This document shows positions 1-64,000 of a stretch of 64,000 bases of DNA, one piece after another. Under the pieces are notes generated by a model, which was given only the letters and a program-made list of their open reading frames with translations, was not told the origin of the DNA and did no database searches. Numbering within the stretch: position 1 is the stretch's first letter; every line of letters starts with the position of its first letter. The translations under genes were made by a program, and so were the position numbers. The stretch is from an uncultured SAR116 cluster alpha proteobacterium (lineage in GTDB: Bacteria; Pseudomonadota; Alphaproteobacteria; Puniceispirillales; Marisalimonadaceae), in the NCBI GenBank assembly GCA_902528415.1, contig CABZSR010000001.1:1-64000 (forward strand), in the 5' to 3' direction.

Positions 1-62
1 TTTGTAAAACATCCTGAGATTCTGACATTATAACAAGTGAGGTGTGGCTAATTATTAGATGG

Positions 63-115
63 ATTATTGGTAGCGGAGGAGGGACTTGAACCCCCGACAC
101 CCGGATTATGATTCC
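63..115 (-). repeat. tRNA-Met 3'-fragment, attachment-site copy 1 (outer left end of island)
   Basis: 53 bp identical to 27483-27535, the 3' part of the intact tRNA-Met gene, read on the minus strand from the anticodon loop through CCA. No 5' half of a tRNA follows, so it is not a functional tRNA. It is the displaced 3' end expected after an element inserted into the tRNA gene. The bases left of it (1-62) are probably the original chromosome. They contain no gene I can identify. Confidence 0.85.
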
Positions 116-137
116 CTTTTCCTAAATTTATTTTACA

Positions 138-205
138 AATAAAATCAATAGTTTATGCGATTAATTTTTAAAGTGTATAACTCTTGTGTATAACTTTTTG
201 TGTTT
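138..205. repeat. Putative integrase arm sites at left end of remnant element
   Basis: Positions 138-160 hold AATAAAATCAATAGTTTAT and 172-198 hold two GTGTATAACT units. The same two motifs follow attachment copy 2 (1699-1718 and 1732-1757). At the integrase end GTGTATAACT recurs (27406-27426), and the first motif recurs inverted (27461-27478). Repeats near a phage-type attachment site suggest integrase arm-binding sites. Binding itself is inferred. The 116-355 gap otherwise shows only AT-rich DNA and the promoter region of the next gene. Confidence 0.5.
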
Positions 206-355
206 AAATTATTTCTTTTAAAAACTATCATTTTTATATATTATTTTTTGATTTTCAAAATATATTGTTTTTTGATACTTTAATATTTGTTAACTTGTTA
301 AGATAACTTAATATAGATAAAATATAAATCCTGTTAATAACTATGGAGAGATTTT

Positions 356-1576
356 GTGTATATGAATTTTAATAGAAAATCTCAATTTGAGCATCGTTTA
401 GTAAAATATTTTTTTATTATCTTCATAACATTTATTTTTTCAAATGTTGCTTATGCAAAAAAGAATAAACGTACGTGGGATTATCCTCTTAATTGGTATA
501 AAAAATTTGAAGTAGAAGGTTCTAAGGATTTTGTCAATTTTGAGTTAAATTTAAGAAAAGATGAAGATATAATTAGAGAAATTAAAAACAACCAAGAGAC
601 AGGTGTCATAGGATATCTATTATATGAAGATGAAAAAATAACAATAGATGTATCAGATATGCCTACACATGCGAGAAAAGGAGGTGCAAAGATTATAAAT
701 GGTTTGTTACCTTCTCACTCAATAGGTAAAAGTTTAGTTTCATATGTTACAGGTCATGCTATATGCGAAGGTTATATTAAAAGTGTCCATGAAAAAATAA
801 CAGGTTGGAAAACCGTTCAAAATACTTTGTTTCAAGATCAAGTTTTAATTGATCTTTTAAACATGCAGGCAGGTGACGATAAATATGTAGGAGAAAGAAT
901 TAGACCGCGAGCAGACAGTAAACTTAAAAAAAATTATCCACAAATAAGTGTAAATACTATGCCTTTGCGTAATCTTTTGCAAATATATTTTCAAGGTTCA
1001 AAAAAACATATCCCATCTTTTAACGCGAAGAAACCAAAATACAACTATAGTGCATTAACAACGAACGTTATTATGAATTATGTTATCTATAAAACTGGAA
1101 AGGATTGGAAAAAACTCCTTCACAAAGTTTTTAATCAACATATAAAAGTTAAAGAAAATGTTCGCTTCCTTCAAACAGACAATCAAATGAACTCGGGAAG
1201 TTTACTTACTGAAACTGGACGATACTCTTTTTATGCAACAAGATATGATTATTTAAGAATTGCTAAAGCAATGTTAGACGATTGGCATAACAATACTTGT
1301 GCTGGCAAATATTTAAAAATGTTATACAAACAAAGAATAAAAAAAGATAAAAACACTATAGATCCTCCAACCGATCTTGCATTAGTTACTAATTCTTACG
1401 GAGGGCAGTTTCATTTTGATATTTTTGGTCTTCAAAAAAGAAAAATCATTGGTATGAGTGGTTTTGCAGGTCAACAAATATTAATTGATATAGATAAAAA
1501 AAGAATCATAGTTGTGAATTCTTTTTATAGAAACTACAACTGGAAAAAAATTGTTTACGACAAAATTAAACATTGA
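356..1576 (+). CDS. Secreted serine hydrolase, beta-lactamase / class C PBP-like family
   Basis: 406 aa. The start is GTG 356 (GGAGAG five bases upstream) or ATG 362. A signal peptide covers about residues 14-34, ending VAYA, so the protein is probably exported to the periplasm. The SxxK nucleophile motif is SIGK at 122-125. The second motif looks like YSA at 231-233 instead of YxN, and a C-terminal GFAGQ (369-373) sits where class C-type hydrolases carry the HxG/KTG strand. By family it could cleave a peptide, ester or amide; the substrate is unknown. It is the only gene between attachment copies 1 and 2, so it is cargo of a decayed element. I do not call it a resistance gene. Confidence 0.72.
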   Translation: MYMNFNRKSQFEHRLVKYFFIIFITFIFSNVAYAKKNKRTWDYPLNWYKKFEVEGSKDFVNFELNLRKDEDIIREIKNNQETGVIGYLLYEDEKITIDVSDMPTHARKGGAKIINGLLPSHSIGKSLVSYVTGHAICEGYIKSVHEKITGWKTVQNTLFQDQVLIDLLNMQAGDDKYVGERIRPRADSKLKKNYPQISVNTMPLRNLLQIYFQGSKKHIPSFNAKKPKYNYSALTTNVIMNYVIYKTGKDWKKLLHKVFNQHIKVKENVRFLQTDNQMNSGSLLTETGRYSFYATRYDYLRIAKAMLDDWHNNTCAGKYLKMLYKQRIKKDKNTIDPPTDLALVTNSYGGQFHFDIFGLQKRKIIGMSGFAGQQILIDIDKKRIIVVNSFYRNYNWKKIVYDKIKH

Positions 1577-1624
1577 AGGTATAATTTTAAAGAAATTTAA
1601 TCTTAAACAATTGTAATACTCTGG

Positions 1625-1677
1625 ATTATTGGTAGCGGAGGAGGGACTTGAACCCCCGACACCCGGATTATGATTCC
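1625..1677 (-). repeat. tRNA-Met 3'-fragment, attachment-site copy 2 (internal junction)
   Basis: 53 bp identical to copies at 63-115 and 27483-27535. Its right flank (to about 1780) resembles the right flank of copy 1 over about 100 bp, so the two elements have related ends. Its left flank is unlike either. This is the expected junction of two tandem integrations into the same tRNA site, or of repeated integration by related integrases. Confidence 0.85.
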
Positions 1678-1769
1678 CTTTTCTAAATCTAATTTATTAA
1701 TAAAATCAACAGTTTATAGTACAAATATCTAAAGTGTATAACTCTTGTGTATAACTTTTTGTGCCTAAA

Positions 1770-1952
1770 TTATTTCTTGTTACTCTTCCAAGTGCCACCA
1801 TATTGGTAAGTATTTTCAAATAAACTTTTAATTTGTTTTAGACACTCGTTACAAAGAAATACCCAATCTTGCATTTCATCGTATCTACAGCGATATAAGA
1901 CATCTTTCTGATCAAAACATTTAGAACACTCTTTTGTTCTTACTCTAGGCAT
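1770..1952 (-). CDS. Small CxxC-type zinc-ribbon-like protein
   Basis: 60 aa. Two CxxC pairs (CSKC at 9-12 and CNEC at 34-37), 21 residues apart, could bind one zinc ion. The N-terminus is basic. It starts 22 nt after the stop of the OGFr-domain gene on the same strand, so the two probably form one transcript. The metal binding and any nucleic-acid or protein binding are inferences. The function is unknown. The part nearest attachment copy 2 overlaps the element's end arm. Confidence 0.6.
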   Translation of the reverse strand: MPRVRTKECSKCFDQKDVLYRCRYDEMQDWVFLCNECLKQIKSLFENTYQYGGTWKSNKK

Positions 1953-1974
1953 GGGATATTAAAATCTTTTGTAG

Positions 1975-2415
1975 TTATACTCTTGACCAAAAATGCAAAG
2001 TTGTTTCATTTATTCTCTCTTTTCCAATCATTGATTTGATCTGTTCATAAAACAAATCTGCTTCATTGTCTGAAATCAAAAGTCTCAGACATTCAATCAC
2101 ACGTGTAATTCTTAATTGGTTATGATCAGAATAACTTTTCCATTGATTATTTCTTTTTAGGAACTCCAAGAACCAATCTTTAGATTTTAATATATTATTT
2201 TGGATAATTTTATCTTCTTTAATTAGAATAATATCCTCATAAGTTTTTAAAAAAATGTTGTTAAAAACTGCCTGACTTGGTTTATCCAGTGGAAATATCA
2301 GTTGGATAAAATCGTGATTATATTCAATTTCGTCATCATTATAATGCCATATGTCTGAGAGTTTTCTTCCTTTAAAGTCAGGTGATGTGCCTCTTAGAAA
2401 ATTTAATAAGTCCAT
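1975..2415 (-). CDS. OGFr-domain (opioid growth factor receptor conserved region) protein
   Basis: 146 aa, no signal peptide or membrane segment. The stretch EYNHDFIQLIFPLDKPS (31-47), preceded by an LSDIW...DD segment, matches the hallmark of the OGFr conserved region: an acidic lead-in, HDFIQ and FPL. The downstream helices containing RITRVIECLRLL also fit. The domain is best known from animal receptors but occurs sporadically in bacteria, where its role is not established. Upstream partner of the CxxC miniprotein at 1770-1952. There is no strong ribosome-binding site; the ATG fits the domain boundary. Confidence 0.72.
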   Translation of the reverse strand: MDLLNFLRGTSPDFKGRKLSDIWHYNDDEIEYNHDFIQLIFPLDKPSQAVFNNIFLKTYEDIILIKEDKIIQNNILKSKDWFLEFLKRNNQWKSYSDHNQLRITRVIECLRLLISDNEADLFYEQIKSMIGKERINETTLHFWSRV

Positions 2416-2632
2416 TCGACAAACCTATAACATAAAAAAAATTTTTAATTCTATTATTTTATAACCTATAAAATCCTATAAAATTGTTCCAAGCATAGTT
2501 CCATTTCCTACATAAATCATATATTTTCATAACCCATCAGTATACTCTCTAGAAGGAACATATTAAAATGATAATGTTGAGTGGAAAATTTTATTTTTTC
2601 AATTTTTAAATCTAACTTTCCAAGGTTAAAGT

Positions 2633-3118
2633 TTATTTTATATTAAATTTTTTTTTAACAATAATCTCACAATCAGCATTTGCGTATTCAGCATTCCAAT
2701 CTAACGGGACTCCACTTGATCCTATTTTGATATCAAAAGATTCTTTTAAATGACCATTTTCTAAGTTCAATTTTATAAATGATTTAAAATTATATTGTTT
2801 TTTTTCTGCAATTAAATATTTGTCAGTAATTTTTACTTTTTTATAAATACCATCTCCATCTAACCATTGTTTTCGCTCCACAGAACTTGAAGAAATTCTT
2901 TTAGCATGAGAAATATGTTCAAAATATTTGTTTTTAATATTTACATCTATAATCCAAGGATTGTGACCTACAAATCTTCTTATATAGTCATTGGATTCTC
3001 TTTTAGAAAAATCGCAACTCAATCTATAATCTTGAGCAAATGCGTTAAAAGATAGAGTTATTGTAAGTATTGTGAATAAAAATATAAGTTTATTAAAAAA
3101 ATTTTTATATTTTGTCAT
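2633..3118 (-). CDS. Secreted protein of unknown function
   Basis: 161 aa with a clear signal peptide (hydrophobic residues 11-27, cleavage probably after NAFA). The mature part has two cysteines (CDF near residue 35 and DCEI near residue 151) that could form a disulfide, and is rich in lysine and beta-prone segments. I recognise no family. It is a monocistronic-looking gene on the minus strand between the OGFr cluster and a membrane-protein pair. The last few residues are a lysine-rich tail. Confidence 0.6.
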   Translation of the reverse strand: MTKYKNFFNKLIFLFTILTITLSFNAFAQDYRLSCDFSKRESNDYIRRFVGHNPWIIDVNIKNKYFEHISHAKRISSSSVERKQWLDGDGIYKKVKITDKYLIAEKKQYNFKSFIKLNLENGHLKESFDIKIGSSGVPLDWNAEYANADCEIIVKKKFNIK

Positions 3119-3297
3119 ATTTTAGATATTTTATAAAAAATTAAACAATACATAAATGTTAACAATTTTTTAATAACACCAAAATTATTATTTTTTATGT
3201 AAACAATATAACAATATCTACAACAAACTGAAATATTTCCCAAAAATTAAAATCTTTCATTATTTCTATCCATTTTTAAAACACTTTCTAATTATCT

Positions 3298-3393
3298 CTA
3301 ATATGGGTTCATTAGTTTAATTAGACCCTCAAATCGACCATACATTAATCCAATACAAACTAATACAAATAGAATAATAAACCACTTATTCAT
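3298..3393 (-). CDS. 31-aa single-pass membrane miniprotein (tentative)
   Basis: Short reading frame, ATG 3393 to TAG. It encodes a peptide whose residues 4-18 (WFIILFVLVCIGLMY) would span a membrane, followed by a short charged tail. It lies 22 nt downstream of the stop of the 320-aa membrane protein on the same strand, which suggests co-transcription. The Shine-Dalgarno is weak (GAAAG). Small membrane peptides next to multi-pass proteins are often accessory subunits or toxins; neither is shown here. It could be chance. Confidence 0.35.
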   Translation of the reverse strand: MNKWFIILFVLVCIGLMYGRFEGLIKLMNPY

Positions 3394-3415
3394 AAGATTA
3401 TTTAGACTTTCTAGT

Positions 3416-4378
3416 TCAATAGTTTGTTTCTCTTCGCACATAAATATGTATTATTAACATTGCTAAAATGAAACCACACATTGAAAGGAGTAATTGTGCT
3501 CCATGAAAATTTTTTACAACTGATACTTCATTTCCAAGTTTTGAAAAATACAATAAACCGTCAATGAACCATATATAAGGTATTAATTTTCTCATATTAT
3601 TTGTATCAAAAAGATAACACATTAAAACAAAAGAAGAGACCATGCTTACTATTACTATTATAGGCATTAAAAATGAAAAAGTGGTTAAAACTGGATAAAA
3701 TATCCGAGTGTTCATACCATTACTAACTAAAAAAAATGAAATAAAAGACGATGTCACCCCACCAACAATGTTAAATGCAAAAAACGCGAGTAAATATTGA
3801 TAGAATGGTTTTTTCTCATTATTGGGAGTTTCGTTATTGTTTTTAATATTTCCATTACTTCTATAATTTGAATTTTCATTAATTATTTCAGTAGTTTTTT
3901 TAGAAGCATTCTGAAACATGCTTTCATTGATAGATTGTTTTATTTTATCTATATCAATCTTTTTTTCATTATTGCTTGTATTTTTTTTATTAAAATCCGA
4001 AATAATTTTTGCAAATTTAACTTTTTCAAATTCTAAAAAAAATAAAGAATAACTATCTTGAATTTCTTTATTTTGTTTATTTGAGTCTTTAATATTTTTT
4101 TCAAATGTTAATAATAAAGATTGAGATATTTCTTCTTGTAAATCTCTAATTTCATAAGTTAAAGAATTATTATCTATAACCCTGTCACCTACAAAAGATG
4201 TTAATTTGGCATAAGTAATTCTAAATAATTCATTAATAAAATCATGTATGACTTGTTTTTTATCATTAATATTACTTTGCTGTAAAATGAAAGAATTAAA
4301 TTCATCAACGTTAAATTGATTAACTATATCTTTTGATAATCTCATTTTTTCAATTTTTGTTAAAATATTTTTATTCAT
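3416..4378 (-). CDS. Helix-rich cytoplasmic domain fused to a four-helix membrane anchor, unknown function
   Basis: 320 aa from ATG 4378 (an in-frame TTG lies two codons upstream). Residues 1-180 are polar and helical with many Asn/Lys and look coiled-coil-like. The C-terminal 130 residues form about four hydrophobic segments. The layout, a soluble sensor-like half and a membrane half, resembles many uncharacterised island proteins, including membrane-acting defence effectors, but I see no diagnostic motif. It lies upstream of the 31-aa membrane miniprotein. Confidence 0.6.
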   Translation of the reverse strand: MNKNILTKIEKMRLSKDIVNQFNVDEFNSFILQQSNINDKKQVIHDFINELFRITYAKLTSFVGDRVIDNNSLTYEIRDLQEEISQSLLLTFEKNIKDSNKQNKEIQDSYSLFFLEFEKVKFAKIISDFNKKNTSNNEKKIDIDKIKQSINESMFQNASKKTTEIINENSNYRSNGNIKNNNETPNNEKKPFYQYLLAFFAFNIVGGVTSSFISFFLVSNGMNTRIFYPVLTTFSFLMPIIVIVSMVSSFVLMCYLFDTNNMRKLIPYIWFIDGLLYFSKLGNEVSVVKNFHGAQLLLSMCGFILAMLIIHIYVRRETNY

Positions 4379-4460
4379 AGGCAAAATAGAACATACAAAT
4401 TTCTTTGTGGTAAATAGTAATTATTACAAAATACAATACCAATGAAAATATGATAATTTT

Positions 4461-4574
4461 TTATTTTCTATTCTTGTTATTACTTCCCATACCAAACATT
4501 TCTTCAAGAAAAGAATCCCACTTATAAATAATTTTAGAAATTATTTTGTAGATTGATTTAAAATTTTTAAACAT
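4461..4574 (-). CDS. 37-aa amphipathic miniprotein
   Basis: ATG 4574 preceded by GGAGAAAATT, one of the best ribosome-binding sites in the island, followed by 37 codons and TAA. The peptide has a cationic amphipathic N-terminal helix (FKNFKSIYKIISKIIYKW), an acidic EE turn and a basic tail. It is divergent from the gene at 4728, with the repeated element at 4619-4685 between them. The composition would fit a membrane-active peptide, but that is only a resemblance. Confidence 0.45.
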   Translation of the reverse strand: MFKNFKSIYKIISKIIYKWDSFLEEMFGMGSNNKNRK

Positions 4575-4618
4575 AATTTTCTCCTATAAATTATTACTTT
4601 TAATGTATATCAAAACTT

Positions 4619-4685
4619 GTTCAAATTAAATCCTATCAGTTTTAAGGGAGGTGTTTTTGAATTGATACTTATTGCATTTATAGAT
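4619..4685 (+). promoter_or_regulatory. Repeated upstream element, copy A
   Basis: About 67 bp. The last 36 bp (4650-4685) are identical to 8372-8407, and the first part (GTTCAAATTA...ATCAGTTTT) is similar. A diverged minus-strand relative is at 20609-20658. The core reads TTGAATTGATACTTATTGCA followed by TTTATAGAT. It could hold a sigma70-like promoter (TTGAAT, 16 bp, TATAGA). It lies 43 nt upstream of the gene at 4728 and between divergent genes, which suggests a shared regulatory region. Confidence 0.55.
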
Positions 4686-4727
4686 AATTGTGAGTGACTA
4701 GAAATTATGGGTATAGGTATTTAAAGT

Positions 4728-5075
4728 ATGCAAAATAATTTTCGAATGAAAATTAAAGAAAATATTATCCAAGAATTAAACCAAGATTTGTATCGTCATC
4801 TAAATATGGACTTATATGATGCAGACCATTTCTTTGGGTATTACAACGGATATATCTATAAATTAATTGATAGAGTTTACAAAAAACATGGTGCCAAGGG
4901 TCTAAGAATAGAGATTAAATACATAATCGAGTATTTGATATTTTTGTTTAATAAACTAAAATATAATTCAAAATTTGATGACTATATTTTAGTAATTTTT
5001 TATTTCCGTTTATATTATAAACACTATTCCTATCGAAATAGATTTTATGAAAATCAATTAAGTTTTAATTTTTAA
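4728..5075 (+). CDS. Unknown protein, Tyr-rich
   Basis: 115 aa, soluble, with an unusually high content of Tyr, Phe, Lys and Ile. The C-terminal half is dense in aromatic residues (for example YYKHYSYRNRFYENQ). No recognisable domain. It starts 43 nt after repeated element A, so it is probably under that element's control. It is followed by about 350 bp without a larger gene. Its aromatic-basic composition resembles the 109-aa protein at 7984-8313, which neighbours element copy B, but I could not show homology. Confidence 0.5.
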   Translation: MQNNFRMKIKENIIQELNQDLYRHLNMDLYDADHFFGYYNGYIYKLIDRVYKKHGAKGLRIEIKYIIEYLIFLFNKLKYNSKFDDYILVIFYFRLYYKHYSYRNRFYENQLSFNF

Positions 5076-5427
5076 ACAAATTAACTTCTTGACTTATTAA
5101 TTACAAGAGACTATTCAAACATTCCAATTTTAACAATCTTAAGAGCATCTGAACAATGATAGATATTTTATTTAATTATTATGGTTTTTTTACGAACTAA
5201 CAAAGTCGTTTTAAAAACTTTTATTGAGTATATGAATTAATCAAACTTTTTTCAAAAAAGTTGTTCAAATTAAGAAGTTATAAATTCCAATGTTAATAAT
5301 ATAATATGTACCTCGCATTATCGCGATATTAACCTAACTCGAACTGTGTCTTAGTCGTCTTTGGTTATTCTTTTACTTAAATTTTAAAATTATTTTCATC
5401 AAACTTAAATGATGACTGTGAGGTATT
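5076..5427. other. Gene-free stretch
   Basis: 352 bp of AT-rich DNA between the 115-aa gene and the 51-aa basic miniprotein. The only structure I see is the perfect 10-bp palindrome TATCGCGATA at 5319-5328. It is GC-rich for this DNA, and a 12-bp version fails. It may be an operator or a restriction or methylation site. No tRNA, riboswitch or credible coding frame was found. Confidence 0.5.
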
Positions 5428-5583
5428 ATGAAATTAATACATAAAAAGAAACTTGCCCAAAATAGGCATAAAAGAAAATTTAACCCAAAGAAATTACATC
5501 TTAGTATTGGTTATCCTCAACCTAAAAAAAATACTAAGAAATCTAAAATATATCATGTAAGGAAAGTTAAATTTAAAACATAA
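5428..5583 (+). CDS. 51-aa highly basic miniprotein
   Basis: ATG 5428 with GAGGT just upstream, 51 codons and TAA, followed 13 nt later by a hairpin terminator. About 20 of 51 residues are Lys or Arg, in clusters such as HKKK and KKNTKKSK, and there are almost no acidic residues. That suggests nucleic-acid binding, as in ribosomal-protein-like or phage-like basic peptides. No family was recognised. The tight terminator supports a real short transcript. Confidence 0.5.
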   Translation: MKLIHKKKLAQNRHKRKFNPKKLHLSIGYPQPKKNTKKSKIYHVRKVKFKT

Positions 5584-5596
5584 ATATGTTTACAGG

Positions 5597-5617
5597 TTGA
5601 GGTTTTATTAACCTCAA
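5597..5617 (+). terminator. Hairpin terminator after the 51-aa gene
   Basis: Eight-base perfect stem TTGAGGTT / AACCTCAA with loop TTATT, followed by a T-rich run (TCTTCTATTTT). Placed 13 nt after the stop at 5583. Weaker U-tract than a classical rho-independent terminator. Confidence 0.55.
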
Positions 5618-5688
5618 TCTTCTATTTTCAAGACACAAGAAATGAACATTAAACTTAACTAAACATAATTAAAATATAGAATGCGATA

Positions 5689-6513
5689 ATGGAATATAAA
5701 AAAATATATACCCCAGTTGAGGTTGAGTTAAAAAACAATTTAATGTTTTTAAAATCGTTCAACAAACCTTTTAATGGAACTGTTGAGTATCCTATAGATA
5801 AAACCTCGACAGTTAAGGTTCCTTATAAAGATGGAATACAACATGGAAAAAAATATGAAATTTTTAAAAATAATTTTAACATCCATCATTGGGATAATGG
5901 ACAATTAATTTTATCTGAATTCTATATTGAAAATATTTGTTACTTAAAAAAAAATTATAATGATAATGTTTTAATTGAGCAGCACTTCTCTTATGAAAGA
6001 CCAGAACCACAATATAATTTACTCATAACAGAAGAAAAATATGTTCTTGATAAAAAGAACATTTATAAAAAAGAAGGTTTTTGGCAAGAACAATACAGTC
6101 CTACATCATCATATTTCACTCGAGGTGAATATCATAAGGGTAAGAGAGTTGGTTTATGGATATGGTACAAAAATAGAGGGAAGACGAAAAAGAAATATTC
6201 TAGTTCAGATTTTTTAAAACTTGATTCAGGTTCTCTAGAGTTAAAGTTTTATAAAAAAAATGAAACTTTTTGCATGAGTTATTCAAATTACAAATATGGT
6301 ATTAGTAAAAACATTATCGTAGGAATTAAGTTAAATGGTAAACCAAGTGGATGGTGGTATTGGTTTTCTCTAAAAAAACTTTCGTATTTTTTTGAAGATA
6401 AAAAATATTATGGAAATATCTTAGAAAAACTTTGGCAATTTTGGGATTTGAAATCAAAAAAAGAAATTCCAAAAAAAATTTCAGACTTTATTAATAAAAA
6501 AGTATATTATTAA
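5689..6513 (+). CDS. Toxin-immunity-like / MORN-2 (YwqK-type) repeat protein, unknown role
   Basis: 274 aa, no signal peptide. Several segments follow the YwqK / MORN-2 pattern, in which a strand ending in DG is followed by HGK and an aromatic residue: YKDGIQHGKKYEIF near residues 45-58, GEYHKGKRVGLWIWY near 145-160, and KLNGKPSGWWYWF near 215-227. Such repeats form beta-hairpin ladders. Some family members are immunity or antitoxin-like proteins, but nothing here fixes the job. Two other proteins of the island (19757-20548 and 24850-25512) carry related repeats. Followed 23 nt later by a secreted protein. Confidence 0.5.
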   Translation: MEYKKIYTPVEVELKNNLMFLKSFNKPFNGTVEYPIDKTSTVKVPYKDGIQHGKKYEIFKNNFNIHHWDNGQLILSEFYIENICYLKKNYNDNVLIEQHFSYERPEPQYNLLITEEKYVLDKKNIYKKEGFWQEQYSPTSSYFTRGEYHKGKRVGLWIWYKNRGKTKKKYSSSDFLKLDSGSLELKFYKKNETFCMSYSNYKYGISKNIIVGIKLNGKPSGWWYWFSLKKLSYFFEDKKYYGNILEKLWQFWDLKSKKEIPKKISDFINKKVYY

Positions 6514-6536
6514 AAAAATTAATTATGTTTTAATTT

Positions 6537-6917
6537 ATGAAAAAATTACTAAAAATATTTATAATACTTTGTTTATTTATTTTTCCGTCTATTTCAAATG
6601 CAGAATGGAAATTCACAAGCATTAATCAAAATGGTGTCAAAATGTATGTCGATTTTGAGAGGATTAGAAAAAAAGGTAATAATGTATATTTTTGGATATT
6701 ATTTGATTTTAAAAGTAGTTATGAAGGTTACTTGTCTGAAATAAATTACATGCAAGGTGATTGTGAAGAATTTAAATACAAAATCTTAACTGGTATATTC
6801 TACAGAGAACAAATGGGAAAAGGAATGTCAAAAACTGATACCATAGAAAATCCTCAATGGGGTTATCCAATTCCTAACTCATCTGCTGAAGAAACTCTAA
6901 AAAAGGTTTGTAAGTAA
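6537..6917 (+). CDS. Secreted surface-adhesin E-like small protein
   Basis: 126 aa with signal peptide (hydrophobic 4-20, cleavage after SNA at 20-22). The mature chain has W24, a tyrosine-aspartate strand (MYVDFERIRKKGNNVYFWIL) and a later GDCEEFKYKIL strand. This matches the arrangement of the adhesin E-type domain found in many short periplasmic proteins: a Trp start, (Y)xD strand, vW(I)L and a Cys in a dC..(y)k strand. The second cysteine lies near the C-terminus (VCK), allowing one disulfide. It is probably periplasmic; adhesion is not implied. Confidence 0.5.
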   Translation: MKKLLKIFIILCLFIFPSISNAEWKFTSINQNGVKMYVDFERIRKKGNNVYFWILFDFKSSYEGYLSEINYMQGDCEEFKYKILTGIFYREQMGKGMSKTDTIENPQWGYPIPNSSAEETLKKVCK

Positions 6918-6944
6918 TCAAAATAATTCTATTTACACCAAGTT

Positions 6945-6975
6945 TTGTCTTTTTAGTGTAAACCAAAAAAGACAA
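6945..6975. repeat. Perfect inverted repeat downstream of the adhesin-E-like gene
   Basis: Ten-base stem TTGTCTTTTT / AAAAAGACAA with an 11-base loop, 27 nt after the stop at 6917 and just before a stronger hairpin. It may be part of a tandem terminator. The TTTTGTC half also resembles half of the island's 30-bp operator, but the outer geometry differs. Confidence 0.4.
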
Positions 6976-6983
6976 CTAAAATA

Positions 6984-7009
6984 AAAAGAGAGTCCGAAGA
7001 CTCTCTTTT
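6984..7009. terminator. Strong bidirectional terminator
   Basis: Perfect 11-base stem AAAAGAGAGTC / GACTCTCTTTT with a CGAA tetraloop. Its A and T ends provide a U-tract on both strands. It separates the convergent genes ending at 6917 (plus) and 7062 (minus). Confidence 0.85.
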
Positions 7010-7061
7010 ATTTTAAGGAGGGAGAAAATTACTTTCATAATTTATGCAATTTTCGTGCCTT

Positions 7062-7670
7062 TTAGTTGTTTTTTAATGTATTAATTTTCTCTAAAATTAA
7101 ATTCAAATCTTTATATTTATTTTCGTTCCATATGCGTAATTTATTCATAGCAGACTGGTGAATCCTTCTAATACTTATATCTAATTTGGTTGACACTTCA
7201 CCCTTTTCTCTAGAAGCAATAAGATTTTCGTAAATAAATTCTCGTGCTGCCCAATACTCCTTTTCAGTTATATTATTAAATTTCTTTTTATCAGAATATT
7301 TATGTTCATTTTTTTTTATCCAATTTTCAAAATATTTTTGGAATAAAATTGACTCCTCAATTTTGCTTTTTTCTTGTTTAAGTTGCGAAATTTGAATCTC
7401 AATCTCTAATTTCTCCCGATTAATTTTGATTTCGTCAGATTCTTCTAATTTTTGTATAAAGTTTATTTCATCAATCCATCCAGACTCATTTAAGTTATTT
7501 TTAATGTCTTTAGGTAAATACCAATTAGAATTTTCTAATATTAAGTATGCAAGTTCCTTTAAATCTAACTTTCCCTCACCCATGAACTGACTAGTTCTAT
7601 GTTTTTTATAGTTACCGTCTGTTAATCTAGTAAAAGTTCCTATATTGGATATATTTATTACTTTACTCAT
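7062..7670 (-). CDS. Coiled-coil protein of unknown function
   Basis: 202 aa, soluble. Residues about 75-115 are a charged heptad-like helix (Glu/Lys/Ile rich), probably a coiled coil. The C-terminal 60 residues contain EYWAAREFIYENLIASREKG followed by a segment (VSTKLDISIRRIHQSAMNKL) that resembles a helix-turn-helix of the sigma-4 or LuxR type. A DNA-binding role is therefore possible but unproven. It starts 34 nt before the next gene's stop region at 7704, so the minus-strand genes 8313-7062 may be co-transcribed. Confidence 0.5.
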   Translation of the reverse strand: MSKVINISNIGTFTRLTDGNYKKHRTSQFMGEGKLDLKELAYLILENSNWYLPKDIKNNLNESGWIDEINFIQKLEESDEIKINREKLEIEIQISQLKQEKSKIEESILFQKYFENWIKKNEHKYSDKKKFNNITEKEYWAAREFIYENLIASREKGEVSTKLDISIRRIHQSAMNKLRIWNENKYKDLNLILEKINTLKNN

Positions 7671-7703
7671 TAGTCAGACTATTCTTAAACATAAGAAGTG
7701 ATT

Positions 7704-8057
7704 TCATTTTGAGAGGATTTTATCAATTTCTTCTCTTACAAATTCTTTTGCTTTATTTAATTCTTTTTCGTCATATGTGCGAAATGTGTAATAAATATCT
7801 GACATTCCAGGCATAGTGTCTTCAACTTCCTTACTGTCGTAATCAACATATGGATTATCTAAGAAAAAATTAATATCAAAACTTTCATCTAAGATTTTAT
7901 CTCTTTCCTCTTCAGAAATTTTTTGGTATCCACACCAATGAATTACATCAAAATCACTGTCTAATCCGTCTATAGAACTGCCTTTACATATTATCATTCC
8001 AATCTCTCTTTCTAGTAAAAACCCAAGGAGGTTTGTATCTTTTTTTATAATTACCAT
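7704..8057 (-). CDS. Unknown acidic protein, paralogue of the protein at 19304-19720
   Basis: 117 aa from ATG 8057. It aligns along most of its length with the 138-aa protein at 19304-19720: LLEREI versus LLKEREI, then ICKGSSIDGLDSDFDVIHWCG versus ICTGSLMNGLDDFDIVKWSG, then NPYVD versus CPYIN, and a matching C-terminal helix ending IDKIL versus IKKLI. The duplication within one island shows it is a real family. The function is unknown. Its first 25 codons overlap the gene at 7984-8313 in another frame, and an internal ATG (8000, at MIICKG) is an alternative start. Confidence 0.55.
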   Translation of the reverse strand: MVIIKKDTNLLGFLLEREIGMIICKGSSIDGLDSDFDVIHWCGYQKISEEERDKILDESFDINFFLDNPYVDYDSKEVEDTMPGMSDIYYTFRTYDEKELNKAKEFVREEIDKILSK

Positions 8058-8313
8058 TTAATTTATTTGAGTAATATCCATAATGAATATTATAATAAAT
8101 AATTGAATAATATTTTTGATAATGCTTTTTTAGTTGTTTTTGTGTCTTTGCCTTTTGTAAAGATACAATCTGTTTTTCAAAAAATCTTACGTTTCTATTC
8201 ATAGATATTTTTGAAATAAATATACTACTTTTAATTGGTCTTAAAATTTGATTATTTTCTCTTTTTTCAAAAAAATTAATAATAAACTTATTTAATGGTT
8301 TTTTTTTCATCAT
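7984..8313 (-). CDS. Unknown basic, Tyr/Lys-rich protein
   Basis: 109 aa, strongly basic, with a repeated-looking YYSIIYYNIHYGYYSNKLNG segment. It overlaps the next gene (7704-8057) by 74 bp in another frame, so either the downstream start is internal or the two are translationally coupled. The repeated element B lies 26-94 nt upstream of its start on the other side of a divergent promoter region. No domain was recognised. Confidence 0.4.
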   Translation of the reverse strand: MMKKKPLNKFIINFFEKRENNQILRPIKSSIFISKISMNRNVRFFEKQIVSLQKAKTQKQLKKHYQKYYSIIYYNIHYGYYSNKLNGNYKKRYKPPWVFTRKRDWNDNM

Positions 8314-8338
8314 TACATTTTAATGCTGAATAGGGGAA

Positions 8339-8407
8339 GTTCAAATTATTTTATCAGTTTTGGGTGTATGGGGTGTTTTTGAATTGATACTTATTGCATT
8401 TATAGAT
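8339..8407 (+). promoter_or_regulatory. Repeated upstream element, copy B
   Basis: Positions 8372-8407 are identical over 36 bp to 4650-4685, with similar sequence before it (GTTCAAATTA and TATCAGTTTT). It lies in the divergent space right of the gene starting at 8313. No convincing gene follows on the plus strand: the 64-codon TTG-start frame at 8415-8609 has no homology I can see. The 8314-8613 gap is otherwise empty. Confidence 0.55.
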
Positions 8408-8613
8408 TAGGTTTTTGTTGTCAGTTTTGAAGAGTGGGGTGATTACGAACCAGCATGGGCAACAACAAACTCGTCATGTTATTATCAAAGACCAAAAAAT
8501 TTCTTTTTTTGAAAAGAACTATATAAGTCAAAATTGCGAGAAAACTCATTGTCATCATCTAAATCAACATCTATCCTCTGATACCCAATCATTTTCATTC
8601 AACAAGTAGTTTC

Positions 8614-9057
8614 TTATTTTTTTTTGTAACTTTTAAAATTATGAGGTCGAATTATTGGTTCTTTCTCAGTTTTATTTCTTCTAAAAAGTCTTTGTATTTT
8701 AAAAATTTTGTTTTTTGAAAAACTACTAATTTCTATATAATTTTTATAATTACTATTTCCAAAAATATTTAAATAAAAAAAATAGTAATTATTTCTAAGT
8801 TCGAAACTCCCATAGTCTGTGTAATATTTACAATTTAATTGATTAATACAATTTACAATTTTTAAGATTAGTTTTCTTTTCTTATTCCTGCCTCTATGGA
8901 CTTTATTTATATGCTCACAAAATGTTGCATATAAAATCCCTTTTCGTTTTAAGGTAAACTTTTGAGATCTAGAATGTCTGTTTGGGTCTGATCCAAATTG
9001 TAATTCTAAATATGGAGAATAAATATATTGTTTTGGAAGTTGTCTTATTAATTTCAT
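8614..9057 (-). CDS. Unknown basic protein
   Basis: 147 aa, strongly basic (Lys/Arg rich), no signal or membrane segment. It contains a KFTLKRKGILYATFCEHI block and an RRNKTEKEPI tail. It begins one nucleotide after the stop of the gene at 9059-9517 (TAA-C-ATG), so the two are almost certainly co-translated. The basic partner downstream of a very acidic partner could bind nucleic acid while the other neutralises it. That pairing idea is inference only. Confidence 0.5.
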   Translation of the reverse strand: MKLIRQLPKQYIYSPYLELQFGSDPNRHSRSQKFTLKRKGILYATFCEHINKVHRGRNKKRKLILKIVNCINQLNCKYYTDYGSFELRNNYYFFYLNIFGNSNYKNYIEISSFSKNKIFKIQRLFRRNKTEKEPIIRPHNFKSYKKK

Positions 9058-9058
9058 G

Positions 9059-9517
9059 TTAATTTGGAAACTTATTTAAAACTTCTTTAATTTCTTCAAA
9101 ATCAATACTCCAATGGTCTTCACAGTGTGTTTTGGTTTTTTCAAACCAAATTTTTACTTTGTTTAATTGATCAATTTGAAAAGTAATCGAACATTCAACT
9201 TTATATGTAAAACTTTCCTTATCATCATATTCAATACACTTGACTAGATTATCATAATATAAAAAGTCTCCGTCATAATCTTTAATTTTCCGTCCATTAT
9301 AGGTCTCTGGAATTTTTATATCATACTCATCACTCTCTTTGTCATATTTACCTCGGGTAAGTCTCGTTACTTCTGTATCATCAATGTCGACTATTTCGTA
9401 CTTTCTAATAGACAATTCATAGGTTGATTTTTTTAATTTTTCTAGAAATAAAAATTCATCCCATGTTGCAACCATACTGCCAGTAACTTCTCTATGACCA
9501 ATCACTTTCCCTGACAT
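9059..9517 (-). CDS. Unknown acidic protein, coupled to the basic protein 8614-9057
   Basis: 152 aa, acidic, beta-rich. The start ATG 9517 has a good ribosome-binding site (AAAGGAGTTAAAA). Conserved-looking features are VTGSMVATWDEFLFLEKL (11-28) and many Asp/Glu/Tyr positions; no catalytic motif was recognised. It overlaps nothing and is directly followed by 8614-9057 with a 1-nt gap. The acidic/basic gene pair is reminiscent of toxin-antitoxin or inhibitor pairs, without further support. Confidence 0.5.
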   Translation of the reverse strand: MSGKVIGHREVTGSMVATWDEFLFLEKLKKSTYELSIRKYEIVDIDDTEVTRLTRGKYDKESDEYDIKIPETYNGRKIKDYDGDFLYYDNLVKCIEYDDKESFTYKVECSITFQIDQLNKVKIWFEKTKTHCEDHWSIDFEEIKEVLNKFPN

Positions 9518-9565
9518 TTTTAACTCCTTTGTATATTTTTAATACTATAACTATGAAAATTTTTA

Positions 9566-9907
9566 TTAATTTGGGATTTTAATTTCATCTCTTTCTTTTA
9601 TAAATTCTTTGACCCTATCCTCTAATTTTTTAATCCAAAGTTCTCCTTCATTCATAACATAATCATATAGAATATTGGTTATGACTAACTTTGAGAATAA
9701 TTCATCAGATTCTATTTCATCTCCAATGTTTGGTATTTCACCACTTTCTAGGTAATTCTCCATAAATCTCTGAGTTTGTTTATGAAGACTACTTCGTCTT
9801 AAAAAGTTGCCAATAGGGTTAAGTTGCTTAAGTGGACCTAAACTTTTGTAATTATAATAAACTTTAATTGTTCCATAAATTACACAAGTATTAACTAATT
9901 TTTTCAT
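9566..9907 (-). CDS. Unknown small protein
   Basis: 113 aa from ATG 9907, chosen because AAGGAGAAAATC lies directly upstream. A longer in-frame start would run through the tandem repeat at 9961-10012 and is unlikely. The first 20 residues are mildly hydrophobic (LVNTCVIYGTIKVYYNY), and the C-terminal 60 form charged helices (ESDELFSKL...LEDRVKEFIKERDE). No family was recognised. Confidence 0.5.
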   Translation of the reverse strand: MKKLVNTCVIYGTIKVYYNYKSLGPLKQLNPIGNFLRRSSLHKQTQRFMENYLESGEIPNIGDEIESDELFSKLVITNILYDYVMNEGELWIKKLEDRVKEFIKERDEIKIPN

Positions 9908-9960
9908 GATTTTCTCCTTGTTAAATTTAATTAACAAAAAGAATATTTGATTGGGATTTA

Positions 9961-10012
9961 GAACGTATAAGATCGTTACTACACCAGAACGTATAAGGTC
10001 GTTACTACACCA
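9961..10012. repeat. 26-bp tandem duplication, possible operator pair
   Basis: Two copies of a 26-bp unit (9961-9986 and 9987-10012) differing at one base (AACGTATAAGATCGTT versus AACGTATAAGGTCGTT). Each unit holds the short inverted repeat AACG/CGTT. The array lies 54-105 nt upstream of the start at 9907, where a regulator could bind. Confidence 0.6.
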
Positions 10013-10107
10013 ACCCAAATATTCAATTTGGTAAATACATATTATTTAAAAATATCTAAAAAATCAACAATAATAAAATTTAGTTTTTTGAAAAAAGAAT
10101 TTTACAG

Positions 10108-10206
10108 ATGACTAAATACGAAAGCAAAGAAGATTATTTGATAGATCAACTTAGTTCATTTGTGAAAGCAAGAAAACTACTAAAAGAATATAAAAATAAA
10201 ATCTGA
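10108..10206 (+). pseudogene. Truncated copy of the 80-aa gene at 17460-17702
   Basis: Thirty-two codons from ATG 10108 translate to a peptide beginning MTKYESKEDYLIDQLSSF, matching the N-terminus MTSYASKEHYLEDQITSF of the intact gene. Similarity runs through YKNKI and stops abruptly at about 10202. A TGA follows, one base before the stop of the recombinase gene on the opposite strand. This is a remnant cut at the recombinase end. With the intact copy it forms an inverted pair around the restriction-modification locus. Confidence 0.75.
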
Positions 10207-10806
10207 TTAGATCAAATCTATTACTTTCTTTTGTGACTCAGAACCCCCTTCAATATATCTTTGTGTGGTTTGTAAAGAAGAATGACCCACCATCATCTGA
10301 ATGTCTCTTAATGATCCTCCAACTAATGAAATCTTCTTAGAGGTTTCAGTTATAAAAGTTCTTCTACCACTGTGTGAAGAACAACCTAATAATCCAAATC
10401 TCTTATACCAACTTTGAAACATATTAACGATTGCTTGCGATGTTGTAGACAATGACCTCTCAGTTCTAACAACAAAATTATTATTTTGATCAAATCCATG
10501 TTTTCCTTTTTGTTGAGTTAACATCATATTAAGATTTTCTTTTATATCTTTGTGTAATGGGATAATTCTTCCACTATTACCTTTACAAGATGAATTAGGT
10601 AGGTTGATGTAATCATCTATTGTACCATCAGACTTTGAAACCATTTTCCAATTCAGCATACTGATCTCTTTGGATCTCAAACCACTTTTAATAGATAACA
10701 AAAATATTGTTTCGTTCCTTAACCCATTCCGTTTGGATTTTAAAATACCTCTAACCATTTCAATTTGAGATTTATTTAAAGTTTTTGCCTGCTTTCCTAT
10801 ACCCAT
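10207..10806 (-). CDS. Catalytic-domain-only tyrosine recombinase
   Basis: 199 aa, comparable in size to the short FimB/FimE-type invertases rather than phage integrases. It lacks the N-terminal core- and arm-binding domains. The catalytic set is visible: Arg44 (SGLRSKEIS), HxxR at 145-148 (HSGRR), His175 (VGHSS) and nucleophile Tyr184 (TTQRYIE). It should cleave and rejoin short DNA sites. It abuts a truncated copy of the 80-aa gene and lies on the hsd side of the island, so it may have moved or rearranged the restriction cassette. An arm-like motif lies about 90 nt upstream. Confidence 0.88.
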   Translation of the reverse strand: MGIGKQAKTLNKSQIEMVRGILKSKRNGLRNETIFLLSIKSGLRSKEISMLNWKMVSKSDGTIDDYINLPNSSCKGNSGRIIPLHKDIKENLNMMLTQQKGKHGFDQNNNFVVRTERSLSTTSQAIVNMFQSWYKRFGLLGCSSHSGRRTFITETSKKISLVGGSLRDIQMMVGHSSLQTTQRYIEGGSESQKKVIDLI

Positions 10807-10896
10807 CTTTGACCTCTAAACTAATTATAATTCTAGCAATATAATTGTAATGTCATCAGTTATAATTAGACAACAGAGGCAGATGGAATTTAATAG

Positions 10897-10919
10897 AATA
10901 AAATCAACAATTTATACGA
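10897..10919 (+). repeat. Fourth copy of the element-end motif
   Basis: AATAAAATCAACAATTTATA matches the motif beside attachment copies 1 (138-160) and 2 (1699-1718) with two differences. There is no tRNA fragment beside it. It may be a vestige of an older attachment arm or a binding site for the neighbouring recombinase. Confidence 0.4.
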
Positions 10920-10985
10920 ACTGATTATGTTTTATAAATTCTATAATCAGTTTTAAAGTCTATTAGAGTTTTGTTAATTAATATT

Positions 10986-11315
10986 TTAATTTTGAAACGT
11001 ATTTATTTCTAAAACATTTGAGGTTTCTGTTATTAAGTTTCTAAAATATTTATGATAAAAAATAGTATATGACTTTTCTTTTATTTTGATTTTTTCACTC
11101 AACCAATTTTTATGAAAAGTTACAGTCTTGTTTAATTTCTTAGTAGCATAATGTTCATCAAGCAATGATCCATCAAAAGGATCAATCGACAATGATTCCA
11201 TTTCTGTTGGCATCCCATAAACTTTAGACCCTTTTTTAATAACATAATATTCAACATTATTTTTTGGTAATATATTAGTAGTATTATTTTTTATTATCTC
11301 ACAATTTTTGCACAT
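10986..11315 (-). CDS. Unknown small protein with N-terminal CxxC
   Basis: 109 aa. It begins MCKNCEII, giving a CxxC at residues 2-5 that could bind metal or be redox active; the rest has no motif I recognise. The start ATG 11315 has AAGGA upstream. It is divergent from hsdM, and the 204-bp gap between them contains operator copy B (11380-11409). It may therefore share regulation with the restriction system. Confidence 0.5.
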   Translation of the reverse strand: MCKNCEIIKNNTTNILPKNNVEYYVIKKGSKVYGMPTEMESLSIDPFDGSLLDEHYATKKLNKTVTFHKNWLSEKIKIKEKSYTIFYHKYFRNLITETSNVLEINTFQN

Positions 11316-11379
11316 TCTTAAATATCCTTATATTATTGATTTAATATATTTATTTTAGGTCATTATTGATTAAAAAATT

Positions 11380-11409
11380 AGGACAACAGAAAGTCATTAG
11401 TTGTGTCCG
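11380..11409. promoter_or_regulatory. 30-bp palindromic operator, copy B
   Basis: AGGACA-N18-TGTCCG, with inner bases ACAGA and AGTTG matching the copies at 24141-24170 and 23503-23532. It sits 65 nt upstream of the start at 11315 and 110 nt upstream of hsdM, between divergent genes. The exact 18-base spacing at all three sites supports a dimeric repressor or activator site; the protein is unknown. Confidence 0.65.
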
Positions 11410-11518
11410 AATTAGAAAAGAAAATTGTAAGAATGAATCTTACTTTCAAAACTACACAAAATTTGCTTTAATCTTTTATAATTTATTCTTTTTTTGATTA
11501 GTAATTTTTGGATGTTTT

Positions 11519-13231
11519 ATGAATAGTACAACAAACCTATCATCCCTTATCTGGTCGTCTGCTGATGATGTTCTTAGAGGTCTTTTTAAACCATCTGAAT
11601 ATGGTCGGGTTATTCTTCCTTTTGTCGTGATGAGACGTCTGGATTGTGTTCTCGAACCAAAAAAAGAAGAGGTTTACGAACTTTTTACCAAGTATAAAGA
11701 CCAACTTGAAGACCCATCTCCCGTTATTCTTCGACAAGTTAGTCTACCCTTTTTCAATACGTCACGGTTTGACCTGTCACGGATTAAAAGTGATCCAAAC
11801 AACGTATTGATGAATTTCAACAACTACGTCCAAGGGTATTCAAATAACGTTCTCGATATAATTGAGAATTTTTCCATTAATCCACTGGTTGAAAAACTTC
11901 ACAAACAAAATCGACTATATCTTCTGATCGACAAATTTACTGAGTTTGACCTTCATCCAGATAAAATAGACAACCATCAGATGGGTTCAGTCTATGAAGA
12001 ACTTCTTCGTAAGTTCTCTGAGATGTCCAATGAGGAAAGTGGAGACCACTTTACCCCTCGTGATGTGGTGAAGTTACTCGTGTCCTTCGTATTTGGTGGG
12101 GATAAACAAAACCTGTTGGGTGAAGGTAAAATCCGTTCGGTCTTTGATCCCTGTTGTGGAACAGGGGGGATGTTGACGATTGGTAAAGAATGGGTTCACG
12201 AAAACATCAATCCAAACCTGAAAATTGATCTTTATGGTCAAGAACTCAATGATGTGACCTATTCAATCTGTAAGTCAGATTTATTGATGATGGATGAAAA
12301 CCCTGAGAACATTCATGGTCCCTGTTCCTCTATCTCAGATGACCGTCTTCAAGGTCGTAAATTTGATTATATGATTACCAACCCTCCATTTGGAGTAAGT
12401 TGGAAATCTGAAGAGGAATTCGTTAAGGAAGAAGCAAAAGACCCTAATGGTCGGTTCTTTGTAGGGACCCCTCGAACCTCTGATGGATCGATGATATTCC
12501 TTCAACATCTGATTAACAAAATGAACCCAGAAGGATCGCGTATTGGGATTGTCTTCAACGGATCTCCACTTTTCACAGGAGATGCTGGTAGTGGTGAGTC
12601 TGAGATACGTAAATGGATCATCGAGAATGACTGGTTGGAATGTATTATATCCCTTCCAGATAGGATGTTCTTCAATACGGGAATCACGACTTATGTTTGG
12701 ATTGTAACCAACAAAAAATCATCTGATCGTAAAGGTAATGTTCAACTCATAGATGGAACGTCGTTCTCAACATCAATGAGAAAGAATCTTGGTGATAAGG
12801 GTAAATACATTACTGAGGAACAGATCCAAGAATTGTTTCAGATATATCAGAACAATGAAGAAAATGAGTTCTGTAAGATCTACCCAAATAGTTTCTTTGG
12901 ATACACTAAGGTTGTTGTTGAACAACCCTTAATCGAAGACGGTGCTATCAAGACTGATAAACAAGGAAACCCCAAACCAGACACGTCAAAACGCGATAGT
13001 GAGAGAGTTTTGTTATCTGAGAATATTGATGAATATTACAACCGTGAAGTCAAACCCCACATCCCTGATACATGGATGGATCGATCTAAAGATAAAATTG
13101 GGTATGAGATAAACTTCACCAAATATTTCTACAAGTTCTCTCCACTCAGAAGTCTTGAAGATATCTCTCAAGACCTAAAGTCACTCGATGACGAGATCAA
13201 ACGCTTGTCGATGGAGATGACTGATGAATAG
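11519..13231 (+). CDS. hsdM: Type I restriction-modification DNA methyltransferase subunit
   Basis: 570 aa. An N-terminal helical domain is followed by an adenine-N6 methyltransferase domain. The FTPRDVV entry segment is at 178-184, the SAM-binding motif I is DPCCGTGG (210-217), and the catalytic motif IV is NPPF (288-291). With HsdS it methylates adenines in the recognition site; with HsdR it forms the nuclease complex. The stop overlaps the hsdS start by 8 bp, giving translational coupling. Base composition is clearly richer in G+C than the flanking island genes (one sampled 60-bp line is 48%), a sign of a different recent source. Confidence 0.96.
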   Translation: MNSTTNLSSLIWSSADDVLRGLFKPSEYGRVILPFVVMRRLDCVLEPKKEEVYELFTKYKDQLEDPSPVILRQVSLPFFNTSRFDLSRIKSDPNNVLMNFNNYVQGYSNNVLDIIENFSINPLVEKLHKQNRLYLLIDKFTEFDLHPDKIDNHQMGSVYEELLRKFSEMSNEESGDHFTPRDVVKLLVSFVFGGDKQNLLGEGKIRSVFDPCCGTGGMLTIGKEWVHENINPNLKIDLYGQELNDVTYSICKSDLLMMDENPENIHGPCSSISDDRLQGRKFDYMITNPPFGVSWKSEEEFVKEEAKDPNGRFFVGTPRTSDGSMIFLQHLINKMNPEGSRIGIVFNGSPLFTGDAGSGESEIRKWIIENDWLECIISLPDRMFFNTGITTYVWIVTNKKSSDRKGNVQLIDGTSFSTSMRKNLGDKGKYITEEQIQELFQIYQNNEENEFCKIYPNSFFGYTKVVVEQPLIEDGAIKTDKQGNPKPDTSKRDSERVLLSENIDEYYNREVKPHIPDTWMDRSKDKIGYEINFTKYFYKFSPLRSLEDISQDLKSLDDEIKRLSMEMTDE

Positions 13232-14516
13232 ATATGAAGAATATAAAGAAACAGGTTTTGAATGGATAGGGAAAATACCAAGTGATTGGAGACTCTCCCG
13301 AGTAGGTAAGTTTTTTAATGAACGATCAGAAAAAGTCGATGATATAGAGTATCCGCCGTTGTCGGTAACTATGTCTGGAATTGTTGACCAACTATCAGAC
13401 GTTGCTAAGACAAACGACGGTGATAATCGAAAACTTGTCAAAAAAGATGATTTTGTAATCAATTCAAGAAGTGACCGTAAAGGTTCTTCAGGAATTGCTA
13501 CTCGAGATGGATCAGTTTCATTGATCAACATTGTGCTCGAACCTCATGGATTAGACCCTCACTTCATTCAGCACCTTTTCAAAAGTTACTATTTCAAGGA
13601 AGAATATTTTAGGAATGGAAAGGGTATTCACTGGGATCTTTGGACTACAAGGTGGGATCAATTTAAGAATATCAATATCCCAATTCCCACAATCCAAGAA
13701 CAAAAACTGATTTCTCGATATCTTGATAAGAAAACCGAACAGATCGACCGTTTAGTTGAGAAAATTCGGAAGAAAATTGAACTCCTCAAAGAACAACGGA
13801 CATCACTTATTAATCAGTGTGTCACCAAAGGTCTCGACCCGAATGTGGAGATGAAAGACAGCGGTGTTGAGTGGGTTGGTGAGATACCAAAACATTGGAA
13901 GACCCTTCGTCTTTGTAATTTTGGTTTATTCAGTAAAGGAAAAAACATAACGAAAGGTGATTTGGTCGAATTAGGTAAACCAGTAATTCTCTACAGTCAT
14001 CTTTATACAACTTACTCCCGATTAGTGAAAGAACCCAAATTTTTTATAAGTGACGATTTTGAGTTAAACAGCACCAAGATTTATAAGAACACTTTCCTAT
14101 TTACTTCATCAGGTGAGTCTAAAGAAGATATCGGTAAGTGTATTTTATATGTAGGTGATGAAACGTCTGTAGGTGGGGATCAAGTGATTTTTAAACTAAA
14201 ATCAACGTGTAATTTTGATCCAGAATTTTTATCATTTTCATTCAATTCCGACTGTTGTGTTAACCAAAAATCATCGAATTCTCGTGGTGAAATAGTAGTT
14301 CACATTTATGAAAAACAGTTACGGGATGTTGTTATCCCAATACCTCCGGAAAATGAACAAATTGTTATCAGAAGTAAATTACGGAAAATCGAGAAAAACT
14401 CCGATGAGATTATTCGAAATCTAGAACACAAGAGAGAATTACTTAAGGAATACCGTCAGTCTCTCATCTCTTCAGTTGTGACGGGTAAATTTCACGTGAC
14501 GGAGGACATGATATGA
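13224..14516 (+). CDS. hsdS: Type I restriction-modification specificity subunit
   Basis: 430 aa with the expected two half-sites. Target-recognition domain 1 is introduced by EWIGKIPSDWRLSRV and ends in the conserved helix with IQEQKLISRYLDKKTEQIDRL. Domain 2 is introduced by EWVGEIPKHWKTLRL and ends in a second helix with ENEQIVIRSKLRKIE. Each domain reads one half of a bipartite DNA target; the sequence read cannot be deduced here. The long helices act as a ruler between halves. It overlaps hsdM by 8 bp and hsdR by 4 bp (ATGA). Both domains look full length. Confidence 0.95.
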   Translation: MNRYEEYKETGFEWIGKIPSDWRLSRVGKFFNERSEKVDDIEYPPLSVTMSGIVDQLSDVAKTNDGDNRKLVKKDDFVINSRSDRKGSSGIATRDGSVSLINIVLEPHGLDPHFIQHLFKSYYFKEEYFRNGKGIHWDLWTTRWDQFKNINIPIPTIQEQKLISRYLDKKTEQIDRLVEKIRKKIELLKEQRTSLINQCVTKGLDPNVEMKDSGVEWVGEIPKHWKTLRLCNFGLFSKGKNITKGDLVELGKPVILYSHLYTTYSRLVKEPKFFISDDFELNSTKIYKNTFLFTSSGESKEDIGKCILYVGDETSVGGDQVIFKLKSTCNFDPEFLSFSFNSDCCVNQKSSNSRGEIVVHIYEKQLRDVVIPIPPENEQIVIRSKLRKIEKNSDEIIRNLEHKRELLKEYRQSLISSVVTGKFHVTEDMI

Positions 14517-17467
14517 GTGATCTCCGACCGACTGAGAAGAAGTTTGAAGATCATATTGAGTCCCATCTTAATTCGGTGGGATATGGGTCTACTCATTTCA
14601 ATGATTATGACCGAAACCTGTGTCTAATCCGTGATCAGGTCATTAAATTTATCAAGGCAACGCAACCCGAAGAATGGGGTCGGTTAAGTGAAATTTATGA
14701 TGTTGATACCGAGAACAAAATTCAGTCTCGCATATCATCAGAAATATCAAAACGTGGAATAATTGATGTCCTAAGGAACCAAGTTATTGATCGCGGGGTT
14801 TATCTTAACCTTTACTATCCCCAACCATCCAGCGATATGAACCCAGACCATCAAAAACTATATGAAACTAATAATTTCACTGTCGTTCGACAACTCCATT
14901 ATTCGACAAAGAATGAAAACTCTATCGACATGGGTTTATTCCTGAACGGTCTTCCCATTGTTACGATGGAGTTGAAAAACCAACTAACCGGACAAAATAT
15001 CAAACATTCAGAAAACCAATATCGATACGACCGTGATCCAAAGAATGAACCCCTGCTTCAGTTCAAACGGTGTCTGGTTCATTTCTGTGTGGATAATAAC
15101 AAGGTTTCAATGACCACAAGGTTATCTGGAAAGAAGACATTTTTTCTTCCGTACAACCGTGATCTTGAAAACCCACCTGTCGAAAATGGATATCGGACAA
15201 AATATTTGTGGGAAGAGGTTTTAACCCCTAACTCCCTATTGGATATTCTTGAGAACTTTGTACACGTATCCGAGGAAAAAGAATTCTTCTTTAATGATAA
15301 AACCCAAAAGATTGATACCAAGAAAAAGGAGGTCCTAATATTTCCTCGGTATCATCAACGGGATTTAATCCTGAATTTTAGAAGACAGATAAAAGAGGAT
15401 GGTGTCGGAAAGAACTATCTGGTTCAGCACACCACTGGGTCAGGTAAATCCTATTCGATTGGATGGTTATCGCACACCCTGACCTCCCTATACCAAAAAA
15501 AGGGAGACACCAAACGGATGTTTGATACCATTATTGTGGTAACAGACAGAACCGTTTTGGACGACCAGTTAAGAAACACAATTCGTTCACTGGAGAAAAT
15601 TGATGGTGTGGTTAATGGTGTTGAACATGGATCACAAGAACTCAAGAGGTTTTTGGAACAAGGTAAAGACATAATCATTACTACAATTCAGAAATTTCCT
15701 TTTATCTCAGAAACCATTACTTCGTTAGGTGATAGAACTTTTGGAGTCATTATTGATGAGGTTCATTCCAGTCAATCTGGTGAGTTATCAAAAGAACTAA
15801 AAAAGTCACTTTCCAAAACTGATGAAAGTGATGATGACAATTTTGATTATGAAGAAATGTTAAGGCAGGAAATTCAGAACCGAGGAAAACAAGATCATAT
15901 TTCGTTCTTTGGTTTTACAGGAACTCCAAAAGAAAAAACTCTCGAATTATTTGGAACAAAAACTCCACAAGGTCAGTTTGTACCCTTTCACATTTATTCA
16001 ATGTATCAGTCAATTCACGAAGGATTCACATTAGATGTTCTTCAAAATTATACGACTTATAAACGTTACTTTAAAGTAAAGCAGACAAAAGATGGTGATA
16101 TTGAAATTCCAGTTAGTAAAGGAAAAAAGGAATTAATAAAGTATGTAGACTCGCATAAAATGACCATACGAAATAAAGTTAATATTATTCTAGATCATTG
16201 GATTGAAAAAGGATCTAAGGAGATACAGGGTCGTTCAAGAGGAATGGTTGTTACACAATCTCGTAAACACTGTGTTTGGTTTGTGAACGAGATTAATAAA
16301 CAACTACAAGAAAAAGGTATGAATTTCAAAAGTCTAGTTGGGTTTTCTGGCGAAGTGAATTTAGACGGGGAAAAATATACTGAGTATGGTATGAACCAAA
16401 CATTTGGTCATGAAGGTGACGTTCCACTAGGTCTTAAAAACCCTAAATTTAAATTATTAGTGGTGGCAAATAAGTTTCAAACAGGTTTTGATGAACCATT
16501 AGTTCAATCAATGTATGTTGATAAAACTTTAGGAGGTGTTCAGTGTGTACAAACTCTTTCTAGACTCAACAGAACCACATCAGGTAAAACTCATACTTTC
16601 GTTTTAGATTTTGCAAATGAACCCACTGATGTTCAAGCATCCTTTCAAAGGTTCTATCAATCTACTATTCTTGATAGTGAGACAGACCCAAATAAACTTT
16701 ATGATCTATCAAGAGAAATCTACGATTTTCATCTTTATACCAAAGAAGATGTAAATAGATTTTGTAAGATTTTCTTTGATGATCACAGAGATGAGGGATC
16801 CTTACACCCTATTCTTGACGCAGTTGTTGATAAATTTAATAAGATTGAAGATGAAGAAATGAAAGAAGATTTTAAATCAAAAATCCAATCTTATATTCGC
16901 ATGTATGGTTATCTATCCCAGATAGTCAATTTTACTGATATTGAATTAGAAAAAACTTTCGTATTTTTAAAATTTTTAAACAAAAAACTTCCTAAAAAAG
17001 ATACCGGAAAGTTAGATATATCAGACACTATTGATTTAGAGTCACTAAGAATACAAAAATTGCATGAAAAAAATTATAAATTAGAAAATGAAGATACAAC
17101 AATTCAACCTAAAGAAGGTAGAGATACACCAAAACCTGAAACTGAATTTGATTTTCTGTCAGAAATTATAAATGAAATTAATAACGTGTATGGTGTAAAC
17201 ATAACAGACGAAGACAAAATTGATTTGTCACGACTTAAAAGACGTATAATGAATAATCCAGAAATAGAAAAGTATATGACTGGACAGAATACTGACGATA
17301 ACAAGCAGAACTATTTCAAAGAACAGTTTGAAGGTTTGATGCTAGACTATGTGAATGAACGTTTCGATTTTTATAAAAAGATGGATGATAATCCATCAAT
17401 GAAAAATATGATTTTCCAGAGAATATATTCTGATTACCTTAAATCTCAGAATGAAAGAACTACTTAA
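14513..17467 (+). CDS. hsdR: Type I restriction enzyme motor and nuclease subunit
   Basis: 984 aa. The N-terminal nuclease domain shows a D...ExK pattern (DMGLFLNGLPIVTMELKNQ, residues about 140-156). The SF2 helicase motor has Walker A GSGKS near 309-313, motif II DEVH near 416, and FTGTP near 468. It pumps DNA through the complex and cuts distant sites. All three operon genes are intact, so the system is probably active. The G+C content falls sharply near 15,660, inside the motor, from about 42% to about 28%, pointing to a recombination joint within the gene. It ends convergent to the 80-aa gene, overlapping it by 8 bp. Confidence 0.96.
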   Translation: MSDLRPTEKKFEDHIESHLNSVGYGSTHFNDYDRNLCLIRDQVIKFIKATQPEEWGRLSEIYDVDTENKIQSRISSEISKRGIIDVLRNQVIDRGVYLNLYYPQPSSDMNPDHQKLYETNNFTVVRQLHYSTKNENSIDMGLFLNGLPIVTMELKNQLTGQNIKHSENQYRYDRDPKNEPLLQFKRCLVHFCVDNNKVSMTTRLSGKKTFFLPYNRDLENPPVENGYRTKYLWEEVLTPNSLLDILENFVHVSEEKEFFFNDKTQKIDTKKKEVLIFPRYHQRDLILNFRRQIKEDGVGKNYLVQHTTGSGKSYSIGWLSHTLTSLYQKKGDTKRMFDTIIVVTDRTVLDDQLRNTIRSLEKIDGVVNGVEHGSQELKRFLEQGKDIIITTIQKFPFISETITSLGDRTFGVIIDEVHSSQSGELSKELKKSLSKTDESDDDNFDYEEMLRQEIQNRGKQDHISFFGFTGTPKEKTLELFGTKTPQGQFVPFHIYSMYQSIHEGFTLDVLQNYTTYKRYFKVKQTKDGDIEIPVSKGKKELIKYVDSHKMTIRNKVNIILDHWIEKGSKEIQGRSRGMVVTQSRKHCVWFVNEINKQLQEKGMNFKSLVGFSGEVNLDGEKYTEYGMNQTFGHEGDVPLGLKNPKFKLLVVANKFQTGFDEPLVQSMYVDKTLGGVQCVQTLSRLNRTTSGKTHTFVLDFANEPTDVQASFQRFYQSTILDSETDPNKLYDLSREIYDFHLYTKEDVNRFCKIFFDDHRDEGSLHPILDAVVDKFNKIEDEEMKEDFKSKIQSYIRMYGYLSQIVNFTDIELEKTFVFLKFLNKKLPKKDTGKLDISDTIDLESLRIQKLHEKNYKLENEDTTIQPKEGRDTPKPETEFDFLSEIINEINNVYGVNITDEDKIDLSRLKRRIMNNPEIEKYMTGQNTDDNKQNYFKEQFEGLMLDYVNERFDFYKKMDDNPSMKNMIFQRIYSDYLKSQNERTT

Positions 17468-17702
17468 ATACATCTAATTGATTTTGTAATTTATTTAATT
17501 CTGACTTTACTTTTTTTCTTTCAACTTCAAGATATTTTAATCCCTTATCAATACCTTCTAGTACTTTATCTCTGTCACCTCGAAAATCTGGTAATATTTC
17601 ATCAGCAATTTTATTTTTATATTTTTTCAATACCCTTTTTGCATTTACAAAAGATGTAATTTGGTCTTCTAAATAATGTTCTTTACTCGCATACGATGTC
17701 AT
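17460..17702 (-). CDS. Small helical protein associated with the hsd locus
   Basis: 80 aa, almost entirely helical: a first amphipathic helix (EHYLEDQITSFVNAKRVLKKY) and a C-terminal coiled-coil helix (LEVERKKVKSELNKLQNQLDVF). It is convergent with hsdR, overlapping its end by 8 bp. A truncated paralogue (10108-10206) lies at the other side of the hsd cassette in opposite orientation. The repeated association hints that it travels with the restriction locus, but no function is known. Confidence 0.6.
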   Translation of the reverse strand: MTSYASKEHYLEDQITSFVNAKRVLKKYKNKIADEILPDFRGDRDKVLEGIDKGLKYLEVERKKVKSELNKLQNQLDVFK

Positions 17703-17832
17703 TAGTATTAACCTTAATAATATATTTAATATTATACTAATTTTTAAACTATAATTTTAGTTTAAATGTTAAATGAAAATTTAATATTTTCAATTTCTTA
17801 GAACAATCGATAAATTAAGAAAAGTTAGAATT

Positions 17833-19203
17833 ATGAATAAATATAAATCAAAATATAAATTTAATAATAAATCACCGATTGATTTATTTATTGATATTCT
17901 TCATGAAATGCATGGATTATACGCAAATAGTCATGATTTAACTGATTTTATTTTGTTTATGTTTTTTTATAAATCACTGTCTGATGAATTTGATAAGCAT
18001 AGAAACAGAGTTCTTAAAAAATTAATATCTGAAGGTAAATCAGAGGAGGTCGCTCAAACTTTATCCCTTAAAACCTATTATTATCATTCAAAGATTTTTA
18101 TACCAGAATCTTCAAGTTGGAAAAATTTAAAAAATCAAGAAAATGATTTTAGTTCGTTTATTATGGATTCATCAAGAACTATTGAAAATATGAACCCTCA
18201 AATTAATGGAATTTTGAAATTTTTTAGGTCTTCAATTAAATTAATAAATGATGAACAATATAAAACAATAATAATCAAACTATCGAAACAAAATTTATCA
18301 CTATTTAATTTAAAAAAACATAATATGTTAAATTCTCTTTTTGAGGAATTTAGAGGTCTATATATAAATTATTATTCTCCTGAATTCATAACTAAATTAA
18401 TTGTGACTATATTTAAACCAAATGAAAGTACGTCTATATTTGATCCTTGCGCATATGCAGGATCGAGTTTAATTAATTTAATGAAATCCATTGGTGTTAA
18501 TAATGCAAAGAATTTTTTTGTTAATACATATGATTTGAGAGAGTATGTTTTTTGCAAAATTAATTTTATATTAAATGGATTGACTACCAACAATATAAAT
18601 CACATTAAAAGTTATAATTTTAATTGTATTAGAACTAAAAAAAATCTGGGAGTAGAGAAAACTATTAAAAGTAAAACTTTCAATTTTGAAGGTTTTGACA
18701 TTATTGCTTCTCAATTACTTTTTTTTAGGTCCCATAATTTTTTAAGACAAAATACTACGGAGAAAAACTTTATATCCAAATATGGAAGACCTGCGACAAA
18801 TAATACAAACTTAACTATGATTTTAAAAATGATTGAGCACTTAAAACCAAAAGGACAAGGAGCATTCATAACATCTATAAAAAGACTATTTTTTTCAAAG
18901 TCTAAAAAAGATTATTACATTAAAAAAATACTGGTTGAAGATGACATTATTGAATCAATTATAAAATTACCACTAGAGTTCTATAATAATGTAGAAGCAC
19001 AATTAATTATAATTAACAAAAATAAATCAAAATTTAGAAAAAACAACATACTATATATAGATGGAAGCAAATTTGGAGATAATTCAATCTTACAGGAAAT
19101 AAGAGATAATTATCTTAAACCCAATTATCAATCTTCTGTTATTCGAACCATTTCATTAAATAAAGTAATTAAAAATAATTATGATTTATATATGTACTTA
19201 TAG
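17833..19203 (+). CDS. Degenerate HsdM-like protein, probably catalytically dead
   Basis: 456 aa. The order of segments follows HsdM. An N-terminal helical domain (FILFMFFYKSLSDEFDKHR, as in LGLIFLKYISDAFEER of canonical HsdM) is followed by YYSPEFI in place of FTPRxxV, a motif I remnant DPCAYAGSS (about 204-212), ASQLLFF where NPPF should be (about 292-298), then the conserved C-terminal strands with LKPKGQGAFITS and IIKLPLEFYNN. The catalytic NPPF is lost and the SAM loop is altered, yet the frame is open throughout. It has no hsdS or hsdR partner and is strongly AT-rich, unlike hsdM. It could be a decoy, regulator or subunit of an unknown system. Confidence 0.75.
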   Translation: MNKYKSKYKFNNKSPIDLFIDILHEMHGLYANSHDLTDFILFMFFYKSLSDEFDKHRNRVLKKLISEGKSEEVAQTLSLKTYYYHSKIFIPESSSWKNLKNQENDFSSFIMDSSRTIENMNPQINGILKFFRSSIKLINDEQYKTIIIKLSKQNLSLFNLKKHNMLNSLFEEFRGLYINYYSPEFITKLIVTIFKPNESTSIFDPCAYAGSSLINLMKSIGVNNAKNFFVNTYDLREYVFCKINFILNGLTTNNINHIKSYNFNCIRTKKNLGVEKTIKSKTFNFEGFDIIASQLLFFRSHNFLRQNTTEKNFISKYGRPATNNTNLTMILKMIEHLKPKGQGAFITSIKRLFFSKSKKDYYIKKILVEDDIIESIIKLPLEFYNNVEAQLIIINKNKSKFRKNNILYIDGSKFGDNSILQEIRDNYLKPNYQSSVIRTISLNKVIKNNYDLYMYL

Positions 19204-19303
19204 ATTATTATTAGCAATATTATGTATCTAATTTAAATCATTAGATAGCATTAAGAATATTTTTTTAATTATTTTGTTCATATCTAAAATTATATGATAT
19301 GAT

Positions 19304-19720
19304 TTATTGAGTGATTAACTTTTTAATTTGATCTTTTATAAAAGTCTTAACTTTGTTTAAATCCTCACTATAAACAAAAAATTTAAAATAACTGTCACTA
19401 TAATTAACAATGTCTTCGCCTTCTGTTTCTATGCAATTTATGTAAGGACAATTTTGAAGTAGATCAATATCTGTTGTTGTGTTCCAAATTTTATTTTCTT
19501 CTCCATATTTTAATTCACTATGACCTGACCATTTAACAATATCAAAATCATCAAGACCATTCATTAGACTTCCAGTACAAATTAATATGGATTTATTTAG
19601 ACGTGTCTTAATATAAATTTCTCTTTCTTTTAATAATACCATTCTTTTCATTTCTTTTTCTTCTGGCATGGATGCAGTATCACCAAAAAGTTTTATATAT
19701 CTTTCAATTAAATTTTTCAT
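19304..19720 (-). CDS. Unknown acidic protein, paralogue of 7704-8057
   Basis: 138 aa. The central and C-terminal parts align with the 117-aa protein at 7704-8057 (ICTGSLMNGLDDFDIVKWSG block, CPYIN, and a terminal helix). It has about 25 extra N-terminal residues with an acidic segment (ASMPEEKEMKRM). The pattern GS..(N/D)GLD..D is loosely nucleotidyltransferase-like but lacks the usual GSxxxGxxxxxSDxD spacing, so I make no enzyme call. It lies 36 nt downstream of the MORN protein 19757-20548, probably in one transcript. Confidence 0.55.
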   Translation of the reverse strand: MKNLIERYIKLFGDTASMPEEKEMKRMVLLKEREIYIKTRLNKSILICTGSLMNGLDDFDIVKWSGHSELKYGEENKIWNTTTDIDLLQNCPYINCIETEGEDIVNYSDSYFKFFVYSEDLNKVKTFIKDQIKKLITQ

Positions 19721-19756
19721 AAATAACTAAATAGAGTTTTAAGTTAATTTAATCTT

Positions 19757-20548
19757 TCAAATAATTTTAACTCCATCCTTCCATATTCCAGTTTCTACTT
19801 TTCCTAATTTATCAGTAAATTTTCCATTACCATTGTATAAATGATTTAAGAATTCACCTTCATATTTAGAACCGTCTTCTTTTAAAAGTGTACCAATTCC
19901 ATTAAATTTATTATCTTTAAATTCACCCGTATATTTTTTTTTATTAGGAAATGTTAATGTTCCTTTTCCATTAAACATATTCTTTGCAAATTCACCCTCA
20001 TATATTAAACCACTAGCAAACTTATATTTTCCTTTTCCATGAAATTTTTTATTTTTAAAATCACCATTATACTCTTCACCATCACTGTAAAACATGAAAC
20101 CATGACCATTTAATATATCTTTAACTACAAAAAGACTATCTGCTGTGTAACTTCTTAATTCATCTTCTCCATCATTAAAATTTGAAATCCAAGAACCAAT
20201 TTTTTTGTTATTTTTGTAATTACCTTCCTCAAATAATTTTCCATTTATGTGAAAACTTTTATACAGACCATCCAATTTTCCTTTTTTATAAAAACACTTG
20301 CATCTTATTTGAGTATTTTCATAGTAAGCAGTAAAATATCCGTGTTTCTTTCCATCTTCATAATGACACATACTTAATTTGAAACTACCTTCTTTATTAG
20401 TAAAAGGAGCATAATTAATCCAAGAACCTACTCGTTTTCCGTCCGTTACAAGACCTGTCTCAAAATTTAAATCTTTTATTTTTCCTGAAAATTTCTTGTT
20501 GTTGGAAGTATTGTAATATATTTCGTCTTGTACAAAATATTCACTCAT
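19757..20548 (-). CDS. MORN-repeat protein with N-terminal MORN-2 region
   Basis: 263 aa. Residues about 1-125 follow the YwqK/MORN-2 pattern (for example GKKHGYFTAYYENTQ and GKLDGLYKSFHINGK). Residues 150-263 contain four to five classical MORN repeats of about 23 residues (YNGDFKNKKFHGKGKYKFAS, YEGEFAKNMFNGKGTLTFP, and so on) ending in GIWKDGVKI. MORN arrays are beta-hairpin stacks used for protein or lipid binding. AAGGA precedes the ATG. A diverged copy of the repeated upstream element is at 20609-20658. Its C-terminus resembles that of the other MORN protein (24850-25512). Confidence 0.7.
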   Translation of the reverse strand: MSEYFVQDEIYYNTSNNKKFSGKIKDLNFETGLVTDGKRVGSWINYAPFTNKEGSFKLSMCHYEDGKKHGYFTAYYENTQIRCKCFYKKGKLDGLYKSFHINGKLFEEGNYKNNKKIGSWISNFNDGEDELRSYTADSLFVVKDILNGHGFMFYSDGEEYNGDFKNKKFHGKGKYKFASGLIYEGEFAKNMFNGKGTLTFPNKKKYTGEFKDNKFNGIGTLLKEDGSKYEGEFLNHLYNGNGKFTDKLGKVETGIWKDGVKII

Positions 20549-20608
20549 TATCTAATCCTTAAACATAATTGAAGACAATATAATTAAATACTTATTTACT
20601 TAATCATA

Positions 20609-20658
20609 ATCTATAAATGCTATAAGTATCAAAACAAAATAACTCAATTTAAAACTGA
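20609..20658 (-). promoter_or_regulatory. Repeated upstream element, diverged copy C
   Basis: On the minus strand: TCAGTTTT, then TTTTGATACTTATAGCATTT + ATAGATTA, matching copies A and B but with changes and a different middle. It lies 60 nt upstream of the start at 20548. A weaker fifth-type match (TATAAATGCAATATAGATAC) is at 20676-20695. The rest of the 20549-20899 gap has no gene I can support. Confidence 0.45.
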
Positions 20659-20899
20659 AAAATTTTTTAAACTATAAATGCAATATAGATACTGAAATAA
20701 TTATAAGGTGTTTTAAAAATGAGTTGTTTTTATAATGAATTTCATAACGAAGTTCTCTGAAACCACCCAAGTAGAAATAAAATTTATTTTTCATGTTGTC
20801 TAATTTTTTTCTTTAAAAAAATAAATGTCATTTTCATATCTCACTTGAACAACCTAATTGTAAATCCGCAAAATAAGAAGTTATTTACAACACTGAATT

Positions 20900-21169
20900 C
20901 TATTTTCTTCTACCAATACTTTTCATATAACTTATAAATTGTTTATTGTCCGAACTGAATGCTATTCCTAATCCACTTATATAACCTAGCAATTTGTTTT
21001 GCTGTGATAATAATCGATTTTGTTCATTAGCATCGTCAGACACTTGAATTTGCGTGTCTAAACTCCGTATTTTTATAACGATGCCTCCAATTACTGTTTT
21101 CAACCACATTGATGATTCATTTAAATTTCTAATATTGTTTAATAATAAGTGATTTTTAAAAGATAACAT
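20900..21169 (-). CDS. Small unknown protein of the replication-like module
   Basis: 89 aa, predicted mostly helical, with a heptad-like middle (DDANEQNRLLSQQNKLLGYI) and a basic tail (SIGRRK). It starts 2 nt after the stop of the 60-aa gene, downstream of the RHH gene, in an apparent three-gene operon. Its role is not recognisable from sequence. Confidence 0.5.
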   Translation of the reverse strand: MLSFKNHLLLNNIRNLNESSMWLKTVIGGIVIKIRSLDTQIQVSDDANEQNRLLSQQNKLLGYISGLGIAFSSDNKQFISYMKSIGRRK

Positions 21170-21171
21170 TT

Positions 21172-21354
21172 CTAACTCTTTATAATGATAATAGAGAAAG
21201 GAATCTTATTATTTGAAGTATTATTAATAACTGCAATAACATCTTTTTTACTCTTAAAATCTATAACTTCATGAACACTAATTTTAGGATTAGTTAATGA
21301 CTGAATATTTCTAATTAATTGTGATTTATTTGGATTTATTATTTGAGATAACAT
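21172..21354 (-). CDS. Small unknown protein of the replication-like module
   Basis: 60 aa from ATG 21354, chosen because the ATG shares a base with the RHH gene's TAA (TAATG), typical of coupled translation. A longer frame would start inside the RHH gene. The sequence has a beta-rich C-terminal half (SVHEVIDFKSKKDVIAVINN and then IPFSIIIIKS). No family was recognised. Confidence 0.5.
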   Translation of the reverse strand: MLSQIINPNKSQLIRNIQSLTNPKISVHEVIDFKSKKDVIAVINNTSNNKIPFSIIIIKS

Positions 21355-21704
21355 TAGTAAGTATTCTCCCAATTATAGTCTGATCTAATTGGTATCATTG
21401 GTGGTTCATTATCTTCATTTTTCTTTTGAATCATTCTTTCAATTGATTTTTCTCTTTCCTCGATATGTTTTCTATTCCTATTGGTGATATCAATAATAAG
21501 ACTGTTTAATATTTTATCCTCTTTAATTTTATTGAATTCTTGCCTACAAAATGACTGGATCAAATTAATCATGACAGACGTCCTGCTCTGCCCTTTAAAT
21601 TTCACTAAATTATCAAAATTCTCTTTTAAATAATCTGGTATATTAAAATTAATTAATATTTTATTAGATCTACTTAATAAATCTTTAGACTGATTATATT
21701 TCAT
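21354..21704 (-). CDS. Ribbon-helix-helix-type DNA-binding protein
   Basis: 116 aa. Residues 17-50 fit the ribbon-helix-helix fold: a short strand (KILINFNIP), helix 1 (YLKENFDNLVKF), a turn (KGQS) and helix 2 (RTSVMINLIQSFCRQ). Proteins of this size beside Rep-like genes often control copy number or relaxase assembly. The C-terminal half is a charged helix. It is first in a three-gene minus-strand operon and lies downstream of the HUH Rep-like gene, with a hairpin between. Confidence 0.62.
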   Translation of the reverse strand: MKYNQSKDLLSRSNKILINFNIPDYLKENFDNLVKFKGQSRTSVMINLIQSFCRQEFNKIKEDKILNSLIIDITNRNRKHIEEREKSIERMIQKKNEDNEPPMIPIRSDYNWENTY

Positions 21705-21771
21705 CTACTAATCCTTTCTTTTAAAGAATAATTAAAATCTCTTAATCTAATTTAGGCATAACTTCATAATT

Positions 21772-21794
21772 AAAGAGTTTATTAAAAACTCTTT
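21772..21794. terminator. Hairpin between the Rep-like gene and the RHH gene
   Basis: Nine-base perfect stem AAAGAGTTT / AAACTCTTT with loop ATTAA, followed on the plus strand by a T run (CTTTTTT). It lies 50 nt past the Rep-like stop (21845) and upstream of the RHH start. It probably ends the Rep transcript, or is a structural element such as an origin hairpin. Confidence 0.5.
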
Positions 21795-21844
21795 TTTAAA
21801 GTTCCAATCTATTGCTAATTTTAGGAGTTTATACTCGACTTAAA

Positions 21845-22324
21845 TTATTGAATTGTTGTATTAACCCAATCAATAGAATTTTCATCAAAGTCTTTCATGA
21901 TATAATAATACCACCCTACTTTTCTATCTTGTTCAGTAGGATTTTCTATATGGATTTGATCAAATCCATAATTCGTTGATTTCCATATTTCACGAATATG
22001 ATACTCAAATTCATCAAATAAAATATGACTTGGTCTGTCAAAAATACAATGTAAGTGATGTCGTGAATTTAGACTTGTCTCTCTTGTAACGATCATGTTC
22101 ATTGATTTTCCATATCTATAATATGAATTTCCAAAAAACTTTTTATTAAGTTTATTTCTGAAGTGCCTAAAGTTTTCTGAAGACCTTATGTCATCAATTA
22201 TAAAACCATTAATCATCTGCTTTTGAGTTAAAGTAAGATTAATTTGATTTTTGAAGTTCTTATTTAAATTAAAGTGATTTCTCAACTCTTTGATTAAAGT
22301 TGATCTACCTCTTCCTTTCAGCAC
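21845..22324 (-). CDS. HUH-type Rep-like replication or mobilisation protein
   Basis: 159 aa. It shows the two core motifs of single-strand nicking (HUH) enzymes: a His-hydrophobic-His pair HLH at 90-92 (in HHLHCIFD) and a tyrosine YxxK at 141-144 (YIMK). The preceding segment LTLTQKQMINGFIID...SSENFRHFRNKLNKK resembles a family of short Rep-like proteins on islands and plasmids. The enzyme would nick one strand at an origin and stay linked through the tyrosine. It makes the island a candidate for rolling-circle replication after excision. The next gene is transcribed divergently. Confidence 0.65.
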   Translation of the reverse strand: MLKGRGRSTLIKELRNHFNLNKNFKNQINLTLTQKQMINGFIIDDIRSSENFRHFRNKLNKKFFGNSYYRYGKSMNMIVTRETSLNSRHHLHCIFDRPSHILFDEFEYHIREIWKSTNYGFDQIHIENPTEQDRKVGWYYYIMKDFDENSIDWVNTTIQ

Positions 22325-22429
22325 TCTTATTTCTCCTTTTTAAATATTTATGAACTATTTATTATGTATTTATTTATATAACCTCGTCATACTAGTTTTA
22401 AGTTTTTAAAATTAAATTGACCAAAAAAG

Positions 22430-23122
22430 ATGTCATTAATGAGTGGAACAAAAAGAATACAGATTAAGTCAAGAAAACAGCACATTAGGTTGTGGTTTGA
22501 GTTTTATAAAATTTGTCTTACACAAATTGAATTTAAAAAAAATCTAATGCAATCTCGTCACTTTTATAAACCTTGGGGAAACGTCTTAGACATTAAATTT
22601 GATGATTGGTGGAACATCAACAAAGACCTTTTTGGACCTACGAGAGTTGAAGAAATATCTAAGATATCTAAACACCCTAATAGTCTAAATTTAGTTATTC
22701 CCTTAAACCAAAAATTAACAACAATTCTAAACAACGTAAAAACTATTATAGAAACTAAACAGGTTAGTAGATTAAAAGAAATAGGAGTTAATCATAAAAC
22801 ACTTAAGTCATTAGACAAAGGTTTTGGTGAATACGAACTATCTTCAAAGGAAATTAAAGGACAATCCATTTATCAAATCCTCTTAATTTATCAAGTTTTT
22901 ATAAAACATAATAAACCTCCTATTAACAAAGAGTTCTTAATCAACATTCATGAATTCTTAAAAGAAAGACCAAGAAGTATTTTGAGAAGTTTTAGATCTA
23001 TTAATGAAGATCTACACAAATATACACCTGGTCAACTTGACAACGAAATCAGAGTTATTAGAAGAAACATCAAACAAGGATACAATGTTCTTAAAAACGT
23101 TAGTCTTGGGAAATTTCCATAA
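22430..23122 (+). CDS. Island-associated protein of unknown function (WF/WW motif family)
   Basis: 230 aa, basic and soluble. The N-terminus has a conserved-looking run: RLWFEFYKICL (residues about 20-30), SRHFYKPWG (42-50) and KFDDWWNINKDLFG (56-69). The Trp and Phe positions are typical of a family I associate from memory with integrative elements of proteobacteria. The function is not known. It is divergent from the HUH Rep-like gene, 105 bp apart, so they may share a promoter region and belong to the same maintenance module. Confidence 0.55.
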   Translation: MSLMSGTKRIQIKSRKQHIRLWFEFYKICLTQIEFKKNLMQSRHFYKPWGNVLDIKFDDWWNINKDLFGPTRVEEISKISKHPNSLNLVIPLNQKLTTILNNVKTIIETKQVSRLKEIGVNHKTLKSLDKGFGEYELSSKEIKGQSIYQILLIYQVFIKHNKPPINKEFLINIHEFLKERPRSILRSFRSINEDLHKYTPGQLDNEIRVIRRNIKQGYNVLKNVSLGKFP

Positions 23123-23130
23123 TTATTATT

Positions 23131-23427
23131 TTACTTAAACTCCTTAATTCCTTCAATATTACTAGGTATTATAGATTTATTTCCGTCTGCGATTGGAAAT
23201 AACTCTTCGCAAAAACGATTATAAAATTCTTTGATAAGTGGTTTTTTTATCTCATTAAACCTATTATTATTTTGAATAATTTTATCTTCTAATAACCAGT
23301 CAAGATTGTTATCACTATTGAAAGATTTAATTGTATTTTTTGTATAATTGTTTTGTACATCTAACATTTTACTCATAACTGCCTCGAGTTCATTTAGAAT
23401 TTGATTTTTAATATTTGTGTTACTCAT
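23131..23427 (-). CDS. Unknown small helical protein
   Basis: 98 aa from ATG 23427, preceded by GGAGAAAATA; an upstream in-frame ATG overlaps that ribosome-binding site and is less likely. All-helical, polar, no motif recognised. Operator copy C lies 76-105 nt upstream. It ends 9 nt from the stop of the convergent plus-strand gene (23122). Confidence 0.5.
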   Translation of the reverse strand: MSNTNIKNQILNELEAVMSKMLDVQNNYTKNTIKSFNSDNNLDWLLEDKIIQNNNRFNEIKKPLIKEFYNRFCEELFPIADGNKSIIPSNIEGIKEFK

Positions 23428-23502
23428 TATTTTCTCCATATTTAAATTTGAGGTTTTTCGATTTTATTAATTTAATATTAACAATTTTTTATATTGAATT
23501 TT

Positions 23503-23532
23503 AGGACACTAGAGATTTGCTAGTTTTGTCCA
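23503..23532. promoter_or_regulatory. 30-bp palindromic operator, copy C
   Basis: AGGACA-N18-TGTCCA, preceded by ATTGAATTTT exactly as copy A. Located in the gap between two minus-strand genes (stop at 23547, start at 23427). A cis-regulatory site rather than a terminator is favoured by its two relatives in divergent promoter regions. Confidence 0.62.
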
Positions 23533-23546
23533 TTAGTACATTGTTT

Positions 23547-24056
23547 TTAGGGATATACTTGTTGAACAGATCGTTCCCAGTCATTACTAAGTTTAAATCC
23601 ACCCATTACATAAGGTTTTTCATTATCGATATGAACATCGATCACTTCATCCATAATATCCATAAATTCATCATCAGGATTAATAAGTGACCCTTCATCA
23701 TCTTCAGAGCATAAAAAACCGTAATCTACACAGAGTCTTTTATCAGAATGTATATGAGATATATGAAAACGTGAAACATTTATAAAATTCAAATCTTTAT
23801 CTTTTTTTTCAGTTCCAGTTAGAATGTTAATAACTTCAGTTATCGATATACCTAATTCTTTCTTTAAAAGATCTTCATTGGCACATCGAATTTGACCCCA
23901 ACAAAAGTTTTGTTCATTAATCTTTTTAACTAATTCAAGCATGCTTTGATCACTATTTCTCTTTTCCTTTAAAAATCGAGAAAATGCGAAAGGGTCAATT
24001 TTCTTATTAGTAAGATAAGATGCTATCATCAATTTATTTTTATTTATTCTTGTCAT
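23547..24056 (-). CDS. Unknown acidic protein
   Basis: 169 aa. The N-terminal third is basic and helical (NKNKLMIASYL...FSRFLKEKR), with a segment (LKKELGISITEVINILTG) that could be a helix-turn-helix. The C-terminal third is very acidic (SEDDEGSLINPDDEFMDIMDEV). The start has AGGAG upstream. Operator copy A lies 85-114 nt upstream. A DNA-binding regulator that controls the three operator sites is one idea, but there is no direct support. Confidence 0.5.
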   Translation of the reverse strand: MTRINKNKLMIASYLTNKKIDPFAFSRFLKEKRNSDQSMLELVKKINEQNFCWGQIRCANEDLLKKELGISITEVINILTGTEKKDKDLNFINVSRFHISHIHSDKRLCVDYGFLCSEDDEGSLINPDDEFMDIMDEVIDVHIDNEKPYVMGGFKLSNDWERSVQQVYP

Positions 24057-24140
24057 TTAGTTCTCCTATGATTATTGGAAATTAAATTTGTTTTTAATTT
24101 CATCTTGATTTCATATTACCAAGGATAAAGATTGAATTTT

Positions 24141-24170
24141 AGGACAACAGAAGGCACCAAGTTTTGTCCT
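24141..24170. promoter_or_regulatory. 30-bp palindromic operator, copy A
   Basis: AGGACA-N18-TGTCCT, the most symmetric copy: half-sites AGGACAACA and, reversed, AGGACAAAA. It sits between divergent genes starting at 24056 and 24268. It shares the exact spacing and inner bases (ACAGA near the left arm, AGTT near the right) with 11380-11409 and 23503-23532. Confidence 0.68.
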
Positions 24171-24267
24171 AATTTGCATACATTTCAACACAAGAAAAAT
24201 ATCTATTACTTTACCAATCACAATCATTTCAATTAAAGTAAACATATGAATATTAATTTGGTGACTT

Positions 24268-24807
24268 ATGAAAATATTTTCTGAAAAGGGTGTAAAAACT
24301 TGGGTAAATATAGTTCCAGAAAAATTAGGGATAGATAAAACACCTAGAGAATTAATTGAAAAATATCCTAGTGTTGATTTTATACCTATATCAGGTGGTT
24401 GGGGTTATGATAAAGATGACTGTGTGATCATAGAAAAAAATGATAAATTGAACTCTAAAATAATACCTTTTGATGGATACTCAGTTGAAAATATCTTTGT
24501 AGAAAAAAGGATATACCTTGAATTAATAACTCTTAGGGCACCAGAAGTTTCATTCCATAATATCAATTGGAAGTTACAAGAACAAAAATTAGTAAACACA
24601 GACAATAAATATTTTGATCACCTTAAATATTTTGTTACAGGTTATATTGATGATGATTGGAAAAGTCTAAAAAAAGAATATGAAGATAATTTCGATTTCA
24701 TTAACAATCCAGAAGGTCTCAAAAAACATGAAGTAAAAAAGAAAGAATTATTGCATGGATATGAAACAAATTATTGGTTTGATATCTCTAGTTTTTATAA
24801 TCAATAA
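24268..24807 (+). CDS. Unknown protein
   Basis: 179 aa, soluble, acidic, rich in Tyr, Trp and Asp. It contains a glycine turn (PISGGWGYDKDDCVIIEK, 41-58) and a C-terminal segment with GYETNYWFDIS. No enzymatic motif was recognised. It lies downstream of operator copy A and 43 nt upstream of the MORN protein, so the two are likely co-transcribed. Confidence 0.5.
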   Translation: MKIFSEKGVKTWVNIVPEKLGIDKTPRELIEKYPSVDFIPISGGWGYDKDDCVIIEKNDKLNSKIIPFDGYSVENIFVEKRIYLELITLRAPEVSFHNINWKLQEQKLVNTDNKYFDHLKYFVTGYIDDDWKSLKKEYEDNFDFINNPEGLKKHEVKKKELLHGYETNYWFDISSFYNQ

Positions 24808-24849
24808 TTTTTTTTTAAAAGATTTTTTTTAGAAAGATAAAATGGAAAA

Positions 24850-25512
24850 ATGAAATCCAATAATGAAAATGTATATAAATTTAAATTGCCTACGAAATCT
24901 AAAGTATATGAAGGTGAAACTAAAAATGGTAAATTTCATGGAAAAGGCACTTTAACTTTTGAAGATGGAATTAAGTATGAAGGTGAATTTAAAGATGGTT
25001 TAATTCATGGGAAAGGTACTTATACGTATTTAAAAGGGGAAAAACTTTTTGGAAATTTTAAAAATAACTGTCTAGTTGATAATCAGGGAGTTTTTATAGA
25101 TGATCAAGGTGGTAAATTTGAAGGCATATTTGGAAAAGGAGGAATGATTAAAGGTATTTATACTTACATCAATGGAGATAAATATGAAGGTGAATTTAAT
25201 GGTATTTTACCTTATGGAGAAGGAACGTGGACTTTTAAGGATGGAAGTAAATATATAGGTAAATTTAAAGACGGATTAAAACATGGGAGAGGTGTTTGGA
25301 CCTTTGAAAAACAAAAATTTAAATATGAAGGTGAATTTAAAAACGACAAAATGAATGGGCAAGGAACTTTATTTAATGAAAATGGGGGTAAGATTGAGGG
25401 TGAATTTTTGAATAATCGTTTAACTAAAGGAACTATTACTCATCCAGATGGTACAATAGAGAAGGGTATGTGGAAAGATGGAGAAAAGGTGAACTATTTA
25501 AATCTAATCTAA
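24850..25512 (+). CDS. MORN-repeat protein
   Basis: 220 aa made almost wholly of eight MORN-type repeats of about 22 residues, the clearest being YEGETKNGKFHGKGTLTF, YEGEFKDGLIHGKGTYTY and YIGKFKDGLKHGRGVWTF. Repeats 3 and 4 are irregular. No signal peptide. It ends KGMWKDGEKV, like GIWKDGVK at the end of 19757-20548, so the two are relatives. MORN arrays bind partners or membranes; the partner here is unknown. Probably expressed with 24268-24807. Confidence 0.7.
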   Translation: MKSNNENVYKFKLPTKSKVYEGETKNGKFHGKGTLTFEDGIKYEGEFKDGLIHGKGTYTYLKGEKLFGNFKNNCLVDNQGVFIDDQGGKFEGIFGKGGMIKGIYTYINGDKYEGEFNGILPYGEGTWTFKDGSKYIGKFKDGLKHGRGVWTFEKQKFKYEGEFKNDKMNGQGTLFNENGGKIEGEFLNNRLTKGTITHPDGTIEKGMWKDGEKVNYLNLI

Positions 25513-25686
25513 TTTTCACTTATATTAAGAATCCTCCTCCTCAAAACTGACTACCAAAACCTAATTTATATACCACGATAGTATCCAGAGAGAAATATCC
25601 CAAGTTGGGAATTTTGATTCAATATTGTTTACCTTTTGTATGTATTTTGATTAAACTGCAGATTGTCATTAGTATGTTTAGAAATA

Positions 25687-26136
25687 ATGAGAATCCTGAT
25701 GAATTTAGTTTACATAACCGATTACAACGTTCTACAAAAATACAGAAATTCCTTATTTTCAAAATTGGATAATTTGGAACCTTGGGAAGATTATGAACCT
25801 AATGAATTTGAGTTTTTTGAAGAAAATATTCCTGATGATGCTATTCATGTTGCTGAATTTAGAGATGAAGTTGAAAATGTAACTACGACATGGAGGTTAG
25901 AAGCAAATTACTATGTTTGTAAGGTTCCTGACGAAGAAAATGCTCACCTTTTATTCGATATTGATTGGGACGATAATAGTGGATCTTACGAGATAAACGT
26001 TTTACTAGCAATTAGAGGTTGTAATAATCACGAAGAAGCAAAATCTCCTCTGTTAAAAAAGTTTGGTCAAGACAAACTCCCAAATGCTGGTGGTGGGGAG
26101 TATGAAATGTTTTTGAGAAGTTTAAGTCAAAAATAA
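25687..26136 (+). CDS. Unknown acidic protein, start or frame uncertain
   Basis: About 149 aa if begun at ATG 25687; an in-frame TTG at 25663 is also possible. The acidic C-terminal part is coherent (EPWEDYEPNEFEFFEEN, WRLEANYYV, LLFDIDWDDNSGSYEI). The N-terminal part of this frame is hydrophobic and less convincing. A different frame from ATG 25674 gives a polar N-terminus (MFRNNENPDEFSLHNRLQRS) up to the A-run near 25738. A one-base frameshift could have split one gene. The last gene before the integrase. Confidence 0.45.
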   Translation: MRILMNLVYITDYNVLQKYRNSLFSKLDNLEPWEDYEPNEFEFFEENIPDDAIHVAEFRDEVENVTTTWRLEANYYVCKVPDEENAHLLFDIDWDDNSGSYEINVLLAIRGCNNHEEAKSPLLKKFGQDKLPNAGGGEYEMFLRSLSQK

Positions 26137-26214
26137 AATCAAACCTAAATATTTAGAACATAAAGAAAAATTTTTAGTAAAAATGTAGATCTATGTTTGA
26201 TTTGTACTTCCTTA

Positions 26215-27393
26215 CTAAAAAGTTTGAAGGTTTTCTACTAGATCATCATTCATTTCTAAATTTTTAAGATAAAATCTTTCAAGTTGTTCAACACTTGTAC
26301 CAGCATTCTTTGCAAGATTAAATATATTTACCTTACCTTTACTTTTTACAAGTCTTGTCTGTAATGAATAATGTCTTAGTGCGTATGGAGTGAGAATTTG
26401 TCCATCTGAAGTTTCTTTAATTTTTGCGAGATTCAAAATATAATTAAATTGTCTGTTTACGTTTCTTATTGCAGTTGAACGATTAGGATAATTATTAAAA
26501 AATAAATAATCATCTGGTTTATAATCTGGATTTAATATTCTTAATTTGTCATAAAAGTCTAATGCATCCGGCATAGTTGAAACTACTCTATAACCTGTCT
26601 TGCCTTTAACTCTTATTTCTAATCTGTTGGGTTTATATTTTACCTCTATATCTTGATGTTTAACTGAGAAGACTTCACTTTCGGTTGGTCTCATAAATGA
26701 ATGCACTATAAAGACAAAAAAATAATATAACTCATCAGTTATTTGTATCCCCCTCACCTCAACTTGATTGTCGATAACTTCTCTGGTTGTTTTCAAAAAT
26801 AATTTATATTTTTTTTCAGTGAAGGTAGGTCTTGGATTATCTTTTTTAGATATTTTAGGCACCATTGGGATTTTATCCAAAACACCTTTTTCAAAAGCAA
26901 TTTTTAGGACCTTACTTATTACAATTAAGTGTTTAGATTGAAATGATGCTGACAAACCTTTTTGTCGGTTTTCATCTAAAAAAGTTAGGTAATTTCTTAG
27001 ATCGTAGGTGGAAATATCCTTTATATCTCTGTTACCAAAATATTCGTTTATTCCATCATTTTTTCTAAGCAGTAAACCTTCATCATCTAAGTGAAATCTT
27101 TTACTTCTAGTTTTACCTGACATTGACCTTTGCTGTTTCATCAAAAGACTGGAAAAGTAGTTGAAAGTTTTATTGGTTGGTATTTTTTTGAAAGTTGTGT
27201 TTTGTAATTTTAAGAAGAACTCTTGAGCAACTTCCCTTGCATCAATCCTTGTAGTTTCTTTTGTAGATCGAGTAAGGTATTTTTTATTAATTGGATCCCA
27301 AATTCTTGCAAAGTAATATGGACTTCTTCCAGTTTTATATAAAGATAGACCTTTGTGGACATGAATCCTTTGTGTTACTTGGTTCTTATTCAT
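26215..27393 (-). CDS. int: Phage-type tyrosine integrase of the tRNA-Met island
   Basis: 392 aa from ATG 27393; an upstream in-frame start would lie inside the arm-site DNA. It has an N-terminal arm-binding region (SLYKTGRSPYYFARIW) and a core-binding domain. The catalytic domain shows Arg (HSFMRPTE), a Lys hairpin (KGKTGYR), the ALRHYS box and nucleophile Tyr (ERFYLK). The first His of HxxR is Tyr, and Asn replaces the usual later His (KNAGTS), both seen in phage integrases. It lies 94 bp from the tRNA 3' end, the standard place for an integrase that uses that tRNA as target. Confidence 0.93.
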   Translation of the reverse strand: MNKNQVTQRIHVHKGLSLYKTGRSPYYFARIWDPINKKYLTRSTKETTRIDAREVAQEFFLKLQNTTFKKIPTNKTFNYFSSLLMKQQRSMSGKTRSKRFHLDDEGLLLRKNDGINEYFGNRDIKDISTYDLRNYLTFLDENRQKGLSASFQSKHLIVISKVLKIAFEKGVLDKIPMVPKISKKDNPRPTFTEKKYKLFLKTTREVIDNQVEVRGIQITDELYYFFVFIVHSFMRPTESEVFSVKHQDIEVKYKPNRLEIRVKGKTGYRVVSTMPDALDFYDKLRILNPDYKPDDYLFFNNYPNRSTAIRNVNRQFNYILNLAKIKETSDGQILTPYALRHYSLQTRLVKSKGKVNIFNLAKNAGTSVEQLERFYLKNLEMNDDLVENLQTF

Positions 27394-27405
27394 AATCCAT
27401 AATTT

Positions 27406-27480
27406 AGTGTATAACTGTGTATAACTCAAGTATGGAAATAAAAGACTATTATAAACTATTATAAACTATTGATTTTACTA
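27406..27480. promoter_or_regulatory. Putative integrase arm-binding region
   Basis: Contains AGTGTATAACTGTGTATAAC (27406-27425), matching the repeats beside attachment copies 1 and 2. It also holds a 10-bp tandem repeat (ATAAACTATT twice, 27451-27470) ending in TAAACTATTGATTTT, the reverse complement of AAAATCAATAGTTTA at 141-155. Directly precedes the tRNA copy. Confidence 0.55.
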
Positions 27481-27482
27481 AT

Positions 27483-27535
27483 ATTATTGGTAGCGGAGGA
27501 GGGACTTGAACCCCCGACACCCGGATTATGATTCC
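27483..27535 (-). repeat. Attachment-site copy 3 (inside the intact tRNA)
   Basis: 53 bp identical to 63-115 and 1625-1677. It covers the tRNA from the anticodon stem to just past CCA, so insertion restored a full tRNA. It marks the right end of the island. Confidence 0.88.
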
Positions 27536-27564
27536 GGTGCTCTAACCAGCTGAGCTACTCCGCC
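27488..27564 (-). tRNA. Elongator tRNA-Met (anticodon CAT)
   Basis: Complete cloverleaf on the minus strand: acceptor GGCGGAG/CTCCGCT, D-arm with AGCTGGTTA, anticodon stem CCGGA/TCCGG with loop ATCATAA (anticodon CAT), T-arm with TTCAAGT, and encoded CCA. The TCATAAT loop context fits the elongator type rather than initiator tRNA. Isoleucine-type (lysidine) tRNA is less likely by overall sequence. The 3' part from the anticodon loop is repeated at 63-115 and 1625-1677. Confidence 0.95.
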
Positions 27565-27626
27565 TTTTAGTATGATAGTTACTAAATATAAATTATTTTG
27601 CAGTCAAGTTATTACGAAGAAAAAAC

Positions 27627-28295
27627 TTATAACGTAATAATTGTATCTCTTATTTTGTCTTCTATATTTATTTTTAATTTAGGATAATCAACCGTCGATG
27701 AAATATTTTTTTGTTTGGTTATTGAAAATGTAAGTTTTTCAATAGCTCCTAAAGAGTTTATAAAATTCTTATAGGTTGATTGGCTTTCTGACAATAGAAC
27801 CTGTATTTTTTCTAAATTTAAGTGGTTATCTTGCATTTTATTAATAGGCTTTTCACTTTCCCAGTTTATTAGACTTGGAATAATACCATTTAGATGAGAT
27901 TGATCTGCTAAAATTCTAGCGTTAGTGCCTGGCATAGCAAATTTCCATTTATACTCACCTCGTGATGCTTTAAAAAAAGGTTCATAATATTTTAGGATTT
28001 TTATATCTACATTTTCAATAACATAACCAGTTACTTGAGGTGATTTTCTTAACTGAGATTGTAATTTGAGACTATCTAAATTAAACCATCTTTTAGAATT
28101 TAAATTTCCACAATTGGGATCTATTGAAATAACTTCTAAGTAAACACTCTTACTTATTTTAACTACCCTATTATGTGTACCCATATCTCTATGGTAACCA
28201 ATATCACTTAGTTTAATATTTAACTTATTTTCTACGTAAGAAGTTCCCTCATCCAAATTATTAGCCGCTATAACAATATGATCTAATTTATGCAT
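27627..28295 (-). CDS. VOC-superfamily (glyoxalase-like) protein
   Basis: 222 aa. The N-terminus LDHIVIAANNLDEGTSYVENKL is the classic opening of a glyoxalase_3-type vicinal-oxygen-chelate domain. A substrate strand YLEVISIDP follows at about 53-61; His5 and Glu54 are the likely metal ligands. The reaction is unknown for this subgroup. It overlaps the end of mnmA by 8 bp and is the last gene of the minus-strand sulfur cluster, so it is probably co-translated with mnmA. First core gene beyond the tRNA. Confidence 0.75.
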   Translation of the reverse strand: MHKLDHIVIAANNLDEGTSYVENKLNIKLSDIGYHRDMGTHNRVVKISKSVYLEVISIDPNCGNLNSKRWFNLDSLKLQSQLRKSPQVTGYVIENVDIKILKYYEPFFKASRGEYKWKFAMPGTNARILADQSHLNGIIPSLINWESEKPINKMQDNHLNLEKIQVLLSESQSTYKNFINSLGAIEKLTFSITKQKNISSTVDYPKLKINIEDKIRDTIITL

Positions 28296-29478
28296 TAATA
28301 ATATTATTTAAATCTAGCATATTTGGAGCATCTGTTATCCATCCACCACCTAAAACATGGGAATGATCTTTATTATTATAAAATACGGCCGCCTGCCCTG
28401 TTGAAACTCCATATTGAGGTTCATCAAAATCTAATTCAGAAGTACCAGTTTTAAAATCAACATTAATTTTTCCTACAACTGGATTTGAAGTATTTCTTAA
28501 TTTTACTAAAATTTTAAATTCTTTATTATGAGGTTTATCTATTATCCAATTACATTTTGTAATTTTAATTTTTTTACAAGCTAAATAATCTTTAGAGCCT
28601 ACTATCACCTGTTTTTTTTTGGCATCCAAGGCAATAACATATAAGAGTGAATTATTGTCATCAACTCCTTTTCTGCCACCAATTCCTATGCCCTTTCTTT
28701 GCCCTATAGTAAAATCAATGATACCATTATGTTGACCCAACTTTTTTCCCTCAATATCAACAATATCTCCAGTTTCAATACTTCCTGGTCTTAATTTACG
28801 AACAACATCTGCATACTTCCCATCTGGAACAAAGCATATATCTTGACTGTCTGGTTTTTCTGCAACATCGAGATTATATTTTCTTGCTACAGACCTAGTT
28901 TCTTTTTTTGTTAATGAACCTAACGGAAACCTTAAGAATTCAAGTTGACTTTTTGTTGTTGCAAACAAAAAATATGACTGATCCTTTGAAGAATCTATTC
29001 CCTTATACAAGCTTGGAGTACCAGTATTTTTTCTTCTTCTAATATAATGTCCAGTTGCCATAGCACTTGCACCTAATTTTTTAGCCCTATCAAGCATGTC
29101 TATAAACTTAACTGTTTGATTACACCTTACACAGGGAATAGGTGTTTCTCCTCGAAGATATGAATCAGCAAAGTTTTCCATTACTTGATCTTGAAAAAGA
29201 TTTTCATAGTTCAATACATAATGGGGAATTTGAAGTTTACTTGAGACTAATCTTGCATCATTTATATCTGATCCTGCACAACATGCTCCCTTTTTTTGAA
29301 GCGCCTGACCATGATCATACAACTGCATAGTTAAACCTACCACATCAAAACCCGCTTCAACAAGTAATGCAGCTGTGACGGAGGAATCAACGCCCCCAGA
29401 CATTGCTACAACTATTCTGTGATCAGAAGGATTACCTTTTAAATCCATATCTTCAATTACTTGATTAATGTTAATCAT
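28288..29478 (-). CDS. mnmA: tRNA-specific 2-thiouridylase
   Basis: 396 aa from ATG 29478 (AAGG upstream; the codon before is an in-frame TTG). It adds sulfur to U34 of tRNA Lys, Glu and Gln using ATP. The PP-loop SGGVDSS is at about 26-32. The catalytic cysteine pair is in PIPCVRCN and SQDICFVPDGKY. TGHY and the C-terminal GQAAVFY barrel segment are present. Length is normal. The N-terminal extension before the PP-loop (about 23 residues) is seen in alphaproteobacterial members. It stands beside a desulfurase that can supply the sulfur. Confidence 0.96.
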   Translation of the reverse strand: MININQVIEDMDLKGNPSDHRIVVAMSGGVDSSVTAALLVEAGFDVVGLTMQLYDHGQALQKKGACCAGSDINDARLVSSKLQIPHYVLNYENLFQDQVMENFADSYLRGETPIPCVRCNQTVKFIDMLDRAKKLGASAMATGHYIRRRKNTGTPSLYKGIDSSKDQSYFLFATTKSQLEFLRFPLGSLTKKETRSVARKYNLDVAEKPDSQDICFVPDGKYADVVRKLRPGSIETGDIVDIEGKKLGQHNGIIDFTIGQRKGIGIGGRKGVDDNNSLLYVIALDAKKKQVIVGSKDYLACKKIKITKCNWIIDKPHNKEFKILVKLRNTSNPVVGKINVDFKTGTSELDFDEPQYGVSTGQAAVFYNNKDHSHVLGGGWITDAPNMLDLNNIINA

Positions 29479-29483
29479 CAACC

Positions 29484-29795
29484 TTACTCTTTTGGTATTA
29501 AAAGCCTAAGACCGTCAAGCTTGTCACTAACTTCTATTTGACATCCTAATCTGGATGTAGGTTGAAGCCCAACTGCTAAATCTAACATATCTTCTTCATC
29601 AGGGTTAGGACCACCTACAATTGAAAACCAATCTTTATCAATAATGACGTGACATGTGCAACAAGATATCGAACCACCACATGTACCCTCAATTTCTAAA
29701 TCATTATCTCTAGCAACTTCCATTACAGACAGTCCATTTTCTGCTTCAACAGATTTTTCAGTTCCTTCTGAGTCAACAAATATAAGTTTAGGCAC
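29484..29795 (-). CDS. fdx: Adrenodoxin-type 2Fe-2S ferredoxin
   Basis: 103 aa from GTG 29795 with GGAG upstream. The cluster motif is CxxxxxCxxC (CGGSISCCTC), and the fourth ligand is a Cys near residue 84 (RLGCQI). This is the adrenodoxin-like class used for Fe-S assembly in alphaproteobacteria rather than the plant-type photosynthetic class. It lies between mnmA (5 bp) and the cysteine desulfurase, and it would supply electrons for Fe-S cluster building. Confidence 0.93.
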   Translation of the reverse strand: MPKLIFVDSEGTEKSVEAENGLSVMEVARDNDLEIEGTCGGSISCCTCHVIIDKDWFSIVGGPNPDEEDMLDLAVGLQPTSRLGCQIEVSDKLDGLRLLIPKE

Positions 29796-29820
29796 CTTTT
29801 ACTCCAAAATTTATTAATAC

Positions 29821-30942
29821 TTATTTTAAATCAAGCCAACATTCGGCTAAGTTATCTAATTCTTCAATGGTTATCAAGCCCTCAGATTCTAATATTGAAT
29901 CGTTTGGTGGAAATGACAATCTAATTGAATTTGACGCAAGATCTTCATAACCCATTGCACTAACTACATGACTTTTACTTATTTTACCAGAACTACAAGC
30001 TGAACCTGAGCTTACTGAAAATGACGCAAGATCTAATTTCATTAATGCTAAATCACCAGGGATATTTGGTAAGGCCATAAGTAAGGTATTACTTACCCTA
30101 TTACTATTCTCCCCAAAAAAAATTGTTTCTGGTCTCATTTTTTTAATTTTATTACTTAGATAATCTCTGAGGCATTTCACTTGATTATCATTTTTTTTTG
30201 GCATTTCTGACATAATAAGAGCGGCTTCACCAAAACCCAATATTCCAAAAATATTTTCCGTTCCTGCCCTTATACCCTTTTCTTGTCCCCCTCCTAATAT
30301 TTGAGGAGTTAAATTAAATTTATTGTTATTTATAAGTGCCCCTATACCACTTGGAGCTCCTATTTTATGCCCTGATAGAGTTAAAAAATCTATCTCTAAT
30401 TCATTCAAATTTATTTCAATTTTACCTAAGGCTTGTGCGGCATCACAATGAACCAAACATCCATATTTTTTTGCAATATTTATAACCTCTTTGATAGGCT
30501 GTATTACACCAGTTTCATTATTAACCCACATGACTGAAACCAAAATTTCTTTTCTATTTTTGTTGATGCTTTTAAGTAATGTTTCCATAGCATTTAGGTC
30601 AACTACTCCATTTTTATTTACAGGAATAATTAAGTTACTTTTAGAAGAAGACAAAACTGCCAAATGTTCTATAGAACTTACGACAATAGTATTAAAGTTA
30701 TTGAAAACTAAATTTATAGCCTCTGTTGCAGAACTTGTAAAAATTATATTATCACTCTTTGCATTTACTAATCTAGCTATATTTAGTTTAGCTTTTTCCA
30801 CTAAATTTTTACCTTTTCTTCCATAATAATGCACTGATGACGCATTTAGCGGGCCAAAATTCATACAGTTAATCAAAGATTTTTTTACTTTCTCTAAAAC
30901 CGGTACAGTTGCATTGTAGTCTAGGTAAATTTGTCTGTTCAT
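29821..30942 (-). CDS. iscS: Cysteine desulfurase (NifS/IscS family)
   Basis: 373 aa, PLP enzyme (aminotransferase class V) that takes sulfur from cysteine as a protein persulfide. The PLP lysine is in SGHKIGAP, and the active-site cysteine is in SSGSACSSGK, as in NifS/IscS rather than SufS. An aspartate ligand is in HCDAAQALGK. It sits downstream of cysE and upstream of fdx and mnmA. This gives a linear relay: cysteine supply, persulfide, then thiolated tRNA or Fe-S. Class (IscS versus NifS-like) is not settled by eye. Confidence 0.9.
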   Translation of the reverse strand: MNRQIYLDYNATVPVLEKVKKSLINCMNFGPLNASSVHYYGRKGKNLVEKAKLNIARLVNAKSDNIIFTSSATEAINLVFNNFNTIVVSSIEHLAVLSSSKSNLIIPVNKNGVVDLNAMETLLKSINKNRKEILVSVMWVNNETGVIQPIKEVINIAKKYGCLVHCDAAQALGKIEINLNELEIDFLTLSGHKIGAPSGIGALINNNKFNLTPQILGGGQEKGIRAGTENIFGILGFGEAALIMSEMPKKNDNQVKCLRDYLSNKIKKMRPETIFFGENSNRVSNTLLMALPNIPGDLALMKLDLASFSVSSGSACSSGKISKSHVVSAMGYEDLASNSIRLSFPPNDSILESEGLITIEELDNLAECWLDLK

Positions 30943-30975
30943 TTTACTTATTTTGTTTTTAAAAAACTCTTGTAA

Positions 30976-31668
30976 TTATTTTTTTAAATTTTTACTTTTA
31001 TTATCACTTTCAAATCTTTTAATTTTTTTCTCTAAATTTTCAACTTTTTTTAATAATGATACAAGTGCCTTTTCTCTTGGATCTGCGTCACTATTTGAAA
31101 CAGCATAGGGTTTAAAGGTTTCTTTTTTTGCTGATCTTGCAAATTCTCTAGCGGGAACCCCCGCAACTGTAACGTTTGCAGGCACATCTCTTGAAACAAC
31201 TGAGTTTGCTCCAATTCTTGCGTCATCACCAATATTAATCGCCCCTAAAATTTGAGCTCCTGAACCAATTATAACGTTGTTTCCAACTGTAGGATGTCTT
31301 TTTTGATTTCTTTGCAGGTCACTTTCTACTGACGGCATAATACCGCCAAGAGTTACTCCTTGATAAATTGTAACATTTTCTCCTATTTCAGTAGTTTCAC
31401 CTATTACTATACCTATACCATGATCCATAAAAAAGTTTGGTCCTATTTTGGCAGCGGGGTGAATTTCAATACCTGTAAATATTCTGGCAAAATGCATTAT
31501 TAGTCTTGATAAAAATTTTAAATTGTACCTCCACAAAATATTTCCAATTTTATAAAAAAACATTACGTGAAAAGATGGATATAGAAAAATTACTCCAAGT
31601 CTACTTCCAGCGGCAGGATCTCTTTCGATAATAGAGTCTATTTCTTTAAAAAAGTTTTTAATATTCAT
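30976..31668 (-). CDS. cysE: Serine O-acetyltransferase
   Basis: 230 aa from ATG 31668; an in-frame GTG at 31680 is an alternative, and neither has a good ribosome-binding site. It makes O-acetylserine from serine and acetyl-CoA for cysteine synthesis. The SATase core is clear: DPAAGSRLGVIFLYPSFHVM, then hexapeptide repeats of the left-handed beta helix (MDHGIGIVIGETTEIGENVTI and GNNVIIGSGAQILGAI). The C-terminus is a lysine-rich coiled coil instead of the usual Cys-inhibition tail, so feedback inhibition may differ. Heads the sulfur cluster. Confidence 0.94.
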   Translation of the reverse strand: MNIKNFFKEIDSIIERDPAAGSRLGVIFLYPSFHVMFFYKIGNILWRYNLKFLSRLIMHFARIFTGIEIHPAAKIGPNFFMDHGIGIVIGETTEIGENVTIYQGVTLGGIMPSVESDLQRNQKRHPTVGNNVIIGSGAQILGAINIGDDARIGANSVVSRDVPANVTVAGVPAREFARSAKKETFKPYAVSNSDADPREKALVSLLKKVENLEKKIKRFESDNKSKNLKK

Positions 31669-31888
31669 TAATTTACACACTGAGTTTTAAGATAATTTAT
31701 ACTATAACTTTATCTAAAATTGTTCAAAAATATTAAGTATAAAATATATTTTTATTTAATTTATTAATATTGACAGATTAAAGATAAATTATTATTCGAT
31801 AATTATAAAATTCAATAAAAGTGTTCCTTTAATTTTATAGCCATATCATTTATGTTATAAATATATTTAAATTCACCGGAGCTAATAA

Positions 31889-32548
31889 ATGCCTGAAGTT
31901 ATTCTAAATGGTCCACACGGAAGAATTGAATGCAGATACCATTCAGGCATTTCAACAGATTCTCCTATTGCCCTTATTTTACACCCTGAACCTAATCAAG
32001 GTGGCAGTATGAATAATAAGGTTTCGTATGGAATGTATCATGAATTTAGAAACAGAGGTTTTTCAGTTTTACGTTTTAATTTTAGAGGTGTTGGAAGAAG
32101 TGAAGGCATATACGAGGGTGGTGAGGGAGAGTTAGCTGATGCTGCCGCAGTTTTAGACTGGGTACAATCTCAAAATATACATTCAAGATATACCTTTATT
32201 GCTGGATTTTCTTTTGGTTCTTGGGTTGGAATGCAGCTAATGATGAGAAGACCAGAGATTTTCGGTTTTATTTCAGTTTCACCACCAGCAGATAAATTTG
32301 ATTTTTCTTTTCTTGCACCTTGCCCAGCATCTGGCTTAATAATTCATGGTGAAAATAACAATAGAGTACCAAGCGAGGCAATTCAAAAAATTGTTGATAA
32401 AATTTCTATCCAAAAGGGTATCAAAATAGATGTTGAATTCATAAAAGAAGCTAATCATATGTTTTCTAATCATGACGAAGAATTAATGGAAGCTATAAGA
32501 AAATATTTAAACAATGCTCTAGATTCATCAGAATATAGAGAGATATAA
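31889..32548 (+). CDS. Alpha/beta hydrolase
   Basis: 219 aa. The oxyanion region is LHPEPNQGGSMNNK, and FRGVGRSEG follows. The nucleophile elbow is GFSFGS (Ser in the middle) and the catalytic His is in EANHMFSNH. An acid (likely the Asp/Glu after the sixth strand) lies near IIHGENNNRVP. The family has many short esterases or lipases of unknown substrate, common in alphaproteobacteria. CACCGGAG upstream is a good ribosome-binding site. It is followed by tyrS 20 nt later, so it may be co-transcribed with it. Confidence 0.85.
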   Translation: MPEVILNGPHGRIECRYHSGISTDSPIALILHPEPNQGGSMNNKVSYGMYHEFRNRGFSVLRFNFRGVGRSEGIYEGGEGELADAAAVLDWVQSQNIHSRYTFIAGFSFGSWVGMQLMMRRPEIFGFISVSPPADKFDFSFLAPCPASGLIIHGENNNRVPSEAIQKIVDKISIQKGIKIDVEFIKEANHMFSNHDEELMEAIRKYLNNALDSSEYREI

Positions 32549-32568
32549 AATAAAAAAGAGAATTACTA

Positions 32569-33810
32569 ATGAATAAATCTATAAATTCAGATTTTCTGAA
32601 TGTTATGAATGAAAGAGGTTTTATTCATCAAATTACTGATAAAAATAATCTAGTCCAAGAATTATCTACAAATATCATGACTGGTTACATAGGTTTTGAT
32701 TGCACAGCACCCTCTCTCCATGTAGGATCATTAATTCAAATAATGATGCTTCGATGGTTTCAAAAAACAGGGCATAAACCAATCGTTCTTATGGGTGGGG
32801 GTACAACTAAAATTGGTGATCCATCTGGTAAAGATAGTGCTCGACCTGTCCTTTCCGCAGAAAACATAGAAATAAATCAAAATAATATTAGAACTATTTT
32901 TGAAAAATTTTTAAAATTTGGATTTGGTAAAAACGATGCAATTATGGTTAATAATTCAGAATGGCTGGAAAGACTTAATTATATATCATTTTTAAGAGAT
33001 TTTGGGTCCTCTTTTTCAGTTAATAAACTTATAAATCTGGAAAGTGTTAAACAAAGATTGGATAGAGAACAAAATTTATCTTTTCTAGAATTTAATTACT
33101 CTTTGCTTCAAGCATATGATTTTTTGCATTTGTATGAAAATTACGGTTGTAAAATACAAATGGGTGGGTCTGATCAATGGGGGAATATAGTTACTGGCTT
33201 AGACTTAATTAGAAAGAAAACTTCAAAACAAGCATTTGGTTTTACGTCTCCATTATTAACCACCAGTAGTGGTGCAAAAATGGGCAAAACAGCTAATGGA
33301 GCAGTCTGGCTAAATATAGAGCAAATGTCTGATTGGGATTTTTGGCAATATTGGAGAAATACTGAAGATTTAGATGTTATAAAGTTTTTAAAACTTTTTA
33401 CAGAAATACCAATTACAGAGATTAATAAATTACAGCAATTAAAAGGCGTAGAATTAAATGATGCCAAAATAATTTTAGCAAATGAAGTTACAAAATTGTG
33501 TAGAAGTGGAGAAGCTGCTGAAAAAATCTCAACTGCTGCTTCTAATTTATTTAATAAAATCATAGATGATGAAGGATTACCCACTATAAATATATCAAAA
33601 CCTGAAATATCCTTTATTAATGCTTTAAAAGAATTAAATTTTCTAAAAACAAATGGAGAAGCAAGAAGATTAATAAGAGGTCACGGTGCTAAAATTAACG
33701 ATATTATGGTTAGTGATGAAAATTATATTTTAAAAATAGATGATTTTAGAAATGGTAAGGTAAAAATTTCATCAGGGAAAAAAAGACATGGACTATTAAT
33801 TTGTTCTTAA
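32569..33810 (+). CDS. tyrS: Tyrosyl-tRNA synthetase
   Basis: 413 aa. Class I synthetase: it charges tRNA-Tyr. HVGSL (the HIGH signature) follows YIGFDCTAPSL. The KMSKS signature is KMGKT, with GG.TTKIGDPSGKD and QMGGSDQWGN for tyrosine and ATP recognition. The C-terminus has an S4-type RNA-binding domain (GEARRLIRGHGAKIN). Length is normal. The gene ends 10 bp from the convergent end of the AsmA-like gene, with no terminator hairpin visible. Confidence 0.96.
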   Translation: MNKSINSDFLNVMNERGFIHQITDKNNLVQELSTNIMTGYIGFDCTAPSLHVGSLIQIMMLRWFQKTGHKPIVLMGGGTTKIGDPSGKDSARPVLSAENIEINQNNIRTIFEKFLKFGFGKNDAIMVNNSEWLERLNYISFLRDFGSSFSVNKLINLESVKQRLDREQNLSFLEFNYSLLQAYDFLHLYENYGCKIQMGGSDQWGNIVTGLDLIRKKTSKQAFGFTSPLLTTSSGAKMGKTANGAVWLNIEQMSDWDFWQYWRNTEDLDVIKFLKLFTEIPITEINKLQQLKGVELNDAKIILANEVTKLCRSGEAAEKISTAASNLFNKIIDDEGLPTINISKPEISFINALKELNFLKTNGEARRLIRGHGAKINDIMVSDENYILKIDDFRNGKVKISSGKKRHGLLICS

Positions 33811-33820
33811 TTCAAACTAA

Positions 33821-36800
33821 TTAATTTGACTTATCATCAATAAAAAAATTATTGTCATTCAACCAGTCATCTGCAAACAAATCTCTTAAAATACCTGGCG
33901 CAAATGATAGAGTATTTAATTCAACCTTGGGGCTTTCAATTGGTCCAACCATTTTAAATTGCCCTGCAAATAACCCCTCTTTTTTTAATCCTGTTATTAA
34001 CTTACCAACAGCAGGAACAATACTTATAATTTGCGATATTAATTTAATTGGCGCTACTGATCCTCTCATATTTAAAAATTTTCTCTCTAAATTTATTTTT
34101 CCTTTAGCAGCAATTCCTAATGATTCACTGGAAAGATATACCTTATCAAACGTAAAGTTATGTTTCTTGACGTTTATATTCGCCCTTCCTTTATCAAAAT
34201 AAACTCCTTCACCGGAAATAACAGATTGAATACCAGAAAAGCTTAAAACAGATAAGGAGTTAATTATTCCTGGAGTGTTAATTAGACTAAATTTTTTTGA
34301 TATAATAACACCTTTATAATGATCATATGTATCATTTAGAAAATTTATATTTATTTTCATTTCACCACTTCTTATATTTTTTGTGAAACCAAGAGCATTA
34401 AGAAGTTTACCTCCATCAGAAGTGTCAAAAATAATATTAGGTAATTTATCTTTGTTTTTTTCCATAATAATTTTGGTTTCTGCACCACCAACTAAACCAA
34501 AACCGTTAAGCTTCGATATTTTATCGTCAATGTAAATTTCAAATTTTCCACTATCTAATAAAGATGATTTACCAAGCCACATTTGTCCAAATGCATTTGC
34601 TTCAAATATAGATTTATTTATTGTTCCTCTTAGGCTACCTGCCAAAGAAATTTTAGGGTCTAAGATAATCTTATCAGCTGTGATTTCAAAACTTATGTTC
34701 ATGTTATTGTCGGATTGTTTTTTAAGATTATCTTTAAAATAAGAAAATTCTATTTTTTTTCCTGAAAAATTTAAGTCAAATATTTTATTTTTTTTAGCAA
34801 TAGATATTTGTCTCATATCTAATTTTGGAGTATTAATATTCCTCAATAAAATTTGGGTTGGAGTTATACCATCTAATTTGACAATACCAATTTTATAATT
34901 ACTTTTTTCTATTTTTAAATTTATATCCTTTATAAAAGCAAGTTTACCCTTTTGGTAAATAATTTCAGTTTTAATTGAGGATTTTATATTTTTTTTCTTT
35001 ATGAGGTTTAAATAATTTATTTTTAAATCTGTATCAGTTAAGTCTGAATTTAACTTTAAATTTAGGTCTAGATTGCTAATGTCTCCAGTTAATCTAATAT
35101 TAAATTTAGTATCACCGATTATATCTACATTAAAATTTTTCTTTAGGTAATCAGAAAATTCCTTATTATTTTTTACTTCCAGAAGACCGTTTTTAATAAA
35201 TTGATTTTTAATTATTGTATCTTTTAAAGCATATTGAAGTTTATTATCTTTAAATAACATTGCTTTTTTAATTATATAATTACTTCCGTTAATTTCAACG
35301 TCATCAACTGAATACTGTAAATTATCTTTTTCAAATTTAGCTTTATTAATAATAAATTTATTTTTATGAATTTTCAGTTTTATTTTGGCGTGATCGAATT
35401 TATAATTTAGATTATTGCCCCTTAATAATATGAAGCCTGTCGAAGCATTTAAATCAATATTTGCCCAACTTTGGTCAATTATTATTTTGTTATTATGTTT
35501 ATTCACTTCAAATTTAAAGTCGCCAGATATAGTACAAAATACTTTTTTAACGATTTTATCATTATGTTCAAACCTAATATTACTGAATTTTGACCGCCCA
35601 CTTATCTTGAAAATATTAATTTTTTTTAAAAATGAAAAATTTAAACCAAAATTTATGCTATTTAAACTACCACCTTTGAAACTATCGTTATATTGTTTTA
35701 AGACATTTAAATTAACGAATGAATTATAATATTTTTTATAATAACTTAGATGATTTTTTAATATTTTTGTTGATAATCTTTTTATTAAAAAATTAGAAAA
35801 ACCAGTTTTAGAATTAAAATCTATCTCAGAGTACGCTATTATTACATCGCCTATTGATAAATTATTAATCTTCAATAAGCTATTTTGTTTATTCCATAAT
35901 AATTTACCACTTAACTCCGAATTTAAAATAATATCATCATTATTTTTAATAATTAAGTTTGATTTCTTTGATAAGAAATTAAAACTTTCTATATTAAAAT
36001 TCTTATCCGTAACAATATTAATTCTACCCTTTAAAAAGCCAGAAATAGTCTCTGTTTCAAATTTTAATTTTTCTTGTAACAAATTACTTAAGAATAATTT
36101 TGGATCGATATTTTCTATGTTAAAGTTAAATTTATTAAAACTTTCTAAAAAATTAGCTTTTACAGAAAAGTTTAATCTTTTATTTTTACTACAATTCATG
36201 TTGAGTGAACGGGCATTGTTTAAATATTGTGAAACAAAAACATTTTCACAATTAATTTTTAAAATACTTTGTTTAAGTGCATTCCTACGATCTGAAATTA
36301 AAAAGCTAATATTTCCGATTACGATTTTATTTTGTAATATTTTTTTTAATGAGTGCTGTTTATCAAAACGTTTTTGATTTATTGATAAAAAAATTTTAAA
36401 TAATGGTCCCGGTATAAATTTATTTTTCTGTAATTTTCCATACAAAGATAAATCTTTAAAATTTAGGTAACTAAATTCAAGATTATCTTTATTAAAAAAA
36501 ATATTTCTAAAAAAGAAATCATACGTAAACCCTAATTCAATGAGCTTAATATTTGATTTTTCTTTTTGATCAATTGTATGAACTTTTGTATCATTCAATT
36601 CGATTTTTACAATATTAGGCCAGTTAGGTTTTAATATCTTTATTGAACTAATTTCAATTATTACATTTTCGTCATTAATTTTACTTGAGATAAAACTTTT
36701 TACCTTTTTGTTAAGAACACCTTTTAAATTAAATGATTTAATTATAAAATTTTGTGTTTGTTCTGAATAAACAAACATGGTTGTGACTACCCCGAATATA

Positions 36801-36844
36801 AAAAAAGGTAATATCAAAAGTAGAATTAAAACTTTTTTCATCAT
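33821..36844 (-). CDS. AsmA/YhdP-like envelope protein (DUF3971-type)
   Basis: 1007 aa. One N-terminal membrane helix (residues about 3-25) is followed by a very long, Asn/Lys/Ile-rich, beta-strand-dense periplasmic part. A C-terminal block (GVYFDKGRANINVKKHNFTF, then GSVAPIKLISQIISIVPAVGKLITG) is the hallmark of the AsmA-like C-terminal domain. Such proteins bridge the envelope and are implicated in lipid transport to the outer membrane. High AT bias makes most of the middle poorly conserved. Convergent with tyrS. Confidence 0.82.
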   Translation of the reverse strand: MMKKVLILLLILPFFIFGVVTTMFVYSEQTQNFIIKSFNLKGVLNKKVKSFISSKINDENVIIEISSIKILKPNWPNIVKIELNDTKVHTIDQKEKSNIKLIELGFTYDFFFRNIFFNKDNLEFSYLNFKDLSLYGKLQKNKFIPGPLFKIFLSINQKRFDKQHSLKKILQNKIVIGNISFLISDRRNALKQSILKINCENVFVSQYLNNARSLNMNCSKNKRLNFSVKANFLESFNKFNFNIENIDPKLFLSNLLQEKLKFETETISGFLKGRINIVTDKNFNIESFNFLSKKSNLIIKNNDDIILNSELSGKLLWNKQNSLLKINNLSIGDVIIAYSEIDFNSKTGFSNFLIKRLSTKILKNHLSYYKKYYNSFVNLNVLKQYNDSFKGGSLNSINFGLNFSFLKKINIFKISGRSKFSNIRFEHNDKIVKKVFCTISGDFKFEVNKHNNKIIIDQSWANIDLNASTGFILLRGNNLNYKFDHAKIKLKIHKNKFIINKAKFEKDNLQYSVDDVEINGSNYIIKKAMLFKDNKLQYALKDTIIKNQFIKNGLLEVKNNKEFSDYLKKNFNVDIIGDTKFNIRLTGDISNLDLNLKLNSDLTDTDLKINYLNLIKKKNIKSSIKTEIIYQKGKLAFIKDINLKIEKSNYKIGIVKLDGITPTQILLRNINTPKLDMRQISIAKKNKIFDLNFSGKKIEFSYFKDNLKKQSDNNMNISFEITADKIILDPKISLAGSLRGTINKSIFEANAFGQMWLGKSSLLDSGKFEIYIDDKISKLNGFGLVGGAETKIIMEKNKDKLPNIIFDTSDGGKLLNALGFTKNIRSGEMKININFLNDTYDHYKGVIISKKFSLINTPGIINSLSVLSFSGIQSVISGEGVYFDKGRANINVKKHNFTFDKVYLSSESLGIAAKGKINLERKFLNMRGSVAPIKLISQIISIVPAVGKLITGLKKEGLFAGQFKMVGPIESPKVELNTLSFAPGILRDLFADDWLNDNNFFIDDKSN

Positions 36845-36947
36845 CTTTCCTATTTTGTATAATATTAGACAAATCGTAGTTGATATATTCCTTTGATATA
36901 ATATAACTTAATAAAACTTTTAATACTAATTATAAGAGATCTTAATA

Positions 36948-37412
36948 ATGATAAAAATAAATGATGAAATACCGAATTTTGTAATTTTAACTGATACAGG
37001 CGATTTTAAAATTTCAAATCACAAAGGAAAAAAAATTGTTGTTTTCTTTTTTCCTAGAGCAGATACTTCTGGATGTACTGCTGAATCGATTGCTTTTACA
37101 AATCTACAACATGAGTTTGATAAATTAGATTGTGTTGTTATCGGTATTTCAAAAGATAATCAAAAAAAACAGGGTAAATTTAGAGAAAAATATAATCTTA
37201 CTTGTGAACTTGGTGCTGACTTTGAAAATGACGTATGCGAACAATTTGGTGTATGGGTAGAAAAATCTATGTATGGAAAAAAATATATGGGTATTCAAAG
37301 ATCTACGTTTTTATCGAACGAACAGGGTATAATAACAAATGTTTGGGAAAAAGTGAAAGTTCCTGGTCATGCAGAAGAGGTTTTAGAAACTGTAAAAAAT
37401 CTTAACAATTGA
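36948..37412 (+). CDS. bcp: Peroxiredoxin, Bcp/PrxQ family
   Basis: 154 aa. It reduces peroxides with thioredoxin or similar. The peroxidatic cysteine is in ADTSGCTAES (about residue 46), with PR nearby and FGVWVEKSMYGKKYMGIQRSTF for the active-site Arg. A second Cys (TCELG) could be resolving. Transcribed divergently from the AsmA-like gene, and ends one base from prfB's stop (convergent). Confidence 0.93.
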   Translation: MIKINDEIPNFVILTDTGDFKISNHKGKKIVVFFFPRADTSGCTAESIAFTNLQHEFDKLDCVVIGISKDNQKKQGKFREKYNLTCELGADFENDVCEQFGVWVEKSMYGKKYMGIQRSTFLSNEQGIITNVWEKVKVPGHAEEVLETVKNLNN

Positions 37413-37413
37413 T

Positions 37414-38520
37414 TTATCTTTTCATTCCAACTTTTAGTGCCAAAGCAGATTCAATAAAAATATCTATATCTCCATCTAATACAGATTGAGTGTTTCCTAC
37501 TTCTACATTTGTACGTAGATCTTTGACCATTTGATAAGGATGGAGAACGTAAGATCTTATTTGACTTCCCCAACCTATTTCTCCTTTATCACTTGTACTT
37601 TTGTTATTAACTTCTTCTCTTCGTTTCAACTCAATTTCGTATAATTTTGCTCTTAGCATGGATATTGCTTGAGCTTTATTTCTGTGCTGAGATCTATCAT
37701 TCTGACATTGTACTACGGTGTTTGTTGGTAAATGTGTAATTCTTATTGCAGAGTCCGTTTTATTTACGTGTTGTCCACCTGCACCAGAGGCTCTATATGT
37801 ATCAATTCTTAAATCTTTGTCTTCAATTTCAATATCTATTTCATCATTAATTTCGGGATAAACCCAGATTGAAGCAAAACTAGTATGTCTTCTTGATGAA
37901 GAATCAAAAGGAGATATTCTTACTAATCTATGAACACCTGACTCAGTTTTCCCCCAACCATAGGCGTTAAATCCCTCTATTAATAAAGTGCAAGATTTAA
38001 TACCTGCTTCATCTCCTGAGCTTTCTTCAATAGTTGAAATTTCATATCCTTTTTTATCTGACCATCTTGAATACATTCTTTGTAACATCAAAGCCCAATC
38101 TTGAGCTTCTGTACCACCTGCCCCAGCGTGTATTTCGATAAAACAATTGTTTGTATCAGCTTCTCCAGATAACAAACTTTCCAACTGAAGTTTATCACAT
38201 TTTTTTACTAAACTATCTATTTGAGAAATTATTTCGTCAATTAGTTCTTTATCATTTTCTTCCTCCGCAAGATCTATAAGCTCGCATAAATTACTTTTCT
38301 CAATTTCGATAAATTTTATAAGATCTAAATTTTTTTCAATTTGCTTTTTTTCTCTCATAATTACTTGAGCTTTAGATGAGTCTCTCCAAAAATTTTCAGT
38401 TTCTATTAATTCATCCAATTCTTTGGTTCGATTTAGCGACTGTTCCCAATTAAAATGTTTTTTTAAAATATTTAAACCATTATCAATTTCTTTGAATTTT
38501 ACTTGAATTTCGGTTTGCAT
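37414..38520 (-). CDS. prfB: Peptide chain release factor 2
   Basis: 368 aa in one unbroken frame from ATG 38520. It terminates translation at UGA and UAA. The GGQ hydrolysis motif is in GAGGQHVNKTDSAIRI. The tripeptide SPF stop-codon reader is present (VRISPFDSSSRRHTSF). No in-frame UGA or frameshift site interrupts the first 30 codons, so the usual autoregulatory +1 frameshift is absent. Convergent with bcp. Confidence 0.97.
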   Translation of the reverse strand: MQTEIQVKFKEIDNGLNILKKHFNWEQSLNRTKELDELIETENFWRDSSKAQVIMREKKQIEKNLDLIKFIEIEKSNLCELIDLAEEENDKELIDEIISQIDSLVKKCDKLQLESLLSGEADTNNCFIEIHAGAGGTEAQDWALMLQRMYSRWSDKKGYEISTIEESSGDEAGIKSCTLLIEGFNAYGWGKTESGVHRLVRISPFDSSSRRHTSFASIWVYPEINDEIDIEIEDKDLRIDTYRASGAGGQHVNKTDSAIRITHLPTNTVVQCQNDRSQHRNKAQAISMLRAKLYEIELKRREEVNNKSTSDKGEIGWGSQIRSYVLHPYQMVKDLRTNVEVGNTQSVLDGDIDIFIESALALKVGMKR

Positions 38521-38538
38521 AACTTGTTCCCTACAAAA

Positions 38539-41271
38539 TTAATATAGAGGCGAAAGATTTTTTTTAATTATATTTGAGTTTTTTAAATCTATAAGATTTT
38601 TATCAAAACTTAAATTTGGTAATTGTCCTGGTTTAAACGCTTCCAAAATAGATTTTTTATCTTTAACACTTACTTGAAGACCACTATTGGGGTTTACAGA
38701 TATAAGTTTTATTCCTGGTGGTCTCCTAAACGGAATATCTGGAATATTCAAAAGTGCTTCTTTCATAAAATCTTTAAATATTGGCGCAGCAACTGAACTG
38801 CCTGTTTCTTTGAAACCTAATGGTCTTGGATCATCAAACCCTACAAATACACCAACAACTAGGTCACTTGAAAAACCTATAAACCATGCATCAGTGTTAG
38901 AATTCGTTGTTCCAGTTTTGCCAGCAAGGTTTTTCCCCAGTGACTTTATAACAATGCCTGTGCCCCTCTCTATTGCTCCTTTTAACATTGATACCATCTG
39001 ATAAGCAGAGGATGACGAGATAACTTTCTGCCTTGTATCTTTGACTGCTACTAAAGGAATATTTTTAGAATTGGTGTGCTGGCCATTACAATTTTTACAA
39101 TTTCTCTTGTCATGTTTAAAAATAGTAACACCTCTTCTATCTTGAATACGATCAATTAAAGTTGGAGTTATTTTTTTTCCACCGTTAATTATCATTCCAT
39201 AAGCATTAGTTAAACTTAGTAAATCAGTTTCACCCGCACCTAAAGACATTGATAAGAATGGTGGCAAATCTTTACTTATTCCAAATTTATATGCGTAATC
39301 TTGAATAATATTTTTAATGGATAAAGAGTTTAGTAAATTCTTTATTAAATCCTTATTTACAAAGATTTTATTATATATTTGATCAACGTTTAAATTTTGA
39401 TTTATATATCTAAACAATTGTTTTTTATTAAGATTATGCGTTATAGAAAATTCTTCTATAATTTTCTTGTTAATTTTTTCTGTGTTTTTCTTTTTTTCAG
39501 TAATATAATCCACCATAAAATTCACAAATTGAATATCTTTTTTTAATTTTTTTCCAATTAATTTATTTGTATAGTTTTTTTCAATATAATTTTTAATTAG
39601 CTCTTCTTCTCGAATAAGTTTAATGGCAAGTCTAGCAGTCATAAGATTTCTTGATTTTTCAATACCAAGTCTCATTGGGCTAGGACCATAGAATTTTTTA
39701 GTATAATTAGCAGGTTTCCATTTTTTACAACCTGAACATTGATCATAAGCTAACGCTGCATCTAAAATCAAATCTGTAGGTTTGTAAAATCTTTCTAAAC
39801 CTGCCAAATATACAAATGGTTTAAATGCAGAACCTGGTTGACGTTTTGCTTGGGTAGATCTATTAAACTCACTTTTCTCAAAGTTATATCCTCCACTCAT
39901 TGCTAATACTCTTCCAGTGTGGGGATCTAGAGCAACAATTGCTCCATTCACCTTAGGAATCTGGGAAAGAGAGTAAAAGGCGTTTCCCTGATAATTGTTT
40001 TTTTTAGCTATAATCACATCCCCAACTTTAATAAATTTCTTAAAGTTTTTGAACTTAGCTCCTAAATAAATATTTAATTTATTTTTGTTATCTTTTTTAA
40101 TCGTCTGTGGTCTAGCCCAATTTGCATTTAAGAATTTTATCTCAGCTGAAATTCCTTTAAGTAGTAAAATTTTTATAAAACCTTCATTTACCTGAGTGAC
40201 TATAGCTGCATACCTGTTTTTTGGAAGGTTTAGTTGAATATTTTGTAAATATTTTGTAATAGCATCATCTTTATTGTTTAATAAATCAATATTAGCTATG
40301 GGACCTCTCCAGCCTTGTCTTTTATCCAAATTTTCTAATCCATTTATGAGTGAATTATCAGCATAAAATTGCATTAGAGGGTCTAAAGTAGTTCTGACTG
40401 AATACCCATTTGTGTACAATCTTGATCCTATTTTTTTATCTTTTGACAAAATCTTTCTTACTTCTTCGGTAAAATAAGGTGCATAACCTTCGTCAATACC
40501 GCTTGATTTACGGATATTTATTAGTTTATTACTCTCCATTTCTTTTGTTTGCTTATCAATATAACCATTCTTATTCATTTGATTTAAAACCCAATTTCTT
40601 CTATGAATTGCATTTTTTGTTTTAAGAATTGGATTATAATTATTTGGAGCTTTTGGCAAAGCAGCTAAAAAGGCTGACTCAGCCAAATCAAGATTATCTA
40701 AACTCTTATCAAAATAATTCAAAGCTGCAGCCGCAACACCATAAGATTTAAACCCTAAATAAATTTCATTTAAATATAATTCTAGAATTTGATTTTTGGA
40801 AAATGCTCTTTCAATTCGAATTGCCAATATGGCTTCCTTTATTTTTCTTTCAAAAGACACCTCGGAAGATAATAAAAAGTTTTTAGCAACCTGCTGAGTA
40901 ATTGTTGACGCTCCAATTAGTCTTTTTCCCGAACCTATATTTTTTAAATTAGTTAATAAAGCTCTAAGTGTAGCTTTTATATCCAAGCCAAAATGATTAT
41001 AAAATTCTTTGTCTTCAGCTGATATAAATGCATTAATAACATTTTTTGGAATTACGTTAATTGGAACAAAAACTCTTTTCTCGATAGCATACTCAGCAAG
41101 AAGTGCTCCATTGCCTGCATGAATTCTAGTAACTACATTTGGATTATATTTTGATAATTCTTTATAGTCTGGAAGTTGCTTTCCAAAGTACCATAAACCA
41201 TAAAAGAAAACTATTATTCCTGATAATAACAATAAAAATGAAATATTTAAAAGGTAAGCAAAAATTTTCAT
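38539..41271 (-). CDS. mrcA: Class A penicillin-binding protein 1A with an insertion in the transpeptidase domain
   Basis: 910 aa. One N-terminal membrane helix, then the glycosyltransferase domain (SAEDKEFYNHFG, GASTITQQVAKN) and the transpeptidase domain (nucleophile SAFK, SRN motif, KTGTT). It polymerises and cross-links peptidoglycan in the periplasm. After the SRN segment (MTARLAIKL) about 95 extra lysine-rich residues (about 556-650) precede the NIIQDYAYKFGI block, which normally follows within a few residues. The insertion is in frame and the later motifs are intact. Downstream of amiC in the same direction. Confidence 0.94.
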   Translation of the reverse strand: MKIFAYLLNISFLLLLSGIIVFFYGLWYFGKQLPDYKELSKYNPNVVTRIHAGNGALLAEYAIEKRVFVPINVIPKNVINAFISAEDKEFYNHFGLDIKATLRALLTNLKNIGSGKRLIGASTITQQVAKNFLLSSEVSFERKIKEAILAIRIERAFSKNQILELYLNEIYLGFKSYGVAAAALNYFDKSLDNLDLAESAFLAALPKAPNNYNPILKTKNAIHRRNWVLNQMNKNGYIDKQTKEMESNKLINIRKSSGIDEGYAPYFTEEVRKILSKDKKIGSRLYTNGYSVRTTLDPLMQFYADNSLINGLENLDKRQGWRGPIANIDLLNNKDDAITKYLQNIQLNLPKNRYAAIVTQVNEGFIKILLLKGISAEIKFLNANWARPQTIKKDNKNKLNIYLGAKFKNFKKFIKVGDVIIAKKNNYQGNAFYSLSQIPKVNGAIVALDPHTGRVLAMSGGYNFEKSEFNRSTQAKRQPGSAFKPFVYLAGLERFYKPTDLILDAALAYDQCSGCKKWKPANYTKKFYGPSPMRLGIEKSRNLMTARLAIKLIREEELIKNYIEKNYTNKLIGKKLKKDIQFVNFMVDYITEKKKNTEKINKKIIEEFSITHNLNKKQLFRYINQNLNVDQIYNKIFVNKDLIKNLLNSLSIKNIIQDYAYKFGISKDLPPFLSMSLGAGETDLLSLTNAYGMIINGGKKITPTLIDRIQDRRGVTIFKHDKRNCKNCNGQHTNSKNIPLVAVKDTRQKVISSSSAYQMVSMLKGAIERGTGIVIKSLGKNLAGKTGTTNSNTDAWFIGFSSDLVVGVFVGFDDPRPLGFKETGSSVAAPIFKDFMKEALLNIPDIPFRRPPGIKLISVNPNSGLQVSVKDKKSILEAFKPGQLPNLSFDKNLIDLKNSNIIKKNLSPLY

Positions 41272-41312
41272 AGTTATTTATATAAATTAAATTAGACATT
41301 TTTAGGACAAGT

Positions 41313-42587
41313 TTATTCTTTATTGGCATCAAAATAGTTTTTTACTGCTACTGCTAAACCATTACTTAGTTCTTTTAAATATTTAGTACTTAACATTTTT
41401 TTTTCTTCTTGTTTGTTTGATAAAAAACCAATTTCTATGAGGACAGAAGGAATATCGTAAGATTTTAAAACTGAAAATCCTGCAAATCTATGCCCTCTAT
41501 TTACAGCTAATTTTGTTTTCTCAAGATTTGAAAGAATTTTTTTTGCTAAATATGCACTATCATTCATTGCTTTTCTTTGAAACATTTTAATCAAAGTGTC
41601 AAATATAATAGGGTCTCTAATTTTATTCTTATTAGCTAGAAAATTATCAACTTCATTTTCTCTTTTAGCTAACATTTTAGCTTCTTTATCAGACGCTTTA
41701 TCAGAAAGACTGAATACAGAAATTCCATTAGCTTTTTTATTTTTGCTAGAATCTGCATGTATAGAAATAAAAATATCTGCATTATTTATTTTTGCTAAGT
41801 TTGTTCTTTCCTTTAAAGGTAAATATATATCCTTATCTCGAGATAATATCGTATATATATTTTTATACTTTTTTAGAGCCTCTTTTAGCATAATAGATGT
41901 TTTTAATGTTATATTTTTCTCTAAAGTGCCTAAATGACCTATAGCTCCAGGGTCTCTACCACCGTGTCCAGGATCAATAAATACAAAATATTTATTTTTA
42001 GAAATATTTTTTTTAAGACTTTTTGGTTTTATCTTTGGAAACTCGATTGATTTAGATTTGAAAGTTTTTTTACTTTTTAAACCATTAATTTGTTTTTCAA
42101 GAGATGAAACGTTTCCATTATTGATTTTTAATACGTGCTTAGCAATAGCAAAATTAGTAACACTTGACCTTGAAAACTGGATTTTTAAATTTAAAAAGTC
42201 ACGACTATTTGCATTATCATACATTATATCGGAAATAATTGCGGGTTGTTTCAATTCTAGAACTAATATAGACCCGGATATGTTTTCTTTATTAAACTTA
42301 ACATTCTTGATTATTCTTTTTTTTGAAATATTTTTTATATTAAGAATAATTTTTTTTTCAAAATTTAATATTATCCTATATGGATTATCCAACAAATTAA
42401 CTTTGAAATTATCATTTTCTTTAATGTTAAAACATATAATATTATTCTCTTGAATTTCACAACTTGTATAAACTTTTTCTGATTTACTTTTTTGATCGGC
42501 AAATCCAATTGAGGTAATTAAATTTAATGAGATCAGAAAAATGAATAATAAAAGTGAACTATTAACATTATTTTTAAATATTATCAC
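41313..42587 (-). CDS. amiC: N-acetylmuramoyl-L-alanine amidase (AMIN + amidase_3)
   Basis: 424 aa, GTG start, signal peptide (hydrophobic 12-29, cleavage after GFA). The N-terminal AMIN-like part localises the enzyme. The C-terminal Zn amidase has DPGHGGRDPGAIG, FISIHADSS (the second His ligand) and the late ESxE-like VLIEIGFLSN. It cuts the amide between MurNAc and the stem peptide in septal peptidoglycan. The symbol follows the family; AmiA or AmiB are alternatives. The gene directly upstream is far away, so it heads the cell-wall pair with mrcA. Confidence 0.9.
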   Translation of the reverse strand: MIIFKNNVNSSLLLFIFLISLNLITSIGFADQKSKSEKVYTSCEIQENNIICFNIKENDNFKVNLLDNPYRIILNFEKKIILNIKNISKKRIIKNVKFNKENISGSILVLELKQPAIISDIMYDNANSRDFLNLKIQFSRSSVTNFAIAKHVLKINNGNVSSLEKQINGLKSKKTFKSKSIEFPKIKPKSLKKNISKNKYFVFIDPGHGGRDPGAIGHLGTLEKNITLKTSIMLKEALKKYKNIYTILSRDKDIYLPLKERTNLAKINNADIFISIHADSSKNKKANGISVFSLSDKASDKEAKMLAKRENEVDNFLANKNKIRDPIIFDTLIKMFQRKAMNDSAYLAKKILSNLEKTKLAVNRGHRFAGFSVLKSYDIPSVLIEIGFLSNKQEEKKMLSTKYLKELSNGLAVAVKNYFDANKE

Positions 42588-42994
42588 AATACTACTTAAT
42601 GGTTAAAATAATTTTGTTGATAATTTAATACTACAAAAAATAAAGTTTGTCTTGATTAGGTTAAAGTTATATAACTCAATATGGAATTTATTTGATTTAG
42701 TGTTTATGAAGTTAATAGAAAGATATAAAATTATAGTTAAATTGACTGGAACACAAAACATGTGTTTAAATAGAATGAGTTGAAATCAAGTCTGACTTTA
42801 TGATTTATGAGAAAGTTATTATTATATTATTTAAAAGGTTTTTTTATTTTTAAAATATCACAGATGTAATTTTTACATTTAAATGTTAATTATTTATACT
42901 TTAATTTATTTACTTTTAATTTCCATAAATACTCATTCATGTTGATAATGTGTTATTGAACTATTTTGATCTCACATAGATTTGGAGAGGAATT
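42588..42994. other. Upstream region of rne
   Basis: 407 bp of AT-rich DNA with no gene found. It separates the divergent amiC and rne genes. A long leader is known to control rne in other bacteria, so a structured 5' untranslated region is possible. I see no clear hairpin family or riboswitch in it. A strong ribosome-binding site, GGAGAGGAATT, precedes the ATG at 42995. Confidence 0.5.
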
Positions 42995-45058
42995 ATGAGT
43001 AAACGTTTACTAATTGATGCGAGACAAATAGAAGAAACTAGAGTTATAACGACTACAAATGATATAATAGATGATTTTGAATATGAAGTTCACTCAAGAA
43101 GGCAGCTGAAAGGAAATATTTATCTTGCAAGAGTCACTAGAGTTGAACCCAGTCTTCAAGCAGCCTTTATAGAGTATGGAGGAAATAGACAAGGCTTTTT
43201 AGCTTTTAGCGAAATCCATCCAGATTATTACAGAATTCCTGTCGAAGATAAGAAAAAGTTAATAGCTGAAGCTTCGGCCCAGACAGATGAGGAATTAAAA
43301 TTAATAGAAAATATTAATGACGACATTGATTTAGATTACAATGAAGAAGATCTTAAAAAAGTCAAAAAAAATCTCTATAAAAATTATAAAATTCAAGAAG
43401 TAATAGCACGTAGACAAATTTTATTAGTCCAAGTAGTAAAAGAAGAACGTGGTACAAAAGGGGCTGCTTTAACTACCTATATTTCAATAGCTGGTAGGTA
43501 TTGTGTGCTAATGCCAAATACTCCAAGGGGGGGAGGAGTAAGTAGAAAAATTGCCAATGTAACTGACAGAAAGAGGTTAAAAAAAGTCGTTGACGAACTT
43601 GATGTTCCTATGGGAATGGCTGTTATAGTTAGAACTGCAGGCAGTAAACGTACAAAAACTGAAATTAAAAGAGATTACTCTAATTCAACAAGTATATGGG
43701 AAAATGTTAAAAATTTAACACTTGAATCTAATGCACCTTTTCTTATTCATGAAGAAGGATCGTTAGTTAAAAGAGCTATTAGAGATTTATATCATAGCGA
43801 TATCGATGAAGTTTTGGTTGATGGGAATGAAGCTTATAAAACATGTAAAAACTACATGAAATCATTAATGCCAAGTCATGCAAAAAAAGTTCAACAATAT
43901 AACGATGATAAAAATCCATTATTTCAAAAGTATAAAGTAGATTCTCAATTACATGATATTTTTAATCCTAAAGTAACACTTAAATCTGGTGGTTATCTAA
44001 TTATAGATCAAACAGAAGCCTTAGTTGCGGTTGATGTTAATTCCGGAAAAGCAACAAGAGAAAGATCTATTGAGGATACTGCTTTGAAAACAAATCTTGA
44101 GGCTGCTGAGGAATTTGCGCGCCAAGCAAGATTAAGAGATTTGTCCGGTTTGATAGTCATTGATTTTATTGACATGGAGGAAAACAAAAACCGCATAAAT
44201 GTAGAAAAAAAATTAAAAGAGACCATGCGAAAAGATAGAGCACGGATCCAAATAGGGGAAATAAGTAATTTTGGCCTCCTTGAATTATCAAGACAACGCC
44301 TTAGACCCTCTGTAGTAGAAAACTCTTCAGAATTGTGTCCACATTGTGGAGGATCAGGTAGAATCCAATCAATAGAAGTAAGTGCAATTCAAATTTTGAG
44401 ATCTATCGAAGAAGAATGTAGCTCCGAAGAAAATATGGCAATAAGCGTTTCGGCACACTCAGATATTATTATTCACATTTTGAATAATAAAAGGTCTCAT
44501 CTTAATGAAATTGAAATTAGATATGGAATATCAATTAATTTTATAAATGATAATACAATTATTCCGCCCTTAAGAAAATTGGAAGTAATTAAAAAAAATA
44601 ATTTTAAACAAAATAATTCCACTGAAAATAAGCAAGACACCCTATCATCTGATAATGATGAAAAACAAACTAGAAAGAAAAGGAGCAAAAGACCCGTTAA
44701 AAAAAGAAGAAAAGAGGAAAATAAAACTAAAATTAATAACTCCTCTAATTCAACTGACGAAGATAAAAATGATAAAGTCAAAGAAACAGCCTTAGATGAG
44801 AATAAAGAGTTAAAGCCAATCAAAGATAATACCAAAAAAATTGATGCAAAACAAAAAAATACAAAAAAGAAAATAATTCGAAAATCAAAAACGAAAACAG
44901 ATACAAAAATTAAAAACGAACAAGATAAACCAGGTAAAACAGATGAAGATAAGATTGATTTGAGAAAAACACAATCATCTGCGCCAATAGAAATTATGAA
45001 GGTGGATGGAAAATTTAATTCTGAAAAAACAAAGAAAAAAGGTTGGTGGTCAACATAA
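42995..45058 (+). CDS. rne: Ribonuclease E/G family endoribonuclease
   Basis: 687 aa. It makes mRNA decay and rRNA/tRNA processing cuts. An S1 domain is near the start (GNIYLARVTRVEPSLQAAFIEYGGNRQGFLAFSEIH, split by an acidic insert). The catalytic DNase I-like region has DVNSGK and VIDFIDME (Mg ligands). The Zn link CPHCGGSG is near residue 447. The C-terminal 170 residues are a low-complexity Lys/Asp-rich tail that likely scaffolds the degradosome. Shorter than the usual 900-1000. Its end overlaps the peptidase start. Confidence 0.93.
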   Translation: MSKRLLIDARQIEETRVITTTNDIIDDFEYEVHSRRQLKGNIYLARVTRVEPSLQAAFIEYGGNRQGFLAFSEIHPDYYRIPVEDKKKLIAEASAQTDEELKLIENINDDIDLDYNEEDLKKVKKNLYKNYKIQEVIARRQILLVQVVKEERGTKGAALTTYISIAGRYCVLMPNTPRGGGVSRKIANVTDRKRLKKVVDELDVPMGMAVIVRTAGSKRTKTEIKRDYSNSTSIWENVKNLTLESNAPFLIHEEGSLVKRAIRDLYHSDIDEVLVDGNEAYKTCKNYMKSLMPSHAKKVQQYNDDKNPLFQKYKVDSQLHDIFNPKVTLKSGGYLIIDQTEALVAVDVNSGKATRERSIEDTALKTNLEAAEEFARQARLRDLSGLIVIDFIDMEENKNRINVEKKLKETMRKDRARIQIGEISNFGLLELSRQRLRPSVVENSSELCPHCGGSGRIQSIEVSAIQILRSIEEECSSEENMAISVSAHSDIIIHILNNKRSHLNEIEIRYGISINFINDNTIIPPLRKLEVIKKNNFKQNNSTENKQDTLSSDNDEKQTRKKRSKRPVKKRRKEENKTKINNSSNSTDEDKNDKVKETALDENKELKPIKDNTKKIDAKQKNTKKKIIRKSKTKTDTKIKNEQDKPGKTDEDKIDLRKTQSSAPIEIMKVDGKFNSEKTKKKGWWST

Positions 45059-46401
45059 AAATATTATTCATTGTAATTTTTATTTTTGTTTCAAAACAAG
45101 GATATACCGCGCAGAGTATTTCGATTATTAGAGATGCGGAAATTGAGTTTTTTTTGCATAAAGTTATACAAACTATAATTGATAAAAAAGTTAAAAAAAA
45201 TATTTATTACCCTAGGTTAATCTTGAATGATCAATACAATGCTTTTGTGACGGGCTCAAATAAAATTTATATAAATACAGGTTTAATAAAAAAATCTAAA
45301 TCAATAAGCGAAATACAAGGTGTTTTTGCTCACGAAATTGGCCACTTGGCTTTAAACCATCATAGTTCAAGATCTATTAATAATAAAAGTTTAACTAATT
45401 ATGGAAAATTTGCTTCAATAGTTGGTATTGCACTATCTGCAAGTGGAAAATTAGATACAAATTCAGCAATTGGCTTAATTGTAGGATCACAAGATCTGGC
45501 TACAAAATCCTCACACCAATTTTCTAGGATTCAAGAGCAACAAGCTGATAAATTTGCATTTGATGTAATGCTAAAGAAGAAAATTCCTTTTGATGGTTTA
45601 GAACGCCTATTACTTAATTTAAGTGATAATGAGGCATTAAATGAAAATTCATTCACGGGCTATTATAGATCACATCCATTTTCTAAGCAAAGACTAGATC
45701 AGTTAAAAAAATATAAATCTAGAATGAAATATACTACAAAGGAAACTCAGAACATATTAATTAATAACAATAAAATTTCATTGGAATACATCAAAAATAA
45801 AATTAATTCATATAACAGTGAACCAGATAAAATTTTAAAAAATAAAGAAAATAGCAATAAAATTTTATTGAACTATTCTCGAGTAATATCGTCTTATAAA
45901 GCTGGAAAATATGATTTAGCCCGCAAATATCTAAATACTTTAGAAAATAATTATAAAAATTATCCATACTTTTTTGAATTATCTGGAGATATTTATTTTA
46001 AAAATGGAAGTTTTGAAAAAGCAATAACTGAGTATAAGAAAGCTATTGAAACTGTAAATGAACAATTTACTCCATCTATTGATCTTATTAAATTCTCTTT
46101 AGTGAAATCATATATTCAAACAAATAAAAAGAAATATTTAAACAATTCTATTATCGTTTTAGAACAATTACTCCAAAACAATCCCAAATGGAGCTATTTA
46201 TGGAGATTATTAGCAAAGTTGTCTAATAAAGTTAATAGAATAGGTATTTCATATATTGCTTTAGCTGAAGAAGCTCTAATTAAAAAAAACTTTATTAAAG
46301 CAAAGAAATATGTAGATTTAGCAAATAGTGATCCATCTATACCTAACTCTTACAAACTAAGAGGTGCAGACATTTTAGCAAGAATAAAAATAAAAAAATA
46401 A
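45043..46401 (+). CDS. M48 metallopeptidase with TPR repeats (BepA-like)
   Basis: 452 aa from TTG 45043 (or GTG 45046), overlapping the rne stop by 16 bp; no ATG is near. Signal peptide covers residues 5-22. The zinc protease motif is HEIGH with a downstream Glu (QQADKFAFD). The C-terminal half is made of TPR-like repeats (YFFELSGDIYFKNGSFEKA). Related proteins (BepA/YfgC) assemble or degrade outer-membrane proteins in the periplasm. Translationally coupled to rne. Confidence 0.85.
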   Translation: MVVNIKILFIVIFIFVSKQGYTAQSISIIRDAEIEFFLHKVIQTIIDKKVKKNIYYPRLILNDQYNAFVTGSNKIYINTGLIKKSKSISEIQGVFAHEIGHLALNHHSSRSINNKSLTNYGKFASIVGIALSASGKLDTNSAIGLIVGSQDLATKSSHQFSRIQEQQADKFAFDVMLKKKIPFDGLERLLLNLSDNEALNENSFTGYYRSHPFSKQRLDQLKKYKSRMKYTTKETQNILINNNKISLEYIKNKINSYNSEPDKILKNKENSNKILLNYSRVISSYKAGKYDLARKYLNTLENNYKNYPYFFELSGDIYFKNGSFEKAITEYKKAIETVNEQFTPSIDLIKFSLVKSYIQTNKKKYLNNSIIVLEQLLQNNPKWSYLWRLLAKLSNKVNRIGISYIALAEEALIKKNFIKAKKYVDLANSDPSIPNSYKLRGADILARIKIKK

Positions 46402-46428
46402 TCTGCTTATTATTTGAAAGATTCTAAT

Positions 46429-47136
46429 ATGAAACAAAAAATTCAAGTATTACTTCTAATTTTGACCTCAGTTTTTTTACTTATTTTTCCATCTTATGCT
46501 CATGAAATTAAAATAGAAGAAATTGAAAAAATTATAAAAAATTATTTAATTAAAAATCCCAAACTGATTAAATCTACTCTTGAAGAGTATAAAAAAACAG
46601 TTGAAATAAACAAAAAAAATAATGCTATTACTTTACTTCAAAACATCAAAAATCCTGGTATTTTTAATAAAAATTCTGACATAACAGTATATGAATTTTT
46701 TGACTATAATTGTGGTTACTGTAAATCAGTTGTGAACACAATTATGGATGTTATTTCTGAAGATATAAAAGTCGACTTTGTCTTTGTTGAACTGCCTATA
46801 TTGTCACAAAGTTCATATATAGCAGCTACCGCTGCTCTTGCATCAGAAAAGCAAGGTTTATATAATGATTTTCATCTATCACTTATGAAAAAAAGGGGTA
46901 GAATAACAGAAGATGTAATTTTTAATATTGCAGAAAAAACTGGTCTAAATATCAATCAACTAAAAATTGATATGAGAAGCAAAGAAATTGAAAATAAACT
47001 TAAGAAAAATAGAAAAGTGGCTAAATTACTAAATTTAAATGGAACTCCAGCTTTTATTATTGGGGATATTATATATCCTGGCGCTTTACAAAAAAGTGAT
47101 TTAAAGCAAATAATAAAAAGTTTCCGGGAGAAATAA
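46429..47136 (+). CDS. DsbA-family thioredoxin-fold protein
   Basis: 235 aa from ATG 46429 with GAAAG upstream; an in-frame TTG at 46414 is a poorer start. Signal peptide at residues 5-22. The active site is CGYC (in FFDYNCGYCKSV), like DsbA/ScsC family proteins, with the cis-Pro region GTPAFII. It should oxidise or isomerise disulfides in the periplasm. Its N-terminal extension (ELEKIIKNYLIKNPKLIKSTL) resembles ScsC-type trimerisation helices. Confidence 0.85.
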   Translation: MKQKIQVLLLILTSVFLLIFPSYAHEIKIEEIEKIIKNYLIKNPKLIKSTLEEYKKTVEINKKNNAITLLQNIKNPGIFNKNSDITVYEFFDYNCGYCKSVVNTIMDVISEDIKVDFVFVELPILSQSSYIAATAALASEKQGLYNDFHLSLMKKRGRITEDVIFNIAEKTGLNINQLKIDMRSKEIENKLKKNRKVAKLLNLNGTPAFIIGDIIYPGALQKSDLKQIIKSFREK

Positions 47137-47200
47137 TTTATTTTACTTAGTGTCTTAAAATCGACAATTTTAGATTTTATTCAGATTTTGGAGGTCAATT

Positions 47201-47641
47201 TTGAAAAAAAAACTATACATTATTAATGGACCAAATTTGAATCTTCTTGGTAGACGAGAACCTAAAAAGTATGGAAAAGCTTCATTGGAAACTGTTAGAT
47301 CTATATGTCTAGAAAAATGTAAAGGTTATAGCTTAGACTTACATTTTTTTCAGTCAAATATAGAAGGTGAATTGATTAGTGAAATACATAAAGCAATTGA
47401 TGATGGATGTGGAGTTATCATTAATGCTGGTGCATTAACACATACATCTATCGGTATTTTTGACGCCTTAAGTATGTTTAATGGTCCTAAAATTGAAATA
47501 CATATAACTAATGTTTACGCTAGAGAAAATTTTCGACATAAATCTTATATTTCTCCGGTTGTCACAGGTATAATCGCTGGTTTAGGGGTGAACTCATATA
47601 TGCTTGCTGTAGATGCAGTTCATGATCTTATAAAAGACTGA
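47201..47641 (+). CDS. aroQ: Type II 3-dehydroquinate dehydratase
   Basis: 146 aa. The TTG start at 47201 is supported by GGAGGT six bases upstream and by the conserved opening LYIINGPNLNLLGRREPKKYG. It catalyses the third step of the shikimate pathway. The catalytic Tyr (KYG), Asn (INAGALTHTS), His (EIHITN) and Arg (YARENFRH) are visible. A TTG start with a perfect ribosome-binding site suggests modest expression. It precedes accB by 19 bp. Confidence 0.95.
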   Translation: MKKKLYIINGPNLNLLGRREPKKYGKASLETVRSICLEKCKGYSLDLHFFQSNIEGELISEIHKAIDDGCGVIINAGALTHTSIGIFDALSMFNGPKIEIHITNVYARENFRHKSYISPVVTGIIAGLGVNSYMLAVDAVHDLIKD

Positions 47642-47660
47642 ACAAAAAATAGGTGAAGTA

Positions 47661-48134
47661 ATGAATAAGAAGAATTCGCATAGAGAAAACCTTAATATAG
47701 TTCAAGACTTTGTCGATATTGTTAATAAGAATGATTTATCAGAATTAGAATATGAAGCTGAGCATTTTAAAATAAAAATTAAAAATAATCTGAATAATTC
47801 ACCAAGTCCTCAAAAAACTATTGTTAAAACTCCCAAAACTAATATTTCGGAAAATAATATCAAAATAGAAGAAAAAACTGAAAAGTTTAATAACAAACAC
47901 CCTGGTGCAGTCAATTCGCCAATGGTTGGCACAGCTTATTCATCCCCAGAGCCAGGTAAGGAAACGTTTATTAAATTAAATTCTTCAGTGTCAATCGGCG
48001 ATACATTACTCATTATTGAGGCTATGAAAGTAATGAATTCAATTACCGCACATAAATCTGGAAAAATAGCTCACATAGGTTTTGAAAATGGCCAGCCAAT
48101 AGAATTCAATCAATTACTAGTAGTGATTGAGTAA
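47661..48134 (+). CDS. accB: Biotin carboxyl carrier protein of acetyl-CoA carboxylase
   Basis: 157 aa. It carries biotin between carboxylase and transferase for fatty-acid synthesis. The biotinyl lysine is in EAMKVMN. The C-terminal 70 residues form the biotinyl domain ([34 protein letters not shown]). The linker is Lys/Asn-rich instead of Pro/Ala-rich, as expected at this base composition. Directly upstream of accC. Confidence 0.96.
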
Positions 48135-48144
48135 TAGGTTCGTC

Positions 48145-49488
48145 ATGTTTTCAAAGATTTTAATAGCAAACCGAGGTGATGTGGCTTTAAGAGTTTTAAG
48201 GGCCTGTAAAGAGCTAAATATCAAAACTGTTGCTATTCACTCTACAGCAGATAATGATGCAATACATGTCCGATTAGCCGATGAAAGTGTATGTATCGGC
48301 CCTGCTCCATCTTCAAAATCATATTTAAATATCCCAGCAATAATAACGGCCGCTCAATTAGTCGGAGCTGACGCTATTCATCCGGGTGTTGGTTTTTTGT
48401 CAGAAAATCCAGAGTTTGCTGAAATTGTTGAAGCTCATAATATTGTTTTTATAGGACCAAAACCGGAACATATAAGATGCATGGGAGATAAAATAGAGGC
48501 TAAAATAACAGCGCAAAAACTAGGGATACCTCTTGTTCCTGGTTCTAAAAATAATATTTATGATTTCGAAAATGCGTATGAAGAAGCCAAAAAAATTGGT
48601 TATCCTGTCTTAATTAAAGCAGCTTCTGGAGGTGGCGGTAGAGGAATGAAAGTCGCTTTAAATGAAGAAGAACTTGAATCAGCTTTTACAGCTGCTAAAA
48701 GTGAAGCAAAAGCGGCATTTGGTGATGACCGCGTATATATTGAAAAATATCTTCAAAATCCAAGACACATAGAAGTACAAATAGCGGCTGATAAATTTGG
48801 CAATACTGTTCATCTTGGCGAAAGAGAATGTTCTATTCAAAGACGACATCAAAAAGTGATTGAAGAAGCCCCTTCACCTGCAATAGATAATAAGTCAAGG
48901 AATGCTATAGGTAAGATAGCATCAAATGCTGTATCAAAAATGGGATATTTAGGATTAGGTACCATTGAGTTTTTATACGAAAATAATGAGTTCTTCTTTA
49001 TAGAAATGAACACTAGACTTCAGGTAGAACACCCCATTACTGAAGCGATTACAGGAATAGATTTAGTAAGAGAACAAATAATGATCGCAGCTGGACTACC
49101 ATTATCCTTCAAACAAAATGATGTAAAAATTAATGGTCATGCAATTGAATGTAGAATCAATGCCGAAGATCCCAGAACATTTATACCTTCTCCAGGTAAA
49201 ATTTCACAATTTCACTCTCCATGTGGACTTGGTGTTAGAATTGAGTCTTGCATATACTCAGGATATGAAGTTCCCCCATATTACGACAGTTTAATTGCCA
49301 AACTAATTGTGCATGGAAATAACAGAGATCAATGCATACTAAGACTTAAGCAAGCTTTGAGAGAAATCGTGATAGAACCAATTTCTACAACTATAGAATT
49401 GCATAGAGATATTCTTAATACCGAAGTAATGGAAAAAGGCTCATACGACATCAGATGGTTAGAAAATAAATTATTAAGTTCCTATTAA
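48145..49488 (+). CDS. accC: Biotin carboxylase subunit of acetyl-CoA carboxylase
   Basis: 447 aa from ATG 48145, chosen because [17 protein letters not shown] is the family opening; an in-frame TTG at 48127 overlaps accB. ATP-grasp enzyme that carboxylates biotin on AccB. The glycine loop is in [26 protein letters not shown], with [11 protein letters not shown], holds the catalytic and biotin-binding residues. Length is normal. Eleven bases after accB; the pair is a classic operon. Confidence 0.96.
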
Positions 49489-49516
49489 TATTCATTAGTA
49501 ATGTAAGAAAATATAC

Positions 49517-50191
49517 TTGAGTACTAGACACCCTTTATCAATCTCACCAGAACAATTAGTTCAAGCTTATACTCTTGGTATTTTCCCTATGGCTGAGAAC
49601 AGAAAAGATAAAAAAATTGTTTTTATTGATCCTGAATATAGGGCTCTTATACCAATCAGTAAATTTAAGGCTTCAAAAAGTCTTATTCGTTTAGCAAAAA
49701 AAAGACCTTTTAAGATAACTATGAATAAAGCTTTTGCAGATGTAATAAGATCATGTGCAACTGTAAACAGAACAGAGACTTGGATAAACAATGAAATAGA
49801 AAATTTATTTATTTCCCTAAATAGTTTAAAATATGCACATTCAATTGAATGTTGGCAAAACAATCAACTAATCGGTGGAATATACGGAGTTGCTTTAGGT
49901 GCAGTTTTTTTTGCAGAATCAATGTTTAGTTCTGTTTCAAATGGAAGTAAAATTGCCTTATTAAACCTAGTTGCAAGATTATGGAAAAGTGGTTTTAAAA
50001 TATTAGACGTCCAATTTCTAAATGATCATTTGATACAGTTTGGTGCATATGAAATTAACAAAACTAAATTCAAACAAGATCTTGATGAAGCCATTAGATT
50101 AAAAACAGATTTTTATTATTTACCTTCAACTGATGATGATTTTTTTAATTGTTTATCAACTTTTTTACAATCAAGGATCGAAACATCATAA
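49517..50191 (+). CDS. aat: Leucyl/phenylalanyl-tRNA--protein transferase
   Basis: 224 aa from TTG 49517 (no nearby ATG). It adds Leu or Phe to N-terminal Arg or Lys of proteins, making an N-degron. Family opening SPEQLVQAYTLGIFPMAE, the FIDPEYRALIP block, HSIECWQNNQLIGGIYGVALG and FFAESMFS are present. The last 76 bp overlap the convergent DUF2155 gene. The partners clpS and clpA are at 56.7-59.4 kb in this window. Confidence 0.94.
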   Translation: MSTRHPLSISPEQLVQAYTLGIFPMAENRKDKKIVFIDPEYRALIPISKFKASKSLIRLAKKRPFKITMNKAFADVIRSCATVNRTETWINNEIENLFISLNSLKYAHSIECWQNNQLIGGIYGVALGAVFFAESMFSSVSNGSKIALLNLVARLWKSGFKILDVQFLNDHLIQFGAYEINKTKFKQDLDEAIRLKTDFYYLPSTDDDFFNCLSTFLQSRIETS

Positions 50192-50526
50192 ACAGGGTTC
50201 TCTAAAGCATTTAGAGCTGGACTAGATGCAAACATCCATCCACTAAATTTTACCTCTGAAAGTCTATCAGAATTATCTTTAATTTTTATAAATGCTAAAG
50301 ACTCAGGTTTAAATATGGGTTTTGAAAAAACACATCTTTCTACAAAAATATCTAATACTCCGAATTTATACGTCGTACCTACATCTACTTCAAAAGTTTG
50401 TACCCTTGCTGTAATCTTATCAAGACCTTGAATAAGCAATTTATTTCCCTCAATCCATTGTGACGATGATGCAATTTTAGGAAAAAGAACAAATATGACA
50501 ACAAAAGTTAAATATATGAATTTCAT
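50116..50526 (-). CDS. DUF2155 secreted protein
   Basis: 136 aa from ATG 50526. Signal peptide at residues 3-20. The conserved DUF2155 core is visible: ITARVQTFEVDVGTTYKFGVLDIFVERC, then FKPESLAFIKI, SGWMFASSPALNALENPVYDVSILDC. The two cysteines (VERC and LDC) may pair. The family is restricted mainly to alphaproteobacteria; its role is not known. Its end lies inside the 3' end of aat on the other strand. Eighteen bp downstream of the mlaD-like gene. Confidence 0.9.
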   Translation of the reverse strand: MKFIYLTFVVIFVLFPKIASSSQWIEGNKLLIQGLDKITARVQTFEVDVGTTYKFGVLDIFVERCVFSKPIFKPESLAFIKIKDNSDRLSEVKFSGWMFASSPALNALENPVYDVSILDCKKVDKQLKKSSSVEGK

Positions 50527-50547
50527 CAAAAAACCTGAATTATTTTG

Positions 50548-50991
50548 TTATTTTTTGTTGCCTGAAAATATAAATTTTCCAAGCATATCTGTAAAACTTA
50601 ATGTATCAGTAGTGTCATATATAACATCATTTGGTCCTAAATTTTGTTCAGATGTGCCGGGTATTATGTCTAAAAAGTTCCCCCCTAAAAGACTAGCAGA
50701 GGCAATTTTTGCTGAAGAGTCATCTGGGATTTTTATATCGTTATTAACAATAATTTTTACTTTTGCATTATAATCTTCTTGATTAAGTTCTAATTTAGTA
50801 ATTTTACCTACATTAATTCCAGATATTTTTACATCATCTCCATTTTTTAAACCTGCAGTTGAACCAAATATTAACAAAATATTATACCCATCTTTTTGAG
50901 TGTTTATTGACTGCATACCCAAAGTTAAAAAGCCTATTGCAGTAAGCAAAACGATAGCTCCTAATAATATCTCAATTAAACTATATCTCAT
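50548..50991 (-). CDS. mlaD: MlaD-like substrate-binding protein of phospholipid transport
   Basis: 147 aa. One N-terminal membrane helix (LIEILLGAIVLLTAIGFLTLG). The MCE domain opens with STAGLKNGDDVKISGINVGKITKLEL and has PDDSSAKIASASLLGGNFLDIIPG. It ferries phospholipids across the periplasm in the Mla or Mla-like system. AGGAAG precedes the ATG. It forms a two-gene minus-strand unit with the DUF2155 gene. Confidence 0.88.
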   Translation of the reverse strand: MRYSLIEILLGAIVLLTAIGFLTLGMQSINTQKDGYNILLIFGSTAGLKNGDDVKISGINVGKITKLELNQEDYNAKVKIIVNNDIKIPDDSSAKIASASLLGGNFLDIIPGTSEQNLGPNDVIYDTTDTLSFTDMLGKFIFSGNKK

Positions 50992-51150
50992 GAAGTGTCT
51001 TCCTAATTAATTCATTTTTGTTAATATTATAACTAATTTAAAAAAATAATAAATATTCATTGTAATAATTATTTATTTTAAAATTCTTAATTAATTGGTT
51101 AAAAATTAAGTAAAATTAGATAGTTACAAAAAAAAATCAAAAAAATTGAA

Positions 51151-51343
51151 TTATCCACTTTACTAACACATACTAAATCATGTAATTTAAATTTTCGTAG
51201 TTACTATATATTGTGTTTATCCACAGGCCATATTAATTAACGTAAATCAAATAGATAAATTAAATTAAGGAAAAACAAGAGTTTATTTATAGGAAATTTT
51301 GAACATCATGACATTTTGTTAAAATTTAAACAATTTATCCACA
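51151..51343 (+). promoter_or_regulatory. nrdJ control region: NrdR box and DnaA boxes
   Basis: 51201-51216 reads TTACTATATATTGTGT, matching the NrdR consensus ACACWATATATWGTGT at the last 13 of its 16 positions. A weaker partner (ACATACTAAATCATGT) starts at 51168, 33 bp upstream. A perfect DnaA box TTATCCACA abuts the NrdR box (51217-51225), with another at 51335-51343 and a near-match TTATCCACT at 51151-51159. The remaining 50992-51419 gap shows no gene. Confidence 0.72.
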
Positions 51344-51419
51344 AGAGGTTATGAGACTTCAGCAACAAAATCTGACAAATACACAATTATTGTTTTCTTT
51401 ATTGTAAAAAGGAAAAGAG

Positions 51420-54400
51420 ATGAAATTTAGAAGACAATTTACAAAAAAAGGAAACGACGCTTATGCAGGTTTGGAGTTTAAAACTACCTCTAGTGAAATT
51501 AAAAATCCAGATGGAACAATAGTTTTTAGTGCTCCAAACATTGAAGTTCCTGGCAACTATTCTCAAGTAGCAGCAGATATAATTGCACAAAAATATTTTC
51601 GTAAAGCAGGTGTTCCCGCTATTGTTAAAAAAGTAGAAGAAAAAAATATTCCTAATTGGTTATGGCGATCTGAGCCTGATACTGAAAAATTAAATAAAAT
51701 ATCAAAAGACAAAAGATACAAAGGTGAAGAGTCGGCAAAACAAGTTTTTGACAGATTAGCTGGAACATGGACCTATTGGGGATGGAAAGGCAAATATTTC
51801 ACCACAGAACAAGATGCAAAGATATATTTTGACGAAATGAGGTTTATGCTTGCGGCTCAAATGTGTGCACCAAACTCACCGCAATGGTTTAATACAGGGT
51901 TACATTGGGCATACGGAATAGATGGTCCAAGTCAGGGACATTATTATGTTGATTTTGAAACAAAAAAATTAGTGAAATCACAATCATCCTACGAACATCC
52001 TCAACCTCATGCATGTTTTATTCAATCTGTTCAAGATGACCTCGTAAACGAGGGCGGTATTATGGATCTTTGGGTAAGAGAAGCTAGACTTTTTAAGTAT
52101 GGATCTGGAACTGGATCAAATTTTTCAAAATTAAGAGGTAGTACCGAAGGTTTATCTGGTGGTGGAAGATCATCAGGGATGATGAGTTTTTTAAGAATCG
52201 GTGACAGAGCAGCCGGAGCCATTAAATCTGGTGGAACGACGAGAAGAGCTGCAAAGATGGTAACTGTTGATATAGATCATCCTGACATTGAAGAATATAT
52301 CAATTGGAAAGTTGTTGAGGAACAAAAAGTTGCTGCATTAGTTGCAGGATCAAAATTAACAGCTAAAAATTTAAAGTCCGTAATGGATGCTTGTAATTTA
52401 GATAGTTATGGTGACAAAGAAAGATTAAACCCTAAAATCAATACTGAACTTAAAAAAGCAATCTTAAATTGCCGTGCGGTTATGATACCAGAAAACTATA
52501 TCCAAAGAGTTATGCAATTTGCTGGTCAAGGGTTTAAGGAAATTGAGTTTCAAACTTATGATACAGATTGGGATAGTGAGGCATATTTAACAGTTTCTGG
52601 TCAGAATTCTAATAATTCAGTAAGAGTGAGCAATGAATTTTTAGAAAAAGTTCAGCAAAAAGGTGAATGGGACCTCATAAGAAGAACAGATGGAGGTGTT
52701 CACAAAACAATTAATGCAACCGACTTGTGGTCTAAAATCTCTAAGGCGGCGTGGGCCTGTGCAGACCCTGGACTTCAATATGACACTACTATTAATGAGT
52801 GGCATACTTGTCCAGAAGCTGGAAGAATAAATGCTTCAAATCCGTGTTCAGAGTATATGTTTATTGATGACACAGCATGTAACTTAGCATCTATAAATTT
52901 ATTGCAATTCAAAAAAGATGACTCATCTTTTGATATAGAGGCGTATGAATATACTACCAGGCTGTGGACATTAACTCTCGAAATTTCTGTAATGATGGCA
53001 CAATTTCCTTCAAAAGAAATTGCGCAAAAATCTTATGAATACAGAACACTTGGATTAGGATATGCAAATATAGGTGGTTTACTAATGTCTTGGGGTATTC
53101 CTTACGATAGTGATCAAGGAAGATCCATATGTGCGGCACTTACATCTATAATGACTGGTATTTCATATGCAACATCAGCAGAAATTGCTGGAGAACTTGG
53201 TCCATTTCCAAAATATAACGAAAACGCAAATAGTATGTTGAAAGTTATGCGTAATCACAAACGAGCTTCAGAAGGTAAAATTAGAGGCTACGAAGATTTA
53301 TCTATTAATCCAGTTCCTCTTATGTCTCAAGATTGTCCAGATCCAAATTTAATTTCTGCTGCTAAAGAGGCGTGGACAAAAGCTTTAGCTCTGGGTGAAA
53401 AGAATGGATATAGAAATGCTCAAGCTACTGTAATAGCACCAACTGGAACAATTGGCCTAGTTATGGATTGTGATACTACTGGTATAGAACCAGACTTTGC
53501 TATGGTTAAATTTAAAAAATTGGCTGGTGGTGGATATTTTAAAATTATAAACAGAGTGGTTCCTGAAGCTTTAGCACATTTAGGATATGACGCAGATCAA
53601 ATTGATGATATGCAAAGATACGCAGTTGGAGCTGGTAGCTTAAAAGATTGTCAAGCAATTAGCCATAATGCATTAATTTCAAAAGGATTTACCAACAAAG
53701 AAATCAAGGTAATTGAGGACTCTTTAGAATCTGCATTTGACATTAAATTTGTATTTAATCAATTTACTCTAGGTGAAGATTTTTGTAAAAATACACTAGG
53801 TATATCTACAGAACAAATGAATGATTTCACATTTAATATGTTAGAATTCTTAGGTTTCACTGCTGAAGAAATTGACGTTGCAAATATTCATGTTTGTGGT
53901 GCAATGACACTTGAAGGCGCACCCCACTTAAATAAAGATCATCTTGATGTATTTGATTGTGCTAATGTTTGTGGTCGAATAGGCAAAAGATTTTTATCTG
54001 TAGACAGTCACATTAAAATGATGGCAGCCGCACAGTCTTTTATATCTGGTGCCATTTCTAAAACAATCAATATGCCAAATGATGCATCTATAGATGACTG
54101 TAGCGATGCATATATGCTTTCTTGGCAACTGGGTATTAAAGCAAATGCATTATACAGAGATGGTTCAAAATTAAGTCAACCACTTAACTCCGCCTTACTA
54201 GATGAAGACGATATCAGTGAAGATCAAGACAACATCACAAATGAACAGGACATAACGAAACGTACAAGTGAAGTTGTTGAAAAAATTGTAGAACGATTTG
54301 TAAGAGCTGAAAGAGATAAATTACCTCATAGAAGAAAAGGCTATACGCAAAAAGCAACAGTAGGAGGCCATAAAGTTTATCTAAGAACTGGTGAATACGA

Positions 54401-55031
54401 AAATGGAAAATTAGGCGAAATATTTGTTGATATGCACAAAGAAGGAGCTGCATTTAGATCATTGATGAATAACTTCGCTATTGCCGTATCTATTGGATTA
54501 CAGTATGGAGTTCCTCTAGAAGAATTTGTAGAAGCTTTTACTTTTACTCGTTTTGAGCCGCAAGGAATGGTTACTGGTAACGATACAATAAAAATGTCAA
54601 CATCGATTTTAGACTATATTTTTAGAGAATTAGCCATATCCTACCTAGATAGAAATGACTTAGGCCACGTTGGACCAGAGGATTTAGATTCAAGTACAAC
54701 AGGTTCAGGAAATAACAAAGCCTTAGTTTCAGAAAAAGTAGCAAGTAGAGGTTTTGTAAGAAGAGAACTCAAAGTTGTTTCAGGTGGCACAAATAACGTA
54801 ACGATGATGCCGCAAACAACTTCACTTAAAGAAGATAAAATTGAAATAAATACTGACGATACTACTGTTGTTATTAATGAGTCAAAGGCTCCAAACCTTG
54901 CTCAAGAAATTGAAGCTAAAATAAAAGGCTATGAAGGGGAAGCATGTGGTGAATGTGGTAACTTTACACTTGTAAGAAACGGAACATGTATGAAATGCAA
55001 TACATGTGGTGCAACTTCTGGTTGTTCATAA
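51420..55031 (+). CDS. nrdJ: Vitamin B12-dependent ribonucleotide reductase
   Basis: 1203 aa, start after AAAAGGAAAAGAG. It makes deoxyribonucleotides with adenosylcobalamin, so it works without oxygen dependence. The glycyl/thiyl-type core has NPCSEYMF (catalytic Asn, Cys, Glu at about 473) and [11 protein letters not shown]. The C-terminus has a CxxC...CxxC zinc ribbon ([21 protein letters not shown]). The region 970-1100 is the long insert common in alphaproteobacterial NrdJ. Followed 15 bp later by ridA. Confidence 0.95.
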
Positions 55032-55046
55032 GCCAAAGGATTTTAA

Positions 55047-55517
55047 ATGAGTAATGATATCAGAAAAAAACTAGAAGAATTAAATATTCAGCTTGATGAG
55101 GCAAGTTCTCCAGCAGGCAGTTACGTACCATATGTAATTTCTAGTAATTTAGTTTTTATTTCAGGACAATTGCCTTTTGTAAATGGAGAACTCACTATAA
55201 AAGGCAAAGTTGGAGATACAGTATCTCTAGAAGACGGTATAAAAATGGCGGAAGCTTGCGCTAAAGCTTTACTAAGCCAGCTTAAATCTGCTTGTGACGG
55301 CAATCTCAACAAAGTCAAAAGGGTTGTCAAATTAGGAGGATTTGTAGCATCAACACCAGACTTTACTGATCAACCAAAAATAATTAATGGTGCATCAGAC
55401 TTGTTTGTAAAAATATTTGGTGAAAAAGGGAAACATTCTCGCTTTGCCGTTGGGACAGCTTCACTTCCATTAAATGTTCCTGTTGAAATTGAAGGTATTT
55501 TTGAGATTGAAAATTAG
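55047..55517 (+). CDS. ridA: RidA-family (enamine/imine deaminase) protein
   Basis: 156 aa. It hydrolyses reactive enamines made by PLP enzymes. The YjgF/RidA pattern is seen in LVFISGQLPFVNGE, SLEDGIKMAEACAKALLSQL, VVKLGGFVASTPDFTDQPKIINGASDLFVKIFGE and HSRFAVGTASLPLNVPVEIEGIFE. The Arg in HSRFAVG is the substrate carboxylate binder. Longer than the usual 130 residues, as in the alphaproteobacterial 150-aa subgroup. AAGGA precedes the ATG. Probably co-transcribed with nrdJ. Confidence 0.92.
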   Translation: MSNDIRKKLEELNIQLDEASSPAGSYVPYVISSNLVFISGQLPFVNGELTIKGKVGDTVSLEDGIKMAEACAKALLSQLKSACDGNLNKVKRVVKLGGFVASTPDFTDQPKIINGASDLFVKIFGEKGKHSRFAVGTASLPLNVPVEIEGIFEIEN

Positions 55518-55550
55518 GTTATTTTTTCTTAAAATACAACAAGCGAACTA

Positions 55551-56693
55551 ATGAAATGTGAATTAGTATCTAGTTTAGCTGACGTTAATAGAAATGAATG
55601 GGACTCACTGAATACGAGTAACCACCCCTTTACATCGTACGATTTTTTAAATTCATTAGAAATGTCAGAGTCTGTGACAGCTAAGACTGGCTGGAATCCT
55701 CAACACATAATCATAAAAAATAATACAGGTAATATAATAGGTGCTTCACCTAATTATTTAAAAATGCATTCTTATGGAGAATATATATTTGACCACGCTT
55801 GGGCAAATGCATTTGAAAATGCTGGTGGTCAATATTATCCAAAATTACTTTCCGCCATACCTTTTACTCCTGCAACAGGGCCTAGAATTTTAATTGATCC
55901 AAAAAATTCTGATAATAATAAAATATTTGAGTTAATAATAAAGATGTTTGAAGTAATAGTTCAAAATAATAATTTAAGTTCGGCACATATTAATTTTATT
56001 ACAGACAACTTAAATAAAAAATTGAACAATGAAAAATGGATTAAGCGAAAAGGTCTTCAATTTCATTGGCATAATAGAAACTATAATTCATTTGATGATT
56101 TTTTGAGTAAGTTAAAAAGTTCAAAAAGGAAAGCTATTAGGAAAGAGCGAAGAACTATTATGAATAATAATTTAGTTATTCAAAAGGTAACTGGTAATGA
56201 GTTGAACAACGAAATTTGGGACTCATTTTATAATTTTTATCTCAATACTATAGATAAAAAATGGGGTGGGGCATATTTAACAAAAAAATTTTTTTACTTA
56301 ATCAATAAAACTATGAAAAATAAAATTTTGTTAATAATAGCAAAGCAAAATAACAAAATCGTAGCTGGTGCATTAAATTTTATTGGTAGCAATACTCTTT
56401 ATGGAAGAAATTGGGGCTCTATAGTTGACATCCCATTTTTACATTTTGAACTCTGCTACTATCAAGCTATAGAATATGCAATAGATAACAACATCAACAA
56501 AGTAGAAGCAGGTGCACAAGGTCATCATAAAATACAAAGAGGCTATGTTGCTGAGTCAACATATAGCAGACACTTAATTCAAAATGAGTCTTTTGCAAAA
56601 GCAGTAAGAAATTTTGTACAATTAGAAGCAAAAGAAATTGACAAACAGATACAACTCATTAATGAACAAGGTTCGCCATATTCAAATATTTAA
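55551..56693 (+). CDS. GNAT-fold protein of the DUF482/FemAB-like family
   Basis: 380 aa. Family signatures: NHPFTSYDFLNSLEMSESV, then PNYLKMHSYGEYIFDHAWANA, YYPKLLSAIPFTPATGPRIL, LSKLKSSKRKAIRKERR, and the C-terminal EAGAQGHHKIQRGYVAESTYS. This is the peptidoglycan-biosynthesis/recognition FemAB-like group; the substrate is unknown. No signal peptide, so cytoplasmic. Located 33 bp after ridA and ends one base from clpA's stop (convergent). Confidence 0.88.
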   Translation: MKCELVSSLADVNRNEWDSLNTSNHPFTSYDFLNSLEMSESVTAKTGWNPQHIIIKNNTGNIIGASPNYLKMHSYGEYIFDHAWANAFENAGGQYYPKLLSAIPFTPATGPRILIDPKNSDNNKIFELIIKMFEVIVQNNNLSSAHINFITDNLNKKLNNEKWIKRKGLQFHWHNRNYNSFDDFLSKLKSSKRKAIRKERRTIMNNNLVIQKVTGNELNNEIWDSFYNFYLNTIDKKWGGAYLTKKFFYLINKTMKNKILLIIAKQNNKIVAGALNFIGSNTLYGRNWGSIVDIPFLHFELCYYQAIEYAIDNNINKVEAGAQGHHKIQRGYVAESTYSRHLIQNESFAKAVRNFVQLEAKEIDKQIQLINEQGSPYSNI

Positions 56694-56694
56694 A

Positions 56695-59019
56695 TTAAGT
56701 TAACTCCGGTGTATCTTTACTTTTAAATTTAGACCCAATCATTTTCTTTTTTTTATCTTTATTACCTGAACCTTCTGTCTTAAGGATTAACTTATCTTTT
56801 GATAAATCTACATTAACAATACCACCATCAACTAATCTTCCAAACAATAGCTCTTCAGCCAACGGCTTTTTTATATGTTCTTGAATAACTCTACCTAAAG
56901 GTCTGGCACCAAATGTTTTATCATAACCTTTTGTCGCTAACCAATCTCGAGCTTTGTCCGTTAATACGACTGAAACACCTTTTTCAGATAATTGTACTTC
57001 TAATTGCATAATAAATTTATCAACAACCATTCTAACAACTTCTAGAGGTAAATATCCAAACGGGATTATTGCATCTAGTCTGTTTCTAAATTCGGGTGCA
57101 AAGAGTTTGTCGATAGCCTCACCATCAGCACCTTCACGACTTTCTTGTTTGAAACCAATTGCTGCTTTTGATAACTCTTGTGCTCCCGCATTAGTAGTCA
57201 TAATCAGTATTGTATTTCTAAAATCTATAGACTTACCATTATTATCCGTTAGTTTACCATGATCCATAACCTGCAAAAGTAAATTAAACAGATCAGGATG
57301 AGCTTTCTCAATTTCGTCTAATAATAGTACCGAATGGGGATTCTGATCAATAGCGTCGGTTAAAAGGCCGCCTTGATCGAACCCTACATAACCTGGGGGA
57401 GCACCTATTAATCTAGAAACAGTGTGTCTTTCCATATATTCTGACATGTCAAATCTGATAAGTTTTACACCTGTAGCCTCAGCTAATTGCTTTGCAACTT
57501 CAGTTTTACCAACACCTGTTGGCCCAGAGAACAAGTAACAACCAACAGGTTTCTCACCTTCTCTTAAACCTGCCCTAGACAATTTAATGCTTGAAACCAA
57601 TTCCGTAACTGCTTTGTCTTGTCCATAAACCATTCTTTTTAAATCATCTTGTAACTTAGAAAGTGCTTTTCTGTCGTCTGTTGAGACATTTCTAGGAGGA
57701 ATTCTCGCAATTAATGCAATAGTCTCTTCTATTTCAGCCTTGCCTATAATACGCTTACGCTTAGACTTATTTTTCAGCATTTGTGCTGCTGCTGTTTCAT
57801 CTATAACATCTATAGCTTTATCAGGTAATTTTCTATCATTTATGTACCTAGCAGATAATTCAACTGCCGTTTTGATAGCTATATTTGTGAATTTTAACTT
57901 ATGATGTTCTTCATAACGCGATTTAAGTCCCATTAAAATTTTTACTGTGTCATCAACATTTGGTTCTGCAACATCTATTTTTTGAAAACGCCTAACTAAC
58001 GCTCTATCTTTATCAAAATAACCTCTATATTCTTTATATGTAGTTGATCCTATACATTTTAATCCACCATTTTGAAGTGCTGGCTTTAGTAAGTTAGAGG
58101 CATCCATTGCACCACCGCTGGTAGCTCCAGCTCCAATTATGGTATGTATTTCATCAATAAATAATATGGCATTTTGATTCGATTCGATTTCCTTCATTAC
58201 TGCTTTTAATCGCTCCTCAAAATCGCCTCTATATCTAGTTCCTGCAAGCAACGCACCCATATCTAGAGCATATATTTCAGAATTTAGTAAAACTTCTGGT
58301 ACATTTCCCTTTACCACCCTATCAGCCAAACCCTCAGCAATAGCAGTTTTACCAACTCCAGGGTCACCAACCAATAAAGGATTATTTTTGGTTCTTCTAC
58401 ACAAAACTTGAATAGTTCTGTCTAGCTCAGATTGTCTACCTATCAAAGGATCAATTTTTCCTTCAGCTGCCTTTTCATTTAAATTTACAGCATATTTATC
58501 TAAGGCTTTTTCAGATTTTTTGCTTTCTGTATCTTCTACATCACTTTCAGCGCCAGAAGGTGAAGTGGATTTTGAGTAATTTGGATCTTTTGCTAGACCG
58601 TGACTAATAAAACTAACTGCGTCAAGACGTTTCATATCTTGTTTTTGTAGCAAGTAAACTGCATAACAATCTCTTTCAGAAAACATTGCTACTAAGATAT
58701 TGGCACCAGTTGCTTCGGTTCTGCCGGAAGATTGAGTATGTATTACAGCTCTTTGTACAACTCTTTGAAATCCAGCTGTAGGTTGTGTATCAGCTTCAGA
58801 ATCTGATGTAATAATTGCCTTTAAGTCTTCTTTTAAATATTTATTTATATCCTCTCCTAAAGTTTTTACGTTGACTGAACAGGCTTTTAAAACCTCAATA
58901 GCGTCTTGATCTTCTAATAAAGCAAAAAGTAAATGTTCTAATGTAGCAAACTCGTGCTTTAGCGAAGATGCATTTGTCATTGCTCGTCTTAAAGTTTCTT
59001 CTAAAGGTTTAGATAGCAT
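56695..59019 (-). CDS. clpA: ClpA, ATP-dependent unfoldase of ClpAP
   Basis: 774 aa. An N-domain with double Clp repeats is followed by two AAA+ rings: Walker A GDPGVGKTA and FIDEIH in D1, and GPTGVGKTEV with LLLDEIEKAH in D2. It unfolds proteins for ClpP. D1 arginine-finger region RRFQKIDV. A lysine-rich C-terminal tail. It is 2 bp from the stop of clpS upstream, the standard pair. Works with Aat and ClpS as the N-degron machinery. Confidence 0.97.
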   Translation of the reverse strand: MLSKPLEETLRRAMTNASSLKHEFATLEHLLFALLEDQDAIEVLKACSVNVKTLGEDINKYLKEDLKAIITSDSEADTQPTAGFQRVVQRAVIHTQSSGRTEATGANILVAMFSERDCYAVYLLQKQDMKRLDAVSFISHGLAKDPNYSKSTSPSGAESDVEDTESKKSEKALDKYAVNLNEKAAEGKIDPLIGRQSELDRTIQVLCRRTKNNPLLVGDPGVGKTAIAEGLADRVVKGNVPEVLLNSEIYALDMGALLAGTRYRGDFEERLKAVMKEIESNQNAILFIDEIHTIIGAGATSGGAMDASNLLKPALQNGGLKCIGSTTYKEYRGYFDKDRALVRRFQKIDVAEPNVDDTVKILMGLKSRYEEHHKLKFTNIAIKTAVELSARYINDRKLPDKAIDVIDETAAAQMLKNKSKRKRIIGKAEIEETIALIARIPPRNVSTDDRKALSKLQDDLKRMVYGQDKAVTELVSSIKLSRAGLREGEKPVGCYLFSGPTGVGKTEVAKQLAEATGVKLIRFDMSEYMERHTVSRLIGAPPGYVGFDQGGLLTDAIDQNPHSVLLLDEIEKAHPDLFNLLLQVMDHGKLTDNNGKSIDFRNTILIMTTNAGAQELSKAAIGFKQESREGADGEAIDKLFAPEFRNRLDAIIPFGYLPLEVVRMVVDKFIMQLEVQLSEKGVSVVLTDKARDWLATKGYDKTFGARPLGRVIQEHIKKPLAEELLFGRLVDGGIVNVDLSKDKLILKTEGSGNKDKKKKMIGSKFKSKDTPELT

Positions 59020-59021
59020 TA

Positions 59022-59351
59022 TTATTCCTTCTCTAACTGTACTTGTAAAGGATGCTCATATTTACGGGCATAATTCATTACTTGCATTGCTTTTGTTTCT
59101 GCTAAATCATATGTATAAACCCCACAAACACCAACCCCACGTTGGTGAACATGAAGCATAATTTGAGTTGCTTCTTCTCTATTTTTTTGAAAAAATTTTT
59201 CTAAAACTTCAATCACAAATTCCATTGGCGTATAATCGTCATTCATCATCAATACCCTGTAAAGAGATGGAATTTTTGTTTTTGGCTTTGTAGCCAATTT
59301 TGTATTTCCATCAATCTCATCATTATCTTTACTCATAACTGATGATGGCAT
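59022..59351 (-). CDS. clpS: ClpS, adaptor protein of ClpAP
   Basis: 109 aa from ATG 59351 (an in-frame TTG at 59402 would add 17 residues; ATG 59336 is also possible). The N-degron pocket [21 protein letters not shown], the [19 protein letters not shown] stretch and the final helix of ClpS are present. It delivers proteins with N-terminal Leu, Phe, Trp or Tyr to ClpA. The N-terminal extension is acidic and disordered. First of the clpS-clpA operon. Confidence 0.93.
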
Positions 59352-59709
59352 AGTTATTATGTTATGCTCTATATAAAATTTTAACTCTTTATTGCTATTC
59401 AATGTCTTTGGACTTTCAGATTGATATAGATCTTATATTAATATAATAACGATATTAACGTTCAACAAGTTTAAGTTAATAATTTTTTTAATATACTCTT
59501 CCATAATTATTGCTTGTATTTTATACTAAATATAGTGTTTTGTTAAAAAAGTAATCTAAATGATGTATATTTTATTTGGTTTAGATTATATTTTTTTAAT
59601 ATTTATGCTAAAGAACATTATTAAATTTTATCTTTAGATATAAAGTTTGCTTAGAAATTATATTAATATGGTTAATATCCATAAAATCTTATCATACAAA
59701 AAAGACAAT

Positions 59710-60921
59710 ATGTCTTATTTGAAAAAGCTAAAGTTAATTTCTATTTTTATTTTAACTTCTCTAATTTTTATATCTACTGCCTATGCTAAATATGCTTCTT
59801 TTGTTATAAATGAAAACACCAAACGTATTTACCATAATACCAACGCTGATACTCGAAATTATCCAGCTTCTTTAACAAAAATCATGACTTTATATATGAT
59901 ATTTGATGCACTAAAATCTAAAAAAGTCTCTATGAACACTAGATTTAAAGTTTCTAAACGTGCAACAGGACAACCACCTTCTAAATTAAACCTTGCTTCA
60001 GGCTCTAAAATTACCGTTAAAAATGCGATTTTGGCTTTGATCACTAAATCAGCAAATGATGTAGCTACAGTTGTAGCAGAGAACCTAGGAAAATCTGAAA
60101 GAAATTTTGCTAAACTAATGACTAAAAAAGCCAAAAAACTAGGTATGAATCGTACAATATTTAAAAATGCGTCAGGCTTACCTAATAGGAGTCAATTATC
60201 TACTGCAAGAGATATGGCAACTCTCGGTATGGCCATTAGGAAAAATCATCCTAATTTATTTAAATTATTTAAAACTAAATCTTTTGTTTATAAAGGCATT
60301 AAATATACTAACCATAATAATTTATTGGGTAGTTACTCTGGTACTGACGGTATCAAGACAGGTTATACTAATGCTTCTGGCTTTAATCTTGTAGCTTCAG
60401 TAGAAAGAAACGGTCAAAGAATTATCGGTGTTGTTTTTGGTGGTAAAAAAGCAAGGTCACGCGACAAACATATGATTAAATTACTTAATAAATACTTTAA
60501 AACGGTTCCTTCTAAACCCCTTGTTAGAATGGCGAAACCATCAGAACTTCCTAAAAATCGTCCTAAACTTGCTGTTGTAGATAAAAATGTAAAAAGTTTT
60601 AGGATACCTTCTAAAATTGTCAATCTTTCATCGTCCAATAGTTTACAAGATGAATGGTTTATTCAAATAGGTGCTTTTAAGAATAGGTTAAATGCCCATA
60701 AAGCCGCCCGTAATGCTAGAAACATTGTTCCAGAGCAGCTTGGTAATTTGCCCGCTTCTCTAAGTAAAATAACTAAAACTAACGACGAGAATAAAAGTTT
60801 AGAATATCTATGGAGAGTTAGATTTATTGAATTGGCCGAATACCAGGCGCGTTCAGTTTGTGCAGAGTTATGGACTTCAGGTCTAAGTTGTATTCCCCTT
60901 CCTTCAAATAACAAATCTTAG
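59710..60921 (+). CDS. D-alanyl-D-alanine carboxypeptidase with C-terminal SPOR domain
   Basis: 403 aa from ATG 59710; the longer frame from 59647 would put about 21 residues before the signal peptide (SIFILTSLIFISTAYA). Low-molecular-weight PBP: nucleophile in SLTK, SAND for the SxN triad (KSANDVATV), and KTGYTNASG. It trims peptidoglycan stem peptides in the periplasm. The C-terminal 75 residues form a SPOR domain (WFIQIGAFKNRLNAHKAA) that binds denuded glycan at septa. Divergent from clpS across 358 bp of unstructured AT-rich DNA. Confidence 0.93.
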   Translation: MSYLKKLKLISIFILTSLIFISTAYAKYASFVINENTKRIYHNTNADTRNYPASLTKIMTLYMIFDALKSKKVSMNTRFKVSKRATGQPPSKLNLASGSKITVKNAILALITKSANDVATVVAENLGKSERNFAKLMTKKAKKLGMNRTIFKNASGLPNRSQLSTARDMATLGMAIRKNHPNLFKLFKTKSFVYKGIKYTNHNNLLGSYSGTDGIKTGYTNASGFNLVASVERNGQRIIGVVFGGKKARSRDKHMIKLLNKYFKTVPSKPLVRMAKPSELPKNRPKLAVVDKNVKSFRIPSKIVNLSSSNSLQDEWFIQIGAFKNRLNAHKAARNARNIVPEQLGNLPASLSKITKTNDENKSLEYLWRVRFIELAEYQARSVCAELWTSGLSCIPLPSNNKS

Positions 60922-60934
60922 TATTAATATTATT

Positions 60935-62257
60935 CTATGATACTTTTAATATATCGTTCCAATTTGTAGTATAGAAAGGGGATTTGTAACCAGACCGCAT
61001 TCTCCATTTGTCTTCTTCTTTTTTTTCTCTTCTTCGTTGCTTTATAATTCCTTGAGAACCATAAAATATTGTCATTTTTCCCATTTTAGCATTTATGCCA
61101 TCTAAAATTTTCATATGAATATCAGATTGACTAGCATTTATCATTTCATTTTTATTGTATGTGAATAAGTTACTCTGGATGATGTAATCTTTATTTATAA
61201 AATCTTTTTTTCTTTGTTTTAGATCAAGTAATATAACTCCAATTTTTTTGTAATTATAATTTGGACGATAAAGACTTTCTAATAACTTGAATGCTTGTTG
61301 AATTATGACAGCTGTATTATTAGTCAAATCATTAAAAATTAATGTTGCGCTATTATTATATTGTAAATCTTTTTTTCTAAAACGATTAGTATTAATAAAA
61401 ACACAAATTTCTCCACATAAACAGTCTTGATGCCTAAGTTTCTCTGCTGCTCTTGCTACATGATTTGCCAATGCTTCTTTTAGATTATATTTATCATTAA
61501 TCATTTTGCCAAAAGATCTAGAAACTGTAATAGACTTTTTATTCACTACCTCTTCTAAAGCAAGGCAAGAATTTCCTCTTAACTCGTAAACAATACGTTC
61601 ACCAACAACTGAAATTAACTTTCTTATCTTACAAGGATCTGATTGTTGTAATTGAAGAGGATTATTAATTCCTACAGACTTCAAACGGTTAGCCCAACCT
61701 TTTGATATTCCCCAAATATCTTCTAACTGAAGATCATTTAATATATTAGTCAATTGATTTGATATCGTTAAAATATAAATACCGTTAGACGAATGTTTCT
61801 TAGCCATCTTATTTGCTAATTTTGCTAACGTTTTAGTAGGACCTACTCCAATTGAAACAGGTATACCTGTCCATTGATAAATAGATTGTCTAATTGTAAA
61901 CATTTCATCTAATAAAGTTTTATTATTAAATTTTTTTAAACTAAGAAAGGCTTCGTCAATAGAATATATTTCCATATCAGGTACAAAATAATTTAGTGAA
62001 TTCATTACTCGAGAAGACATATCTCCATACAAAGTATAGTTTGAAGAATATACCAAAATCTTATTTTGCTTTATCAGTGTCTTATATAAGTGTAATGGAG
62101 CACCCATGGGTATACCTAGAGTTTTTGCTTCATTAGATCTGGCAATAATACAGCCATCATTATTGGATAATACTACGACAGGCTTATCCCTCAACGATGG
62201 ATTGAATACTCGCTCACAGGAAACATAAAAATTATTACAATCAACTAATCCATACAT
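60935..62257 (-). CDS. umuC: DNA polymerase V catalytic subunit
   Basis: 440 aa. Y-family translesion polymerase. Palm motifs YGLVDCNNFYVSCERVF (Asp and Phe-based dNTP site), YSIDEAFL (second acid pair), with ARSNEAKTLGIPMGAP and SIGVGPTKTLAKLANK for the fingers. The C-terminal UmuC domain ends with a beta-clamp-like tail. It starts one base after umuD's TGA, giving coupled translation. Full length. Confidence 0.96.
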   Translation of the reverse strand: MYGLVDCNNFYVSCERVFNPSLRDKPVVVLSNNDGCIIARSNEAKTLGIPMGAPLHLYKTLIKQNKILVYSSNYTLYGDMSSRVMNSLNYFVPDMEIYSIDEAFLSLKKFNNKTLLDEMFTIRQSIYQWTGIPVSIGVGPTKTLAKLANKMAKKHSSNGIYILTISNQLTNILNDLQLEDIWGISKGWANRLKSVGINNPLQLQQSDPCKIRKLISVVGERIVYELRGNSCLALEEVVNKKSITVSRSFGKMINDKYNLKEALANHVARAAEKLRHQDCLCGEICVFINTNRFRKKDLQYNNSATLIFNDLTNNTAVIIQQAFKLLESLYRPNYNYKKIGVILLDLKQRKKDFINKDYIIQSNLFTYNKNEMINASQSDIHMKILDGINAKMGKMTIFYGSQGIIKQRRREKKEEDKWRMRSGYKSPFYTTNWNDILKVS

Positions 62258-62258
62258 A

Positions 62259-62768
62259 TCATAAAAAATGAACCGAGCTTATAACTACTCCCCAAATTTC
62301 CATGTTCATATGATCTTGGATTTCAATTGGTTTGTATAAGTCATTTTCTGGCATCAATATTATTTTACTAGAGCGCTTATATAATCTTTTAACAGTCATT
62401 TGCCCGTCTAAAACAGCAATAATTACTTTTCCATGTGCTGGTTTAACACTTCTATCCACAACCAGAATATCATTATCATTGATACCAGCATTAATCATTG
62501 AATCACCGTTAACACGAACAAAAAAGGTTGCCGCTGGACGTTTAATTAAATAACTGTTTAAATCTAAACTTTTTTCTAAATTATCATCTGCAGGAGAAGG
62601 AAAACCAGCTGAAACTTTAGAGCTATAAAGAGGAAAAGTTTGAGAACGATTTAAGCACGGCTTAAATACTTCTAGTTTATTAGGAGTTTTATAGTGTCCA
62701 TTTTGGACTAGGATTTTTTTAGTTACTTCTAAATTCATCATTTTTAATTCCAGACATATTTTGTTCAT
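62259..62768 (-). CDS. umuD: UmuD, self-cleaving subunit of DNA polymerase V
   Basis: 169 aa. LexA-like S24 peptidase that cleaves itself on RecA filaments. The scissile Ala54-Gly55 is in VSAGFPSP, the nucleophile is Ser90 (GDSM) and the general base Lys127 (MTVKRLY). The N-terminal arm is about 30 residues longer than in E. coli. GGAG lies 8 bp before the ATG, overlapping an SOS box. With umuC it forms the SOS mutagenesis operon. Confidence 0.93.
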   Translation of the reverse strand: MNKICLELKMMNLEVTKKILVQNGHYKTPNKLEVFKPCLNRSQTFPLYSSKVSAGFPSPADDNLEKSLDLNSYLIKRPAATFFVRVNGDSMINAGINDNDILVVDRSVKPAHGKVIIAVLDGQMTVKRLYKRSSKIILMPENDLYKPIEIQDHMNMEIWGVVISSVHFL

Positions 62769-62777
62769 GTTTTGTTC
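62763..62777 (-). promoter_or_regulatory. Alphaproteobacterial-type SOS (LexA) box
   Basis: GTTC-ATGTTTT-GTTC fits GTTC-N7-GTTC exactly; on the coding strand it is GAAC-N7-GAAC. It covers the Shine-Dalgarno and start codon of umuD, so LexA bound there would also block translation start-site transcription. The position in front of an SOS operon makes chance unlikely. Confidence 0.72.
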
Positions 62778-62855
62778 TCCTACAAAATTAACTAAGAGTC
62801 AAGTCTTAAAAAAATATTGAAGTATTGGAATATGACTGCAACAGAATTAAACAAA

Positions 62856-64000
62856 TTAATGAGTTCTTCCAAAAACTCCTGGTTTCACACCATAATCAAC
62901 AGCCAAACCGTAACTAGGATCATCATCAGCATCTACGACTAACTGACCAGCCTTCCTTAATAAGGAATGACAGTCTGTTGATAGATGTCTCAATTGTAAC
63001 TGTTTCTTTCTTTTTTTATATTTAACAGCAAGATCCTCTATTGCTTGTAACGCTGACTGATCTACGACACGACTATTGATAAAATCAACAACTACGATAT
63101 CAGTATCACTTTCTAAATTGAATATTTCTGAAAAGCCTTGGACAGATCCAAAAAACAAAGGACCCTCTATATAATAAATTGTGTTACCATTATCATCTGT
63201 TGCAACATTGCCTGTTATACGAATTGCATTATTCCAAGCGTAGGCAAGAGCCGAAACAATAACTCCACATATAACAGCAATTGCCAAATCGTAGATAACA
63301 GTAATGACCGTTACAATTATCATAACGACCACATCTGTTCTTGGAATACGTTTAATAACCAAAATACTCTGCCAAGCAAAAGTACCAATGACTACCATAA
63401 ACATAACACCAACTAACGCTGCTAAGGGAATTTGCTCGATAAGAGAAGATCCAATTACAATGAATAAGAGTAAAAACAAAGATGCCGTAATACCAGATAT
63501 TCTTGTACGGCCACCAGATTTTACATTAATCATTGATTGACCAATCATTGCACAACCACCCATACCACTAAAAAACCCAGTTACCATATTAGCAATACCT
63601 TGAGCGACGCACTCCTGAGATGCCCCTCCAATTTTTCCAGTAATATCACCCACTAAATTGAGCGTTAACAAACTCTCAATCAAACCAATTATTGCTAAAA
63701 TCAAGGCATATGGAAGTATTATTAAAAGAGTGTCGGTATTAAGAGGAACTGATGGAATATGAAATGTTGGTAACCCTCCTTTTATGGAAGCAAGATCACC
63801 TACACGAGGAACATCTATATCTAGTGATATAACAAGCACAGCTACGAAGATTATGCCTGCTAAAGGGGCTGGAATAATAGTAGTTATTTTAGGCATCACC
63901 CATATTACAATCATGGTAATAATTACAAGCAAAAGCATAATTAGCAAAGTTTGTTCTTCCATCCATTGTTTGTTTCCAGATAAATCTGTTATTTGAAATT
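62856..64000 (-). CDS. SulP-family anion transporter, partial (5' end beyond window)
   Basis: The frame stays open to the window edge, giving at least 381 codons. It covers the C-terminal two-thirds of a SulP permease with several membrane helices (for example GFFSGMGGCAMIGQSMINVKSGGRTR, LFLLLFIVIGSSLIEQIPLAALVGVMFMV). A C-terminal STAS domain follows (DIVVVDFINSRVVDQSALQAIEDL). The substrate (sulfate, bicarbonate or dicarboxylate) cannot be told. The N-terminus is missing, so gene integrity is unknown. Confidence 0.9.
   Translation of the reverse strand, partial: FQITDLSGNKQWMEEQTLLIMLLLVIITMIVIWVMPKITTIIPAPLAGIIFVAVLVISLDIDVPRVGDLASIKGGLPTFHIPSVPLNTDTLLIILPYALILAIIGLIESLLTLNLVGDITGKIGGASQECVAQGIANMVTGFFSGMGGCAMIGQSMINVKSGGRTRISGITASLFLLLFIVIGSSLIEQIPLAALVGVMFMVVIGTFAWQSILVIKRIPRTDVVVMIIVTVITVIYDLAIAVICGVIVSALAYAWNNAIRITGNVATDDNGNTIYYIEGPLFFGSVQGFSEIFNLESDTDIVVVDFINSRVVDQSALQAIEDLAVKYKKRKKQLQLRHLSTDCHSLLRKAGQLVVDADDDPSYGLAVDYGVKPGVFGRTH

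What the first reader, a model, noticed from the sequence alone, without database searches (positions are those of the whole stretch)
20900..23122. Candidate rolling-circle replication module in the island
An HUH-type Rep-like protein (HLH and YIMK), a ribbon-helix-helix protein with two coupled small genes, a hairpin and a divergent WF/WW-motif gene form a compact unit. It implies that the element can replicate after excision, like an integrative plasmid or satellite. No capsid or conjugation genes are visible, so it would need help to move.
Basis: partly seen in the sequence, partly recalled or inferred. Interest (0 to 1): 0.55.

Follow-up and report, generated by a model that had tools for sequence, protein, structure and literature searches.

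The report
Plasmid-like replication module in marine island
A stretch of DNA inserted beside a tRNA gene in an ocean bacterium carries what looks like its own small replication kit, an enzyme that nicks DNA plus a conserved landing site for it, so the island probably behaves as an integrated plasmid that still needs help to spread.

Summary
The ORF at 21845-22324(-) belongs to a family of 149-184 aa proteins with invariant HUH motifs (TxT, HxH, YxxK; 8 of 8) and an HUH Rep-like fold. All 8 match Pfam REP_ORF2-G2P, but the window copy is below that model's cut-off. The island is bounded by 53-bp att repeats, with an integrase beside tRNA-Met; no empty site was shown. New here is a cis site: starting 51-90 nt 3' of Rep, on the Rep strand, a hairpin of changing sequence, then CTTTAAT-N3/4-TAATATTACCTAAA. 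Leave-one-out scoring ranks it first in 11 of 11 loci; trained without the window, the window copy is first of 128,000 positions. One relative is only 2.8 kb between 59-bp repeats: integrase, Rep, this site, two conserved small proteins and one further ORF. Most likely it is an integrative plasmid that replicates by rolling circle from that site after excision; excision, nicking and copy-number rise are not shown. The WF/WW gene is separable. New variant of a known kind (integrated HUH-Rep plasmids), without their helicase.

The parts
63..115 (.). att copy 1 (53 bp identical to the tRNA-Met 3' part), left of a 1.56-kb att-att segment
1625..1677 (.). att copy 2, left end of the island that holds the module
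27483..27535 (.). att copy 3 inside tRNA-Met, right end of the island (about 25.9 kb)
27488..27564 (-). tRNA-Met (cat), integration target
26215..27429 (-). tyrosine integrase (INT400 family, 404 aa)
   Evidence: weak Pfam match, E 0.013; 401-aa homologue L042 matches Phage_int_SAM_5 above cut-off, E 1.1e-5; homologues next to tRNAs in L042, L067, L068, L080, L094
10207..10806 (-). second, small tyrosine recombinase (XER199), about 74% identical in L009 and L015
   Evidence: Pfam PF00589 1.8e-17
21845..22324 (-). HUH Y1 Rep, 159 aa: motif I T31/T33, motif II H90/H92, motif III Y141/K144
21772..21794 (-). hairpin of the candidate origin
21750..21777 (-). conserved CTTTAAT-N4-AAGTTATGCCTAAAT block, candidate Rep recognition/nick site (relatives read TAATATTACCTAAA)
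22367..22381 (-). TATAAATA block 5' of Rep, probable promoter -10 (or iteron)
   Evidence: 12.4 bits against a maximum of 12.0 in 12 shuffles: marginal
21354..21704 (-). ribbon-helix-helix protein, 116 aa, probable repressor of the module
21172..21354 (-). S63 small conserved protein, also in the 2.8-kb element
20900..21169 (-). S88 small conserved protein with MxxF[KR]x[FYH] leader and (L/I)xE
22430..23122 (+). WF/WW gene, 230 aa; accessory, function unassigned
   Evidence: model unusable
11519..17467 (+). cargo: complete type I restriction-modification system (hsdM, hsdS, hsdR)

Best explanation
The unit is the replication core of an integrative plasmid. The integrase excises the island from tRNA-Met as a circle (inferred). 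Rep, a single-domain one-tyrosine HUH endonuclease, recognises the hairpin 3' of its own gene and nicks the adjacent TAATATT/ACC-like strand, giving a 3' end for host polymerase and helicase: rolling-circle replication (inferred from motifs, fold and the conserved site). Termination at the same site would release single-stranded circles (inferred). The RHH protein probably represses rep or the downstream genes, holding copy number low (inferred from family). S63 and S88 are conserved accessory proteins of unknown role. The WF/WW gene is an accessory of this integrase/element class, not part of replication. Transfer needs a helper (inferred from the absence of recognised transfer genes).
For: Invariant HUH motifs in 8 of 8. 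PF23343 in 8 of 8, best 9.9e-7. AF2 model pLDDT 80.3, pTM 0.77; the first four Foldseek PDB rows are circovirus Rep; best VIA row is SIRV1 ORF119, Z 9.5, rmsd 2.8, 109 aligned; 47 BFVD rows at E<=1e-3, among them a microvirus replication initiator. Conserved 3' site: leave-one-out rank 1 in 11 of 11; trained without the window, its site is first of 128,000; unsupervised search on 9 loci without the window 24.8 bits against a maximum of 17.2 in 40 shuffles. Minimal 2.8-kb att-flanked element with Int, Rep, site, S63 and an RHH-like protein. Att repeats of the island. No dispersed copies of the site in the own genome.
Against: The window protein is below Pfam's cut-off (20.3 against 27.8 bits) and no PHROG or NCBIfam matched it at E<=1. 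No Foldseek PDB row has E<=0.001, the TM-scores are low (0.38 for the first row), and ribosomal S6 chains reach Z 9.1 in VIA. The window's own site is divergent: a 1-nt longer spacer, and rank 273 in an ungapped scan. Distant Reps L024, L025, L026, L038, L039 do not carry the site (ranks 5, 34, 56, 147, 416), and L015 leads only narrowly (13.0 against 12.1 bits). No relative was confirmed in the phage and plasmid records or in three viral-contig scans (the contig scans use few short patterns), so no free replicating form is on record. The hairpin alone is weak in L043 (z -0.67). No empty integration site was found.
Confidence: 0.7

Rival explanations
1. The protein is mainly a small relaxase and the 3' site is an oriT: it nicks the excised circle so that a helper's conjugation pore can move it.
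For: A hairpin followed at once by a conserved single-strand motif is also the layout of conjugative nic sites (recalled). A weak Relaxase_C match (E 0.0072, below cut-off) sits at 17460-17702.
Against: Pfam and the named fold matches are mostly to replication initiators. A 2.8-kb element in which I see no coupling protein or accessory Mob gene keeps it (ORF list; its other ORFs were not scanned against Pfam). The two roles are not exclusive.
Confidence: 0.15
2. The module belongs to a phage satellite: replication is switched on by phage infection and the DNA travels in phage heads.
For: PICMI satellites of marine Vibrio are small, integrated, and were described as replicating by rolling circle and packaged as concatemers (PMC10803314, passages). 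The last gene of the module has a leader MxxF[KR]x[FYH] plus (L/I)xE; of 541 ORFs in 26 loci only 5 start so, all at this gene position, one with a body that the S88 profile does not match. T4 head protease cuts after L/I-X-E (PMC9026906, passages).
Against: No capsid, terminase or packaging family found in the 32 island ORFs scanned; no relative confirmed in viral contigs; the phage search with S88 gave only chance-level rows (E 5-6). The leader is short and its pattern was written after seeing the proteins.
Confidence: 0.1
3. A decayed remnant: the module was once active but this copy is dead cargo.
For: The window site has the odd spacing; the 97-aa gene between Rep and RHH of four relatives is absent; S88 copies with internal stops occur in 5 of 11 hit genomes.
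Against: The motif residues and the open frames are intact; no hit for the 97-aa gene was found in L042 and L043 either; the site still ranks first.
Confidence: 0.1
4. A REP-associated tyrosine transposase (RAYT) with its REP hairpin.
For: TnpA-REP (4er8) is among the Foldseek rows (rank 19) and RAYTs act on hairpins (recalled).
Against: One leading site per locus in 11 loci, each 3' of the gene; no second copy in the own genome (next match 19 bp, E 0.002).
Confidence: 0.03

Closest known systems
pCRESS-type integrated bacterial plasmids (PMC6668415, passages read)
   Same: HUH Rep on site-specifically integrated plasmids bounded by direct repeats, without viral structural genes
   Different: pCRESS Reps carry an SF3 helicase domain; this Rep ends after the nuclease domain (159 aa)
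REP_ORF2-G2P replication proteins (Pfam PF23343; known from microvirus and inovirus type phages, recalled)
   Same: Same nuclease domain, weak but consistent match in 8 of 8
   Different: Window copy below cut-off; the host element is an integrase-bearing island in which no phage structural family was found
SIRV1 Rep (PDB 2x3g, ORF119)
   Same: Single-domain HUH Rep; best structural match, Z 9.5; nicking and joining shown in vitro according to PMC6668415
   Different: Encoded by an archaeal virus with a linear genome (linear: recalled); 15% identity
Actinomycete integrative elements of the pSAM2 type (PMC3218068, search listings only)
   Same: tRNA-integrated, with a rolling-circle Rep (recalled)
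   Different: They carry their own DNA-transfer gene (recalled); none recognised here
PICMI satellites of marine Vibrio (PMC10803314, passages)
   Same: Minimal integrated marine elements reported to replicate by rolling circle
   Different: Putative primase among the genes, no HUH Rep in the passages read; inserted beside fis; packaging shown there, not here

Membership tests
HUH endonuclease superfamily (Y1 Rep) | Motif I, HxH and YxxK invariant | tested here: met
   8 of 8 aligned homologues; 5 of 5 in A7
HUH endonuclease superfamily (Y1 Rep) | HUH fold | tested here: met
   Model pLDDT 80.3; first Foldseek rows circovirus Rep (E 1.1e-3, TM 0.38); best VIA row SIRV1 ORF119 Z 9.5, though ribosomal S6 rows reach Z 9.1, so the fold alone is not decisive
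HUH endonuclease superfamily (Y1 Rep) | Strand-specific nicking through tyrosine | not testable with these tools
   Needs biochemistry
Pfam PF23343 REP_ORF2-G2P | Score at or above the curated cut-off | tested here: not met
   Window protein 20.3 bits against 27.8; best member E 9.9e-7, its bit score not shown
pCRESS plasmids | SF3 helicase fused to the nuclease | tested here: not met
   159-aa protein, no helicase domain matched
pCRESS plasmids | Site-specific integration with direct repeats | tested here: met
   (window, L012, L013)
Rolling-circle plasmid with a cis double-strand origin | Conserved hairpin/nick-like site linked to rep | tested here: met
   function of the site not tested
Rolling-circle plasmid | Free circular or single-stranded form | not testable with these tools
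   No reads; no relative among plasmid or phage records
tRNA-integrated genomic island | Integrase and att repeats at a tRNA gene | tested here: met
tRNA-integrated genomic island | Empty site in a relative | tested here: inconclusive
   The window's first 62 bp abut the intact tRNA in 9 of 29 other loci, but different genes follow there, one of them primase-like by eye, so these sites look occupied by other elements
Conjugative or pSAM2-like element | Own transfer gene | tested here: inconclusive
   No transfer family above cut-off in Pfam scans of 33 window ORFs; most small ORFs had no family at all
Phage satellite | Phage induction and packaging | not testable with these tools
   Only a short leader motif speaks for it
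RAYT/REPIN system | Dispersed hairpin copies | tested here: not met

The most novel reading that the evidence does not exclude
A new family of marine phage satellites: the excised tRNA island is amplified by a helicase-less HUH Rep at a geminivirus-like TAATATT/AC site, and the last gene of the module makes a small protein with a T4-type capsid-targeting leader (MxxF[KR]xF...(L/I)xE) that is built into, and cut inside, the head of a T4-like helper, so that the island travels in phage particles. The leader stays at this gene position even where the body of the protein is replaced (L042).
Probability: 0.08. Interest if true: 0.8.

Novelty: new variant of a known kind. Interest (0 to 1): 0.5.

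Why it matters
How islands of SAR116-type marine bacteria move is, as far as I know, largely open (recalled). A Rep, a defined candidate origin and a 2.8-kb natural minimal element make 'island that replicates as a plasmid' directly testable. The origin sequence resembles the nick site of geminiviruses (recalled), which bears on where the replication of such viruses came from; that resemblance is suggestive only. It also links a type I restriction-modification cargo to a probably replicating carrier.

Tried and rejected
EMPTY SITE, WITHDRAWN: I first read as showing empty sites, because the window's first 62 bp run straight into an intact tRNA-Met in 9 of 29 other loci. Looking further left I found that different genes follow that short stretch: a 316-322 aa ORF that reads like a primase by eye in L081, L085, L090, L093 and L100, other ORFs in L084, L092, L095. 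Four of the nine genomes also have att copies further along the same contig (G003, G013, G019, G039). The stretch is therefore more likely the tRNA-near end of other elements, and the island's borders rest on the 53-bp repeats alone. The odds for the replication module do not depend on this and are unchanged.

Origin upstream of Rep (22325-22429): only an AT-rich TATAAATA block, marginal against 12 shuffles; read as promoter. The ungapped motif scan ranked the 11 sites first in 8, third in L015, sixth in L014 and 273rd in the window; the gapped two-block model was made after seeing the window's longer spacer, with spacers 2-4 allowed everywhere. The sites in the training set were picked by eye. 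Distant Reps L024, L025, L026, L038, L039 lack the site; L024-L026 and L036-L039 were left out of the training set and (10 and 9 of 18 Rep loci used; L013 dropped there as a near copy of L012; the window dropped). In some searches the real data had 300 restarts, the shuffled sets 60 and 80. RNA model R1 was built with a structure string shifted by one column and was never used. WF/WW structure: pLDDT 46, no use made of it. The Ochrobactrum phage row for S88 (E 5) is chance level. In one search no att repeat of 14 bp or more was found around the tRNAs in L009, L015, L042, L067, L068, L072 or L023 within the fetched stretch (2 of 9 loci gave one), so those ends are not shown. The genome-contig scan with the window protein alone found no relative. 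Charybdis elements (PMC12324425, abstract and passages) differ: archaeal hosts, no known replication protein. Literature searches listed no description of this element; they cover the held open-access library only, and I saw listings, not full papers, except the passages named.

Full report
WHERE IT IS. Four named records hold Rep relatives, among them one titled SAR116 cluster and Alexandriicola marinus LZ-14 (the latter a member of Rhodobacterales, recalled). Host-like genes right of 27.6 kb lie beside tRNA-Met 27488-27564. A 53-bp stretch of that tRNA is repeated exactly at 63-115, 1625-1677 and 27483-27535, so 1678-27535 is most simply an insertion, with a second 1.56-kb att-att segment behind it. 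The window's first 62 bp resemble the tRNA-near end of other elements in sister genomes, so a third element may lie beyond the contig's edge; I have no empty site. The integrase (26215-27429) is related to integrases in L009, L015 and L042.

THE REP. Eight aligned proteins share T31, T33, H90, H92, Y141 and K144 without exception. Pfam's REP_ORF2-G2P matches 8 of 8, best 9.9e-7, but the window protein itself scores below the cut-off. The AlphaFold model has pLDDT 80.3 and pTM 0.77 from 5 sequences. Foldseek lists porcine circovirus Rep first (E 1.1e-3, probability 1.0, TM 0.38), then, mixed with unrelated ferredoxin-like folds, ISDra2, AAV Rep, wheat dwarf virus Rep and TnpA-REP. VIA puts SIRV1 ORF119 first (Z 9.5), but ribosomal S6 chains reach 9.1, so the fold alone is not decisive; motifs, Pfam and fold together are persuasive.

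THE MODULE. Rep, an RHH protein and S63 occur together in the window, L009, L010, L011, L015, L042 and L043; S88 is there in all but L042, which has a different 99-aa gene at that position, and the L011 copy is only 49 aa. A 97-aa gene lies between Rep and RHH in L009, L010, L011 and L015, with a weak relative in L014 (E 1e-4). L014 keeps Rep, RHH and the divergent WF/WW gene, beside ORFs that read as serine recombinases (by eye). L023 has Rep and RHH beside a serine-recombinase-like ORF (by eye). L012 and L013 have integrase, Rep, S63 and a 49-aa protein that reads as an RHH (by eye). L012 is complete: 59-bp direct repeats in tRNA-Arg 2,808 bp apart enclose the integrase, Rep, a 101-aa secreted-looking ORF, S63 and the 49-aa protein; L013 is the same core with about 6.2 kb between 62-bp repeats and a methyltransferase-like ORF (by eye) as cargo. 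This is the strongest argument that the unit is a self-contained replicon.

THE SITE. Comparing the 3' flanks of Rep showed a hairpin whose sequence changes between loci while pairing is kept, then CTTTAAT, a short spacer and a block that reads TAATATTACCTAAA in L011, GAATATTACCTAAA in L023 and TAATATTATCTAAA in L010. DNA folding z-scores of 11 sites run from -6.05 (L014) and -4.85 (L023) to -0.67 (L043); the window is -2.36. Tests: an ungapped matrix ranked 8 of 11 sites first, L015 third, L014 sixth and the window 273rd. A two-block matrix with spacer 2-4, leaving out each locus in turn, ranks the site first in 11 of 11 loci, starting 51-90 nt after the Rep stop; L015 leads narrowly (13.0 against 12.1), and L009-L011 and L012-L013 are close relatives. 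Outside the set, L036 and L037 (near copies of each other) rank first and L024, L025, L026, L038, L039 rank 5, 34, 56, 147, 416 (2 of 7). Trained on nine other loci only, the window site is first of 128,000 positions, 18.6 bits against 14.7. An unsupervised search in 150-nt 3' flanks finds the same block in 9 of 9 loci (24.8 bits; 40 dinucleotide shuffles, maximum 17.2) and in 7 of 7 less redundant loci (23.2; maximum 18.9), with more restarts for the real data than for the shuffles. The site has no second copy in the own genome. No long T run follows the hairpin, so a terminator is a poor reading (direct reading). The likeness to the TAATATT/AC nick site of geminiviruses is recalled knowledge; in L011 the nine letters are identical.

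MECHANISM. Shown: att repeats, gene set, Rep motifs, Rep-like fold, conserved site. Inferred: excision, nicking at the site, rolling-circle replication, RHH repression. Not known: S63, S88, WF/WW. The WF/WW family (9 of 136 genomes of the order, 3 of 385 of the class sample) also occurs in INT400 elements in which I found no Rep of this family, two of them closely similar by eye in genomes of different families (L067, L068), so it goes with the integrase class. A leader MxxF[KR]x[FYH] marks the last gene of the module: 5 of 541 mechanical ORFs in 26 loci, all at that position, all with (L/I)xE in the first 20 residues, against 92 of 541 ORFs with (L/I)xE at all (the S88 copies of L011, L043 and L070 fell outside that ORF list through length, overlap or start choice, and the pattern was written after seeing the proteins). 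It recalls T4 capsid-targeting leaders (PMC9026906, passages). I give the satellite reading 8-10%.

KNOWN AND NEW. Integrated plasmids with HUH Reps are known (pCRESS: 97.5% of the Reps of several groups lie on integrated elements, no structural genes; PMC6668415, passages). This family lacks their helicase and has its own origin layout and companions. I found no description of it in the searches named under Tried and rejected.

Noticed in passing
window 1-62: The stretch left of the first att copy resembles the tRNA-near end of other elements: it abuts the same tRNA in 9 of 29 other loci, followed by differing genes, in five of them a primase-like ORF (by eye).
   Followed up: partly
window 116-1677: A second, 1.56-kb att-att segment in tandem with the island, holding one ORF (356-1576, 406 aa) that reads like a serine hydrolase by eye but has no Pfam match at E 0.1.
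   Followed up: partly
window 10207-10806: A 199-aa tyrosine recombinase, about 74% identical to copies in L009 and L015, more conserved than Rep; related copies accompany INT400 integrases in other elements.
   Followed up: partly
window 11519-19203: Complete type I restriction-modification cargo plus a second HsdM-like ORF (17833-19203) in which I see no NPPF motif, possibly non-catalytic.
   Followed up: no
window 19757-20548, 24850-25512: Two MORN-repeat proteins flank the replication region.
   Followed up: no
window 17460-17702: 80-aa ORF with a sub-threshold match to Relaxase_C (E 0.0072).
   Followed up: no
L067 and L068: Closely similar (by eye) INT400 elements beside tRNA-Met in genomes of different families of the class, pointing to recent transfer.
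   Followed up: partly
tRNA-Met locus in genus genomes: Extra att-like repeats near the same tRNA in several relatives (for example G001, G013, G031, G032), a hotspot of tandem integration.
   Followed up: partly
L062-L066: S88 homologues with stop codons in five genomes, remnants of the same element family.
   Followed up: no
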